Translations under genes and position numbers: made by a program
The notes under the pieces: model-generated
What the model saw: only the letters and a program-made list of their open reading frames with translations
Told to the model about the DNA's origin: nothing
Databases searched by the model: none
Source: Centroberyx gerrardi
Taxonomy: Eukaryota; Chordata; Actinopteri; Beryciformes; Berycidae
Direction of reading: 5' to 3'
DNA length: 64,000 bases
Assembly: GCF_048128805.1 (NCBI RefSeq)
Contig: NC_136002.1
Span: forward strand, 34,069,678-34,133,677
In this document: piece by piece, positions 1 to 64,000 of the stretch
How the letters are laid out: each line of letters opens with the position of its first letter
Position numbering within the stretch: position 1 is the stretch's first letter

Positions 1-362
1 AATTAGAAAACAACAAATACAAAATCAAAACAGCATTTTAAGAAACAAAACACCAAATTGGAAAACAAAACCATGAATCAGAATACAAAACAAAAAATAA
101 GAAATGAAAACAATATTTAAAAAAACAGAACCCAAAATCGCAAAACAAAACCATGAATCAGAAAACAAAACAACAAATAAGAAATCAAAACATTTTAAAA
201 AACAAAACAAAATTGCAAAACAAAAACACAAAATCACAAAGCCAAACAACAAATCAGAGAACCATACAGCAATTCAAAAAATACAAATCAAAATCAGAAG
301 GCAAAACAATTAATCAGAAAACACAACACAAAGTCATGAAGCAAAACAACCAATAGCAAAAC
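1..362. repeat. A-rich AAAACA-type degenerate tandem repeat
   Basis: Nearly all of this stretch is built from variants of 'caaaacaaa' joined by 'ccatgaatcag' and 'aacaaataagaaa' blocks that recur at roughly 30 to 80 bases. Short open frames on both strands are Lys/Asn/Gln-rich or Phe/Leu-rich products of this composition, not genes. It reaches the window edge, so its full length is unknown. Confidence 0.8.
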
Positions 363-1440
363 ACTCCTCAAGCAGGCTGGTGTGTAGGGCTGGACCATAG
401 TTTGAGGGTATGGGGGGGTTAGGCCTGTACCATTGCCTGGAGGGAGTAGCCCCAAAGGAACGCTAGATGGCTTTGATTTTTACGTGCCATTACTAGTGTC
501 CCAAAGACTTCTATACAAAAAGACCTACCAGGCACTTCATTTTGTGGCTGCTCTTTGGTGGCTCAAACATTCACCCAGGGTGCGAATTGCCGGGGGGGAT
601 GGGGGGGATGGGGGGGATGGGGGGGATTTCCCTCCCTCTGCTTTTGATATCCCCCCCTCCGGTCATCCATTTTTATCGCCGGTGGGGATACGTTTTATCC
701 CTGCTTCTGGTCAGACTGAATTAAATAAATGCATTTCCTATGCCCGACAGTTAGATTGCGCAGTGAAATGCAATCGCAGGTGGGGACACGCTTTCCCCTA
801 CTCTCTGGCATGTTTTATTCTGTCAGTAAATTAAATGTACCAATAAGACAGTACATGGCGCAAACAACTTCCAAAAAAACCCGCATGGATTATAGAAGGT
901 GCGTTCTTTCCAGCTCATAAATTTGCAGAGCTGTGGATAAGAGAAGGGCGACCAAGTGTAAAAAGAAAAGGAGGTCCGTCATCAACACTAATTGTTTTGC
1001 TAAAAGAACGGTATGTGAGAAATCTTTCTTCCTTTCGTCAGCATCGCTGCTGTCCACAAACACGCGCTGACTGGCACACAGCTGGCATCACCTGCAGGCC
1101 AGACGCATAAAACTGGAGATTCAAGCCAAAGCAGCCACTGTATTACGCACAGCCATTACGCACCGGCACCGCTGTATATTTTGACCCATAATGGCCCGAT
1201 TGATCACACCAGTAGGTCTGATTTATTATCTGATGTGCGTTATTCCTATTCCCACATTACTGTACGATATGGTGACAATATGTAAACCTATTTACTCCAC
1301 TAGAATAGAAATCAGGCATGTAGAAAAGGGATGTTAACGCACGCAAAAATAAAATGTCGCACAAATTCCCTCTTTTATATTATCCATCTCTTTGCCACAT
1401 AGCTATATCACACTCACCGGGAGCTGACACAAGCATGCAT
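363..1440. other. Intergenic DNA with a short G7-AT tandem repeat
   Basis: No gene is supported here. At 592-627 there are about four copies of an 8-base GGGGGGAT-like unit. The rest is unremarkable non-coding DNA. The open frames are short and compositionally odd. Confidence 0.6.
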
Positions 1441-1442
1441 GA

Positions 1443-1484
1443 GTGTATGCATGCTTGCATGGAGGTATGCAAGCATGCATACAC
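1443..1484. repeat. Perfect hairpin of GCATGC-rich sequence
   Basis: An 18-base arm at 1443-1460 is the exact reverse complement of 1467-1484, with a 6-base loop. It is built from overlapping ATGCATGC/GCATGC blocks. A second, shorter palindrome (AGCATGCAT facing ATGCATGCT) overlaps its left side. It could be a slipped-strand or cruciform site or a mobile-element relic; nothing around it decides. Confidence 0.85.
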
Positions 1485-1935
1485 GGCATTCTCCTACTCA
1501 GAATCTCTCTCTCTCCCTGTGTGGCTCATATATGACATACGGATATGGTCATGATATATATTGACATATATAGATAGAATTCGTTGGGGAACAATAATAT
1601 GTGTATGATAGGGGTTTGCACTTGTATTTTTCATTTTCACGCCTCCTTGTGTAAAATATCACCCGGCAAAAATGCATTCCAAAAATATCCCTCTGTTTTT
1701 TTTACAAATCGCACTCTGCGTTCACCGTTCCTGCTTGGCCATAGTATCATGGACACGTTACCATAAAAGTTCTAATAAAGTCATCCGTTTTCACAAAACG
1801 CAGCTTGTGGGAGCTAATGCTACTATGCTTATGACACTGATGATGACAACTATGGTGATCAGATGCCCAGAACTTACCAGCAAATTCAACCTAAAAGTAC
1901 TGATTGAGCACATTGTGAGGAAAACATAAGAAGGA
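1485..1935. other. AT-rich intergenic DNA, nothing recognised
   Basis: Contains only short open frames without recognisable domains. No repeat boundary or RNA-like structure was seen. Confidence 0.5.
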
Positions 1936-3345
1936 CAGAAGGCCATTGAAACCACCAGACCAGGTGGTGTGGTTGCATTAATTAGAATTGTCCCATTTGT
2001 ATGCACCTTCTGGCTCAGATGGTAAGATCATGAAGATACTAGAAGTAAATGAAGAAGCTACCACTCCCTGGGACTACACCATGCAGAGGACCTGCAGTGA
2101 ACCACTACAGGGCTTCTACCTTTACTTGAGTGACTCCGTTGCTGTTGGCACTCCTCTGTCAGTTGTGACTGTCCAAGTATGATCACTCCCAACAACAGCA
2201 TGGTCCAAGGAGCTAAACACCATGGATGCAAATGGTACAGAGGGAATGTAGCAACAGCTCAGCATTTTACGTGAAGAACCTGGCTACACAGCTCCCACCC
2301 ATTGAGGTGCACACACTACAGGATTTGAGACAACACAGCTTAACTATTTGCAATGTGGCCACAGTGGTGGAAATCTTCTTGCCAGCAACCATGCTCAGTG
2401 ATCCAGATGGAGCTGCTCTCAACTTCAGTCTCAGAGTAACTAAAGCACTTAAGAGAACTTAAGAACTTCAAATGTCTTAGAGAAGAGGTCCAGAAGAAGA
2501 GAGATGAGGTGTATACTCATGGTGAAATTGGGTGCACAGCTTTGGTGCATGGACTCAACAAACCTACATGTACCTATGGGAGAAGACGGACGGATACATG
2601 TGGCATCCCAGACCATCTCAATGGATATGGAAAATGTGGAAATGTGGATAGATGAGAAACCCTATGCTCAGGGGAAAACAACCTCACCTGCTGATCAAGA
2701 ACAGGTCCAAGTCCATCCCTGCAGCACTGAACCCCATGCAGGGGGAACTGCAGATCATGAAAGAGCTGATGTAATTGTTCTCCTCAGATGAACCAGGAGA
2801 AAGCATTGCCCTCCGGACAATGGATACCTGAGCCCATGCAATGTAAGGAGGCTGATATTGCATTGCTCAAGTAGACATGGCAGCAATGGTAACTATCACA
2901 GATTTGGATTTAGAGGTAACCGGTGAAACCATGACAATCATGGGATTGACTACAGAAAAACTATGATACCGCAGCTCCACCCTCACCCCATTGGGCAATG
3001 GATAAATTACCCTATGGATCCAAATCTAAAATGGGACATCAACACCACCACCATCATGAAGAAGGCCCAGCAGCAACTGTATTTCCTGAGGCAACTGAGG
3101 AAGTACAGGGTCAAACAACGCCTGCAGGTCCGATTCTACACCGCCATCATTCAGTACATACTCACTTCAGTGAGTATGCTCACTGAAGTGCCCCCCCCCC
3201 CCCCCCCCCCCCATTATGTATTTATTGTTGGGAAGGGGGGTAAATGTAGATATGTTTAATTCAGAGCTGAAACACTGTACTGAAATCAAATACCACCAAC
3301 CTGGTTGTGTGGCAATAAAGTATCTTGTATCTTGTATCCTCTCCT
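1936..3345 (+). pseudogene. Decayed non-LTR retrotransposon, 3' part (RT C-terminal region and 3' tail)
   Basis: The clearest coding remnant, about 3020-3190, reads KWDINTTTIMKKAQQQLYFL followed by RQLRKYRVKQRLQVRFYTAI. That is the pattern found after the reverse transcriptase domain of many fish LINEs ('W..N...I.KKAQ.RLYFLR.LR.....Q.L..FY.A.I.S.L'). The upstream frames at 1988-2182, 2226-2462 and 2504-2791 are open but not recognised. They are assigned to the same relic only by position and mixed quality. After a 22-base C run (3191-3212) the relic ends in 'aataaagtatcttgtatcttgtatcc', a short-repeat tail typical of LINE 3' ends. Frames are broken, so this is not a working element. Confidence 0.6.
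3163..3212. repeat. 12-bp perfect hairpin followed by a 22-base C run
   Basis: CACTTCAGTGAG at 3163-3174 faces its exact complement at 3179-3190 across a 4-base loop. It is followed at once by 22 C residues (3191-3212). The hairpin interrupts the LINE-like reading frame, and the C run is prone to slippage or assembly error. Confidence 0.85.
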
Positions 3346-3359
3346 GCATCCTTGAAGAG

Positions 3360-3830
3360 GTTGGAGACATGGAGTCGGAATGTGTTCAAAACTTCTGTCG
3401 TCGAAGTGGCTGCAAGGAGCTGTAACCAGAAGGTGGTCGGTGCTTGTCATGGCGGGAACCTAAGAACCCACTGATGAACACCAGTGGGGAAGGAGGTTGC
3501 CAAGCTGAAGAAGGAGGTCTTCTGGGCCTGGTTGGCATGAAGGACTGCTGACTCAGCAGAGATGTAATGGCATACCAGTAGTTGCAGAAGGGAAAGCCTG
3601 TGTGTAGGAGTAGTTTGTAGGAGGCTAAGGAGAATGACATTCAGGTGGCCTCAAAGAGCTTCTGGAAAATGATTCAGCAAGGAGGGGAATGCAGGACATG
3701 ACAAAGTCTGTTCTCAGCACAGACAGAGAAATGCTGACCTTGACTGGGAACATTACCAGAAAGTGGAAGGACTTTGAGGAACTCCCAAACCCAAGTCTGA
3801 GCTGAGGCATCAGCTAATGGTGATCCTAAC
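3360..3830 (+). pseudogene. Decayed LINE ORF2 fragment (endonuclease-RT linker region)
   Basis: Joined across several frames the plus strand gives 'LKKEVFWAWL', 'ASKSFWKMI', 'MLTLTGNITRKWKDFEELPNP'-like pieces. Fish LINE ORF2 proteins have a comparable order between endonuclease and RT: a KK-rich segment, then 'K.FW..I..LR.GK', then 'LLT....I..RW.EYFE.LLN'. The frame is broken many times. It may belong to the same insertion as the fragment just upstream, but the order of parts is reversed relative to an intact ORF2, so a second insertion or rearrangement is more likely. Confidence 0.5.
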
Positions 3831-4914
3831 AAAGATCTTTGGCACTCTAAAGCAGGTTTTCCTCAGGAATTTGCTTGTATTTGGCTTCACATGCTGATGC
3901 TGCCACCACCATCCTTCATGGTAGGGCAGGTGTTAGATGGGTGATGAGCTGTGCCTGGTTTCTGCCCAACGTAGCACTTTGTATCACAGCTGAAGAGTTC
4001 TGTTTTGGTTTTATTATAATTTGATAATTTGATTATAATTGATAATTTATTATTATCTTTTGCCTCAGTCTTGCACTGCCTTTTTGCAAACTCCAGGCTG
4101 CTGTCATGTACCTTTCTTCAGGAAAGGCTTCCTTCTGGCCACTCTGCCATACAAACTTAATGAGTGAAGTGCTGCACTGACTTTCGTCCTTCCAGCATGA
4201 TCTCCCATCACAGCCAAGGAACAGAGTGGTCCTTCCCGGTCTCTTCTCTGACCAGGTGACCTTGCCCAGTTAGCTTTTTCTTTATATTTGTCTCGTGCCT
4301 TGCCTGAAATCACTTTGCCTTGAGTGTTCCTATCAGTAACACAAGGCTCCCGACAACATAGCTCCCAGGGTCACTGGGGCATGCAAACCCCTTCCAGCAC
4401 GATAATGTTGCGATCTCTTTATAGCAGGTACGGCCGACTGGGAGGAAACCCTAACAGACCCTGGCATGCTGGAAGGCGGTGCCTTACATCATACTGAATT
4501 ATGTGTGCATGATCAATGTCGTTGTGCATTCTTGCACTAAACTCAAACCTACTAGCAGACTCCAGTTAACATGAGGTTACACTTTTATTTTTTATTGTTA
4601 CTGTTATATGCCTATCAACACAAATTCTAAATTATTTTACTTGAAAATACATAAACCAATACAGAGAGTCTTTGATTCTGTACTATTTACTACTAGTCAA
4701 AACAATGTGTATGATCATACTTAGAGTGACCTAGAGACTTCTTGTGTGACAGGGAGAGTGTTTCACATTCACTGTCACATAAGTTTACATTTTTAGCTTA
4801 AGTCACTTGGTTGGTCAGCCGGTCGGTTGGTCCCAAAAAAAAACAACTTTACTGCGCATGTGCCACCATGATACACAGTTATAAAGACACTATGAGCTCA
4901 ATTGCCACGTCACT
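3831..4914. other. Intergenic DNA, nothing recognised
   Basis: AT-rich single-copy-looking DNA with a TTATAATTTGATAA-rich patch near 4010-4060. No gene or clear repeat boundary. Confidence 0.5.
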
Positions 4915-5000
4915 TTCAGTTTAGCACGGTTGGTAAATCATATGCTAGGTTTGCCACGCGAGACTGAGACTGGAGTTCAAATCCTGGGTGTCAATTTAGA
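4915..5000 (+). repeat. tRNA-derived SINE head (relic)
   Basis: 'tagcacggttggta' resembles a pol III A box. 'gagttcaaatcctgg', about 45 bases on, resembles a B box (GGTTCRANYCC). The spacing matches tRNA-derived SINE heads. No intact tRNA fold or terminator was found, so this is read as a SINE relic and not a tRNA gene. Confidence 0.5.
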
Positions 5001-5094
5001 AAGTCTAAACTAGTTACAGTTTATCACGGATTACATCCTCGGTTAGATATCAGGTAGAATAGGTTGGTCTGTCAGTTCATCAGTCCTTCCCAAA

Positions 5095-5865
5095 AATTTC
5101 AAAAGAATATGTGCTGGTTTTCAGCATCTATAGCTATTGATCCCGAACTCGCATTGACATGAGTGATGGCTTATCAGACTCGGGAAAGAGTTCCCTATCA
5201 ATTGGTGCTGTCATTCAAGCCCCTCTCCCTTTTCTGATTGGCTGTATGGATCCTGAAGCTACACTGAGATGTGTGATGGTTTATTTGACTCATGAGAGTG
5301 TCCTATTGATTAGTGATGTCATTTAAGCCCCTGCGTCTTTCTTAATTGGCTGTTTTTTCATCATCCGTTGGTTATCTCAGAAATTTAAAAAGAATTTGTT
5401 TTGCTTTTCATCGTCTTTATCTATTGATCCCCAAGTTTTATTGTTTAATCATTTTTATCTGGGTGATCCTAAAGTTGCACTGGCATGAGTGGGAGTTTGT
5501 CGGACTCGGGACAGATATTTGCATTGATTCTTTTATGTCTCTAACCTTTTCCTGATTGTCAGTTTTTTTATGGTCGATATGTATTGCTCCCAAAGTTGCA
5601 CTGACAAGAGTGATGCTCGTCAGACTCGGGAGACTCCTATTGAGTGGTGATGTCATTTAAGCCCGTCCCCTTTCCTGATTGGCTGGTTCTCCATTGTTTA
5701 TTTTTATTCATCCCAAATTCGCACTCAGGAGAGAATATCCTGTCTATTGGTGATTTCATTTAAGCCCCTCCCCCTTTCCTGATTGGCTGTTGATTGTCTA
5801 TTGATTTTGATGCCACATTGAGATGTGTGACAGCTCATTTGACTAATTAAGGCCCCATTAAGGAT
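5095..5865. repeat. Imperfect tandem array with CCAAT and C-rich boxes, units of about 100-140 bases
   Basis: Five to six degenerate units share 'gatcc(c)gaa-ctcgcattgacatgagtgatgg', 'cagactcggga', 'cctattga-tggtgatgtcattt', 'aagcccctcccc' and 'tttcctgattggctg'. Clear instances start near 5140, 5250, 5440, 5580, 5710 and 5800. On the minus strand each unit carries CAGCCAATCAG (CCAAT box) next to a GGGGAGGGGCTT-like G-rich box. The array is probably a repeat-family product; promoter activity is only a possibility. Confidence 0.7.
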
Positions 5866-7142
5866 TTCTTGGTAAAATCCTTCAAACTTTCAATACAGTT
5901 ATACAAACAGTTATCTCTCGCTACCACTTGGGACTGCCAAAATGCAAAGTTTTCTAGTGCAGCTTTAAACAAATTTAAAACTCAAAGCTCAATGGCTCAT
6001 TTAAGACTACTCACAGCAGAAAAAAGATGAGTGAGTGTTGTTGTTGTAAATGAATCTTAGACACCATGCCATAAATTGTAGATCTCTTGTCCTAGGGGTG
6101 TCAGGGTGAAGAAATACACCAAAGCAACTGTTAAAAAATATTTCATTTTCATTTTGGATGCACATAATTTATTCTTGACCCACATTAAGCCATCGTTGTC
6201 AAAATTAGAAAATCACAATGAAAATCCAACATTATGTAAGTCTCTCACAAATTATACTTTTAGGTTACTCTTGTTCTGTGCAACCATCCATACAAGTGTT
6301 TGGTAACAACAGCAAAAAAACAACCATGTATATACGCTGCTTGCCAAAACCACACCTTGCATGCACCAGTATGCTCTACGAAAACCAGGCGAAACAGAGT
6401 GAAAATATAGACAGCCTCTCCTCAAGAGCAGCTGGAGGAAGTTGCTTGAAGCCACCTGTAATGCAGCCCAATATATTATCCTGAAGCCGTACTGTAAACT
6501 ATGAGGCTTAAAGGCACAGGAAGAAACCATTCCTTTTGTCTTTAAAATTGCCTTTACTGAGCTATCCATTTAAAATTACAATAAGTGGGTGGCCTATGAA
6601 GTTTTCAATAACCCTTAGTGGGGCCTTTGATAATGAGGTCAGACTGCCATGATAGCCATGGCGTTCCCTGTATTGAAGAGGTATAAAGGAGCGACAGTGT
6701 TTCAGCCAGCTCAGTTAAAAGTGACTCACAGTATGACTGCAGCAGTCTACAGGATAGCAGATGAATGCTAGGATTCACACAATGGTATAAACATTGTTTT
6801 GTCATTTCTAAGCTGAAATAATATTGATAGATGTATGGATATATTGTGAGTTTACATAATGGAATGATAAGGTTGGTTATTTGTCACATTCGATTGTTTT
6901 CTTGATAATGAAGTTGTTTACTGTAGTAAGCTGAATAATGTTGCTGTCTGCTTAGTGCTTTAGCTGCACATTGTCCCAAACAAGCATATGAAACACAGGT
7001 GCACTCGTTTAAACTTTTACAAATATGTAACAAATGTAAAATAATAATACGAACGTTTCATTTTGAGGCAAATTAGAATGGTTATTCAAATTATTTCATC
7101 ATGTGCACACTAATTATTGCTTTGTGAACCAATGGGAGGATC
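5866..7142. other. Upstream region of the first OR; no gene seen
   Basis: AT-rich DNA with only short open frames and no domain. It contains the 5' flank of the OR that starts at 7143, but no promoter motif could be assigned with confidence. A 5' untranslated exon, common for ORs, could lie here unseen. Confidence 0.5.
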
Positions 7143-8063
7143 ATGGTAAATTCTACACAGTTTTCATATTTCGTACTTAGTGCCTACTTCAACAGTGGGC
7201 CTTTGAAATACTTATTTTTCATGATTGTTATATCTTTATATATTCTAATTGTTTTTAACAATTTTTTGCTCATTGCGATTATCTGTATGAATAGAAGCTT
7301 ACATGAACCTATGTATCTTTTTCTGTGCAGCCTGTTTGTAAATGAACTGTATGGCAGTGCAGGGTTGTTTCCATTCCTTCTGGTTCAGATAATCTCCGAC
7401 ACTCACACTGTTTCTGCTTCATTATGTTTCCTGCAGATATTCTGTTTGTACTCTTATGCATGTGTTGAGTTTTGCAACTTAGCCCTCATGTCTTATGACA
7501 GGTACCTTGCTATCTGTTGCCCTCTACAATATAATACACGTATGACATCTAACAAGGTGGCTGTCTTTATTGCTGTGATTTGGTTGTACTCTTTTCTAGA
7601 ATGTCTTGTCTCTATATCCTTGAGTGTCCCTTTACAACTGTGTGGGAACATCATTAACAAAGTGTACTGTGACAACTACCCCATCGTCAAGCTGGCATGC
7701 TCTGACACCAGAGTAAATAACATCTATGGGCTCTTTGGCACTGTTCTTGCAGTCTTAGTCCCTCTAATTCCAATAATTTTCTCTTACATGAAGATTCTTC
7801 AGATTTGTTTTGCCGGTTCAAAAGAGACCAGACAAAAAGCTGTTAGTACCTGCACACCTCACCTTGCTTCCCTTCTGAACTTTTCTTTTGGGTGCTGCTT
7901 TGAAATATTGCAGAGCAGATTTGACATGACCAGTGTGCCCAGTGTGTTGCGCATTATCTTTTCATTATACTTTCTTACATGCCAACCACTATTCAACCCT
8001 ATATTATATGGACTGAGGATGTCGAAAATCCGTAACATATGTAGAAGTCTGATCTATTGTTAA
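7143..8063 (+). CDS. Olfactory receptor, fish type, intact (306 aa)
   Basis: A single-exon odorant receptor, expected in the ciliary membrane of olfactory sensory neurons and coupling to a Gs/Golf-type G protein. The 306-residue length is normal for the family. N3-S-T is an N-terminal glycosylation site. TM1 lies at about 22-48, followed by RSLHEPMYLF (51-60) in the first intracellular loop. The TM3/IC2 signature is MSYDRYLAICCPLQY (116-130), SYMK at 214-217 ends TM5, KAVSTCTPHL (232-241) begins TM6, and NPILYG (285-290) lies in TM7. ATG 7143 gives the expected short extracellular N-terminus. AATAAA lies at 8194-8199, about 130 bases after the stop. The sequence is clearly diverged from the other ORs here, so it belongs to a separate subfamily. 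The ligand cannot be read from sequence. Confidence 0.95.
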   Translation: MVNSTQFSYFVLSAYFNSGPLKYLFFMIVISLYILIVFNNFLLIAIICMNRSLHEPMYLFLCSLFVNELYGSAGLFPFLLVQIISDTHTVSASLCFLQIFCLYSYACVEFCNLALMSYDRYLAICCPLQYNTRMTSNKVAVFIAVIWLYSFLECLVSISLSVPLQLCGNIINKVYCDNYPIVKLACSDTRVNNIYGLFGTVLAVLVPLIPIIFSYMKILQICFAGSKETRQKAVSTCTPHLASLLNFSFGCCFEILQSRFDMTSVPSVLRIIFSLYFLTCQPLFNPILYGLRMSKIRNICRSLIYC

Positions 8064-9040
8064 ATGTAGACTTTCAATGTCAACGGTCAACAGATTTGCT
8101 CAGCTTGACTTACAAGAAAAAACTGAATGAACAGAAGCTGTTTACTACTGTAGTGTCAACAGTAATGAGATGATGTCTCTGGTTAAATGTATGAATAAAA
8201 CAATATTAAACATGAAACCTTAGAGGCAAAGATAAAGAAACTGTTGCTGTAGATTTTCATCTGTCCAAAGACTCAAAACAAATGACTGTACATTATTTTA
8301 TCTGTATGCGGTCAGTGAAAGATGATGCAAATTTCAGGGTAGGAACTGTTCATATAACGTTTTTTCAATTTATAGCTTAGTAATTCTATGTCTAATCTTT
8401 CATTTTGAACAAAGGGATGGTCTGACATCTGACACTCTTGTCCTGTTCATCTTGATCAACTCAATGCTAACAGATTATTTATTAATGCTAACATATTGAT
8501 AAAAAACGAATTGTAAAGTTGCACAGAAAAAAAAAAAACTGGAAATATATGTCATGTGAAAGAATGTAATAAATCTAAATTTAATCAGTTAAACAGTTCA
8601 CCCACGAAAGATATACAGTTATTTCATGCAGGTACAATGTGATTCTCAGTAAATTTGTTGTGTTGGAAGGAAATTTACATTGCAGTTTATTTGTTTTTGT
8701 TTGCTCATTTTGAATCCTAATCATGCCTGTGCTACTGAGGATAATAATGGGGCGTTTAAGTTGCTTGTGGTGTTTATCATAAGAGCAAAAATCTAGTACA
8801 GTGGGAACTTTCTATTATAGGAAAAGGTTTTAATATCAGTGTTACAAATCCAGTCCCTGAGGGCCATGGCTATTTCACAATACTCTGCCTAAAGCTTGGA
8901 CTGCTGTGGAGCTCTGAGCTGTGAGGACGGCCGCACTGTTATTGGGGTTTGGACACTAGAAAGGGTGAAAATCACAAATCTGTCCAATCACAATGCCTTT
9001 ACCTTTATTACAATGTTAAGTGAAAACCCAACGTAAAGCT
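8064..9040. other. 3' flank of the first OR; no gene seen
   Basis: Contains the candidate polyadenylation signal at 8194-8199, a 12-base A run near 8529, and AT-rich DNA without domains. Confidence 0.5.
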
Positions 9041-9044
9041 GCAC

Positions 9045-9165
9045 AGGTTTTATCTTTTCTTGTAAAACACTTTGTAACTTTGTTTTGAAAAGTGTTCCAT
9101 AAATAGAGTTATTATCATTATTATTATTATTATCATTATTGTTATTATTATTAATAATAATAAAG
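9045..9165 (+). repeat. Retroposon-like 3' tail with (ATT)n microsatellite
   Basis: 'ttgtaaaacactttgtaactttgttttgaaaagtg' followed by 'ataaatagagtta' and an imperfect (ATT)n run to about 9163. The same tail recurs at 12,250-12,333, so both are copies of one repeat family. Confidence 0.7.
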
Positions 9166-9229
9166 TCACAATGAAACTGCAATTTGAGAGCACCTTGCTT
9201 CCTGAATGTGATGTATTTCCTGTTGAAAC

Positions 9230-10885
9230 AGGATGTTGGGGCGGGACATAACACAGGGAGGGATCATTCAAAAGTGTAAACCAATGGGAGATCAGTTAGG
9301 GAGAAAAAGGCAGTTTTATTGGATGGGAGGGGCGGAGGGGCGGGATTGTTCAAAAATCTGTGATGTTTTATTGGTCGGAGTTTGTATTTACGACTCCTGG
9401 TGCAGCGTGATGTCATCATCAGAGATACTCTGTTTCCCAGAAAGGAAAAGTCATGACAAATAGATATAAAAACACGAGGCATAAATTGTCAAATAAGTGT
9501 ATGGTATGATCGTTAGAATGAGCTAATAAGGTGAAAAGGTCATTTTTTATTTCAGTGTGACTTTAAACAGAATTCATTACTACGTGTTATTGATTGACTT
9601 TACATAGGAAGATTTGACTTTACATCTATTATTCCCGTGATCTTAGACTGGAGGCTGTGCAAAGTAGGGCCTGTGGTCCAAATTTGTCCCTCCACAAAAT
9701 AACTTCTGGCCCTCTGAAGGGCTTCAGAAAGGGAAGCTTGTTATGATGCAATTATAACTGAGGAGTTATTTTTTCACAAACTTGCTTATTACAAGGTATA
9801 TGAAGAAACACCATGTTAATTCCAACATTTTGAAATAATCCATGTCCAATCACATGTTTTGGCCCACAACCCATGTTTGGGTTCGGTCCTTGTCAGAGAG
9901 TTTCGGCAGCTCTGCCTTTTCCCTTTCCTCATATTTGCAACGCTGTAACGCTTGGAGAGGAAGAACGACTCCAGAACAGTTTTAACAAGCAGCTTACACC
10001 ATCTAGTGTCAGACTGGGAAACTTTTTAATTTAATACTGGAATGAAATACATACCAGAAGGGGGATAAAGCCTTTCCTGAACTAAATGTAATTAAATGTA
10101 ATAATCAGAGCCATAAAATCAAAAGCGATTCCTAATCAGACATTCAAAAACAACAGATCCCCTCTCTCACTGTTGTCGTGGCGCTGAGAAACCAAGCTGC
10201 TCGTCTCGGCTTTGAAAGAAAGAACTTTTAGCTTAAGTTTTCATTTCTTTCTTTTGGGCCTTTCAGATACAAATTCAGCTAATTTGTCTGGGTCACCAGG
10301 TCCTTTAACGGTGAGATAAACCCAGAGAATTTATGTGTCTATGATGATCTTCCCAGGCTCTACATTGAATAATTATTTTATAAAGCACACCAACAGTCTT
10401 CCATCTATATTAAAGATGTACATACAGTGCTGAGAAAGGGAATCACTCCAACAAAACTTAGATACACAGCAGCCAAACACTTCCCAGACAGAGAAACGCC
10501 TTATGATCACGCTGCTGTTCTGGGACGGGTTCAACAACTTCATAGTTACTTTTGTTTAGCGTTCCTTGTTAGAACTGCCTCCTCTTAACTGTTATTGATT
10601 TCACATGCAAGCCATATGAAGTCACATGATGACCCTCATGCTGCCAATATTATCAATATTCCACACACTTCTGTTGTGTTTGTCTACAGCTGTGTCGCTT
10701 GGCAACAGTGTGCAGTGATCTGCCTCCTGCTCTGTGTGGGCAGGTTCCTCTTCTCTAACACAGCATCATCTGTCATGTGATAGCCGTGTGCTGCAGGGTC
10801 TGACAGATGGCCTTGGTTTGTCTGCAGTATGGGAACAATGACATCCTACAGCTCTCACACACTGTAAGACCTTCAGGCATCTGTA
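9230..10885. other. Intergenic DNA, mostly unrecognised
   Basis: 9237-9400 is rich in 'ggggcgggac' and 'ccaatggg/ttattgg' blocks (G-rich and CCAAT-like) in short imperfect copies. The rest has no gene-like frame. Open frames at 9233-9463 and 10,595-10,780 lack recognisable domains. Confidence 0.5.
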
Positions 10886-11182
10886 GTAACATGCAAAAGT
10901 TTGGACCCACCTGATTATAGCCAATTAAAGCCATTTTGATCTAAAGGCTTCTGTTTAAATGCTTGAAATGAGTTTCTTAGACAAATATAAATAGTGAAGT
11001 TGATCCTATGCATGAATTTCTTTCCAAAGCCTTCGCCTTTCCATCAAGGCAAAGAATCTAAAATATAAGATAGTTTTGATTTGTTTGATGCTGTGTTGAT
11101 TTGTGTTATTTCATAGTTTTGATGAAAAATAGTAAAAATAAAGAAAAATGTGTGTGTCCAAACGTTTGACTGGTAGTGTATA
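10886..11182. mobile_element. Tc1/mariner-like non-autonomous relic
   Basis: The left end has 'gcaaaagtttggacccacct' and the right end has 'gtgtgtccaaacgtttgact' followed by 'ggtagtgtata'. These are inverted copies of the terminal motif of fish Tc1-like elements. The 250-base interior has no transposase, so this is a MITE-like remnant. Confidence 0.65.
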
Positions 11183-12240
11183 TAACGACATTTTTGGTAA
11201 ATGACCCCAGTTTTGTGGGCCCTGTACCTCCGAGAGTTTAGATGGAAGGCATCAGTAAGTTTTGTTGGATAATGGTCAAAACTTTCCACAGTTGTAATGC
11301 AGTGCAGGGGGAATTCAGAAGCTAATGAGTCGGGCTTGTAAACATGGTGGATTACTCACTGGCTCATTACATAACGGGTCATTAGTGCACTGTACTGCTC
11401 TCAGTCCCCGGGGGGCGGTTAAGAAGCTGTCACTCAGCAGTGAGACAGGGCCTGGTAGACACTGCTCAGTGTGTCGCAACACAGATGATGACCTCAATGA
11501 AAACAAGCTTGGTTCAGAAAACAAACATGTTGGTTGTTTTGCGACTTTGGATCAGCAGTGGTTAAAGACTCGGCCTGTGCTTTCTTGTCTGGTCAAAGCA
11601 AATCCTCAGCACCTCTAGTCAGTATCCTTCCACACAGGCCAGCAGGGATGCGATGAATGAAAATATCCTCTCAGTGCCGGAGCGGCTAACCGGGAGAATC
11701 AGGAAGATTCCCGGTGGGCCGCTGAGAGTGCTGACCTAAGAAAGTATTCTGTACACACTATTAATAGGGAGTCCAAATGTGTATTTTGAATTACAGTTTT
11801 AAAAAAAAATCTATTTCATAGGATTAAAGTGACAGATTGAAAAAAAACTGGTTCATGTTTATGAATTAAAAATCTGAAATAATAAACAATCTTTAAATAA
11901 TTCAGGCCTATATTCACTATCGGGTTCCTCACTGACTTGCTCGACCTTCAGTCAGTTTTAATAGAGATTATATTTCAGACATTTTGCTTTATTGGGCAGC
12001 TTTCACTGAAGTGCGGCAGAAAGACGGACGACAGGCAGCTACAGTCCTGAGCCGGACTCGAACCCGTGAGCTTCACTCATGTGACCGGCTCCTTCGGCCA
12101 CTGTGATTTATTTTAACTTATTTTATTCTATTTTCTTTTATATTGTTGTATTCCATTTCACTGTATTCCTTCTTTTAGATGGTGTTCTTTTATATTTTAA
12201 GTCCTTCATCTCATATGATGTTTTATTGAAATTTTAAACT
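11183..12240. other. Intergenic DNA with repeat debris
   Basis: No gene supported. An imperfect inverted repeat sits at about 11,680-11,728 ('agcggctaaccgggagaatc' facing 'gattcccggtgggccgct'). A minus-strand pol III B-box-like GGTTCGAGTCC at 12,055-12,066 hints at a tRNA-derived SINE fragment, at low confidence. Confidence 0.45.
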
Positions 12241-12244
12241 CTAT

Positions 12245-12300
12245 TTTTCTTGTTGTAAAGCTCTTTGTAACTCATTTTGAAAAGTGCTTAATAAATAAAG

Positions 12301-12332
<32 letters not shown>

Positions 12333-12335
12333 CAA
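12245..12335 (+). repeat. Retroposon-like 3' tail with (ATT)n microsatellite
   Basis: 'ttgtaaagctctttgtaactcattttgaaaagtgctt' followed by 'aataaataaagttt' and about ten ATT units. It matches the tail at 9045-9165. Confidence 0.7.
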
Positions 12336-13099
12336 ACTTAACTTGTAAATCCCATTTGTGTTTCCGTCTTTGTGTTTTGTTTTTCCTCTCTCACTTTCCC
12401 CATGTTTGCATGGAGAAAATCCCAGCTTCAGTTGTAGAGTCGATACGCCGACAAGTGGAGAATTGTGTTACTGTAAGTTGTTTCATGTGGCGCTCGGCCC
12501 TCATCCTGCACACTGCTGCCGAAGGTAAACAGCTCATAGCAGTGAAGGGCCGGTTCCACAGTGTGTGTGCTGGGCTGAACACAAGGTTCCCATGTAGGAA
12601 ATCAAACTAGCTAACTAAAGCGAAATGTCCACTGGTCAAGGCAGGTGAATAAAGAGGTTTAGTCCGAAATCTCCACCATTTGAATAAAGTAACACGTACT
12701 GTTACAAAATGATTGACAGCACAAATTTGAAATGTATCATGATACTTTTTAATGTATCACAAAACAGCACATAACTTACATCTTTGTTTGACGAAACGTT
12801 TTTATTTCAGGCAATGAGTTTATTTCCATTACCATTGTGGAATTAAACATTTCATATGTAGGTTTACTGACTTGCTTACTTAAAGACTGGGCCATGTCTG
12901 CTCTGCTGTGTTTATTCCCACTGAAACAGACCGGATTCAAACCTGCAGCGCCCCCACCGAGCAGATGAACTAATGGGCCACAGCAGACATCTAGCAGTGC
13001 CCGGCTGGTAGCTGGTGTCTTCCTGTCTGCCGCGGTGCTGCGGTCGGATCCTGGCTGCTGCCACACTGACAGACTTCTGAAACCTTGAATTACCGTGAA
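12336..13099. other. 3' flank of the second OR; no gene seen
   Basis: Short open frames only. TTTATT at 12,801-12,806 is a possible polyadenylation signal for the minus-strand OR. 'aggtttgaatccggtc' on the minus strand near 12,935 resembles a B box of a tRNA-derived SINE. Confidence 0.45.
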
Positions 13100-14044
13100 T
13101 TATAGTGGTCCTGCCAAAATCCCTCTCTGGATGACTTTTGTAATAGATCTCCTTATCTCTTCTGTCCTGATCCCGTAAACAAGTGGATGCAGTAATGGAG
13201 GGAAAAATATGAACTGTGCTGAAATGAGATGGTTAACATATTTAGACACTGTGCTGTGCCTGTTGTAGACAACAGAGAAGAGGATGCTCACAGAGAAATT
13301 GATGAAGACAATCAAATGCGGGGCACATGTACTTAGCGCTTTCTTCTGGGACTCCTTTGATGCCCTCAAGCTCACATGTAATATTTTCATATATGACAGC
13401 AGGACTAGAAAAAACGGCAAAACCACCAGACTTGCAGTAATGAATAAACCATAAATGTTTCCCAGGGCACTTTTAACACAGGACAGCTTCACAACCGACA
13501 GGTTATCACAGAAAAGCTTGTTGATTACAAACCTGCACAAAGGGAGTTGTGATGTTAGATAAACTTGAAAAGACAGAAGGGTGACAGGAATGAAATATAC
13601 AACAGTCAATAATAGTTTCACTTTGGAAGGCGTTACAATGGTGTGATACTGCAGCGGCTTGCAAATTGAGACGTATCTGTCATATGCCATAACAGCCAAG
13701 ATTGCATAAGCATTCAATGCATACACATTGATAAAAAGCACCTGCAATAAACATCCTCCATAAGAGATGCTTTGGGCGTCTCTGAGAAGATTGTCCATGA
13801 CATTAGGACACACAGCTGAGCATCCAATCAGACCGTTCACCGCCAAGTTTAGCAGGAATATGTACATTGGCTTGTGTAAGCTAGAATCCATATAAATGAC
13901 AAGTATCAGAATCAGGTTTGCTAATATAGTAAAGACATAAAGGAAAAAAGTAAGCATGAAGAAGACACAGTTTAGTGGGCCTGGGGGATCGTAGGCAGTG
14001 AGCAGCACAGCAGTATTTATGAAACTTTGGTTCATATTTCCCAA
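13100..14044 (-). CDS. Olfactory receptor, fish type, intact (314 aa)
   Basis: A complete single-exon odorant GPCR. N5-Q-S is an N-terminal glycosylation site. The YDPPGPLN segment before TM1 matches the YGPPGPYN segment of the 18.7- and 38.2-kb receptors. LHKPMYIFLLNLAVNG (56-71) leads into TM2, and MAYDRYVSICKPLQYHT (119-135) is the TM3/IC2 signature. SYMKIL ends TM5, ASKESQKKALSTCAPHL begins TM6, and PPLLHPLVYGIRTEEIRRS ends TM7. The start is taken at the first ATG (14,044); a second ATG three codons later would also be plausible. It is a diverged relative of the three-copy OR subfamily further right, not a recent duplicate. Orientation opposes its neighbours, as is common in OR clusters. 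Confidence 0.95.
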   Translation of the reverse strand: MGNMNQSFINTAVLLTAYDPPGPLNCVFFMLTFFLYVFTILANLILILVIYMDSSLHKPMYIFLLNLAVNGLIGCSAVCPNVMDNLLRDAQSISYGGCLLQVLFINVYALNAYAILAVMAYDRYVSICKPLQYHTIVTPSKVKLLLTVVYFIPVTLLSFQVYLTSQLPLCRFVINKLFCDNLSVVKLSCVKSALGNIYGLFITASLVVLPFFLVLLSYMKILHVSLRASKESQKKALSTCAPHLIVFINFSVSILFSVVYNRHSTVSKYVNHLISAQFIFFPPLLHPLVYGIRTEEIRRSITKVIQRGILAGPL

Positions 14045-16030
14045 TAATAAAGACCTTATTATCTAAAAATTGAACCTCAGGACCTGCAACTTGCGGCCTG
14101 TTGCCTCAGTGGTCAATGATGAAAACTAACATTAAAAATATCAAACATGCAGTAAATGATTACCTGTGAGGTGAGAGATAGTACTAGTTGAAGTCTATCC
14201 TGCTACAATAATGGCACTATGAAAGCTTGATGAATAATTGTTGCTGTAGTTTGAGCTCTTATACTGTCTGGTGCAGCACAGTACGGGTCTGTCAGGTGAC
14301 CAGGTATCTAGAGAGGCATCCCAAGACTGAGGGAATTGAAGATTGTTGTGATGTGTACAGTGAAGTACAAGTTTTTTGATTCAAGCTTAATGCCACTTTT
14401 TTATTGTTTATACTGATTCAGATTATTGTCTGATTATTAAAAGCTTTCTAGTTTCTCTTCAGTTACTAGACAGCTTCTAATAATCCATGTGTATGGATGC
14501 ACTCTGCTGGGATCGTTATTGTTGCTGTACCAGATGTTTGACTTCTGCAGCAATACCAGTGAAAATTTCAGCAAAAAATCCAACAGAAATACCTTTGCAT
14601 ATTTTACTTAACAAAAGATTTTGCAAAAGGTTTTGCGGTATAATTTAATATTTCATTTTGAGTTCATGGCAACCTTGGTTGCATTAATTTACGTCAGCGG
14701 ATTGGATCGCATAATATTGTTCCCACTTTCTAATGTCTTGTCCAGGGTTTTAGGCAATTTTAGCGTGCACCAGCAAGATACAGATACTCAGTACTAGATC
14801 AGTGCATCCCTACCTGTTAGAGACACAAAAACAACCCAAAACTACAAGAGAAGGCTGAGCAGCGCTTCTCACTGCAGGCAAACAAACCTGTTGGGAGAAC
14901 AAGTACCATCTATCCATTTCCTCTCTGACAGAAGAAAAACTAGTGAGGTACTAGTGTCTGTTAGATCCTCTGTTAAACAGTGTTTTAAATGGGGATAAGC
15001 AAGTCACTGCTGACAAACACCACATACAGTATCTACAAAGTAAGGTTTGTCAGGATCAAAGAAAACTTTAGAATTCTACAATGGGGTTTTAAAAGGGCAG
15101 TAAGCAATTTATGACTTTTATCAGCCTCCATCTAGCCTCCCTTTATCAGCGACCATCTACACTCTGCTTGTATAAAAGTATAAAAGTTACATTTTCCCAT
15201 TGTAGAGGAGTAAACTAGTTAATTAGAGAAGAGAGCTAACAGAAGTGTTTAGAAAATGTATATGGGGGGTTGAGAGTGTCGTGAAACTCCAGGAGTTTTT
15301 TGTTGCAGAGTATGGGCAGGAAAGTTGAAAAGTCAGAAATAAGCCTGCTGTGCTTTTGGAACATTATTTAGTTGCAGTAACAGATTACGTCACTGTGTGG
15401 CGCTCCTTGTTTTACTGAGATGGAGTTACAGCAACAGGTATTGAGTTCTACTCCCAGTCTGTCTCCCGACCAGTAGCTTTAAGTCTCTTCAGTAACGAGT
15501 TGGTACGTGTTACACTATATCAATCTACACATGTATGTTTAGAGAATATATTGCCGTGGAGACCAGGCTTTGTATGGTTGACAAGTAGAGTTGAATAAAG
15601 CGGAAATGTGAAAATCCCAACTACGCTGTCATCCGGCTCTGTCAAGTTATCCAGGAGCATTTTGCTAAAGCTAATATAGGCCAAGACACGGCCAAACATG
15701 TTACAAAGTGAGTTTTGAAATCTCTGCACCTTGCCAAGTCATCGTTGAGTCATTGGTTTTGATGAACAACCCTTTCAGTCCCCGCAGATATATTATGGTC
15801 ATTTTGTGCTATGGGACAGTTAATAGTCATGAAACTCACTCAGCATAATTACCATGGAAACTTCACACTCAAGGAATAAAAATAAAAACACAAAAATTGT
15901 AGTTAGATTTTTGTGGGACAGCAGTGATACAACTGTCTATATAAGGCCAGTTTAATATGGAGGTGAGAGATTTCTAGTTCAGTAACATATTCCATGCGTA
16001 AGGGGACTGATCCATGCGGTCAGGTGACAT
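14045..16030. other. Intergenic DNA with DNA-transposon remnants
   Basis: Near 14,745-14,812 'cagatactcagtactagatc' followed by 'agtgcatcccta' resembles the end of a fish hAT element. 15,085-15,490 contains 'gggcagtaagcaatttatg' and related blocks similar to the MITE ends at 55.4/56.5 kb. No gene-like frame was found. Confidence 0.4.
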
Positions 16031-16039
16031 GGATAATTC

Positions 16040-16965
16040 TGTAAGACAAACTACCTTTGGGCAGCTGCACACAGCAGGAAAGCACAGCTGCTGTGGGGCA
16101 GCTGTGGAAACTGTGGGTAGGACCAGCTGACCCGCACAGCAGGAATTGTAAGATGGAGCCATGCTTGCTAAGATACATGGGGTCATGACTATCCAGGCAC
16201 AGTTGGCCAATGCCATGGTGTCACTTTATCAATGCCAGCTAATGCATGGCCTGGGGGCCTTAGGTCTGGTCTCTGAACTGCACCTGATCTCATCATTCAT
16301 GGCCCGGGTCATGAAGGAGCAAGCTGTGGCCCAGCGGATCTCAGATCCTACTTGGAAATAAGCTGGTGAGGCAAGAGTCAACGCCATGGCTAGCAGGGTG
16401 GCAAAGCTCAGCTCAAGGGCTGCTGTAGCCCCCGCATCGTTCCTGACCATGTCTCTTACCCAGCCACCCTTTGCCCCATGTCAGCATGCTTCACAGCCTG
16501 GGTAACATTGTCCGGAAGCCTCTAGATGCCATCTACCATGACCCAGGGGTGTGCCCACAAAGCTCCATTGACACGGTTTGCGACTGTTTCAGCAGTGGCA
16601 AACCCAGATTACAGAGAGGTGCTGTGTTGGGAAATCTCTCTGCTGGCCAAAGGAGCTGCTCAGGAAGTAATGCAAGGCAGTCGATGGCCAGGTTCTATTC
16701 CAGGTGCTTCCTCATCCCCAAGTGGGATGGGAGCTTCACCCCATTGTAGACCTAAGGGGGCTCAACGGGTATCTTTGCCTCTTACGGTGCAAGATGCTAA
16801 CACTCCTGAGGGTGAGACAAACCACCTGCAGAGGCAACTGCTTGACTGCCGTTGACCTGAAAGACACTTACTTGCAGATATCTATTTGGGAAGAGCACAG
16901 GCAGTTCCTGAGGTTTGTGTTTTCGAAGGCAAGGCCTCCCCTTGGCCCCCCCGCACCTTTACCAG
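16040..16965 (+). pseudogene. DIRS-like retrotransposon relic (reverse transcriptase region)
   Basis: Fragments across frames read RFYSRCFLIPKWDGSF, then IVDLRGLNGYL...CKMLTLL, then LTAVDLKDTYLQISI and HRQFLRFVFS. This order is the start of the reverse transcriptase of DIRS/gypsy-type elements ('FLIPK.DG..RPI.DLR.LN', 'VDLKDAYFHIPI', 'HR.FLRF.F'). The LDLRGLN and FKMLTL-like strings fit the DIRS type best. The upstream open frame (16,161-16,361) could be part of the capsid-like ORF, but this is weak. Frameshifts separate the motifs, and the relic is cut at about 16,970 by a Tc1-like element. Confidence 0.65.
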
Positions 16966-16970
16966 GTGCG

Positions 16971-18020
16971 GAGGTTTTTTTTCCACATTTTGTTGCGTTA
17001 CAGCCTCAATTCAAAATTAAGATTAAACATTAAATTAAGATCTTTTGTGACTGATAACCCATAATGTCAAAGTATATTATTTTATCTACAAACATGTACA
17101 AATTAATTAAAAAAGAAAAGCAGAAATGTTTTGAGTGAATGAGTATTCAGCCTCTTGGCAGTGGCACCCCAAATTGAGTAAAAGTGCATCCAAATTCTTT
17201 TGAATGTCCTTGAGATGTTTCTACAACTTGATTGGAGTGCACTTGTGGTCAATTCAATTGACTGGACATGATTTAGAAGTAAGTACATCTGTCTATAAAG
17301 CCCCACAGATGACAGAAACTCTACCAGACAGCACTATGAGGAGGCACAGATCTGGAGAAGATATAAAACAATTTATAGTGTTGAGAGCACAGCAAGCTCT
17401 ACCATTAAAGCCAGACTGTTCCTAGAGCTGGTTGTCAACTGGGCAAGAAGAACCAGGTCAGGAGCCCAGGAAGACTAGCTGTGCTTTAGGGCAAAGCTAA
17501 TGGGGATCCTAACAAATAAACAAATAAACAAACCAGGTCAGGAGGAGACCAAGAAGCCAACGAACATCTGACTGAAGCACAGAGTCCTTTGTCAGTGATG
17601 AGAGATCCTTCTGGAAGGACAGCAGTGAGTACAGCACTAATCTGGGAAGAGAAGGAAGAAGGAAGCCACTGCTAAAAAAAAGCCACATGGCAGCAAAATG
17701 CCATGTCCAATTCATGCTGTTGGCACAGAATCCAATTTGTGGTGGAGGAACATAAGTTTAAAATAATTTGCGTCCACAGCACTTAAGTCTGAGTTTCCGA
17801 CTTCGTGCTCATTTCACAAATTTTTATGAGATCATGCTAACTTGTAAAGATAGGGGTAACAATGAATGGAGACAAATACAGGCAAATTCTGGAGGAGAAC
17901 CTGCTTCAGAGACCCAACGACCTTAGATTGGTGCCACAATTTCTGTTCCAACAGGACAATGACCCTCAGCCACATCCAACTCCACTCCTGGAGACCTAAA
18001 CAGTCCAGTGCAAAAATGCA
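16971..18020 (+). pseudogene. Tc1-like transposon relic with decayed transposase
   Basis: The 5' part carries 'ttgagatgtttctacaactt' followed by 'gattggagtgcacttgtggt', 'caattcaattgactggacatg' and 'gtctataaagccccacag', a recognisable fish Tc1-family leader. Near 17,880-17,960 the remnant frame gives 'KFWRRTCFRDPTTLDWCHNF' and then 'QQDNDPQPHPTPLLET'-like text. This is the Tc1 catalytic-core neighbourhood (FQQDNDPKHTA) in broken form. Stops and indels occur throughout, so it is inactive. It interrupts or abuts the DIRS-like relic. Confidence 0.65.
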
Positions 18021-18300
18021 AAAGAGCAACATTACTAAGCACATGAGTCACTGGCTGGTGTTAACTAATGTACCAACAACAAGATACTTGATAGTTTGTT
18101 GTATAAACATTGTTCTTTCTTTTGTTTATTTCTTTAACTGACATTAACCTGGGCTGATTTTGTCAAGCTATAATTACTGTGTATCCAGTAAGTTTATTAC
18201 TGAATAACTGAATGATATTCTGATGTCAGGAACCCAAAGGAAAAAGGCCAAGGATAGAAATCACTTCTCTATAAAAAGGAAGTACCTGATCCAAGTTCAT

Positions 18301-18363
18301 AGGAGGAGGAGGAGGAGGAGGAGGAGGAGGAGGAGGAGGAGGAGGAGGAGGAGGAGGAGGAGG
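18301..18363. repeat. (AGG)n microsatellite, about 20 units
   Basis: An uninterrupted AGG run about 360 bases before the OR start codon. The two paralogous copies in the inverted-repeat arms have only about three units at the same place (near 26,505 and 37,848), so the expansion is specific to this copy. The poly-Pro and poly-Arg frames across it are artefacts. Confidence 0.95.
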
Positions 18364-18719
18364 GATCGGGATCAAACCTATATTCAAATAAATCACAACA
18401 TTTGGTAAATACACAGACTGGGAAATTAACACCAGTCAACAGAGAAATGCTGATACATTTTGGCTGTGGCTGGTAAATTTGTCTATTTTACCAGCCAATT
18501 TAGCAGGTAACCAACAATCTTCCAGAGTTTTTTTCTGCATCGTGACAATGAGAATCGGTTGGTAAACCAGTGAAACAGACTTGTGTATTTTGGAATCCAT
18601 CAGTCACTTTGGCTGGTGGATGAAAATGTCAGTTATCTGTGCTCTAAATTAATTGTTTGAGATTACTGCTGTTATCAATGTTTGTTTGTATAATGGTGTG
18701 ACAGTTTTAATGTCCCACT

Positions 18720-19652
18720 ATGAACAATTCTGTTTCCACAGTCACTGTCATCTTCACAGTATATGGACCACCTGGTCCATATAATTTAGCATTTTTTATA
18801 TTCATCTTTGTTCTGTACATGTCAATATTGTGTATTAACCTTTTTCTTGTGCTGGTTATTTGTATTGAGTCGAGCCTTCACAGACCTATGTACATCCTTT
18901 TGGTCAACTTGGCCATAAGTGGAGTGATAGGTAGTTCATCTGTCTGTCCACCTATCATGAAATATCTTCTTATGGAAAAGCAGGAAAGTTCTCTTGAAGG
19001 ATGTTTAACACAGGTATTTTTCAGCAATGTCTATGGCTGCTGGGTGTATTGCATCTTAGCTCTGATGGCCTATGACAGATATGTTTCTATTTGTAAGCCC
19101 TTGCAGTACCACTCCATAATGACACCTACTAAAGTCAAGCTTTTACTGGCAGTGGTATATTTAATTCCATGCTCATTTTCAGCATTCCAGGTATATATGA
19201 TTTCAAGAATTCAACTGTGCAAACACACAATTAATAAGCTTTTATGTGATAGCAGTGCAGTTGTGAATCTTTCCTGTGTGAAAAGCACTTTTCTCAGTGT
19301 GTATGGTCTACTCTTAGCCACCTGTCTGATTATTCTACCTTTCCTTCTAGTTGTTCTTTCATATGTCCATATTTTAATGGTCAGCCTTAAAACCTCAAAG
19401 GAGTCTCAAAAGAAAGCATTACGCACATGCACTTCTCATCTAGTGACATTTATTAATTTCTCTGTAGCCACTTTCTTTGGTGTGATTTATAATCGTTTAA
19501 GTCTTAGTCTTCCAAGAGCGGTGAATATATTTATATCTATGCATTTTTTTGTCATTCCTCCTTTACTGCATCCAATAATTTATGGTATTAAAACACAAGA
19601 GATCTGGCGTAGTATAAACAAAATTGTAAGAAGGAAAATCATACAATTGTGA
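18720..19652 (+). CDS. Olfactory receptor, fish type, intact (310 aa), copy 1 of a three-member subfamily
   Basis: A complete single-exon odorant GPCR. N3-S-V is not a glycosylation site by the N-X-S/T rule, although N2-N-S is. YGPPGPYN precedes TM1, LHRPMYILLVNLAISG leads into TM2, and MAYDRYVSICKPLQYHS (116-132) is the TM3/IC2 signature. SYVHIL ends TM5, SKESQKKALRTCTSHL begins TM6, and PPLLHPIIYGIKTQEI lies in TM7. AATAAA is at 19,836-19,841. Residues 1-153 are identical to the 38.2-kb OR; from residue 154 on the two differ at many positions. The abrupt change inside TM4 is best explained by gene conversion. The product may therefore be a chimera in evolutionary terms, with a distinct extracellular loop 2 and TM5. 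Confidence 0.95.
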   Translation: MNNSVSTVTVIFTVYGPPGPYNLAFFIFIFVLYMSILCINLFLVLVICIESSLHRPMYILLVNLAISGVIGSSSVCPPIMKYLLMEKQESSLEGCLTQVFFSNVYGCWVYCILALMAYDRYVSICKPLQYHSIMTPTKVKLLLAVVYLIPCSFSAFQVYMISRIQLCKHTINKLLCDSSAVVNLSCVKSTFLSVYGLLLATCLIILPFLLVVLSYVHILMVSLKTSKESQKKALRTCTSHLVTFINFSVATFFGVIYNRLSLSLPRAVNIFISMHFFVIPPLLHPIIYGIKTQEIWRSINKIVRRKIIQL

Positions 19653-19894
19653 ATTTTTTTTGCAGATATATCTGGGGATGGATACAGATATTACAAGCTG
19701 CTGTTTATGTTTTACACAAAATAGTTTAGTTTGTATTTACGCACTGTTTTTTCAGTCAAAGGACAGGATATCTTTCCATCAGTGTTTTGTCTGTGTTTTG
19801 ACATATTATAGCAATATTTTTTTCCAACGCATACCAATAAATAACATTGACTATTGATTATGATCATGAATGCATCACATTTTTGTAAGGGGAA

Positions 19895-20880
19895 TTTAGG
19901 CACAGGCCAAATTGGGTCAAATATTGCAAATCATTGTGTTTGTTTTGCCCTCTTCTCAGGCTCTACCCATAGCCGAGGTCATGCCCTGGATTTGGTTTTC
20001 ACTCTGGGGCTTACGCTCAACTCCCTGTACATGGTGGACTTTCTTTCAGATCATAAACCTAATTCTCATTTCCAGACAGCTGTTGCACCTCAAAAAGTAC
20101 ACTATACGATCTTGCATCTTTAATGAGCACTCTGCTGAGAAATTGCCATTTCTCTTTAACAAGCTCAATACCGAATTTCTCTCACATCAATGATATCGTG
20201 AGCTCCTTCAATGATATATGCTCTTCAGCATCATATGCTATTGTCCTGCTCAAAACTGGGCTAGTACCATTGGTAAAGTCATCCCTGTGGATCAATGATG
20301 GCATTCGCTGCCTAAAAAGTGAATACAAAAATGCTGAGCATAGGTGGAAAAAAACGAAACTCCATTTTCATTATTTATATGATGGAGTTATTGACCTCGC
20401 TAAATGACAAAATTAAATATGCGAGAGTCAATTACTGCAAACAAACTTAATTCCAGGTTTCTGTTCAGTATGGATCATCTTGTACATCTCACCCCTCCTT
20501 CAGCCACCTGCACTAAGGACTAGTACCCATCTCTACCTGCGTTCCCTCTCCAATTTCTCAGCAAAACCTTATAGACACCGTGTCTCATATGCAAGTATCC
20601 TCTAGTTCCCTGGATGTAATACCCTTACAGTTCCTTAAAGAGATCCTAGGAACAATTGGCCCTCGTCTGCTGTCCACTGTAAATTAATCCCTAATCTCTG
20701 GTCATGTACCTGACTTTTTTAAATCGGCCATTGTGCAGACCCACCTAAAAGTGACCTTTTATTGCCACAATGAAAACTTGATTACTGATCAACTTCTTGA
20801 AGTGGTTGAGAGAAACATCTGATAATTTTCAGTCTCGTTTTCGCCAAATGCACATAACTGAAACTGCACTTTTTCTTTCA
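19895..20880 (+). pseudogene. L2-like LINE relic (ORF2 endonuclease end to RT start)
   Basis: Pieces in shifting frames include HSRGHALDLVFTLGLTLNSL, SDHKPNSHFQTAV, 'VSSFNDICSSASYAIVLLKT' and 'CLKSEYKNAEHRWKKTKLHF'. They match the C-terminal endonuclease region of L2-type fish LINEs ('THSRGHTLDLVF', 'SDH', 'W....LR.LK...R..ERRWKKT'). Downstream 'LEIPLQFLKEILGTIGPRLL'-like and 'FKSAIVQTHLK' fragments continue into the early RT. Many stops make it inactive. A related LINE fragment forms the outer end of both inverted-repeat arms. Confidence 0.7.
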
Positions 20881-21183
20881 ATTATCTTTATTTGAGCAAT
20901 TTAACAGAAATCCATATATAATGATATAACGCTCTTTTATAACAGATAAACATGTAAGTCATGGGCTCTCAAAGTGTGGCCCGCGGGCCAATTGCGGCCC
21001 TCGGAAACGTGATGAGTTAAGGTGACATGATGAAATGCATGCGTTATATTTGGTCCGGTTCCAATAATACAGTTTTAAACCAACCTACATCACACAGTAC
21101 AGTACTTTGCTTTTAAGAAGGGTAAAACTGCGCCCCCTGGGCTAAACTGTCAAGTTAGGAATGGTTGCATGGCAACTAGGCAA

Positions 21184-21209
21184 CTCGCGAGTCGTGTATG
21201 ACTCGCGAG
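21184..21209. promoter_or_regulatory. Paired TCGCGA palindromes upstream of the hAT ORF
   Basis: CTCGCGAGTC at 21,184-21,193 faces GACTCGCGAG at 21,200-21,209, about 50 bases before the ATG at 21,257. Sequences around TCGCGAGA act as core promoter elements of some vertebrate housekeeping genes. A promoter role here is inference only. Confidence 0.35.
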
Positions 21210-21256
21210 ACAGATTACGTCTTCATTGCAGCTATGTACGTTAGCCGGTTAGGGAG

Positions 21257-21892
21257 ATGGAGGAGCCGTCGTGCAAAAAACGTTGTGTCAGTGAGGAGAA
21301 AAGGAAGTTTCAGGAAAAATGGAGCAAAGCTTTCTTCGTTGTACCTCACGGGTCGGATAAAGTGATGTGCCTAATCTGCAAGCAGGTGAATGCAGTGCGC
21401 AAGGAGTTTAACATAAAACGCCATTATGATACCAATCATAAAATGTACGACAAGTTCACGGGCGAGGAGCGCACAACTAAGCTTGAACAATTTCAAAGAG
21501 GCTTAACTGCCCAGCAGTCAGTTTTCACAAATCTGGCAAAATCCAGTGAAGCTGTAACACAGGCTAGCTATGTGGTAGCTCAAGAAATTGCCAGGCGGAG
21601 CAAGCCGATCAGTGATGGAGAATTGGTGCGAGACTGCATTTTGAAAGTGGCTGACATTGTACGCCCTGTTCGCCAACATGCCATCAGAATGGCCTCTATG
21701 TTCGGAAGCACATACATTTGTGAGAAAACCTTCTCTACCATGGCCATCAACAAATCCAAGCTGAGGTCCAGGCTGACGGATGCCCAGTTACATGCTGTCA
21801 ATCCCACTTTCAACGTCATTCTGCTGAATGAAATAATAGTAAAATTAGACTATTCCACATTTTGCTGGAGACTGCTATGGGAACTGGCCTAA
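21257..21892 (+). CDS. BED-finger hAT transposase derivative lacking the catalytic core (211 aa)
   Basis: The open frame begins with a basic N-terminus and a BED-type zinc finger at about 20-60. The finger ligands are CLIC (about 37-40) and the H...H of KRHYDTNHK, giving a DNA-binding domain. After 'ASYVVAQEIARRSKPISDGE' and 'CILKVADIVRPVRQ' the frame jumps directly to HAIRMASMFGSTYICEKTFS and MAINKSKLRSRLTD, which is the hAT C-terminal dimerisation region. The central RNase H-like catalytic region and insertion domain, several hundred residues in intact relatives, are absent, yet the frame stays open. The product should bind DNA and dimerise but not catalyse transposition. It could be a neutral deletion derivative or a repressor-like protein; the sequence does not decide. 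Confidence 0.75.
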   Translation: MEEPSCKKRCVSEEKRKFQEKWSKAFFVVPHGSDKVMCLICKQVNAVRKEFNIKRHYDTNHKMYDKFTGEERTTKLEQFQRGLTAQQSVFTNLAKSSEAVTQASYVVAQEIARRSKPISDGELVRDCILKVADIVRPVRQHAIRMASMFGSTYICEKTFSTMAINKSKLRSRLTDAQLHAVNPTFNVILLNEIIVKLDYSTFCWRLLWELA

Positions 21893-21953
21893 ATACATGA
21901 CAGTATAGATATGTAGGCTAATCTTTGAAATTGTGTATTTCAGGGAGTTAGTC

Positions 21954-22640
21954 ATGACAGGTGACCGTAGACCAAGAAAGAAAAACTTCACGCATGAAGA
22001 AATTATTATCCTCCTCAAAAAATACAAACAAAACAAAGAAGCTTTGGAGTCCAAATTCAACACTTTCACAACAAATAAAAGAAAACAGCAAATATGGGAA
22101 GACATTACAGAGGCCATAAATGCAAAGGGAGTGGAACACAGAGAAATTAAAGATATAGGGAAGAAATGGAGCGACCTGAAAATGCAAGCTGTTGAGGATT
22201 TTCCACGTGCCAACAGGAGGTGGACCAAAACCTGACATGGGGCCATATTCAACACTGGTCCTAGACATTGTTGGGGAAGACTCCCCCTCTGTCATTGGTA
22301 TTGTACGTGGTCCTGAGAGAGAGCCTGCAGAGAACATACAGCAGCCCTCCAGAGAAGCTCCAACACCCCTGCTTTCAGCAGAGACCCTCCTTGCTCCACC
22401 TACAGCACCCCTTTCACCTCCAGCATCGGCAGCACCCCTCTTACCAGAGATGGATGTAGATGACAGTGCTCATCCTCAAGCACTGTCATCACAGGATAGG
22501 TTTTTTAAAAATATAACCACGAGGAAGAAAATATTTAAAAAGCCTTTATTGTATTTTTTTTTTTTTAATATTTTCTTCCTCGTGGTTATATTTTTATATT
22601 TGGAGTGCCTGAATTGTCCTTTTGTTTGTAGCACTATTTT
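21954..22640 (+). pseudogene. PIF/Harbinger Myb/SANT-like accessory gene (NAIF1-like), frameshifted
   Basis: From ATG 21,954 the frame gives RPRKKNFTHEEIIILLKKY followed by a helix-rich Myb/SANT-like domain ('QQIWEDITEAINAKG', 'DIGKKWSDLKMQAVEDF'), as in the DNA-binding partner protein of Harbinger transposons. It stops at 22,235. Another frame (22,192-22,686) carries the expected continuation TGGGPKPDMGPYSTLVLDIV GEDSPSVIG, then a Pro/Ala-rich linker. A single frameshift near 22,200-22,225 therefore splits the gene. No Harbinger DDE nuclease is seen nearby. Confidence 0.7.
22506..22596. repeat. 30-bp perfect inverted repeat (hairpin)
   Basis: 22,506-22,535 is the exact reverse complement of 22,567-22,596, with a 31-base loop that includes a T run. 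It lies at the 3' end of the Harbinger-type gene, between it and the minus-strand LINE. Confidence 0.9.
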
Positions 22641-24158
22641 TCCCCGTTTTCCAAGAGCACCCGATACATTTTTGATCCCAGTTTGACAATATAGAGCAAC
22701 CAGTCATTTCCTTTTTTCAGAGCCTGGAAAGTGTTGACTCTTGCATTACAAAACAAGTCACTTGCACTACACCACCTAGGTATTTTAAGCAATATCCGCA
22801 TACAATCATTATAGGCAACCTGAAGCTTATGTATGCTCACCTTTTTAAACTTAGCCCACAAGGGGGCAGTATAGAGAGGAGTGCAATATGCTCTAAAGAG
22901 ACTTATCTTAACATGGTCTGAACACATGTAGACTTTTCTTGCCAACATGTTAGCTTGAGCATATAATATACGGCGCTGCCTATACATGTCATCGTCATCA
23001 GACATTTGATCTGTAATGAAGTGCCCCAGATATTTTGTTTTATTACAAACACATAGCACTTGCCCTGACCAATAAAAATCTGGAAAGTTGAGGTCTTTAT
23101 CCCGTTTTGTTCTACATATCATGACAACACTCTTTTTAGCATTGTATTGCACATCATGTTTGATCCCATAATCAGAACATATATTCAGCAGCTGTTGAAA
23201 CCCAGCACTGCTCGGAGAAAGAACAGCCAGATCGTCGGCATACATAAGATGGTTTATTAGGGTGTTACCAATCATACAGCCAGTTTTGCAGCCTCTTAGT
23301 TGGTCAGATAAATCATTCATATACACGTTAAAGAGGGCTGGTGAAAGTATCCCCCCCTGTCGTACTCCATTACCAACGCCAAAGGGAGCGGAGACTCTAT
23401 TGCCCCATTTGACCTGCATACTCTGGTTGGCATACCAGTATGCCAAGATTCTTATCATGCTGTCAGGCACGCCCCTTTGACTCAATTTCATAAACAACTT
23501 TTGGTGATTAACTCGGTCAAAAGCCTTAGAGGCATCAATAAAGCTGATTAGAACAGAGGAGTTCTGCCTTCTGTACATTTCAATTACTTCTTTCACGGCA
23601 GAGATACATAAATCAGTACCATGCTTAGCCTTGAAGCCAAACTGGTTGTCTGTGGTACCAATATATTCACATAAACGATCTAATAGAATCCTTTCCAGAA
23701 CTTTGGATACACACTGGCTAGTGCAATTGGCCTGTAATTATCCAGGCTCCCAACCTTGCCAGCTTTGTTCTTGATGACAGGCACAAGAGTAACGGACGAC
23801 ATAGAGTCTGGCAACAGTCCATGAGTCATAAGGCCAGTAAAACAAATGGCAAGAAGCGCTGCAACTTTGGGCTTGCAAACTTAAGGTGCTCTGCAGTGAT
23901 TTGATCTAAGCCACTTGCTTTATTATCAGATAGCTGTGCTATTGCTTGATAGACCTCAATGGTTGTGATTCCCAATGTGTCACTGTTGGCAATATTGTCC
24001 ACTTTGTAGGGGTCCCTTTTAACACAGTTAAATAAAGCAGAGTAATGTTGCCTCCACAACTCAGCTATATTATCGGCTCCAGAAACTCCCTCTACAGTGC
24101 ATGGTAACAATGTGTTGTCCCTGTTCAGAGCTCTCACCTCCTTCCAAAAAGTTTAGTC
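22634..24158 (-). pseudogene. LINE reverse transcriptase, two open segments separated by a frameshift
   Basis: Segment 23,826-24,137 reads the RT N-terminal region: 'ITTIEVYQAIAQLSDNKASG' and LDQITAEHLKFASP. Segment 22,634-23,596 continues with FIDASKAFDRVNHQKLF, 'GVRQGGILSPALFNVYMNDL', the catalytic LMYADDLAVLS box, and a KTKYLGH thumb. Between them the minus strand still reads 'GSLDNYRPIALASVV' and 'TDNQFGFKAKHGTD'-like text, with frame breaks at about 23,600-23,830. Catalytic Asp residues are present, so decay is recent compared with the other LINE relics. It stops abruptly at 24,158-24,159 exactly where the inverted-repeat arm begins. The clade was not assigned; it differs from the L2-like pieces nearby. 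Confidence 0.8.
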
Positions 24159-24740
24159 AGCTTTTAAACTAGTCTCTCCTCATTGAACTGGTGTTGACTC
24201 GTTTGTCTGCCTGCTGGCCAAAACTGTCTAAAAGATAGGACTTGAACCAGTCGAGAGGTGTTCCAGTGACACGTACCCAGTGCTCAAGATGGCCAAGGAG
24301 GACAGCATGGTCAACTGTATCAAACGCTGCAAGAAGAGCTAGGAGGACCAGAATAGAGGGGAGCCCTCACCTGATGATAATAAATCGTTCATATCCCTGA
24401 AGAGGGAGCAGTTTCAGAACTGTGGTGGGCCCTAAAACCTGACTCAAGTTTTCACTAAAAAAAACACAGAATTTTTGAAGGACCTTTGCTAGGAAGGGGA
24501 GTCTCAAATTGAAGAGCTGGCTTTTTTAATAGGTTGAACAAGAGCATTTTTGAATGTAGGAACAGCACCTGTGGAAAGAGAACAATTTATAGCTTGCAGA
24601 ATAAAAGGACTGACTGTGTTAGAAACTTCTAAAAAACTTCTAAAAAAAAACATTAAACAGCACTTTGGGGTCGGAATGATTATTCTCAATGAGGTTGGCA
24701 AAATAAGCAGATCTGGAATTTTTAACCTCTGCATTATAGC
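24159..24740 (-). pseudogene. L2-like LINE relic forming the outer end of the left arm
   Basis: The minus strand reads 'FILQAINCSLSTGAVPTFKN' and ALVQPIKKASSS, then after breaks 'AFDTVDHAVLLGHLEHWVRV' and TGTPLDWFKSYLLDS. This is the RT palm neighbourhood of an L2-type element, with an internal deletion. The same relic is at 39,595-40,178 (+). Confidence 0.8.
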
Positions 24741-25222
24741 GTTTGATTACATTTGGATGTTAATATGATATGAGAATACTGTGATGAGGACATGGGTCAT
24801 ATGAACAGATTGTTTTCTATTAAAGGATACTTGGCTGGAATGGATTATTCTCATAATCAGAGTAAGGGAAGACATTAATAGGCTATACAAGTAAATATGT
24901 GGAGTTGTTGTTTTCTTATAATTTCGAAATCTTATTTGTCACAGATCTGGTGATAATTAGGTATGAAGTATTATTAGATGTTAGGGGTAGGGTTTGGGTT
25001 AGATCGGTATGAAACAGAAAAGACACAAAAGCACACAAATATACACAAAAAACATGAAAATGTGATACATTTGTCACCATGTCAATAATGGTATTTATTG
25101 GTAAAGCACAATGGAAACAAACAATTTCTGTAATATATTGTGAAAAGACAGATTCATAGCTGCAAAGGTAAACAAACTAGTGGTTTGACTTCAATCACTA
25201 CAGATATGATGGGCAAAACACT

Positions 25223-26155
25223 TCAAAACTGTCTAAATTTCCTTGTTATTATTTTGTATATGCTACATCGGATCTCTTGTGTTTTGATACCATAAATTAT
25301 TGGGTGCAATAAAGGAGGAATGACAACAAAGTTCATAGTTATAAATATATTTACCACTCTTGGAAGACTAAGACTTAAACGATTATAAATTACACCAAAA
25401 AAAGAAGCCACAGAGAAATTAATAAATGTCACCAGGTGAGGAGTGCATGTGCCTAATGCTTTCTTTTGAGACTCCTTTGAGGTTTTAAGGCTGACTATTA
25501 AAATATGAACATACGAAAGAACAACTATAAGAAAAGGTAGAATAATCAGACAGAATATTAAAAATAGACCATAGACATTGATAACAGTGCTTTTTTCACA
25601 GGAAAGATTCACAACTGCAAGGTTATCACATAAAAGCTTATCAATTGTGTGTTTGCACAGTTGAATTCTTGAAGTCAGATATACCTGGACTGCTATAAAT
25701 GAGCATGGAATTAAATATACCACTGCCAGTTAAAGCTTGACTTTAGTAGGTGTCATTATGGAGTGGTACTGCAAGGGCTTACAAATAGAAACATATCTGT
25801 CATAGGCCATCAGAGCTAAGATGCAATACACCCAGCAGCCATAGACATTGCTGAAAAATACCTGTGTTAAACATCCTTCAAGAGAACTTTCCTGCTTTTC
25901 CATAAGAAGATATTTCATGATAGGTGGACAGACAGATGAACTACCTATCACTCCACTTATGGCCAAGTTGACCAAAAGGATGTACATAGGTCTGTGAAGG
26001 CTCGACTCAATACAAATAACCAGCACAAGAAAAAGGTTAATACACAATATTGACATGTACAGAACAAAGATGAATATAAAAAATGCTAAATTATATGGAC
26101 CAGGTGGTCCATATACTGTGAAGATGACAGTGACTGTGGAAACAGAATTGTTCAT
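25223..26155 (-). pseudogene. Olfactory receptor pseudogene, single nonsense codon (copy 2 of the subfamily)
   Basis: The full 310-codon length is retained with no frameshift seen. Codon 142, TTA in the 38.2-kb copy, is TAA here (25,730-25,732), giving 141 residues (26,155 to 25,733), a stop, then open frame to 25,223. The stop lies at the TM4 entrance, just after TPTKVKL, so a translated product would lack TM4-TM7. Apart from this base the first 459 coding bases appear identical to the intact copies. The 3' half differs from the 38.2-kb protein at about seven residues (for example I/L, V/I, V/A, T/S, R/Q, R/W), and the C-terminal ends are otherwise alike. Inactivation is therefore very young, or was fixed after a recent conversion of the 5' half. 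A polymorphic null allele or a sequencing error is also possible. Confidence 0.9.
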
Positions 26156-28344
26156 AGTGGGACATTAAAACTGTCACACCATTATACAAACAAACATTGA
26201 TAACAGCAGTAATCTCAAACACTTAATTTAGAGCACAGATAACTGACATTTTCATCCACCAGCCAAAGTGACTGATGGATTCCAAAATACACAAGTCTGT
26301 TTCACTGGTTTACCAACCGATTCTCATTGTCACGATGCAGAAAAAAAACTCTGGAAGATTGTTGGTTACCTGCTAAATTGGCTGGTAAAATAGACAAATT
26401 TACCAGCCACAGCCAAAATGTATCAGCATTTCTCTGTTGACTGGTGTTAATTTCCCAGTCTGTGTATATGGGTGAATATAGGTTTGATCCCGATCCCCTC
26501 CTCCTCTGAACTTGGATCAGGTACTTCCCTTTTATAGTGAAGCGATTTATATTCCTGGCTTTTTTCCTTTGGGCTTCTGACATCAGAATATCATTCAGTT
26601 ATTCAGTCACAAACTTACTGGATACACAGGTAAAGGTTAGAGGTAAAAAACAAAAAAAGAGTAAAAAACAGTTTATCCATAGTATTCGCAAAAGTATTCA
26701 CAAAACCTAGAAATACAAAAGCACTGTCATATTCTTAGCATGCACAACAGTAACATCACTTTGGTTGCACTACAGCAGATAACTTTGCAAATGAACATTT
26801 GCAAAGTTATCATGCCAAACTTAGTGAATTAATTGAAGCGGAAATATGAAAAAAAGATTTAAATGAAGGTCTGGATCCCTACAAGATCGATAAAGCTAGT
26901 CTACGTCGAGATATGTGAACTAGGAAAACAATCCACAAAAATTGGAAAGCTTTTGTTATTTTCTTCCCTGGCGTGAAATCAAAGCAAAGACACCACCAGT
27001 TTTTAGGTGAAACAAATTTTGGCAGAATTTCTAATGATAAAAGAACGTTAAAAACAGTTCAGGGGATTACAAAGAATGAAAGTGTTTGTTCATCAAAATT
27101 TGGAATCACATGAGAATACATTTTCATGAACATTATGTTGTGTTGTAAAGATAAGGTGCCTCTAGCACCGTATGCCTTAAAAGCGGGTCGACTATACAAA
27201 TATTTTGTGTTCCCCATAGTGATAAAAAGATCACTACATTTCATCCCTCAGGTAGGACAGCCAAAGCGGGGTCTTTTGTGAGTCAAGGTGCAACTGCAGG
27301 CAACGGTGCAAGTTCATGGCACTAGCTCACTTGGGTGTGACCAACAGATTTTTAGAAATTTCAGAACCAGCGGTGCTGGTGCAGCGGGGGCACACCAGTG
27401 GTGCAGTTGTAAAAGGGATTGGATTAGCAGGAATACATTATCAGTACGTGTGGTAGGGGCTGGTGTTAAAGGTTACATTTGTAAAATTTCTGCTTTACTG
27501 AAGCATAATATGACTAGTTAATATCAGCTGGTTGCCGAATGGTAGTGAGTGAAACAAAGTGAACAGCTGGCACACGGCAGGAGATTTCTGCATTCAAAAA
27601 CACAGGAGCGGCCAAGCCTTGATTTGTTGCTGTAATGACATCGCTGACAATGGAGGTCAGCATTGGACCAGAAATTACCCATGGACCCTTTGATCAGGGC
27701 TCCCCTTAAATCAGCTCCCCTTATTCCCTTTAAAAGCCATGCGCTCGCCAACTTTTTAAGATGAATTCACGATTGTGGAGATAGTGAAATCCTTGTCCAA
27801 GACCATTTCTTGCTATATGCAGACTACGCAGGTGCGTTGGGTCCCCGCGACCGCTAGGGGGCCCTGTTGTGCCATTTTTTTTCTCCTTGAATATAAATGG
27901 ACACTTTTGGTAACCAAGCGTCCTCATGTGTTGATCTAAAACACATACATTATAAGCTCACAATGGCTAAAATAAAATGCATATATTGTATGTTTGATAG
28001 ATCAATAAGCAGCTTTTCTTCCGAGAGCTCTTTGCTTTACAAGCAAACCAATTTCAAAGTCATCATCAGATTCTCACGTATTGATGTACTACGTTGTTGA
28101 TGGCCTTTGGACAGATTACTATTCAGTATCTCACAGACACACTATGGCGTCCAAAAGGACGTATCCTTCGTTTTTATGGAGAATGTATTTCTACCAGTCA
28201 GCAATCAGTGTAAAGTTACCTGAACCACTGGCTAGCTAACATTAGCTAGGTACGAGCCAGCTATCTAGACGTAGCTAGCTAGCTAACCCTAATACGCATT
28301 ACGTTTTCAGAGCTGGCTAGGCTAGCTAACATGATCTATGGTAT

Positions 28345-28790
28345 CATGGGGTGCATTCCATTTGACCAAAATGCGTCCTCTCCTCCGTCCTCGCATCCTC
28401 GTCTCCTCGCTGACTCGGCATCCAAAAATGAGCCGCCATCATGAAGGACGTTCCAGTTGGTCAAAAAACACATGAAGGATCTTTCACGTCTCCTCGGGTG
28501 CATTGTTTTGTGTCTCCTCCTCCTTCTTTGCGACTTCGTCTCCTCGCTGACCCGGCATCCAAAAATGAGTGATGTTCCAATTGGTTAAAAGACGCATGAA
28601 GGATCCTTCAAGTCTCCTCGCCTCCGTCCTCCAATAAGGCGTGGTCGGAGGATACTCAGGTGTATCCTAGGTGTATCCTCAGGTGTAGGTGCGGAAATAA
28701 TGAGTGAAGTCAATTAACCATTGGCATGTGCGGATATAAGCCCGCCTCCATACCATCAGAAAACGTGCGGACATTGGCAGAAAAAAAATT
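28345..28790. repeat. Two-copy tandem repeat at the inner edge of the left arm
   Basis: About 28,407-28,500 and 28,536-28,622 share 'cgtctcctcgctgac(t/c)cgg' then 'catccaaaaatgag', followed by 'gttcca(g/a)ttggt' and 'catgaaggat'. The unit is about 130 bases. The flank to 28,790 has no gene. Confidence 0.6.
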
Positions 28791-29298
28791 CACAGGTGTA
28801 AGTAGCCCCAACTTGTTATATTCTTCAAACAGAAATAGCATAGGTTTTAAATGTTAGCCGAACATTTGTTAATGAAGGGTTATACGTTAAATGTTCCTAT
28901 ACTGACAGATCTGTGGTAGTTGTAGGATGTCAAACTTTTCCCAAATAGGCATCAGTAAATGAGCTTAAGGCTTGAATGTGATTATAGGGACAGAGGAGAC
29001 GCACCAGCTGATCCTCCAGCGCATAGAGAGGGTGAGTGGGGGGCAAGTAGGTAGAAGGTCTACGACCAAAATGTCGCTACATTAAATTGTGATTTGCAAG
29101 AGGATGGTGTGCGGGAGCCATATATATTTTTACGTTTTTTTTTTCTCCCAGCACCCATGACTGAGCAAACTTTATTCAATGACTGCGACTGCGTGTCATT
29201 CTGCGTGTCACCCTTACACTACTGAGGAAGCCAACAAGCGCTCTGCTGCCCCGAGCAAGAAGTCACATACTTCCTGCGTATTCGTGTTTTACACTTGA

Positions 29299-30530
29299 GT
29301 GACGGAATCTACCTGTACCATGCCCCCACTTACCTCGCCACTGAAGTGTAGGAGTTGTCTCAGCCTAAGCCAAAAGGTTGCTGAACTGGAAAGCAGAATC
29401 TCCATTCTCTACCAACTTCAGAAAGAGGAAGAGGTCCTAGACTCTATGGTAGCATCTCTGCATGGCACAGGTGGCCTCGACTCCACAGTCCCTTGGATGG
29501 GGTGCTCCACCAGGCAGAGTAACCCATCACCTCCTCCAGTTCAGGCTGATATGGAGCCATGGGAAAACCTTGGGGCAAAGCCCAAGTCCTGGCCCTGCTC
29601 GACTCCCCGTGCACCTGAGCCCTGGTCCATGGTTGTGGCTGTCAAGCGATATGGAAAATGTAGAACAAATTCCCGATCTCCTCCACCTCAAAATTTCCAC
29701 CTTAGCAACAGGTTCCATGTGTTAGACGGGCTGCCTACATCCAATCCAACCGTAAGCCCCTCTCCCTCTGCGACTGCTGTCTATCCCCCTGGGATTCCTA
29801 GGAACAAAGCCGGGCTTTCAGCTTGCCCCCCCAGGGCTTTCTCCTCCACAGTCAGGACGATCGTCACCGAGGTCGGGCACTCCGGCCGTCTCGCGGGCCC
29901 CTTCGCAGATGCCTCCGCAGTCGGACCGACCAACACCGAGGCCGGGCGGGAAATCTGCCATACGAGGCGCTGTCTAATCGCGGATGCTGTCTCAGTTAGG
30001 CCGTACGGCTGCCTTGCAGGAAACAGCTCCCCCACGGTCATCGGTTCTCCTCCATCCACCCCCAGCTACCCTGGTCATCGGGGACTCCATCGTCCGGGAC
30101 ATTAGGTACGAACATGCAGTCACACATTCCTTCCCTGGTGCTACAGTGCCCGACATCCTGGAGAAACTTCCAGGCTTACTAGATAGTTTTTCATCCATTA
30201 AGAGAGTGATTGTACATGTGGGCACAAACGACACTAGTCGACAACAGTCTGAGTTGACGAAAGATGATTTTATCCGCCTTTTTAATTTCTTGAAAAGTTG
30301 TGGAAAATCTGCTTTCATCTCCGGTCCAATCCCCACTTTAGCAGGATTCTTAGCCTCCACACTTGGCTTCAGTACACATGCAGCACAACCTAGGCTAAAT
30401 TGACAATTTCAATTTAGTTTGGGATCACTCTTCCTTGTTTGGAAGAGACGGGTTGCACCCAAACAAGCTGGGTACTCGCATGCTAGCGGCTAACCTGTTC
30501 CACACTATACTGTCTTCCCCACGTGATTGA
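29299..30530 (+). pseudogene. L2-like LINE ORF1 with coiled coil and GDSL/SGNH-type esterase domain, frameshifted
   Basis: The first frame (from 29,299; first ATG 29,320) has CRSCLSLSQKVAELESRISI leading a short coiled coil, then 'SPPPQNFHLSNRFHVLDGLP', typical of the linker before the esterase in fish L2/CR1 ORF1. A second frame takes over near 29,985 with the esterase: LVIGDSIVRD (block I Ser), 'VIVHVGTNDT' (block III) and SGPIPT. After another break comes RDGLHPNKLGTRMLAANLF (C-terminal D..H), ending in TGA at 30,528-30,530. The catalytic Ser and Asp/His motifs are visible, but at least two frameshifts break the gene. In intact elements this protein is thought to act with the LINE RNA particle. 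Confidence 0.75.
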
Positions 30531-30744
30531 CTGTTTACATCAAATGTCACTTCTTCTACTGTGCCCACATCTCCTGTTGGCGCAAGCTCCCCCATCACGC
30601 CTGGATGTGTCAAAGTGTCTCCCATAACCACTGTCGTCACGGTTCGTAAGTCAGCTAAATATCACCCCTCCCGTGTCAATTCCAGAACTCTGATCCATAT
30701 TCCCTGCAAACGATTGCAGTCTATACAGCCTTCCCCCTGTGGGA

Positions 30745-31278
30745 AATTTGCACTTTTTAACGCCAGATCGCTTTTAAATAAGACTTTTATATTGAATGAC
30801 TTTATTACTTCTACATTCTTTTGACTTGACTCAATTTGTAAATGAGCCTACTCACAAATTTGGTCACACATTAGATTTAGTGCTATCAAAAAATATTGAC
30901 ATTTATGTTTCAAAAGTTGCTGATATGGCCATCTCTGATCACTTTTGTGTCTCTTTTGATGCTACAGTACATCCCACCAAGAATAAGGTTTTGCTTACTG
31001 TTAAGAAACATCATCTGGATGCCTCTGCTGTGACTAAGTTTTCTAATATTATAAATCATCCTGATAAGTCCCTTCCTTCTGGTGGCTCTATACATGATCT
31101 GGTTGATAATTTTAATAGTCAGCTTACAGGTGCACTTGACACCGTTGCACCTTTAAGAGAGAATAAACTGTTCTCTAAACATTCTGTCCCTTGGAAAAGC
31201 AGCTCTCTCCGTGAATTAAAAAGAGAATGTAGGAAAGCAGACTTAAGCAGACTTATTGAAATGCAATGGCCTGTATAA
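30745..31278 (+). pseudogene. L2-like LINE ORF2 5' fragment, endonuclease with internal deletion
   Basis: 'FALFNARSLLNKTFILNDFI' starts an apurinic-type endonuclease, but within about 20 residues the text jumps to TQFVNEPTHKFGHTLDLVLS and 'VADMAISDHFCVSFDATVHP', near the C-terminal end of that domain (SDH box). The central catalytic part is deleted. 'SVPWKSSSLRELKRECRKAD' is the usual linker before the RT, which is missing. It is the continuation of the ORF1 just upstream. Confidence 0.75.
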
Positions 31279-31349
31279 TATGGTCAAATTAATAAAAAGA
31301 ATTGGCACACTTGTTCCTGTAATTATTATTAGAGGCCATTAGCCTACTA

Positions 31350-31458
31350 GATGGCATAAATGACTATTTATTGAAATGTACTTGGATCGGCCGATCCACT
31401 TGATCAAGTACTCAGTACTCGGATCGGTTCTCAAAAAATGGTATCGGTGCGTCCCTAA
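31350..31458. mobile_element. hAT-like terminal fragment
   Basis: 'cggatcggccgatccact', 'tactcagtactcggatcgg' and the end 'ggtgcgtccctaa' match the style of fish hAT ends (TAGGGATGCACCGAT-like). Only one end is seen. Confidence 0.45.
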
Positions 31459-31461
31459 TTT

Positions 31462-31563
31462 TAACCGTTTCAGTCTGGTTTTAGATGCTTCCAAAACAGG
31501 ATTTGGCGCAGTACTATACCATGGAGGGAAACTCTGGGTCATCGCCTACGGGCCAGAACACTG
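31462..31563 (+). pseudogene. Ty3/gypsy-type RNase H fragment
   Basis: The plus strand reads FNRFSLVLDASKTGFGAVLY then HGGKLWVIAYGPEH and a stop. It matches the first RNase H strands of gypsy polymerases ('F.L.TDAS..GLGAVL.Q...G....IAY.S'). Only about 33 residues remain. Confidence 0.6.
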
Positions 31564-32060
31564 ACTATATTTACATGGACAGCAATAATCTAATATTAAC
31601 CTGATTAAAACAATTATTACCTTAACCTGAATAAAGTCATATTCAGAGTAAGCACAATTGCATTAAGATGATACATGTGGAGTCAGTGCCGGTTCTGACC
31701 ACCAGGGGGCCTAAGCAAAAACAAAAAAGTGCCACACAGGATAATGACGCTACCGGCTGATGTCACCTGTCCGGAGCTAGTTAGTTTGGTTTCATACAGA
31801 CAGCTTGACACATGGATACAGACCAGCTAACCAGCTAATCGGCATTACCTAGCTAGACAGTGCCATATCATTTGCACCTAACTACACCTACTTACAATTA
31901 AACACCTGCTAGCTAATTAATGAAAATATTGCTGTCCAAGTAAACGTAGTCACTGTCGCAAAAACAAATTGCAACTTGCACTCTCAAGTTACTAGCCTTA
32001 AAGTGGACTGTGTGTAGAGAAATTCAGAGATTACCTCTTATATGCGCTCCATTTTAGATC
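31564..32060. other. Non-coding spacer DNA
   Basis: Around 31,683 'cagtgccggttctgaccacc' followed by 'agggggcct' resembles a hAT terminus, but no partner was found. TAGCTAG-rich DNA follows. No gene. Confidence 0.4.
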
Positions 32061-32277
32061 AACAATCCTAGAGCTCCCATGAATAGCATTATCTCCAGCT
32101 TACTCCACATAGAGCCAAGCAAAGTCTTTGAGTACACACTGGTTTTTGTAAATAATTTCAGCAGATTTACACAAGTCTATCCTACCCGAAATAAGTCCGG
32201 AAAGACTGCTGCAGAGAGGGACTTTGATGATTTCATCCCTGGGTTTTGTGAATACTTTTGTGAATACTATGGATAGG
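32061..32277 (+). pseudogene. Ty3/gypsy-type integrase fragment
   Basis: The plus strand reads '[20 protein letters not shown]' [20 protein letters not shown] and then a diverged end before a stop. This resembles the integrase core around the second catalytic Asp ('D......NVLVVTDHFTRFAQAYPTR'), but the Asp-Thr pair is changed to FVNNF. It is therefore a dead remnant of about 70 residues. Confidence 0.55.
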
Positions 32278-32329
32278 CTGTTTTTCCCACGGCGCAGCTG
32301 AGGGCATCACGAGGCAAATTCAGGTCAGT

Positions 32330-32930
32330 CAGTCATTCAGTCAGTCAGGTAACGCTTAGTGAGATGATGCGCTTCGTCAGATGGTCTCTAGAGGGCGTTT
32401 TTGACTGTGAGATGCAGTGTTTCCCATACAGAGGCACAAAATCAAAAGTTGGTCAGTGTAAAGGAATGGATCTAAATCGATCTCTAATGCACCTGATGTC
32501 GCATCATGTCATGTCTGTAATTTGGAGATGTACAGACAGCAGACCAGCAGACTGAACTCAGTCCACAGACAAAAGTGAAACTTAACATTGCAGTTAGTAA
32601 CAGGGATTTGCAGACAGTAACTCGTCTTCGCTGCCCTACAAACTTTAACGGTAGGTGATGTCATCTTGCGGTAATTAAGTAACGTTAGTGGAATTAGGCA
32701 ATTTAACCGTGTTGCAGTGCTTCAGTACATAGAATTGAACACACGCCGTGGGTCTGTACAAGATCTGTGTTTGTTTACTGTCTTATACAATATATACTGT
32801 AAGATAGGCTATAGGAAATATGAGATGCCTGCAATATTTTATGTAATAAAGTATACAATAAAACGTCAAAAAAAAATGCCGTGATGACGGTAATAAGGTC
32901 AACCCCGCGGTAGGTGTCACATGACCGGGG
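32330..32930. other. Probable outer hAT sequence and non-coding spacer
   Basis: 'cagtgtttcccatacag' at 32,415 is the mirror of 'caacctgtgggaaacactt' at about 34,180-34,198, suggesting the ends of a larger hAT-like element. No clear 8-bp duplication was seen. A run of CAGT repeats lies at 32,322-32,348. Confidence 0.4.
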
Positions 32931-33762
32931 CAGTGTCGGCGCTAGAACAAATATCCAGGGGGGGCAAGAGGCTTATAGCGGGGGGGGGGCACCAAATTAC
33001 TGGCAAGTGGCAACGTAGTTGTGCATAGTGAAACCATTCGGTGGTATGCTCCCCAGGAGAAATTTTTAAGAAAAAAAAACACAAAAATAGTGCATTCTCA
33101 TCGCTTTCATAATAATCTGACTAAAAACACAAGGAGAAATCGCTTAGCTAAGTTAGGTGTAAATAAATGCAAGGACACGCACGTTTTACATTGACCGAAA
33201 TGTTTTACTCAAAACACACATAAGGTAACACATAACGAGGTCACAGCAAACTGACAACACAGACAAAATATCCAAATAATCTCACTGTGTTCGTATTTGC
33301 GGACTGAATGTTAAATAAAAAGAACACTCTCCCAGGGGCATGGATTTTCATGGATTTGCATATACCAAATAATTACGCCAGTCAGTGGCCAGTATGCACA
33401 CGATAACAATGTTATTTAGGCCTATACAGGCTTACATAAAAGTTCACTTAAGTAGAAAATGCATTACCATTAGAAGAGCTGTAGTCTGTGACTGGAGGTG
33501 CTGAATTTGCGCAGCACAAGGTCCTTCCAACTCAAAACATAAAACGTAAAACGACGACGTAAAAACGTAAAGCGTTAGGTCAAAGCGTTGTAAAAGCTTT
33601 ACAGTGGATTTCAGATTTTCAGTCATTTACAATGGATTTCAGACATCGCTAGAGTTACACTGATGGGAGAAAACATTGACATGCTTTTATACAAGTGAGG
33701 GGGCACAGTGAATGAAGTGGGGGGGCACTGCCCCCTGGTGCCCCCTCGTAAAGCCGACACTG
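32931..33762. mobile_element. Non-autonomous hAT element, complete, 832 bp
   Basis: Begins CAGTGTCGGC and ends GCCGACACTG (10-bp perfect terminal inverted repeats), flanked on both sides by GACCGGGG (32,923-32,930 and 33,763-33,770). The 8-bp duplication and CA...TG termini are hAT hallmarks. No transposase is present. The target 'tgaccggggtattgcggtaa' is itself repeat-like and runs to an 'accgtcacagccctag' terminus at about 33,804, so this is a nested insertion. Confidence 0.9.
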
Positions 33763-33770
33763 GACCGGGG

Positions 33771-34415
33771 TATTGCGGTAATGCGGTAACCGTCACAGCC
33801 CTAGTTGTTGCCTACCAAATTTCCCCTTAAGTAGCTTTAAAAATACTCTTTCCATACTGTAGGACAATGTTATATATTCTGTATCTGCTCGTTCCAACAC
33901 ATCATTGAAGCTGTAACTGCTTATACTGAGTGAAATATTAAAACCCAAGATGGCATTTTTTATGGCTGCGCCATTACATCAAATGGAAAAATCCAGATGT
34001 CTTGTGCATCATTTATACATATTTCTATATATATATTACATATTTGGAAACCTTTTGATCTTGACTATCATTAAACGTGCATTTAATGATAAACCTGCAT
34101 GAGGGACCTTAGGGTAGAAATTTATGGACAAGTAAATATTCCCCCCTCCCGTCAACAACCACTGCCATAACTAAATTGTCAACCTGTGGGAAACACTTAA
34201 GGGGTTAAAATGCAAGCTGTTGCTGAATTTACCAGAACACCCTATCAGTTAGTAAAAAAGTCTCTCTTTTTTGCTGATAAGTAATGCAGAAAGAAATTGC
34301 CAGATGTTTGAACGGACCTTCGCCTACCGTTCCCCCATTATTCACATGACATTATTCACCATAATCTGGATATAATCTTGGATATGTTTAACACACGCAG
34401 TTATATTGTGTGCTT
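33771..34415. other. Repeat-derived DNA, no gene
   Basis: Includes the 'gtaaccgtcacagccctag' end near 33,786-33,804 and 'cctgtgggaaacactt' near 34,183-34,198, both resembling hAT termini. The rest is AT-rich. Confidence 0.45.
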
Positions 34416-34419
34416 CTCA

Positions 34420-34606
34420 GGGTTAAGGAGACACGGTCTCTTTAAGAAAGTCTGGTTTTCTGAGTGACGTCAGCTCGACGTAATGTTGTTGTGTTTTTGG
34501 GCAGCGCGATGTAAATAGTCTTGCTCTGTGGGTTTCAAATAAATGACACACGAGTTGGTGTAGTCAACAAGAGAAGTTATCCGTCTCCACATTCCTGCCA
34601 CTTCTA
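34420..34606 (+). repeat. LTR-like fragment
   Basis: 'gagacacggtctctttaaga', 'aataaatgacacacgagttg' and 'ccgtctccacattcctgcca' have the order of a retrotransposon LTR: a promoter-like 5' part, a polyadenylation signal, and a short U5-like end. No primer-binding site or second LTR was found. It ends three bases before the right arm begins. Confidence 0.35.
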
Positions 34607-35059
34607 GAATACCATAGATCATGTTAGCTAGCCTAGCCAGCTCTGAAAACGTAATGCGTGTTAGGGTTAGCTAGCTAGCTAAGTAGATAGCTGGCTCGTA
34701 CCTAGCTAATGTTAGCTAGCCAGTGGTTCAGGCAACTTTACACCGATTGCTGACTGGTAGAAATACATTCTCCATAAAAACAGGTTATAAGTTTAATTAA
34801 TATGTCTTGCCTTTGTTGTGCAAGCGTTGTTTTTCCTCGGCTTTCTTCCGTTTTCTTTTTTCATTTCCCGAAGGATACGTCCTTTTGGACGCCATAGTGT
34901 GTCTGTGAGATACTGAATAGTAATCTGTCCAAAGGCCATCAACAACGTAGTACATCAATACGTGAGAATCTGATGATGACTTTGAAATTGGTTTGCTTGT
35001 AAAGCAAAGAGCTCTCGGAAGAAAAGCTGCTTATTGATCTATCAAACATACAATATATG

Positions 35060-35471
35060 TAGGGCTGCAGCTATCGATTATTTTAGTAATCGAGTATTCT
35101 ACCGATTATTCCATCGATTAATCGAGTAATCGGATAAGAAATACTTTTGCTTTATTAAAGAGCAATAGTAAATATACAAAAGAGAAAAGCTGTCCATACG
35201 ACACTGTGGTTTACTGAAAACGAGGTGAAATAATAATTATTATTGATATTTATTACTAGGCCTAAATATCATACAAGTTCATAAGACTGGCTAATGTACA
35301 TTTATTTGCTATGTTGAAGGGTTGCCCTACACCTGCTGACCCTACTCACTGCAATCAAACTAAACTGAATATACCTGCTGTATTGGACTGGTGCATTTTA
35401 GGCTCCAATTGCTACTTACACCACCTGATATTTTGCTTTCTGGGGTATTTTATGCATCACTGTGAGGGGAG

Positions 35472-35516
<45 letters not shown>

Positions 35517-36308
35517 CTATCATAATAATAACATGAATGAAGCTCAGGCTTTCACAAATTGACTGCAGCATTTTATTTTCTGTGGTTATTTTCTTGAGCA
35601 AAACTTAGCTAACTTAGGGACATCATAACTAGCCACCATATTGATTTACGTTCTTAACTAGCCATTACATATAGCCATAATTCACGTGCATTCTTTACTA
35701 GCCTTCATCTCATCCCGTTTTAATATTAAGTGCTGACTCCGCCCACCCGGGCCAGTTTCGGCGTACGCCGGTAGCAATTACAAGTGGACCCTATCCTACA
35801 GTCCCTGCTCTCAGCGGAGGGAGGGAGCTACGCTGTGTGTGGGAAGCGCTGTGATCGTCAGACCTCTCTGGATTAGACAAGCAAGTAGAGAAAACCGGCA
35901 TCAGCCGAACCAATTTATTGCCAAATGCTTTGGGATTCAACACATTAACATTGCTTCCCATGGTCAGAAAAAATCGGCAGATTTGTCGCTAGTCGCTTTT
36001 GAGAAATAAAGTCGCCAGGGGGGTCTGAAAAGTCGCTAAGTCTAGCGACAAAGTCGCCAAGTTGGCAACACTGGATCCGAAACTTTGGACACTTTCTGTC
36101 GTTTTCTCTGGCCTGTCTCTTCTCTTCGCCCCTCGCTATTTTCTCTCTCTTTCTCCAGCGCGTTGTGCAACAGTAATAATCATCCGTGCAAAACACTGAG
36201 TGTGTATATAGTTATATGGATTAAACGAAGCTTCGATGCAAAGAATTTGCATCGATGATTTTTAGTAATCGAGTTACTCGAGTTTCTCGAGGAATCGTTT
36301 CAGCCCTA
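35060..36308. mobile_element. Non-autonomous hAT element inserted only in the right arm (1,249 bp)
   Basis: Starts TAGGGCTGCAGC and ends in CAGCCCTA. Both ends contain 'atcga..att..agtaatcgag' in inverted orientation. AATATATG flanks both sides (35,052-35,059 and 36,309-36,316). The left arm holds the empty site with a single copy at 27,980-27,987. No transposase. The interior contains a (TG)n run at 35,476-35,515 and a segment rich in 'gtcgcta/gtcgcc' (35,985-36,060). Confidence 0.95.
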
Positions 36309-38194
36309 AATATATGCATTTTATTTTAGCCATTGTGAGCTTATAATGTATGTGTTTTAGATCAACACATGAGGACGCTTGGTTACCAAAAGTGTCCATT
36401 TATATTCAAGGAGAAAAAAAATGGCACAACAGGGCCCCCTAGCGGTCGCGGGGACCCAACGCACCTGCGTAGTCTGCATATAGCAAGAAATGGTCTTGGA
36501 CAAGGATTTCACTATCTCCACAATCGTGAATTCATCTTAAAAAGTTGGCGAGCGCATGGCTTTTAAAGGGAATAAGGGGAGCTGATTTAAGGGGAGCCCT
36601 GATCAAAGGGTCCATGGGTAATTTCTGGTCCAATGCTGACCTCCATTGTCAGCGATGTCATTACAGCAACAAATCAAGGCTTGGCCGCTCCTGTGTTTTT
36701 GAATGCAGAAATCTCCTGCCGTGTGCCAGCTGTTCACTTTGTTTCACTCACTACCATTCGGCAACCAGCTGATATTAACTAGTCATATTATGCTTCAGTA
36801 AAGCAGAAATTTTACAAATGTAACCTTTAACACCAGCCCCTACCACACGTACTGATAATGTATTCCTGCTAATCCAATCCCTTTTACAACTGCACCACTG
36901 GTGTGCCCCCGCTGCACCAGCACCGCTGGTTCTGAAATTTCTAAAAATCTGTTGGTCACACCCAAGTGAGCTAGTGCCATGAACTTGCACCGTTGCCTGC
37001 AGTTGCACCTTGACTCACAAAAGACCCCGCTTTGGCTGTCCTACCTGAGGGATGAAATGTAGTGATCTTTTTATCACTATGGGGAACACAAAATATTTGT
37101 ATAGTCGACCCGCTTTTAAGGCATACGGTGCTAGAGGCACCTTATCTTTACAACACAACATAATGTTCATGAAAATGTATTCTCATGTGATTCCAAATTT
37201 TGATGAACAAACACTTTCATTCTTTGTAATCCCCTGAACTGTTTTTAACGTTCTTTTATCATTAGAAATTCTGCCAAAATTTGTTTCACCTAAAAACTGG
37301 TGGTGTCTTTGCTTTGATTTCACGCCAGGGAAGAAAATAACAAAAGCTTTCCAATTTTTGTGGATTGTTTTCCTAGTTCACATATCTCGACGTAGACTAG
37401 CTTTATCGATCTTGTAGGGATCCAGACCTTCATTTAAATCTTTTTTTCATATTTCCGCTTCAATTAATTCACTAAGTTTGGCATGATAACTTTGCAAATG
37501 TTCATTTGCAAAGTTATCTGCTGTAGTGCAACCAAAGTGATGTTACTGTTGTGCATGCTAAGAATATGACAGTGCTTTTGTATTTCTAGGTTTTGTGAAT
37601 ACTATGGATAAACTGTTTTTTACTCTTTTTTATTTTTACCGCACATAGCAACATCAGCTGAAAAACTTTGAGCACACTCAAGGTTGGCAAGTTGTCAAAA
37701 TGTATTCTTCTTAACTTTACCTGTGTATCCAGTAAGTTTGTGACTGAATAACTGAATGATATTCTGATGTCAGAAGCCCAAAGGAAAAAAGCCAGGAATA
37801 TAAATCGCTTCACTATAAAAGGGAAGTACCTGATCCAAGTTCAGAGGAGGAGGGGATCGGGATCAAACCTATATTCACCCATATACACAGACTGGGAAAT
37901 TAACACCAGTCAACAGAGAAATGCTGATACATTTTGGCTGTGGCTGGTAAATTTGTCTATTTTACCAGCCAATTTAGCAGGTAACCAACAATCTTCCAGA
38001 GTTTTTTTTCTGCATCGTGACAATGAGAATCGGTTGGTAAACCAGTGAAACAGACTTGTGTATTTTGGAATCCATCAGTCACTTTGGCTGGTGGATGAAA
38101 ATGTCAGTTATCTGTGCTCTAAATTAAGTGTTTGAGATTACTGCTGTTATCAATGTTTGTTTGTATAATGGTGTGACAGTTTTAATGTCCCACT

Positions 38195-39127
38195 ATGAAC
38201 AATTCTGTTTCCACAGTCACTGTCATCTTCACAGTATATGGACCACCTGGTCCATATAATTTAGCATTTTTTATATTCATCTTTGTTCTGTACATGTCAA
38301 TATTGTGTATTAACCTTTTTCTTGTGCTGGTTATTTGTATTGAGTCGAGCCTTCACAGACCTATGTACATCCTTTTGGTCAACTTGGCCATAAGTGGAGT
38401 GATAGGTAGTTCATCTGTCTGTCCACCTATCATGAAATATCTTCTTATGGAAAAGCAGGAAAGTTCTCTTGAAGGATGTTTAACACAGGTATTTTTCAGC
38501 AATGTCTATGGCTGCTGGGTGTATTGCATCTTAGCTCTGATGGCCTATGACAGATATGTTTCTATTTGTAAGCCCTTGCAGTACCACTCCATAATGACAC
38601 CTACTAAAGTCAAGCTTTTACTGGCAGTGGTATATTTAATTCCATGCTCATTTATAGCAGTCCAGGTATATCTGACTTCAAGAATTCAACTGTGCAAACA
38701 CACAATTGATAAGCTTTTATGTGATAACCTTGCAGTTGTGAATCTTTCCTGTGAAAAAAGCACTGTTATCAATGTCTATGGTCTATTTTTAATATTCTGT
38801 CTGATTATTCTACCTTTTCTTCTAGTTGTTCTTTCATATATCCATATTTTAATGGTCAGCCTTAAAACCTCAAAGGAGTCTCAAAAGAAAGCATTAGGCA
38901 CATGCACTCCTCACCTGGTGACATTTATTAATTTCTCTGTGGCTTCTTTTTTTGGTGTAATTTATAATCGTTTAAGTCTTAGTCTTCCAAGAGCGGTAAA
39001 CATATTTATATCTATGAACTTTGTTGTCATTCCTCCTTTATTGCATCCAATAATTTATGGTATCAAAACACAAGAGATCCAATGTAGCATATACAAAATA
39101 ATAACATGGAAATTTAGACAGTTTTGA
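38195..39127 (+). CDS. Olfactory receptor, fish type, intact (310 aa), copy 3 of the subfamily
   Basis: A complete single-exon odorant GPCR in the right arm. It is the functional counterpart of the left-arm pseudogene. The domain landmarks are those of the 18.7-kb gene: YGPPGPYN before TM1, MAYDRYVSICKPLQYHS at 116-132 and PPLLHPIIYGIKTQEI in TM7. SYIHIL ends TM5 and SKESQKKALGTCTPHL begins TM6. Codon 142 is TTA, where the left copy has TAA. Residues 1-153 equal those of the 18.7-kb receptor, and residues 154-310 share their ancestry with the left-arm copy. AATAAA is at 39,251-39,256, about 125 bases after the stop. The 5' flank (37,900-38,194) is near-identical in all three copies, so a shared promoter or 5' UTR could lie there. 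Confidence 0.95.
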   Translation: MNNSVSTVTVIFTVYGPPGPYNLAFFIFIFVLYMSILCINLFLVLVICIESSLHRPMYILLVNLAISGVIGSSSVCPPIMKYLLMEKQESSLEGCLTQVFFSNVYGCWVYCILALMAYDRYVSICKPLQYHSIMTPTKVKLLLAVVYLIPCSFIAVQVYLTSRIQLCKHTIDKLLCDNLAVVNLSCEKSTVINVYGLFLIFCLIILPFLLVVLSYIHILMVSLKTSKESQKKALGTCTPHLVTFINFSVASFFGVIYNRLSLSLPRAVNIFISMNFVVIPPLLHPIIYGIKTQEIQCSIYKIITWKFRQF

Positions 39128-39594
39128 AGTGTTTTGCCCATCATATCTGTAGTGATTGAAGTCAAACCACTAGTTTGTTTACCTTTGCAGCTATGAATCT
39201 GTCTTTTCACAATATATTACAGTAATTGTTTGTTTCCATTGTGCTTTACCAATAAATACCATTATTGACATGGTGACAAATGCATCACATTTTCGTGTTT
39301 TTTGTGTGTATTTGTGTGCTTTTGTGTCTTTTCTGTTTCATACCGATCTAACCCAAACCCTCCCCCTAACATCTAATAATACTTAAATAAAGTTTCGAAA
39401 ATTAGATTTCGAAATTATAAGAAAACAACAACCCCACATATTTACTTGTATAGCCTATTAATGTCTTCCCTTACTCTGATTATGAGAATAATCCATTCCA
39501 GCCAAGTATCCTTTAATAGAAAACAATCTGTTCATATGACCCATGTCCTCATCACAGTATTCTCATATCATATTAACATCCAAATGTAATCAAA

Positions 39595-40178
39595 CGCTAT
39601 AATGCAGAGGTTAAAAACTCCAGATCTGCTTATTTTGCCAACCTCATTGAGAATAATCATTCCGACCCCAAAGTGCTGTTTAATGTTTTTTTTTTAGAAG
39701 TTTTTTAGAAGTTTCTAACACAGTCAGTCCTTTTATTCTGCAAGCTATAAATTGTTCTCTTTCCACAGGTGCTGTTCCTACATTCAAAAATGCTCTTGTT
39801 CAACCTATTAAAAAAGCCAGCTCTTCAATTTGAGACTCCCCTTCCTAGCAAAGGTCCTTCAAAAATTCTGTGTTTTTTTTAATGAAAACTTGAGTCAGGT
39901 TTTAGGGCCCACCACAGTTCTGAAACTGCTCCCTCTTCAGGGATATGAACGATTTATTATCATCAGGTGAGGGCTCCCCTCTATTCTGGTCCTCCTAGCT
40001 CTTCTTGCAGCGTTTGATACAGTTGACCATGCTGTCCTCCTTGGCCATCTTGAGCACTGGGTACGTGTCACTGGAACACCTCTCGACTGGTTCAAGTCCT
40101 ATCTTTTAGACAGTTTTGGCCAGCAGGCAGACAAACGAGTCAACACCAGTTCAATGAGGAGAGACTAGTTTAAAAGCT
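39595..40178 (+). pseudogene. L2-like LINE relic forming the outer end of the right arm
   Basis: Mirror of 24,159-24,740. It reads 'QAINCSLSTGAVPTFKNALV' then, after breaks, AFDTVDHAVLLGHLEHW and TGTPLDWFKSYLLDSF. Homology to the left arm ends at 'taaaagct' (40,178), inside or just after this relic. Confidence 0.8.
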
Positions 40179-41640
40179 TTAATGAATCAAAACATTGATC
40201 AAAACTTTGGCGTAGACTCCATCTGAAGCTATTCCTGATTACGGGAAGAAGAACCCCATAAATGGGCCAAAAATGATGAAACGCCTCCTGGGGCTGAAGA
40301 TATACAGTATCTCTGCATGGGTATCTAAATGGAGCCTTGATGCTGGTAGGGGAGGGGGGGAGGGGGGGGGGCGCAACTGAAATGATGGCAACATACAGAA
40401 ACAGTTGGGGGCCTCGTTCAAAGCTTGCACCGTAGCAAAACAGTTTTCCGGGTTTTGCTCCCAACATTGTTAAACGTTTTGCAGCAGTCTTTGTGGTCCA
40501 TTTGATCCCGTTCTGGGTGAGTCTGGCTACGTACAAATGCTCAGAGAATTCTTCAGGAGGACGCACAGAATCGCCTTCCCAGCCAGCACAACAACCTCTA
40601 ACAAATGCTTTGCAAAAGGATGTTGCAAAACACACTACCATTTACTTTTAAACTTCCTGTTTGCTATGTGTTGGGGCTACTGAACGTGACACTGATTGAG
40701 GTAATAAAGTGTGCATCGATTTGTGATTGGTTCCCGAATGGGTGTGAGAAAACCAGGGCCTCGATGGCCACCTGGGGGCCACTGGAAGATATAATCAGGG
40801 GTATCAGTGGAACGCACAAAAGAGACTGTTTGGCCAAGCATGAGCGAGGACATCCATCCCAACTGTGGTGCAGTGCTCTAACCAAAGTGCTAGCAATCTA
40901 GGAATCCTAACTGTGGCCATACCACAGAATCCATTTCAGAATGTCTAGTGTTCTGGGGGGCAATGGCTAACTAGTTGGGTAACCAGGCTGGTATTCCCAC
41001 ACTAGCTCATTAGAAGGGTAACTCTTTGGCTGGACGGGGCCGTTGGTCAACAGTTACGCAGGTAGGCTGGCTATCTAACTTCAGCTAGCTAGTCTGTGAA
41101 ATCTGAGCGACATCTGTGGCCGGACCACAGAATGTGATTTGGAATGTCTAGCGGTTGGACAAATTTTTTGAAAAATAACAGCTAGCTAATTAAGGTGGCA
41201 GGCATGCTGGTGAGCAAGCCATCACAAGACAAAACGTTCAAAGTCCTCCATCATAGGAAAGGCAAGGTAGGATACCTCATCAATCACAGCCTTAGAGGGT
41301 GAAGAACACACTCTGACTGTAGTCACAGGTGTGTGGACAGACTTGGATATTATTAACTGAAATTCAGGAGTGGACAACACAAGAAGGACCCTCCCTTCTC
41401 TTTCTCCCTCTCTCCCATTCTCCCTTCTTTCTCCTGTCCAACCAGAGCTAGCCAATGTTTGCTAACTCACCTGTGCTAAGATAAGATAGCACAGCACTTT
41501 ATTAATCCCCTTGGGGAAATTCACGAATTAAATTACCTTGATCACCTATGCACAGTATAAAAGTCCTCCTAACCAACATGCCAAATGCTTTGCACAGCCA
41601 AGCAATCATTATGAGCTGAAGCCTTTCAAACATATATTTA
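40179..41640. other. Intergenic DNA with a G-rich tract
   Basis: A G run interrupted by A lies at about 40,351-40,371. No domain was found in the open frames at 40,165-40,641 or 40,605-40,901. 'tttgatcccgttctgggtga' and nearby blocks look like a dispersed fish repeat, but no ends were defined. Confidence 0.45.
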
Positions 41641-41642
41641 CC

Positions 41643-42131
41643 ATGGATCCTCTGGACCTCGAAGTCTCACATCCATACCCCCGTCCCTTCCTGTCTTCTG
41701 CTGGAGGATGCTCCCCAGCTCGCACACTGAGGCTGGACATGCCCCCCCCCCCCCCCCAGAAGCACCCCTTGTGCTCTACTTGCCTCAGAGCTTCCCATCG
41801 TTGCTCCGCTACACCTCCCCAGCCCCCACCAACTACCCAAACTTCTGCTCTTCTCAAACACCTGCTCCCTCCTTCCTCATCTAAATCTGCTCCCACTTCC
41901 ACCTCTGATTGGACTGTCGCCATGCTCCAAGCCAAACTTAAAGAGAGGGGTATCTGCTTCCATAGGTTGCACATTAAGATCCAGCTTTTCCGAGTCTACA
42001 CTGAATTCAACAAAAGTGCCCGTAGACCCACTCTTCCCCATGAAGATGGGCTCAATAGCCACCAGCCATTGGTTCCTCCTGCTACCGTAAACACGTTCTG
42101 CCACTGGCTTCATCCAGACTCAGCCAAATAG
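41643..42131 (+). CDS. Possible transposon-derived ORF with SAP-like helix (about 162 aa)
   Basis: The frame is open from 41,538, and ATG 41,643 gives MDPLDLEVSHPYPRP. A Pro/Ser/Thr-rich region follows, including five Pro encoded by a 17-base C run at 41,741-41,757. Then comes DWTVAMLQAKLKERGICFHR LHIKIQLFRVYTE, which has the spacing of a SAP motif ('W....L...L...G.......K..L...Y'), a DNA-binding helix pair. Similar SAP-like stretches occur in capsid-type ORFs of some fish retroelements, so a TE origin is more likely than a host gene. The C-rich tract makes the frame uncertain. Function unknown. Confidence 0.4.
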   Translation: MDPLDLEVSHPYPRPFLSSAGGCSPARTLRLDMPPPPPQKHPLCSTCLRASHRCSATPPQPPPTTQTSALLKHLLPPSSSKSAPTSTSDWTVAMLQAKLKERGICFHRLHIKIQLFRVYTEFNKSARRPTLPHEDGLNSHQPLVPPATVNTFCHWLHPDSAK

Positions 42132-42654
42132 CCACAGAATCTGCTTTGGTCTCCTGACCCTCCTCACCACACGCTTCCCCTTTTCTAAACTTCCATTGAA
42201 ATCCCTGCTGCCCATGCACTGTTGTCCCGTTACTCGTTCGAGTGTTGTCAGCCTTGTGAATAACAATATAAAGTAGCTGACTGCTAACATGAGCATGAGC
42301 TACCCTCATGGATAGATGAACCACTTACGTGACCAGATCTTCAAAATCATGGATTTTCCCTAATTCACAAATCTAGTTTCTGTAACCTTTGATTTGGACT
42401 TTCTTAGGTAATTTGGCCTCCAGCTCTGTTCACTACTCAACAATGTCGAAGGACAATTTTGGTGTATATTTTGTCCAGCTACCACTAGGCACACCTAGTC
42501 TTGTCTTCCTACAACTCGAGGAACCGGAATACAGTTGGACTAAATCTTTTGCCCGTTATTTGCTGAATAGAACAAAAATAATGCAATGCACAAGTAACCC
42601 ATTGAAAATATGACTTATGTTCAATCTCTTGTTAACTCAGCTGCTCAGAGGGCA

Positions 42655-43000
42655 TGTTGCTTTATAGCTCAATGAGTAGATTAAGGCACTAACACTGCCA
42701 GGGTTAGGGGTTCTATTCCCACTCAAGGAAGCAATACTAAGAATGCATTTGTGGTATCTTCTTCCTCTACTTGCTCCTGTTACATTTCGATTATCCATGA
42801 TTATTCTAGGGTTACAGGAATATTTGTTCCATCTATTGTCTTGGTGCTGTGACCTCTGACCCTTGATCTCCTTACTATGAGTTGTTGTAATGTTGGTGAT
42901 CTGGAACTGAAGTTTATTCTACTGTTGGCCTCACCCTAAATCTCTCTGGATAGGAATGCCAGCTAAATGCCTAAAATGTGAATGTAATGTCATTTCTTTT
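42655..43000 (+). repeat. tRNA-derived SINE
   Basis: A-box-like 'tagctcaatgagtaga' and B-box-like 'ggttctattcccactc' start the element. The end 'ctctctggataggaatgcca' followed by 'gctaaatgcctaaaatgtga' is a very common fish SINE 3' sequence. About 345 bases, plus strand. Confidence 0.75.
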
Positions 43001-43159
43001 TGTCTGTTCTCCTGTAAAGACAAATTTCCAAAGTGTGGGGATAATCATAGGCCTAATTTGTGTCAAATGCAGTATGTTTAGTCAGTATAGAAACAGCTGA
43101 CACAGATCACTTATCAATTTGTTGTAGTGAAAACATACCCTTTCATCTTTTCTATTATA

Positions 43160-44179
43160 TACTGAGCAAAAATATAAACGCAACACTTTTGTTTTTGCTC
43201 CCATTTTGAAATAAAAGATCTAAGACTTTTTCTATGCACACAAAAGGCTTATTTCTCTCAAATTTTGTTGACAAATTTGTTTAAATCCGTGTTAGTGAGC
43301 ACTTCTCCTTTGCCAAGATCATCCATCCACCTGACAGGTGTGGCATATCAAGATGCTGATTAAACAGCATGATTATTGCACAGGTGTGCCTTGGGCTGCT
43401 CACAATAAAAGGCCACTCTAAAATGTGCAGTTTTATCACACAACACAATGCCACAGATGTCGCAAGTTTTGAGGGAGCGTGCAGTTGGCATGCTGACTGC
43501 AGGAATGTCCACCAGAGCTCATGTTGCAGCATGATAATGCACGGCCCCATGTTGCAAGGATCTGTACACAGTTCCTGGAAGCTGAAAACATCCCAGTTTT
43601 TGCACGGCCTGCATACTCACCAGACATGTCACCCATTGAGCATGCTTGGGACGCTCTGGATCGGCGTGTACGACAGCGTGTTCCACTTCCTGCCGATATC
43701 CAGCAACTTCGCACAGCCATTGAAGAGGAGTGGACCGACACTCCACAGGCCACAATCAACAACCTGATCAACTCTATGTGAAGGAGATGTGTCGCACTGC
43801 ATGAGGCAAATGGTGGTCACACCAGATACTGACCGGTTTTCAAAAAATGCATATCTGTAGCCCAAGTCATGTGAGATCCATAGTTCAGTGCCTAATAAGT
43901 GTCTTTTTTCAAGATAAAACTGCATAGTGACCAGCCCAAGGCACACCTGTGCAATAATCATGCTGTTTAATCAGCATCTTGATATGCCACACCTGTCAGG
44001 TGGATGGATTATCTTGGCAAAGGAGAAGTGCTCACTAACACAGATTTAAACAAATTTGTGAACAAAATTTGAGAGAAATAAGCCTTTTGTGTGCATAGAA
44101 AAAGTCTTAGATCTTTTATTTCAACTCATGAAAAATAGGAGCAAAACCAAAAGTGTTGCGTTTATATTTTTGTTCAGTG
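43160..44179. mobile_element. Tc1-like element with long terminal inverted repeats, internally deleted (1,020 bp)
   Basis: The ends are TACTGAGCAAAAATATAAAC... and the mirror ...GTTTATATTTTTGTTCAGTG, each next to a TA dinucleotide (43,158-43,159; 44,180-44,181). The inverted repeats extend about 230 bases inward, sharing 'ccacctgacaggtgtggcat' and 'gcatgattattgcacaggtg'. The interior holds only the two ends of a transposase gene. Confidence 0.9.
43450..43781 (+). pseudogene. Tc1 transposase remnant: N-terminal stub joined to C-terminal DDE region
   Basis: 'atgccacagatgtcgcaagt' onward encodes MPQMSQVLRERAVGMLTAGM S, a Tc1 N-terminal stub. After 'STRAHVAA' the sequence jumps to HDNARPHVARICTQFLEAEN and then PAYSPDMSPIEHAWDALDRR, the end of the catalytic domain with SP(D)xNPIE-like spacing, ending at the TGA of 43,779-43,781. 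The first catalytic Asp and most of the DNA-binding domain are lost. The terminal repeats remain good, so it could only move with a helper transposase. Confidence 0.8.
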
Positions 44180-44329
44180 TAATATGGAAATATAAATCAT
44201 CCATTTATTTTCTAATGTACACAATTAAACATTTTTAAACAATGTAGGGGAACTGTTTAGCACATTTCAATCAAAAGCAAAAACTTTTAGCTTGCTGAGA
44301 TCAATGTTTGGGATAATAATAACCTGAAT

Positions 44330-44580
44330 TTATTTCAGTGGTTAGCACTCTCACCTCACAGCAACAAGGTGCTGGGTTTGAATCACGGCCCTGGCCCTTT
44401 CTGTGTGGAGTTTAGCCCAAACACATGGAAGTCACATGAATTGGAGACTCTAATGAATGTGAATGTGTTTGTCTGTCTGTGTTCGCCCAGTGATGGACTG
44501 GCATCCAGAGTGTTTCCCTGCCTTCTACCCAGTGCATGCTGGGATAGGCCAGCCCCTCGCCCTCCCCCCAATCTGTGTTT
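44330..44580 (+). repeat. tRNA-derived SINE
   Basis: Starts 'cagtggttagcactctcacc' with the B-box-like 'gggtttgaatcacgg'. The body 'ctttctgtgtggagttt' and the end 'gtgatggactggc', 'catgctgggataggc' are the well-known fish SINE of this type. A short internal deletion is evident near 44,410-44,440. Confidence 0.8.
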
Positions 44581-44683
44581 CAGAGTTCATGAGCATTTCA
44601 TGAAATTTTATTAGACTGTGATGAGAGTGTCAGAAAGAAGGCAGACAGGGACTGACATACATACGGAGAACCAGATATGAACC

Positions 44684-44724
44684 GTAACCCTAACTAACCC
44701 TAACCCTAACTAATCCTAACCCCT
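44684..44724. repeat. Short interstitial telomere-like (CCCTAA)n tract
   Basis: Imperfect units 'taaccctaactaaccctaac' and 'cctaactaatcctaacccc', about six in total. Too short and imperfect to indicate a chromosome end. Confidence 0.7.
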
Positions 44725-45310
44725 GAAGATCTCAATTACAAGATGTGTGCCGTCACTCACTGTGTGAAATGGACTGTTGTACAAAGAACAAGGAGGAACT
44801 CTTCCAGGAGAAACAAACAACAACAGAGTATTTCCTTTTCTATGGCCACTACACAGGAGCATAATCACAGAAAGCAAAGGCCTGAAGCTGCTCTGTGTCA
44901 CTAGTAGCCATGGTGATGGCACAGAGAGGTCTTCCCATGATTCATGGCTGCAGGGTCTGCTAATTGGCCTCTTGGTAAAGCTGTTTAGTGCCTCCTGAGT
45001 GTCCATTTGTCCACATAGAGGCCTCTAGGGTCTGGCCTGTGCATGTTACTGTAAATGAGTGGATGGAAATAGCTACTGATGCAGCAAATAAGACTGGAGT
45101 TCCTCAGGGACTCATTACTGTAAAACTAACTGAGAACATGGTAAACATGATGAAATCACACATCTGAGTCCCTCACACAATATGACACTTTATTTAAAAA
45201 AGAACAAAATGAAATATGTTAAAATGTATGAAACATAAGAAATATGAAATGACATAGGAAATTCAGAAGAATAAATAACTGAGAAACCCAGACACAAAGT
45301 AATGATGGAA
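44725..45310. other. Intergenic DNA, nothing recognised
   Basis: Two short opposing frames near 44,716-45,006 lack domains. The 5' part of the OR pseudogene downstream was looked for here and not found. Confidence 0.5.
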
Positions 45311-45311
45311 C

Positions 45312-46046
45312 CTTAAAGGACTACTCCGACTTTTTAGGAGTTTGGCCTGTTGGTCACTATGCCCAACATGTGACAGGAGGACGGGCACCAAAATCATCCC
45401 TGTGTCTCCAGTAGATATCTCTGTCCAGTGCGCATGCTAATGCTTTAGCATACAGTATGTTAAGTAATCATAGGCGACTACTGGTGGGATTGGTAAAATA
45501 GACACAAACATTGCATTTCAATGAAGATCTCTCTTCCAGCTAGCCCTGTTGGGACTGACACAACACTGCATGGGGTGTCAGTCCCGGGTCCCTGCATTAG
45601 AAACCTAGCATGTAGATGGAACAGAAAATTTCCGGCGTACCCGCCAAGGTTCACAAATCGAATTTTGCCAATCTGACAAGCTTTCTGGATTCCTTGAACC
45701 CTTATCTGTTAGGACGGTGGATCATATTGTGTGAAAGTATTTGCAATAATGTATAAAATCTCACCTTTGTGTGGCTTGTCCTGGTTGTTTTCGTATGCAT
45801 GTCTTAGAAATGGCTGCCACTCTTGTTCTACGCTTTTTGCCTGTGCGGCGAGCTGGAAAACATCCATTGCTGCCCCCTCTGGCCCCTAAACAACAGGTTA
45901 GCTCTGGTGAAACAGGATGCAACGGGTGTTTTTTTTCCAGCGACCAGAGGGGGCAGTAAAGGACGTTTTCCAGCTCGCCGCACAGGCAAGAAGCGTAGAA
46001 CAAGAGTGGCAGCCATTTCTAAGACATGCATACGAAAACAGCCAGG
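45312..46046. mobile_element. Fold-back repeat and adjoining non-autonomous DNA element
   Basis: 45,780-45,882 and 45,944-46,046 are 103-base inverted arms with about six mismatches and a 61-base loop. The preceding 460 bases begin 'ccttaaaggactactccgac', containing TTAA, the target of piggyBac-type elements; this family link is only a suggestion. The fold-back ends six bases before recognisable OR sequence starts, so the element has replaced or displaced the 5' half of that OR. Confidence 0.6.
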
Positions 46047-46602
46047 ACGTTGGCGCTTTCCAGTCCACATTGTTAGTGTGGATGGCGCTGGATCGCTACT
46101 TCGCCATCTGCATGCCGCTCTGCTGCCACAAGTACATGGCTTTACCAGGCTTCCTCAGATTCGTGATCCCCCCTTTGATCAGAAATTTTCTTCTGAACAC
46201 CTTGATGGTGAGTCTGGCGGGAACGCTGTCGTTCTGCCTCAGGAACGTGATGGATCACTGTTTCTGCGAGCACATGGCCTTAGTGCAGCTGGCCTGCGGA
46301 AACACCTCCGCCAACAACCTGGTGGGGCTGCTGACCGCCTTCCTCATCCCCGTGGCTGACTTTATCTTCATCGCCGCGTCTTATGTGATCATATTCAGCT
46401 CCGTGTTCAGGTCTGGGAGGTCGGGGGTCAAAGCCCTCCACACCTGTGTGACTCACATCGTCGTCATCACCGTCAGCCTCACCTTTGCGCTGACCGTTTT
46501 CCTGTCGTATCGAATCAGAAACGGCCTCTCTCCGGCCAGCCGGGTCTTTCTCAGCACAATGTATTTGCTCTTCCCAAGTTGTTTTAACCCCATTATCTAC
46601 GG

Positions 46603-49080
46603 CATAGGTTCCCAAACTTTTCAGCCCCCGACCCCCAAATTAATGGTGCCAGAGACTCGCGACCCCCACTGTCCCCGGAGGTGGTTGAAGCATACAAACG
46701 TTCGCACGCACACGCACTAATAGGCCTAGGCTATTCAAACACGGGCATAACGACAACACAAAAGAACACAATAGCCTAACAACCATAATATTAATTTATA
46801 TAGCAATTTAATTTAGTAACGTTAAACTTACCTAATGAGATGGGTGGGCACTATGCTTGGAGCACAAGTCCAGTCTGGGTTTAATTTTGGAGACGACCAC
46901 TCGGAGATCATCCTCCACGTTCAGTCGCGATCTGTACTTATTTTTAATGTACGTCAGTGCTGAGAAAGTCTTTTCACATAAGTAGGTAGATCCAAATGGC
47001 ATCAGTACATCCATTGCGGCCTTGGATAGCTGTGGGTATTCCCTCTCGACTGAAATCCAGAACTCAGCCAGCGTCTTGGAATGAAACGCTGTCTTTAAGG
47101 TTCGATCGCTTGACAGTTCAACCAATGCGTCCTCCGGGTCGGATGACAGGTGTTGTACGGTCGTTACAGTGAATGGTGATCTTATCCAGTCATATTGTTC
47201 CGGAGCTGTTTCCTCTGGGAAATACTTGTTAAAGCATGCCAGGAGGGCTTGAAGGTGGGTAGTGATAGACTTCTTCACTGTGTTAACACTCAGTTCATTT
47301 TCCTCCATGAATTCGTCCAGCTCAGGAAACATATCAATCCTACCATTTCAACTCCAACGTCCAACGTTCGACTTTCCTCGTGAATGTGTGGATTTTATCA
47401 TTCATCGACAGGATGCTTGTGTTTTCACCTTGCAATGACATATTAAGTCCATTCAGTTTATCAAATATGCAAGATAAATACGCTAGCCTTGTTAACCAGT
47501 CAGGGTCAGTCAGGTGGTCAGCGAGCTGGGACCCATTCTCCATCAGAAATAAGCGCACCTCATCCCGCAGCTCATACAGGCGGGTGAGAACATTTCCTCG
47601 TGAAAGCCACCTCACCTCAGTATGGAACAGCAGGCCCTCATGCTCCGAGCCCAGTTTGTTGCAGAGAGTGACAAACAGCCTGGTGTTTAGTGGATGCGAT
47701 TTTATGTAGTTGACCATTTTTGTCGCAGTGTCAAGAACACTTTTAAGCTCTGGGTCAAGTGTTTTGCTTGCAAGAGCTTCTCTGTGTATAATACAGTGGG
47801 TGAAGTTTACGTGAGGCGCCACTTGTAAGACTCTTGCTTTCAGTCCTTTCTTTTTCCCCAGCATCGCCTCAGCACCGTCTGTACAAACACCGATGCACTC
47901 GTCCCAAGACAGTCCCTCTTCTTTTAGTTTGTTGTCAAGTTTTGTGAAAATGTCCTTGCCTGTGCACTTTCCATCCAGCGCAGTGCAAATAAGCATGTCC
48001 TCCTCAAGTTTTCCGTCGAAACTGTATCTGACGAATACAAGCAGCTGGGCATAGTTTGATATATCTGTGGATTCATCTAAATGCAAAGCATATTTCCCTT
48101 TCTTTACTCTGTCAATCAGCTGACACTTTATGTCCTGGGCTAAGTCAGTGATGCGCCGGGCAATGGTGCCGTTAGACAGCGGCACTGATTCTAGCTCATG
48201 GGCCAGTTTATCCCCATGCATAGCCCGACTTATAGCTATAGCAGCGGGTTTGATTAGGGTTTCCCCGATTGTGTGTGGCTTTTTTGCCTGTGCAATTAAG
48301 TATGCCACCTCATATGATGCCTTTTGAGCTTCGGCAGGGATTGTTGTTTGTTTTGTTAGGACTTTCTTTTGGCCTAGCAACTCTCGCTCCTTTTGGCGGA
48401 AAAAGTCTACTGGTTTCGCAGCGAGGGAGGAGTGCTTGGTTTTCAAGTGTCGTAGCATTTTTACGGGCTTTAGGCTTTGTGCAAGCACCTCAGTGCACAC
48501 GACACATTGGGGATGTTGTACATTGTTGACAACGACACATGTGAATCCATACTGGATATATTCCTCTCGATACTTTCGACACTTGGATGTCCTTACCCAC
48601 ACAGCGGTCTCCTCCCGTACCAGAGGTCGATGGCCTTTCTGACGGTGGAACTGCTTCTCCGCTCTCCTCTGCTGGCCTCTCTGCTTTGTCTTTGATCGGT
48701 ATTAACCAACGTTTCATTTTGACGAAAATAATATGCTAGGCTTAAGCCTTTTGATTTGAGCTAGTTAGCTACGTTCGCAATGTTTCCTTTGGTGCCGCAA
48801 ATGACCTCAACTGATGCTGTCGCTAATCTGTCGTAATCACCTCAGGGGTCGCGTGGGGACAAAGAAAATCGGTAGGCTGATGAGATATTTTTTTATCTGC
48901 ATTGTATTATTTTAAATTTAAATACTATTTTTACCTTTCGTAACAATTATGGTTAAAATAGGCTATTTTTAATCGTTTTTAAATTGTATTTCACACATTC
49001 TGGAAATCATCTCGCGACCCCCCATTGGAGGGTCGCGACCCCCCATTGGAGGGTCGCGACCCCCACTTTGGGAACCACTG
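46603..49080. mobile_element. hAT element inserted in the OR pseudogene (2,478 bp)
   Basis: The left end is CATAGGTTCCCAAAC and the right end GTTTGG-like 'ctttgggaaccactg'; consensus CAGTGGTTCCCAAA. ATCTACGG is duplicated at 46,595-46,602 and 49,081-49,088. Near the right end 'gaccccccattggagggtcgc' units are repeated in tandem. It carries a minus-strand transposase gene with frameshifts. Ends and duplication are well preserved, so the insertion is young. Confidence 0.95.
46832..48717 (-). pseudogene. hAT transposase with BED-like finger (ZBED/C. elegans-type hAT family), two frameshifts
   Basis: The N-terminal segment (48,717 to about 48,600) starts MKRWLIPIKDKAERPAEESG. The frame then shifts at about 48,600 into a long segment (48,602-47,340). 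That segment opens with RKYREEYIQYGFTCVV and a finger CVVCTEVL...MLRHLKTKHSSL. It continues with YALHLDESTDISNYAQLLVF (first catalytic Asp), 'VCTDGAEAMLGKKKGLKARV' and 'FHTEVRWLSRGNVLTRLYEL' (RW motif). A stop and a one-base shift at 47,333-47,342 separate the last part (47,332-46,832), which has 'PFGSTYLCEKTFSALTYIKN KYRSRL', the C-terminal dimerisation region. All catalytic motifs expected of hAT remain visible. The frameshifts make it non-coding, or nearly so, as it stands. Confidence 0.85.
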
Positions 49081-49257
49081 ATCTACGGCATCAGAACCAC
49101 AGAAATACGGCAGCAGATCCTGAGGTTGCTGAAGTGTCCTCACTTTGTCAACATTGTTCCATATTCATAAGAAATTATTACAATTCTGTGATGTGTACTG
49201 TCGCAAAGCAGATTCAACCTTGTGATTCCCAAACAGGAGATTAAATAGTTCTGTCAG

Positions 49258-49282
49258 CCAAAGCACCCCTCCCACCACCACA

Positions 49283-49342
<60 letters not shown>

Positions 49343-49345
49343 AGA
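49258..49345. repeat. (CA)n microsatellite
   Basis: Two CA blocks of about 12 and 14 units interrupted by GC, 49,283-49,340. Confidence 0.95.
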
Positions 49346-50270
49346 TATTTAGGCTTGCAGCTCTGTTTTTCCTCACTTCATCCACAAGATTGAAAGAGAA
49401 GATACACATTTTCATGAAAAAGTCTGCGGGAATGAAACAGAGGAGAATTGTTGGTCAGTGTGAAATACAGTGAGACATCGGTGAACTGATCTGATCTAAA
49501 GGGCTAACATGAACCAAAACATGAAACATGGCCGTCTAATTTGTTGTTAAAATGGAAGAGTGAGTCAAACTACAGTATCTGTGTTTGAGGGAAAAATCCT
49601 TCTCCTAATATTGATGGGGACACGACCCTCTATCTCCCCCCAAATCTGCACCTGGACCAAGGAAGCCAGGGAAAGTGGAATTTTGATTGTGGCCTATACG
49701 CTTCAGAAGTTATAGGCCAAGACGTAAAGTTGCTTGTTACAGCGCCACCATGAGGCCAACTGACTTGGGTTTCGTTGCCTGAGTAGCGGCTGAGACTTAG
49801 TTTGGTCGCTGTAGCTCTTACGGTTTCTGAGATCCAGATACTTTTAGGGCAGAAGAAGTGGAATAATAATAATCCTTACAAAAACAATAGGGTTCCCAGC
49901 ACTACATGCTTGGACCCCTAATAACTTTATTTATATAGCACCTTTAAAAACAGAGTTTACAAAGTGCTTTAACAGACAAAATAAAAGCAGAATACTCAAA
50001 ATGAATTTACAAAGCAATGAAACAATAATAAACAGGGATTCAATTCAGACAGGAGGACAGAGGTGGAACAGAGCAGCATTCAAGTAAATAGTGGGATAAC
50101 CGTAAGATGAAGACCAAAATAAACAGTAAGGATAAAATAAAAGTAAGATAAAATTAAGATAAAAAGATAAAAGATGATAAAAAAACTAGAAAGACGATAA
50201 AAAGATGATAAAAAGACAATGAAGAGACGATAAAAGATAAAAAGACGACATCACATAATAGCAAGTCTAT
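49346..50270. repeat. Dispersed-repeat DNA with GATAAAA-rich low-complexity tract
   Basis: 49,720-49,920 ('cagcgccaccatgaggcca', 'taataataatccttacaaaaa', 'caatagggttcccagcacta') resembles a common fish retroposon 3' region. It is followed by 'ataactttatttatatagca', the mirror of another common tail. 50,125-50,245 is built from 'agataaaa(a)ga(c/t)gataaaa' units. No gene. Confidence 0.55.
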
Positions 50271-51600
50271 AAAAATGGGTTTAAGAAGTGATTTAAAAGA
50301 AGTGACTGATTCTGCCAGCCGTCTCTCCTGGCAGGCCGTCCAGCGCCGAGCGGCCCTGAAGGCAACAGCAGTATCATGTTGGCAGTTTGACCCGATAGTG
50401 TCAGTGGAGCCGCTAACAGCCTGGTCACACCGTGTTTGGATATTTATTTGGACTCAACTTACTTTCAAGTGACTGTAATGTGTCACTAAAAACTCCACTG
50501 AGCTTCAGGTTCTACTCATAATAGTGAAAAGTTGATATTCATTATCTGGGTTCGGGTTAATCTCAGAGTCAGGCTTACATAGTATGTAGAGAGGCAGCAA
50601 ATATGCAAGTCACACTTTACTGAACATCTATTTTTTATCACCTGTCCAAATAAAGTGGAACTGAATAAAACTCTGCTGCACAACAAGCTGTCAGCCATCT
50701 TTTGTTTTAACAGTTTAGGATATGAAACGTGACGATAATCATCAGTGTCTTCTGCTGCACAGCTTACAGTGTCAGAGGTGGTGTGTGTGTGTGTGTGTGT
50801 GTGACTGTGTGTGTGTTTCTGCCTGTCCATCACTAGATGTCAGTATACTCACATCACATTCCCTCAGTGTGCTGCCGCTGCCTGAAGACCAACTCAGATC
50901 TCACCTCAGCATGTCATTACCTCTGTTGGTTACTTTTCCAGCCAGACAGAGAAGTCTGCTCTCCTGAAATGTGGCAAAATGAGAACGATGTCTTAAAATG
51001 CAAATAAGTCAATCTGTGCAGGAAAAGTGTTGGACTAAAGCCACAGTTTTAACTGATGAGACTTGACTTGATGCATGAAGAGAAGACTTGAGACTTGACT
51101 TGACTTGGGTTCTGGTGACTTGGGTTCTGGTGACTTGGGACTTGACTCTGACTTGTACTTTGATGACTTGAAAAGGTTTCTAAAGTCTTGACTTGAGATC
51201 TTGTGTTTGTGTAAATGACTTAGATTGAAAGTGATGAGATTTGTTCCAGCGGACGACTGAATTTAAATTCTGTTTTCTGAATTTGTATGGAATGATTGAA
51301 TTTATTGAAGTTGAAACTGATTATAGAAATCAAACTCATGATGCTGTTACCAAGTTTTTATCCTATTAAAACCATATTGCATTGAAAAGTCCTAGATATT
51401 TAGTTTTCTTTAAGATATTAAATTGATACTGGACTCTTGATTTGTTCTGACTTGACTTGCTGTTCTACATTTAGACTCAAGTGAAGTTGACTTGGTCACA
51501 CCTCTGGTGTGTACTGTACTAATCTGTTAGTGTGTTGAATTGAATTTGGACAATAAAGTGATTCTGATTCAGGTAAATCCAAATAATGTTTTTATTCACT
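50271..51600. other. Intergenic DNA with short repeats
   Basis: Contains (TG)n near 50,780-50,815, 'gacttgacttg/gacttggg' degenerate repeats at about 51,055-51,180, and a LINE-like tail 'gacaataaagtgattctgat' near 51,548. No gene-like frame. Confidence 0.55.
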
Positions 51601-51605
51601 GTTCC

Positions 51606-51607
<2 letters not shown>

Positions 51608-51664
<57 letters not shown>
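51608..51664. repeat. (TG)n microsatellite, about 28 units
   Basis: Uninterrupted TG run. Confidence 0.95.
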
Positions 51665-51665
<1 letters not shown>

Positions 51666-52285
51666 TCAGTTGGTTTTCTGCTCTAACTTACTGTGATCTG
51701 TCAAACGTGACGTTCTTTGGGGTTAGTCTGGGTAAACTTGAGTGGCTTGGAACATATTGGGGTTTTTTGTGATTGGATTTATTTGGAAACTCTGTTTACA
51801 AACACATCAAGCATAAATAAATTGACTGATGATGATGGCCAGACAGTTGTTGCCATGGCGTCGTGTCGTCATGATGTAAAGATGGTTAGAACACATTCAA
51901 CATGAGCAACAGAAGTCATAAATAATTTAGGAGGCAGATAATATGAAACTCTGTAATGGTGCAACGCAAATATTTAATAGTGGCATGCTGCTGGATTTCA
52001 GGATTCAGATTTGTTTTCCATACGCCTGAGAACAGTTTGAACTGGTAACAAAAAATCTATTTAGGTGGACCTTGGTGGTCCAATTTATCGCCACCACTTT
52101 TGGGGTAATGGGGGTAATATTTGCTGTGAAACATTTGTACACCAATATCTATCATTGTGCCAGTTTTCATATCTCTAGCATGAAACGTATCACTGTAATT
52201 TGCATTGTGGCGGAAAAACAAAAATAACTAGAAAAACAGTTCCTAGAGAAACTGTGTGGGCTTGCTGTAAGCAGCTGGAATTATA
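51665..52285. other. Intergenic DNA, nothing recognised
   Basis: No domains or clear repeat ends. Confidence 0.5.
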
Positions 52286-52572
52286 AGAATACCTAAATTA
52301 GACAGGTCAGTGAGTTAGACAGGTTGTTAGACATGTCAGTCAGTTAGACAGGTGGTCAGTTAGACGGGTGATTAGTTAGACAGTTGACTAGTTAGACAGG
52401 TTAGTCGGTTAGACAGCTGGTCAGTTAGATAAGTAGTTAGTTAGACAGGTGGTCAGTTATACAGGTAATTGGTTAGACAGCTGAATCAGTTAGGTGATCA
52501 GTTAGACAGGTAGTTAGTTAGACAACTCAGTCAGACAGGTGGTCAGTTAGACAGGTGATTTGGTAAACAGGT
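52286..52572. repeat. Degenerate GTTAGACAGGT minisatellite, left block
   Basis: About 18 imperfect units of 'cagttagacaggtggt' with variable spacing. It is the same core as the block at 53,445-54,466. Confidence 0.85.
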
Positions 52573-53405
52573 TGTTACTAGGATGTAAAAGGTGATTGCT
52601 GGGGTGTTTCATTGTGGTTGCTAGGGGTTTTCTATGTGGTTGATAGGGTTTAATAGGTGGTTGCTAAGGTGTACTAAGTGGTTTCTAAGGTGTTTCTAGG
52701 TGGTTTCTAAGGTGTTTCTAGGTGGTTGCTATGGTGTTTCTAGGCAGTTGCTAAGGTGTGCTAGGTGGTTGCTAGGGTGTTTCAAGGTGGTTGCTAAGGT
52801 GTACTAAGTGATTGCTAGGGTGTTTGTAAGTGGTTGCTAGGGTGTTTCAAGGTGGTTGCTAAGGTGTTTCTAGGTGGGTGCTAAGGTGTATCAGGTGGTT
52901 GCTAGGATGTTTTTAGGCAGTTGCTAAGGTGTGCTAGGTGGTTGCTAGGGTGTTTCAAGGTGGTTGCTAAGGTGTAGTAGGTGGTTGCTAGGGTGTTTCT
53001 AGGCGGTTGCTAAGGTCTGCTAGGTGGTTGCTAGGGTGTTTCAAGGTGGTTGCTAAGGTGTACTAAGTGGTTGCTAGGGTGTTTCTAAGTGGTTGTTAGG
53101 GTGTTTCTAGGCGGTTACTAAGGTGTGCTAGGTGGTTGCTAAGGTGTTTCTAAGTGGTTGCTAGGGTGTTTCTAGGTGGTTGCTAAGGTGTACTAGGTGG
53201 TTGCTAGGGTGTTTCTAGGCGGTTGCTAAGGTGTGCTAGGTTGTTGCTAGGGTGTTTCTAAGTGGTTGCTAGGGTGTTTCTAGGTGGTTGCTAAGGTGTA
53301 CAAGGTGGTTGCTAGGGTGTTTCTAGGTGGTTGCTAAGATGTACTAAGTGGTTGCTAGGGTGTTTGCAAGTGGTTGTTAAGGTGTTTTCTAAGTGGTTCT
53401 AAGGT
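52573..53405. repeat. GGTTGCTAGGGTGTTTCTA minisatellite, about 20-base unit
   Basis: About 40 imperfect copies of 'taggtggttgctaaggtgt'-type units. Two alternating flavours (..aaggtgtactaagt.. and ..agggtgtttctagg..) create higher-order doublets of about 40 bases. Confidence 0.9.
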
Positions 53406-53444
53406 TTTGCAATCACAGGACAGCCCATAATAATCAGTGTTGGT

Positions 53445-54466
53445 TAATCAGTTAACAGGTGGATAGTTAGACAGGTGGTCACTTAGACAGGTGGCCAGTT
53501 AGACAAATGGTCAGTTAGACAGGTGGGCAGTTAAACAGCTCAGTCAGTTAGACAGGTGGGCAGTTAGACAGGTGGGCAGTTAAACAGCTCAGTCAGTTAG
53601 ACAGGTGGGCAGTTAAACAGCTCAGTCAGTTAGACAGGTGGGGGGCAGTTAAACAGCTCAGTCAGTTAGACAGGTGGGCAGTTAAACAGCTCAGTCAGTT
53701 AGACAGGTGGGCAGTTAGACAGGTGGGCAGTTAAACAGCTCAGTCAGTTAGACAGGTGGGCAGTTAAACAGCTCAGTCAGTTAGACAGGTGGGCAGTTAA
53801 ACAGCTCAGTCAGTTAGACAGGTGGGGGGCAGTTAAACAGCTCAGTCAGTTAGACAGGTGGGCAGTTAAACAGCTCAGTCAGTTAGACAGGTGGGCAGTT
53901 AGACAGGTGGGCAGTTAAACAGCTCAGTCAGTTAGACAGGTGGGCAGTTAGACAGGTGGGCAGTTAAACAGCTCAGTCAGTTAGACAGGTGGGCAGTTAA
54001 ACAGCTCAGTCAGTTAGACAGGTGGGCAGTTAGACAGGTGGGCAGTTAAACAGCTCAGTCAGTTAGACAGGTGGGCAGTTAGACAGGTGGGCAGTTAAAC
54101 AGCTCAGTCAGTTAGACAGGTGGGCAGTTAAACAGCTCAGTCAGTTAGACAGGTGGGCAGTTAGACAGGTGGGCAGTTAAACAGCTCAGTCAGTTAGACA
54201 GGTGGGCAGTTAAACAGCTCAGTCAGTTAGACAGGTGGGCAGTTAAACAGCTCAGTCAGTTAGACAGGTGGGCAGTTAGACAGGTGGGCAGTTAAACAGC
54301 TCAGTCAGTTAGACAGGTGGGCAGTTAGACAGGTGGGCAGTTAAACAGCTCAGTCAGTTAGACAGGTGGGCAGTTAAACAGCTCAGTCAGTTAGACAGGT
54401 GGGCAGTTAGACAGGTGGGCAGTTAAACAGCTCAGTCAGTTAGACAGGTGGGCAGTTAGACAGAGA
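53445..54466. repeat. GTTAGACAGGT minisatellite with 33/49-base higher-order units
   Basis: From 53,545 the array is an almost perfect alternation of two units. S (33 bases) is one 16-base 'cagttagacaggtggg' plus 17-base 'cagttaaacagctcagt'. L (49 bases) has the 16-mer twice. Two S units have three extra G. The order is L S S+ S | L S S S+ S | L L S | L L S | L S S | L L S | L. An AGAG run follows. Confidence 0.95.
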
Positions 54467-54529
54467 GAGAGAGAGACAGATATGATTTCAATATGGCTGC
54501 TGTCCCCCTTCATCCTTCCCTAAACATAA

Positions 54530-54745
54530 ACCCTCATCAGCACTCACACACACATACATGCAGAGGATATACTGTATATATATAATTAATATGTATCAAT
54601 CTTAATGTTGTGTTCATATTGTTTTGTTTCATTGACTCTTGATGCTTTGGCAATATTGTTGTTGTGACATTCATGCCAATAAAGCAAATTTGAATTTGAA
54701 TTTGAATTTGACAGATGTGTGTGTGTGTGTGTGTGGCTGCACAGC
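54530..54745. repeat. LINE-like 3' tail with GAATTT repeats and (TG)n
   Basis: 'catgccaataaagcaaattt' followed by four GAATTT units resembles a fish LINE or SINE tail. (TG)n lies at 54,716-54,735 and short CA repeats at 54,541-54,555. Confidence 0.6.
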
Positions 54746-55410
54746 TGAGTTCTGTGGCAGCTGATGACATCATCTGCTGTGAACATTCCACCATGATTGT
54801 GTATGTGGAATTAATTAGCGATAAAAGTTAAATATCTTAAAAAGCATAAACAGTATGAAAACGTTGAATACACACCTCTCATTCCAGTATGAGCTGAACA
54901 GTTTAAAGTTTGAATGAAGTTTGTAGGTGAAAGTATGAAGGACTAGATTGGCGGCAAAATTTGGGGAGAATAAAAAAAAAAAAAAAAAGTTAGACTATTA
55001 TTAGTGTGCTTGCTGTAATCATTCACTACAGTCTCCCATTCATTGTGATTGGGAGGTCAGAAGTAGAGATGTAACAATATACCGATATTGCCGTTATAAA
55101 ACCAATCACGATTATCAAACCAGAAGCTTTTCCTTTCGTACCGTGTCGCCGGTTTAAATAATAAGCGCTGCTGCTCCGAAGCTCCGCCCCGCTGCGGACA
55201 GGAGGAGCGCACCGGGACGAAAACAAGCAGGCAGTGTGATGTTCAGAACCAAACTGTACAATGTCCTGTTAGATTAATGATTCCTGTCATCACACTATTC
55301 TCTGACGCTATGTGAGCGATCATATGTGTGAAATTAGTTTTGATGGCGTACCTATACTAAGCAACATTCATATATGCTCACTTAATATGCAACCTTTGAC
55401 CCATATTTAC
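54746..55410. other. Intergenic DNA with a hAT-like end
   Basis: 'tagagatgtaacaatatacc' at about 55,065 resembles a hAT terminus. A 17-base A run lies near 54,972. No gene. Confidence 0.4.
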
Positions 55411-56562
55411 ACCTTAAACCTGCAGTAAGCGACATCAGCCCTTCTAACCAATCCTGAAGCTGATGTGTGCTGTGTGGAGATTTCATAGAGACATAATGAT
55501 ATGAACCAACATCCAGCTGTGTTGCTGTTTTCTCCTCTTTTCTAAAGCTTGTTGTCAACTTCCGCTCCTGAACGAAGCTCCTCCCCCTCCATTCAGCAGC
55601 GTTTCATTTTTTAAAACTAGCTTGTCTCCTCCCTCGCTGTTTGAAAGCGGCGCTCTCCCTCTCTCATTCCTGAAAAAAAAAATGTCTGAATCGATGAAGT
55701 GAGCGAGTAAAATTGTTAAACGAGTAAACTTGTTAATCTAGTAAACTTGTTAAACTAGTAAACTTGTTAATCTAGTAAACTTGTTAAACAAGTAAACTTG
55801 TTAATCTAGTAAACTTGTTAATCTAGTAAACTTGTTAAACGAGTAAACTTGTTAATCTAGTAAACTTGTTAAACTAGTAAACTTGTTAATCTAGTAAACT
55901 TGTTAATCTAGTAAACTTGTTAAACGAGTAAACTTGTTAAACTAGTCAACTTGTTAAACGAGTAAAGTTGTTAAACTAGTAAAGTTGTTAAACGAGTAAA
56001 CTTGTTAAACGAGTAAAGTTGTTAAACGAGTAAACTTGTTAAACGAGTAAAGTTGTTAAACTAGTAAAGTTGTTAAACGAGTAAACTTGTTAAACGAGTA
56101 AACTTGTTAAACTAGTAAACTTGTTAAACGAGTAAAGTTGTTAAACTAGTAAACTTGTTAAACTAGTAAACTTGTTAAACGAGTAAAGTTGTTAAACGAG
56201 TAAAGTTGTTAAACGAGTAAACTTGTTAAACGAGTAAAGTTGTTAAACTAGTAAACTTGTTAAACGAGTAAAGTTGTTAAACTAGTAAACTTGTTAAACT
56301 AGTAAACTTGTTAAACGAGTAAAGTTGTTAAACGAGTAAACTTGTTAAATGAGTAAACTTGTTAAACTAGTAAAGTTGTTAAACTAGTAAACTTGTTAAA
56401 CGAGTAAACTTGTTAAACGAGTAAAGTTGTTAAACTAGTAAACTTGTTAAACTAGTAAACTTGCTACCTGCCTCTTCACTTGTCATGTTTGTCCTCAGTA
56501 GGCCTCTGTAGTGCAGTGTCGCCCTCTAGTGGTCAGAAGATTTCGCTTATTGCAGCTTTACT
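55411..56562. mobile_element. MITE-like element enclosing a 17-bp minisatellite
   Basis: The left end 'taaacctgcagtaagcga' is mirrored by 'tcgcttattgcagcttta' at 56,544-56,561, giving terminal inverted repeats of about 18 bases with 2-3 mismatches. No transposase. The interior is mostly the minisatellite listed separately. Confidence 0.55.
55705..56463. repeat. 17-bp minisatellite, about 45 copies
   Basis: The unit is GTAAACTTGTTAAACGA. Variation is nearly confined to two sites: aaaCttg/aaaGttg and cgA/ctA (plus an early 'tcta' form). The early part (55,705-55,930) is mostly C with 'tcta/acta'; later units mix G and C variants. Confidence 0.95.
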
Positions 56563-58260
56563 GCCTTAAAGTCCAGAAAACTGAATCTGCTTCACCATTA
56601 TGAGATTAAACTCTACAGAAACTTCTTGTGTGTTTCCTGGAATGTGCAAATGGCCAAATCTCATAGAAACACTGACAGAGTAACTTGTTTTGTACGCCTC
56701 TCTTTGATGTGATACAACTATAATTATCATTGGTTGTTCAGCCTTGTTCATATGGCCGTATACTTTTTGACCGATAGCTTTTTTATATTCTGTAATTTGT
56801 ATTAACATAATCATGAATATTCAACACTATAAAACTCTGTGTAATCATCCAGACTTTGAGTTCTGTCAGACTGAACTCTTTTCTTCTTCAGTGTGGAAGG
56901 GAGAGTTCAGTCAGGTGTCGACGGTGTTTTGTGATATCTGAGTATTTTCAAGCTTCATATTCATGAAGCTACTTAGCACGACTCATCCTGATCACACCAA
57001 GCTAACGTTCATCACAGCAGGTCTAGAGACATTTCACTATAATGTGTGTGTGTGTACAGCACCGAGCCGCTCGTGTTAAAAACCTTTTCAATCAGTGGCA
57101 CGATTATTAAAAATGGCCGTCCACACATTTCTCTGCCCACACGAGACTGGAAACCTGGAGCTGCTGCTGGCTCCAGGCCGACAACCTGGTGACACGAAGC
57201 TGAGAACCACTGGCTCTAAGATCAGGGGCTTTAGAAGAACTGTTCCTGTTCAGAAGTATCATTTAACTTACTCTTAAATTACAGAGATATGCAGATTATT
57301 AACTGGAGGACTGTTCCTATTAACAAACACATAAAGAAAAGATTTCAAACAAATAGCAGCTTAGTTTTACCTAAAGATACTATATTACGTTCCTGCTTTG
57401 CTCCAGTTTTATTAGCTTTTGTTTAAAACATATATGCATCTCAAAGTTATCAAGTACATCACAGGAAGGAATTATTTCCTTTGAGGCCTAAATTGTTAAA
57501 ACTAATTGGACCGCTCGTTCGTCCCTCAGGTATCGTGATTGGCTGTGAGCCTGCGGGTGTTGTCATTGGTCCTCGCAGCTAATTGGCCCCGAGTCAAAAC
57601 AACAGAGTTTAGTTTCCTCTGACTGGGGAGGCTGGGAATAATTTACCGCTCCAGTTAATTAGTCATCAGTCCGACCCGTGGCTTACAGTAATGAGGATTC
57701 ATCGCTGCAGCTTCTTAACTCTGAAACTCCACTTCTAATAAATGAATACACAACATCACACAGTGTTAACACACAGATCCACTGCAGGTTTGCACCGCCC
57801 GGATCAGAAAGCCACGCTGCTCACTAACTGAGCACAGTGACAGGAAAGCTGGTCAGAAAGTAAAGCTTCTGTCTCATGAATATGTAAATTATATGTAAAT
57901 CTCATCATTTTGCCCACATAATATTTATTTGTAGGTGAAGCCATGCAAGTTGACACAAACTCTAACTAACACTTCACAACAGAGCAGCTTCATCCTGACC
58001 TCAGATCAGATCAGAGGCACTAAGAGGCTTCAGGAGAAGAGAAGAGCAGCTTGGTGGATCAGTCTTTCAGCTGAAGCAACTTGTGCTTGTAACTGGTGAT
58101 GAAGATATTTGCTTGTGCGGTCCTCTTCTCTTTTCAAGGGGCTTTTTTGCACCACAACTTGATTTGCATGAATTTCTTAGTGAATAACAAGAAAACTCTC
58201 GCAAATTGCCTTTGTGGTCCAATCTTCCTGAATCTCACTGCTGATGCTTTACTGTTTATT
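56563..58260. other. Intergenic DNA, no gene recognised
   Basis: 'gctgagaaccactggctc' near 57,200 resembles a hAT end. CCAAT-like and 'attggc' blocks occur near 57,530-57,590. Open frames are short and without domains. Confidence 0.45.
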
Positions 58261-58263
58261 CTA

Positions 58264-58299
58264 AAGTCTCACACAGTCTTTGGAGACTGTGTGAGACTT
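58264..58299. repeat. 16-bp perfect hairpin, 4-base loop
   Basis: AAGTCTCACACAGTCT (58,264-58,279) faces its exact complement at 58,284-58,299. This would be a very stable stem if transcribed. Confidence 0.9.
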
Positions 58300-58729
58300 G
58301 GTACATATTAAATCAGGACAAACTGCCTTTACTGCAGGAGGAGACGGTCAAACAACATCCAGACGTTCAGTACAGAAGTTCAGTTGCAAAATGGATTTTG
58401 ATATTGAATACCAATTACTTACCAAAAAATCTCTAAATCAGTGAAAAACTCATTGGCGTTCCTTTCAGTTTTGGATTACGTTGCCTCCACACTCTCTCGA
58501 CCATGGGTTTACCTGATTGGTCTCCGGTGGTTTGATTGGTTTGACTGAATCAGATCGCTGTTGGGTCGGTCTCAGGGCCGGAGGGCCGGCCGAGGCCCCC
58601 GTGGGACCTTCGGCTCGACTATAAGATGAAACGTGGGAGGAGAGAATCCTTCTGAGCGGCCGGGAGACACCAGGCAGGTAGGCTGGCATGTTCAGAAGTT
58701 AGGAAGTAAGATGTCTAAAAATTTAAAAC

Positions 58730-58852
58730 AAAATCCACTGGACTCAAACTGAAGAGTTGTCAGTTTTAACTCCAGTGGATTTTTATTTTTATTTTTGGGA
58801 CAAAGATAGAAATGCTTCTTCCATGGTCCTCAACACTTAGAGGACCATGGAA
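58730..58852. repeat. Two adjacent hairpins
   Basis: First: 'aaaatccactgga' (58,730-58,742) faces 'tccagtggatttt' (58,771-58,783), with an imperfectly paired interior. Second: 'ttccatggtcctc' (58,819-58,831) faces 'gaggaccatggaa' (58,840-58,852), perfect, 8-base loop. Probably relics of palindromic MITEs. Confidence 0.85.
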
Positions 58853-59310
58853 ACTTTCAATTCAAGGATGAAAAAGAAAAACATTAAAACCACAGTGAGG
58901 TCGTTTCTCCACAACAGCAGCGATTAGTTTCCTTGTAATGAATCGTTTTAATATTGTGGGATTTTGGGAAGTTGTAAGGTTTCTTCCATTGTTTTTTCCT
59001 AACAAGATTTTCTTGGAAGTTTCGAGGCTCTCAGGCTGGTGGAGCCGGTAGGTTAGGATCTGTAGGAGAGGGAGGCTGTTATGTCTGGATCAAATCTGCT
59101 AAGTGTGTGTCTAATGCTTTGCTCTGCTTCTTTTATGTTTGTCCTGCATCATTCTGTCCTATGGATGATTGCTGATCAGTTAGATCTAGGCTCTTTCTCT
59201 GTAAAGTCCTTTGAGGCTTTGATGAAGAGCTGTAGAAATAAATGAGCTTGAACTTGTGCTTCATGTTGTTGACTGTTCTGTCTACAGTCTGTTGAGGTGA
59301 AGGCGCTGCC
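58853..59310. other. 5' flank of the class-I-like OR with retroposon tail
   Basis: 'gtaaagtcctttgaggcttt' and 'tgtagaaataaatgagcttg' (59,200-59,255) match a common fish retroposon 3' tail, ending about 55 bases before the OR start. A splice acceptor-like 'tgttctgtctacag' (59,274-59,287) precedes the ATG by 23 bases and could join an upstream non-coding exon. Confidence 0.5.
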
Positions 59311-60318
59311 ATGTTGGAAGCGTCCGAGGGAAGGAACTTCTCCCACAGCAGGTTTGTGTTCCTGGGTTTCCCGGAGCTGCAGAGGCACCGCCGCCTGCTG
59401 TCGCTGCCGGCCGCCGCCTCCTACCTGTCGGTGCTGGTGGGAAACTCTCTGCTGGTGTTCGTCATCCGGAGCGTGGCGAGCCTCCACGGCCCCATGTACG
59501 TCCTCATCTCGGGGCTGTGCGTCGTCGACGTCGTCGTGGCTACGGCCATCGTCCCCAACATGCTGCTGAGCCTCCTGTTCGACCGGGACGAGATCTCGCT
59601 GGCCGGCTGCTTGGCTCAGATGTTTTTCACTCACTTCTTGTCGTCCGTGGAGTCGACTCTGCTCCTGGCGATGGCTCTGGACCGCTACGTGGCCATCTGC
59701 CACCCGCTGCGTTACGGCGAGATCATCAACTCCTCCATGTTTCTCAAACTGGCGCTCTTCACTCTGGTTCGGAGCGGCTCCATCATGCTCACGCTGGTCG
59801 GTTTGGCGGGCTCGCTGCCGTTCTGCGGCTCCAACGTGATTCGTCACTGCTACTGCGACCACATGGCGCTGGTCAGCCTGGCGTGCGGCAGCACGGACAG
59901 GAACGACGCCGTGGGCTTGGCTGTGATCGTGTGCTTCGTGGGCGTGGACATTTCCCTCATCGTCTTCTCCTACGTGAAGATCCTGAGCGTCGTCCTGCGG
60001 GCGGCGGCCGGCGAGGATCGCTGGAAGGCGTTTCACACCTGCGGGACTCACCTGATCGTCATGATGAGTTTCTACCTGGTGGGGAGCGTCACGTTCCTCT
60101 CCCGCAGTCTGGACATTCCCATACCGACCGATGTTAACACCTTCATGGGACTAATGTACATTCTCTTCCCGGCAACCGTCAATCCAATCATCTATGGAGT
60201 TCGAACCAGAGAAATAAGAAATGGATTTTTTAAAATGTTTAAAATCAGAGCAAACAAAATAATTACTGTAAAGGTTTCAACAATAAAGGTTTCTCCCACC
60301 GTAAAAGGGCAGATATGA
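59311..60318 (+). CDS. Olfactory receptor, class-I-like (OR51/52-type), intact (335 aa)
   Basis: A complete single-exon odorant GPCR of a type different from the 7-38-kb ORs. N9-F-S is the glycosylation site. RFVFLGFPELQRHRRLLSLP leads to TM1 (LVGNSLLVFVI, 42-52), and LHGPMYVLISGLCVVDVV (58-75) spans IC1/TM2. MALDRYVAICHPLRY (121-135) is the TM3/IC2 signature. A Cys-rich EC2 has LPFCGSNVIRHCYCDHMALV. KAFHTCGTHLIVM starts TM6 and MYILFPATVNPIIYGVRTREIR ends TM7. Length exceeds 310 because of a basic, Thr/Val-rich C-tail. Most of the gene uses GC-ending codons, while the last ~45 codons are AT-rich, so a change of composition occurs near 60,180. Its nearest relative in the window is the pseudogene at 46-49 kb. 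A long antisense frame exists but is a composition effect. Confidence 0.95.
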   Translation: MLEASEGRNFSHSRFVFLGFPELQRHRRLLSLPAAASYLSVLVGNSLLVFVIRSVASLHGPMYVLISGLCVVDVVVATAIVPNMLLSLLFDRDEISLAGCLAQMFFTHFLSSVESTLLLAMALDRYVAICHPLRYGEIINSSMFLKLALFTLVRSGSIMLTLVGLAGSLPFCGSNVIRHCYCDHMALVSLACGSTDRNDAVGLAVIVCFVGVDISLIVFSYVKILSVVLRAAAGEDRWKAFHTCGTHLIVMMSFYLVGSVTFLSRSLDIPIPTDVNTFMGLMYILFPATVNPIIYGVRTREIRNGFFKMFKIRANKIITVKVSTIKVSPTVKGQI

Positions 60319-60396
60319 AACAGCTCTCTTGTCTTCTGACATTTTCTTGTTCTGACATACTTCAGTGTTTGGTTAACAGTAAAGACAGTTAGGTGT

Positions 60397-60480
60397 CCAT
60401 CGCTGTGGTTTTAACTGCTGTACGCCCAGATCGTCACCACTGTTCATTTGAGCATACAGCAGTTAAAATTACAGCGATGG
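60397..60480. repeat. 26-bp inverted repeat (MITE-like hairpin) just after the OR
   Basis: 60,397-60,422 faces 60,455-60,480 with two adjacent mismatches and a 32-base loop, about 80 bases past the OR stop. It may be part of the 3' UTR. Confidence 0.85.
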
Positions 60481-60742
60481 TTACTTACATTTTGGTTGGA
60501 TTGTCAATATTTCTATTTATGATTTTTATGTGCCATGTCATTAAGTCAGATGCCTCCCTACTCTTCTACATCCTTCTTCCTTAGAAGAAAGTCACAGTAA
60601 TGAATTTGGCTTTGAAGGTTCATAAAAATATTTTCTGGTCAATGTATTTGTATTTTCAGACCAAATTACAAACTCCCAGGGAAAGGCTGGAGAACAAAGC
60701 TGCTCATATCAGCAGGGTGAAGCCCAACGAGAGTCCGTTACT

Positions 60743-60819
60743 CCCTCACAGCAAAACCACGTGAATTTTCCATGTGATGTTTTTCCACATGTGAAATTCA
60801 TGTGTTTTTTCTGTGAGGG
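60743..60819. repeat. Palindromic MITE, about 77 bp
   Basis: Begins CCCTCACAG and ends CTGTGAGGG. The interior repeats 'ccacgtgaattttcc' and 'ccacatgtgaaattcatgtg' as an imperfect mirror. Confidence 0.75.
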
Positions 60820-61865
60820 CGGAGCCAGCCAGCGTGCGATTCATTTAGTCTGGAAGATGAAGCTGTGCTGGGGAAAGGTTTCTGAGCGAAGCCGAGGGAC
60901 AGTAATTGGGTCGATGGCTTCCTGAATGAGTCCGGGTCAGTGGAGACCAGGAGACCAGGAGACCAGGAGACCCGGAGACCAGAAGCCTTTTTGTTTGTTT
61001 GCTCTGCAGCCGTCAGACAACAAACCAGAACACCCGTAAGGCTTTTAGAGGGTCAGACTTCACGAGGAGGTTAGTACAGAGTCACAGAAAGTCTTTTACT
61101 CTTTATCAGCAAAACTGAGAAAAACACACAAGTAGAAATTAAAGAACTTTGCTTTCAGGAATCACATTTATTCTTGCAGGTTTTTTTCATGTTAAGAAAT
61201 GCAGGAAAAGAGTTCAGGAAACATTCACTAACTTTCTGATGAATATCTTCCTTTTGAAACATTTCTCCTTATAAATTGGGAAAATATTGTTTGCCTGTCG
61301 GCCTCAGAAGGTTTTGTAAACCCGACCCACGGTTGGTAAAGGCCCCGGAGGTTTCAGTCGGTCCGAGCATCGAAACCTGATGCCTCCTCTCTGTTGGTGA
61401 ACATTTTAACATCCAGAAGCAGCTGAACCTGCAGGCTGCGGGGAAGAGGAGCTCGGGGACATCAGCCTGAAAAGCTTTCAGTTTAACACTTTCCTGAAAT
61501 CCCAAGGCAAGAACGAAACTGTTTTAGCTGCTGATCGAAGCTGTTCCACTATCCGATCCAAACCTTTATTTAATCTGGTGAACACAACATTTACAATGCT
61601 GCTGCACTAAAATCTATTAAAATTTAAATTAAAACTAGACTGAACAGAAAATGTTTCAAAGTAAATTCATCTCCAATCTACAGGTTTGACAAACTGGAAA
61701 GATGCTACTGGAAATTGGCAGAAAAAAAAAAGTACCCACAATGTGTTTTATTTGTTTTTATTATTTTTCTATTAAACCTTTATTTATCCAGACAGTCCCA
61801 CTGAGCTGAAGGAGCCACGGCCAAAACAGCAGCATCAAGCCACAATTTAACAAACACTGAAACTG
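60820..61865. other. Intergenic DNA; nothing recognised
   Basis: A short 'agaccaggag' tandem (about four copies) lies at 60,944-60,980. No domain in the open frames. Confidence 0.5.
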
Positions 61866-61869
61866 AAAC

Positions 61870-61907
61870 CTCACACACACACACACGCACACACACACAC
61901 ACGCACG

Positions 61908-61939
<32 letters not shown>

Positions 61940-61955
61940 CACACACACACAGAAA
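61870..61955. repeat. (CA)n microsatellite with CG interruptions
   Basis: CA/CACG run of about 80 bases. Confidence 0.95.
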
Positions 61956-61984
61956 AGCTGCAGGCCCTCCAGGTTGCCACAAAT

Positions 61985-62214
61985 GTCCTTTTATTAAAGA
62001 TGCAATTGAATATACAGGTTTCTTCCTTTCCCCTTCAAAATAAGACCCAACAATAATAATAATAATAATATTAACAATAATAATAATAATAATAATAATT
62101 ATAATAATGTTTCGGGGGTGTTTTTGATCTTTATGCTAAGGTACATGTTACAGATAATAACCCATATATTGACTCAACCTGAAGATGGACAAGCCGTCCC
62201 TCCAGTGAACCGCT

Positions 62215-62293
<79 letters not shown>

Positions 62294-63179
62294 CACACAC
62301 ACACACACACACACACTGGACTGACTTTAACTCTGTACAGGAGGAAAACACTGTTCCAACTCAAACTCATGTCGCAATTTAACTTTGGATTTGCCGAGTA
62401 CAAAAAGATTTGTTTTGCAAAATAACGATTCAGTAAAGATACTGTATGAATCTAATCAAGCCTGATACTTCTGTTTGAATAATATGTTGTTAAAATAGAA
62501 AGGTCGATTATTCATCATATTCACAAATCATATAAATTATTGGCATATTTCATGCAAACAAGGCCACCGTTAATACGAACTGAGTAGTTCTCCTCGTCTC
62601 TCGTCTAACCGGACCGCCTGCAGAGCCGCTTCCTGAAGGTTTCCCATCATGCAGCGCTGCGCTCCTCTACAGCTCGCTGCTTCAGCGACAGAAACTTTAC
62701 TATAAAACCTGAAGCTAGAGGCTTCCTGCGGTCGAGCTGAACTACGCATCTCAACTCAGGCGGTGTAAGTCGGCAGTATTTGTGAAGGAAGCGAATCCGC
62801 TTCCCGTCCGTTCTGAAGATCTGATACGACACATCGAAAAAAATCTCAATACAAAGTTACGGCTGTTCGGTCCCTAAGGGAAAGACATGAGTGGAACAAA
62901 GTGACATTAGAGGCATGCTACCGGCCGGCCGGCGAGGCGCCGGGCCGAGCCGGGCCGAGCCGGGCCGCTCCGCCCGGAAACACAGCTGAAGTCTAGGCTG
63001 CGGGACTCTTTATCTTTCTAAACCCTGGCAGTATGGAGGACGGATGTGGACGAGAACACAAACACGGCTCCACTGTGAGTTTTAAAGGGGGTCCGGACTG
63101 CGGTTTGACCTAAAGGTTACCTCCGTTTAGCTCCACACTACAAACAGCAGCACAACACAACAGCGGCGCTCCGCCTCCT
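61985..63179 (-). other. Probable 3' UTR of the minus-strand gene ending at 63,180
   Basis: On the minus strand, AATAAA (plus-strand TTTATT at 61,991-61,996) could end the transcript about 1.2 kb past the stop codon. The region includes (AAT)n at 62,056-62,108, a (CA)n run at 62,217-62,316 (plus strand) and a G+C-rich 10-bp tandem at 62,935-62,966. Extent is inferred. Confidence 0.45.
62217..62316. repeat. (CA)n microsatellite, about 49 units
   Basis: One near-perfect CA run with a single break at 62,291-62,292. Confidence 0.95.
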
Positions 63180-63285
63180 CTATCTGTCGTCGAGTTTGGG
63201 CGAGTCCGCCGCCTCCTCGTCCTCCTCGTCCTTCGCCCCGATCAGCCGCTGGCGAGCGAAGTCCTCGAAGATGATGTCGTCGTCG
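63180..63285 (-). CDS. Probable last coding exon of an unidentified conserved gene
   Basis: Reading minus, a polypyrimidine tract 'cttccttccttccctcag' (63,303-63,286) is a strong 3' splice site. The exon then encodes, after one base of a split codon, DDDIIFEDFARQRLIGAKDE and EDEEAADSPKLDDR, followed by TAG (63,182-63,180). The acidic tail after a short amphipathic segment looks like a genuine protein C-terminus, and codon usage is GC-rich and ordered. The rest of the gene lies upstream on the minus strand, beyond 63,303 and probably outside the window. The family was not recognised and no symbol is offered. It could still be a chance frame, though acceptor, phase and stop fit together well. 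Confidence 0.55.
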
Positions 63286-63303
63286 CTGAGGGAAGGAAGG
63301 AAG

Positions 63304-64000
63304 CGGAAGGAAGCGCGTCACCAACAGCTGCCGCCCTGTCTGATGCTCCCGGTCCGGACGCACCAAATCACTTCAGCTATTAGTTCAACTAAACTTTCAT
63401 TTACTGTTTATTGTGCCTGGTGAATAAAGTCATTCTTATTCTGATAATGGTCGGACGTCTCAGGACTTATTTCATGACTGCAAGAACGTGACAGAATTGC
63501 CAATAAAATGCAAAGTTGCTTTGAAACAGCTGCTGTCCTGATGACAGCAGACTGAGGGGGAGGAGTCAACATGATCTCACAGAAAAACGTGAAACAAACT
63601 CGACTTGTTGACACCAAATGACATGCTGGTGGCACATCAAGTGTTGAAGGAGACACGCCTGTAACCAGGCAGAGTCTCAGAGAAGCGGCTCAGTGACAGG
63701 CGGGCGTTGTGGTCGGGCGTTGTGGTCGGGCGTTGTGGTCGGGTGGAGGACGGGCGGCGAGTTTCAAATTAAAATTTGTAGAGAAAGTTTTTCTTATTGA
63801 ACCGACCAAATCTTATTTTATCTAATCTTATCTTTCCCAAACCAAAAAGTTGTTTTAGATCCTAAACTGAACCGTTTAGCCGACCTGCAGCTGAAAATGT
63901 CCAATTCAGTTTTTGTCACAGAATCCAGTTCATGTTGGAGGAACGTCATTTTCACAAACTTCCTGTCCCCAGCAGGTGAATCTGTGTCAGTTCCTGCTCA
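63304..64000. other. Possible intron of the minus-strand gene
   Basis: No exon-like frame was seen. A 14-base unit 'gggcgttgtggtcg' is repeated three times at about 63,701-63,743. Confidence 0.4.

Follow-up and report, generated by a model that had tools for sequence, protein, structure and literature searches.

Inverted duplication and past sequence exchange in a three-copy olfactory receptor locus of Centroberyx gerrardi

The window, by which we mean the whole stretch of 64,000 nucleotides analysed from the fish Centroberyx gerrardi (NCBI RefSeq assembly GCF_048128805.1, contig NC_136002.1), contains three copies of an olfactory receptor (OR) unit, designated A, B, and C (Table 1). Copies B and C reside in the two arms of an inverted repeat, and copy A is a direct repeat outside the inverted pair, which was absent from the first reading of this DNA. 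The receptors of A and C both match Pfam 7tm_4, with 164.5 bits (E = 6e-48) and 163.4 bits (E = 1.3e-47), respectively, against a cut-off of 27. The C-terminal part of receptor B also reaches 91.3 bits against the same cut-off. Judged from the interruption of its reading frame, receptor B is a recent pseudogene. The pairing of OR genes proposed in the earlier note, with one gene in each arm, stands, but only the gene in C is intact, whereas that in B carries a nonsense codon. Among the matches listed, the next receptor beyond the three copies shares 59% identity at the amino acid level, and none was close enough to serve as an outgroup.

Table 1. Positions of the features discussed in the text, counted from the first letter of the window.
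Feature	Position	Strand	Remarks
Copy A, third receptor unit	18177-19674	+	90% to B and C (self-BLAST)
Conversion block in A	18410-19178	+	matches B 25697-26466 and C 37884-38653
OR gene of A	18720-19652	+	intact CDS, 310 aa, without internal stop
LINE fragment	22718-24149	-	RVT_1; cut at outer edge of B
Arm B, derived copy	24159-28344	-	self-BLAST and block-wise alignment to arm C
OR gene of B	25223-26155	-	full-length frame, one TAA at codon 142
Inner arm B tract	25732-28169	-	B/C substitutions only in scrambled patch at ~26625-26700
Spacer, nested truncated repeats	28345-34608		6,264 bp; repeats where tested
Element T	~28350-29049		dispersed element in spacer
Element U	~29053-29164		repeat in spacer
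Further spacer repeat	from ~29440		LINE-like ORFs, judged by eye
End of repeat R	33817-34336		in spacer
Replacement segment	34337-34608		272 bp; supplants ~90 bp of R beside arm C
Arm C, source arm	34609-40178	+	self-BLAST and block-wise alignment
hAT-like element	35060-36308		1,249 bp; ends TAGGGCTG...CAGCCCTA
OR gene of C	38195-39127	+	intact, 310 aa; Pfam 7tm_4
Repeat S	40149-40407		across outer edge of arm C; terminus present in 6/6 fetched copies
Inverted block 1	24159-26641/40178-37709		98.3% (self-BLAST)
Inverted block 2	26642-27987/37640-36309		98.9% (self-BLAST)
Inverted block 3	27980-28170/35059-34869		100% (self-BLAST)
Inverted block 4	28170-28344/34781-34609		96.6% (self-BLAST)

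Self-BLAST of the window joins arms B and C through four collinear inverted blocks, and the E value of 0 for the two long blocks excludes chance. Block-wise global alignment, starting at 24159, revealed 36 substitutions over 4,127 aligned columns. The inverted arms, longer than 1 kb and at least 95% identical, share about 4.2 kb and enclose a spacer that is longer than the shared part. Both approaches confirm the inverted duplication with three large indels described in the earlier note, and they support its view of an OR gene duplicated head-to-head around a transposon-made spacer.

The first large indel, 1,249 bp extra in C, corresponds to the insertion of a dispersed element, the hAT label of which is based on its 8-bp duplication and its TAGGGCTG ends. 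The element possesses short inverted ends and is flanked in C by the 8-bp target duplication AATATATG, and arm B represents the empty site. At least 38 near-full-length copies with the same ends are dispersed elsewhere (38 of the 41 matches listed; 40 of 1,601 candidates were scored). By these hallmarks, it is a hAT-like non-autonomous element. The second indel is a segment of about 88 bp absent from B and present in 11 of 12 copies of the repeat R. The third is a further segment of about 66 bp absent from B, where the alignment is locally scrambled.

The edges of the arms indicate which copy came first. Repeats S and R are continuous through the outer and inner edges of C, and B contains fragments only, with just the first 30 bp of S (24159-24188). 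Because both repeats run across the edges of C and are truncated in B, arm C is, on the evidence of these repeats, older than B. On the outer side of B, 9 bp of filler (24150-24158) separate the arm from a minus-strand LINE fragment, confirming that the left outer edge cuts this LINE, as had been noticed before. The LINE is about 200 bp longer in two near-identical copies. We rejected the insertion of B into the LINE as a target, as the continuation of the LINE was not found elsewhere in the window. An insertion of the LINE after the duplication was also rejected, with no target duplication at the left end, where the longest shared word was 7 bases, and with both LINE ends truncated in comparison with L035 and L036. 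Comparison of the outer edges of the arms, located 30 bp inside S and at the cut LINE with its filler, revealed neither a target duplication nor common termini, which bears out the earlier observation that a target duplication is lacking there.

The inner edges, in contrast to how they had been read before, probably do not mark the event itself. The inner edge of B is the terminus of the dispersed element T, and the apparent inner edge of C is set by the 272-bp segment inside R, both sides of which are matched in 10 of 12 R copies. The R homology in arm B extends to 28349. Since one edge is a T terminus and the other a replacement within R, the first breakpoints probably lay elsewhere than the edges seen today, and the homology probably once extended further. 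The original inner junction of B seems to be gone, because the terminus of T now occupies its place. A second end of T in the spacer was rejected, as the best match was 15/25 and 50 shuffles averaged 15.0. The spacer ORF at 30796-31275 had no match in Pfam. Cruciform extrusion is unlikely with a spacer of 6.3 kb.

The main result comes from copy A, which has in common with the arms a block containing the 5' leader and codons 1-153, in which all three copies are nearly identical. Over its 769 bp, A and C differ by one substitution and one 1-bp indel, whereas they diverge by about 10-12% on both sides of the block. Codons 1-153 of A and C, with about 102 synonymous sites, show neither synonymous nor nonsynonymous differences, and similarity in the noncoding leader equals that in the coding part. 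In the second half of the gene, by contrast, dS between A and C is 0.226 and dN 0.100, compared with a dS of 0.04 between B and C. The longest identical run between A and C was reached in none of 20,000 permutations. Such silent and noncoding identity, bounded by divergence on either side, demonstrates that A and the arms have undergone conversion with each other in the past.

Differences between the two arms are likewise unevenly distributed. We found one difference in 2,363 inner sites (position 25731) against 19 in 1,531 outer sites (Fisher p = 2e-7), when two scrambled patches were omitted, namely 26625-26700 within the inner tract (8 substitutions in 34 aligned columns) and 24930-24970 in the outer arm (4 in 26 columns). 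With both patches kept, the counts are 9/2,397 and 23/1,557 (p = 4e-4). Arm divergence is patchy in either case, and the longest identical run was found in 0 of 20,000 permutations with the patches kept or omitted. The innermost 173 arm columns contain 4 differences. The inner identity of B and C likely originates from arm-to-arm conversion, possibly in two tracts, since the scrambled patch interrupts the inner tract and the contrast falls with the patches kept. The earlier note had stated that inverted arms can exchange sequence; the substitution pattern here demonstrates such exchange beyond a mere possibility.

We propose the following history. A one-receptor segment, now C, with S and R aboard, would have been copied leftward once and inverted to give arm B, which now lies about 6 kb from C. 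Template switching or fold-back repair may have produced arm B, given that its outer join consists of a broken LINE and 9 bp of filler and no target duplication was seen. After the arms had diverged by about 1-2%, a block of about 770 bp would have been exchanged between A and one of the arms. Conversion between the arms over their inner 1-2.4 kb would have spread the A block to both. A nonsense codon arose in B, T interrupted R in B, and the hAT-like element entered C. The outcome is intact A and C genes with a common first half and different second halves, and a fresh pseudogene in B. Substitution patterns show that both exchanges took place; their order and direction we infer. We consider this account, taken as a whole, to be probable.

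The order of events could also be different. If the A block had been exchanged before the inverted duplication and inherited by B and C, with only arm-to-arm conversion following later, a relay between the arms would be unnecessary for the A block, and the identical block boundaries in B and C would be expected. However, A and C differ at only 1/769 positions within the block, fewer than the 19/1,531 between the arms outside the tract (p = 0.007), so the exchange appears younger than the duplication. When only about 410 noncoding and synonymous sites are considered, one difference is seen against 5.1 expected, for which P = 0.038 is weak. We regard such an early exchange as rather unlikely.

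An assembly artefact, by which a folded-back read or merged haplotypes created a false inverted copy, is brought to mind by another OR cluster in the assembly with a possible haplotig overlap (C101 versus C11). Neither the 6-kb spacer nor the 1-2% divergence is expected of a fold-back artefact, though, and the two outer flanks are unlike each other. The hAT-like target duplication in C, together with the empty site in B, also speaks against it, as do the end of B inside S and the lack in B of the segment of about 88 bp kept by most R copies. The empty site, the 30-bp fragment of S, and the arm divergence lower this concern, and we judge an artefact very improbable.

Strong purifying selection or a low local mutation rate could keep the first half of the receptor alike without any conversion, and the receptor sequence is indeed constrained, as the second-half dN/dS of about 0.44 between A and C suggests. 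Yet constraint hardly explains the absence of synonymous changes and an equally conserved noncoding leader next to a second half of the same gene with so much higher dS, which makes this explanation scarcely credible. A giant transposon of 16 kb, which the long inverted ends and the abundance of repeats in the centre might suggest and which the earlier note already considered unsupported, can practically be dismissed given the positions of the edges, the lack of common termini and target duplication at the outer ends, and the finding of only A and dispersed internal repeats among the 67 matches listed (40 of 1,269 candidates scored).

The locus can be compared with known systems. Interlocus gene conversion in OR clusters was reportedly described by Sharon et al. 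in 1999, and the sharply bounded identity of neighbouring receptor paralogues and the recent pseudogene found here resemble it. Unlike in that case, the three partners include both arms of an inverted repeat, and codon 153, within the coding sequence, is where the block ends. Palindromes of Y chromosomes are larger than the shared arm of about 4.2 kb at this locus. Arm-to-arm gene conversion is known for them, and inverted arms with stretches kept similar by conversion are common to both (PMC3790853), but here the spacer exceeds the shared arm in length, and a third copy takes part from outside the palindrome. Fold-back inverted duplications contain single-copy spacers of 766-70,466 bp (median 3,428), a range that includes the present 6.26-kb spacer; they are large duplications in patients, many beside terminal deletions, whereas the copy here is about 4.2 kb and its original inner junction seems lost (PMC3907307). 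The order A(+), B(-), C(+) with an inverted middle copy is reminiscent of the ODIRA inverted triplication (PMC10766186). We nevertheless rejected a single inverted triplication, because copy A is much older than the arm pair (second-half dS of 0.23 compared with 0.04 for B/C) and has only about 1.5 kb in common, so the three copies do not stem from one event. The titles and abstract openings covered by our literature search held no clear precedent, from which we claim no absence.

None of the processes at work here, whether inverted duplication, conversion between receptor genes, or pseudogenisation, is new, and the value of this locus lies in a well-resolved three-copy history rather than in a new kind of system. 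It might be imagined that a relay, by which half of a neighbour's receptor enters one arm and passes to the other, repeatedly generates half-swapped receptors (transmembrane segments 1-4 common, 5-7 different) with one arm silenced and the shuffling kept by selection, but we find this doubtful. The locus nonetheless offers a readable series of events in receptor copies, comprising duplication, divergence, conversion, nonsense mutation, and transposon insertions, for which the hAT-like element, R, and S serve as independent markers. As a clear example of OR cluster evolution, it leaves our knowledge of receptor evolution unchanged; it illustrates a route by which a neighbour's sequence may reach the two arms of an inverted repeat, and it shows that dates drawn from average identity can mislead as a result of conversion.

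The window (C6:34,069,678-34,133,677 of a 779-Mb assembly of 278 contigs) lies on a 34.8-Mb contig, the end of which is about 0.66 Mb away. The inverted structure formed by arms B and C is real: self-BLAST of the window returned both arms at the coordinates first read by eye from the sequence. Block-wise global alignment of the arms gave 36 substitutions and 10 gap runs over 4,127 aligned columns, figures that leave out the large indels between blocks. The earlier note assigned one olfactory receptor gene to each arm; a frame is indeed present in both, but that of arm B, full length, is interrupted by a single TAA at codon 142. Besides copy A, the older direct copy of the receptor unit, no further close receptor copy was found among the 119 genome matches listed (128 of 315 candidates scored), where the next best (window 13,100-14,044) is 59% identical and all others are at 42% or below.

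Arms of the inverted duplication and intact receptor genes (window positions)
Feature	Position	Receptor strand	Receptor	Basis
Arm B (left)	24,159-28,344	minus		window self-BLAST
Arm C (right)	34,609-40,178	plus		window self-BLAST
Receptor of arm C		plus	310 aa, intact	Pfam 7tm_4 match
Receptor of copy A	18,720-19,652		310 aa, intact	Pfam 7tm_4 match

Two dispersed repeats, R at the inner and S at the outer edge of arm C, run through these edges and are fragmentary in arm B, which abuts a cut LINE; arm C thus sits in its older context on both sides, and arm B is the copy. R starts at 36,493 in arm C and at 27,803 in arm B. Ten of the 12 R copies read (L005-L016, picked from genome-search matches) match both sides of the inner edge of arm C, extending to 33,816-33,934, and L007 and L012 end sooner. 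In arm B, R ends at 28,349, and its missing half was looked for on the arm B side and not found. S starts at 40,149 and continues beyond the outer edge of arm C; unrelated sequence precedes its terminus in 6/6 fetched copies (six of those listed), the start being placed by BLAST in four and by multiple alignment only in L049 and L050. At the outer edge of arm B, the first 30 bp of S are followed by a 9-bp filler and then the LINE, the truncation of which, already noted, is confirmed by two copies of 96-97% identity extending about 200 bp further.

The sharp inner edges, previously attributed to the original event, did not hold up as such, and both look secondary. With the inner edge of arm B as query, 25 of the 41 rows listed (arms excluded) start at query 146-152, i.e., window 28,345-28,351 and mostly 28,349-28,350, so that a dispersed spacer element, T, begins there and sets this edge; the remaining 16 begin at query 310 or beyond. 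Alternatively, the copy may have been joined by chance precisely at the T terminus. The element assigned to the edge, T, may itself be composite, since 18 of these 25 matches, or others close by, are interrupted near query 297-310 and resume there. At about 29,049 T is cut short, and a second element, U, follows from about 29,053. Window self-BLAST also detected a direct repeat within T (28,349-28,900), pairing 28,372-28,496 with 28,509-28,620 at 75%; genomic T matches frequently end near 28,496 or begin near 28,509, as if two related units had been joined. The apparent inner edge of arm C is a 272-bp replacement within R, and the 5 additional R bases in arm B hint that this replacement came after the duplication.

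The suggested exchange of sequence between the arms is supported by the distribution of their differences, 1/2,363 sites in the inner part vs. 19/1,531 in the outer part (Fisher p=2e-7), omitting two indel-scrambled patches at 24,930-24,970, where 26 columns hold 4 substitutions, and 26,625-26,700, where 34 hold 8. With both patches kept, the counts are 9/2,397 vs. 23/1,557 (p=4e-4). The longest identical run spans 2,399 columns if the patches are dropped and 1,507 if they are kept, and in either form 0/20,000 permutations matched it; beyond the tract, 4 differences fall in the innermost 173 columns. Because the patch at 26,625-26,700 lies inside the inner part, two conversion tracts would fit the data as well as one. 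At 24,930-24,970/39,384-39,400, where substitutions and gaps cluster, a repeated TTTCGAAA was seen by eye in arm C and may be a small template-switch mutation.

Copy A and the arms share a near-identical block that shows conversion between them. Over the 769 sites of 18,410-19,178, A and C are separated by a single substitution and one 1-bp indel, to which B adds nothing but its nonsense change; an identical run as long as the one observed was reached in 0/20,000 permutations. Simple unequal crossing-over does not account for the block, as divergence resumes on both sides (16/163 sites upstream, 55/474 downstream). Between A and C, codons 1-153 are free of synonymous and nonsynonymous differences alike (0 of each), the second half of the receptor shows a dS of 0.226 and a dN of 0.100, and on a simple hydropathy plot the end of the block falls inside transmembrane segment 4. 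A pure (AGG)21 array occupies 18,301-18,363 in the leader of A, just upstream of the block, as against about 3 units at this place in B and C.

The A exchange was probably later than the duplication, given that A and C diverge less within the block (1/769) than B and C do beyond the tract (19/1,531; p=0.007); the test is weaker at noncoding and silent sites only, numbering approximately 410, where 1 difference was seen and 5.1 were expected (P=0.038). A later exchange would have needed a route into both arms, for which arm-to-arm conversion would be the simplest. At the 11 B/C coding differences downstream of the block, A equals C at 7 and B at 4. The filler, the lack of a target duplication and the spacer size point to template switching or fold-back repair as the process that would have produced the inverted copy; sequenced spacers reported in PMC3907307 span 766-70,466 bp (median 3,428). 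The +,-,+ order of the locus resembles the ODIRA inverted-triplication model (PMC10766186), and a single-event triplication of this type is ruled out by the age of A.

Arm C carries a 1,249-bp insert with ends TAGGGCTG/CAGCCCTA and an 8-bp duplication, AATATATG, for which arm B retains the undisturbed site. Near-full-length copies elsewhere, 92-98% identical, make up 38 of its 41 listed rows (40 of 1,601 candidates scored); of the remaining three, one corresponds to the window itself and two resemble pieces of one split copy. The gap of about 88 bp is a loss in B, because 79-92 bp are present at the site in 11/12 R copies (absent in L009). That of about 66 bp near 26,640 is probably likewise a loss in B, to judge from a few bases that A has in common with C.

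Elsewhere in the window, a receptor-like frame at 45,778-46,720, running from about 46,060 with a MALDRYFAIC motif (by eye) and seemingly lacking its first half, adjoins a 271-bp self-complementary (84%) fold-back element and probably represents a receptor pseudogene that a transposon has disrupted. Right of arm C, self-BLAST located a second small inverted repeat of about 260 bp (43,149-43,406/43,924-44,190, 92%). A short tandem array, AACCCTAACCCTAACT (44,680-44,722), internal to the chromosome, resembles the vertebrate telomere repeat, and 52,298-56,463 is dense in minisatellites whose periods are about 16, 22 and 17 bp and multiples of these; the last has 45 copies at 92%. On the small contig C101, outside the window, several receptor matches score the same as one on C11:1,588,686-1,617,062, which points to either an unplaced haplotig or duplication of a cluster.

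PMC3790853 names gene conversion hotspots, olfactory receptors among them, and palindromes, and PMC1325023 suggests that conversion may have acted in the receptor families of teleosts. In stickleback, PMC4256280 gives copy-number variation in 121/216 receptor genes, and the variable genes showed no positive association with gene conversion. The B/C structure is a fresh example of already known processes, and a more informative one than the earlier note saw.
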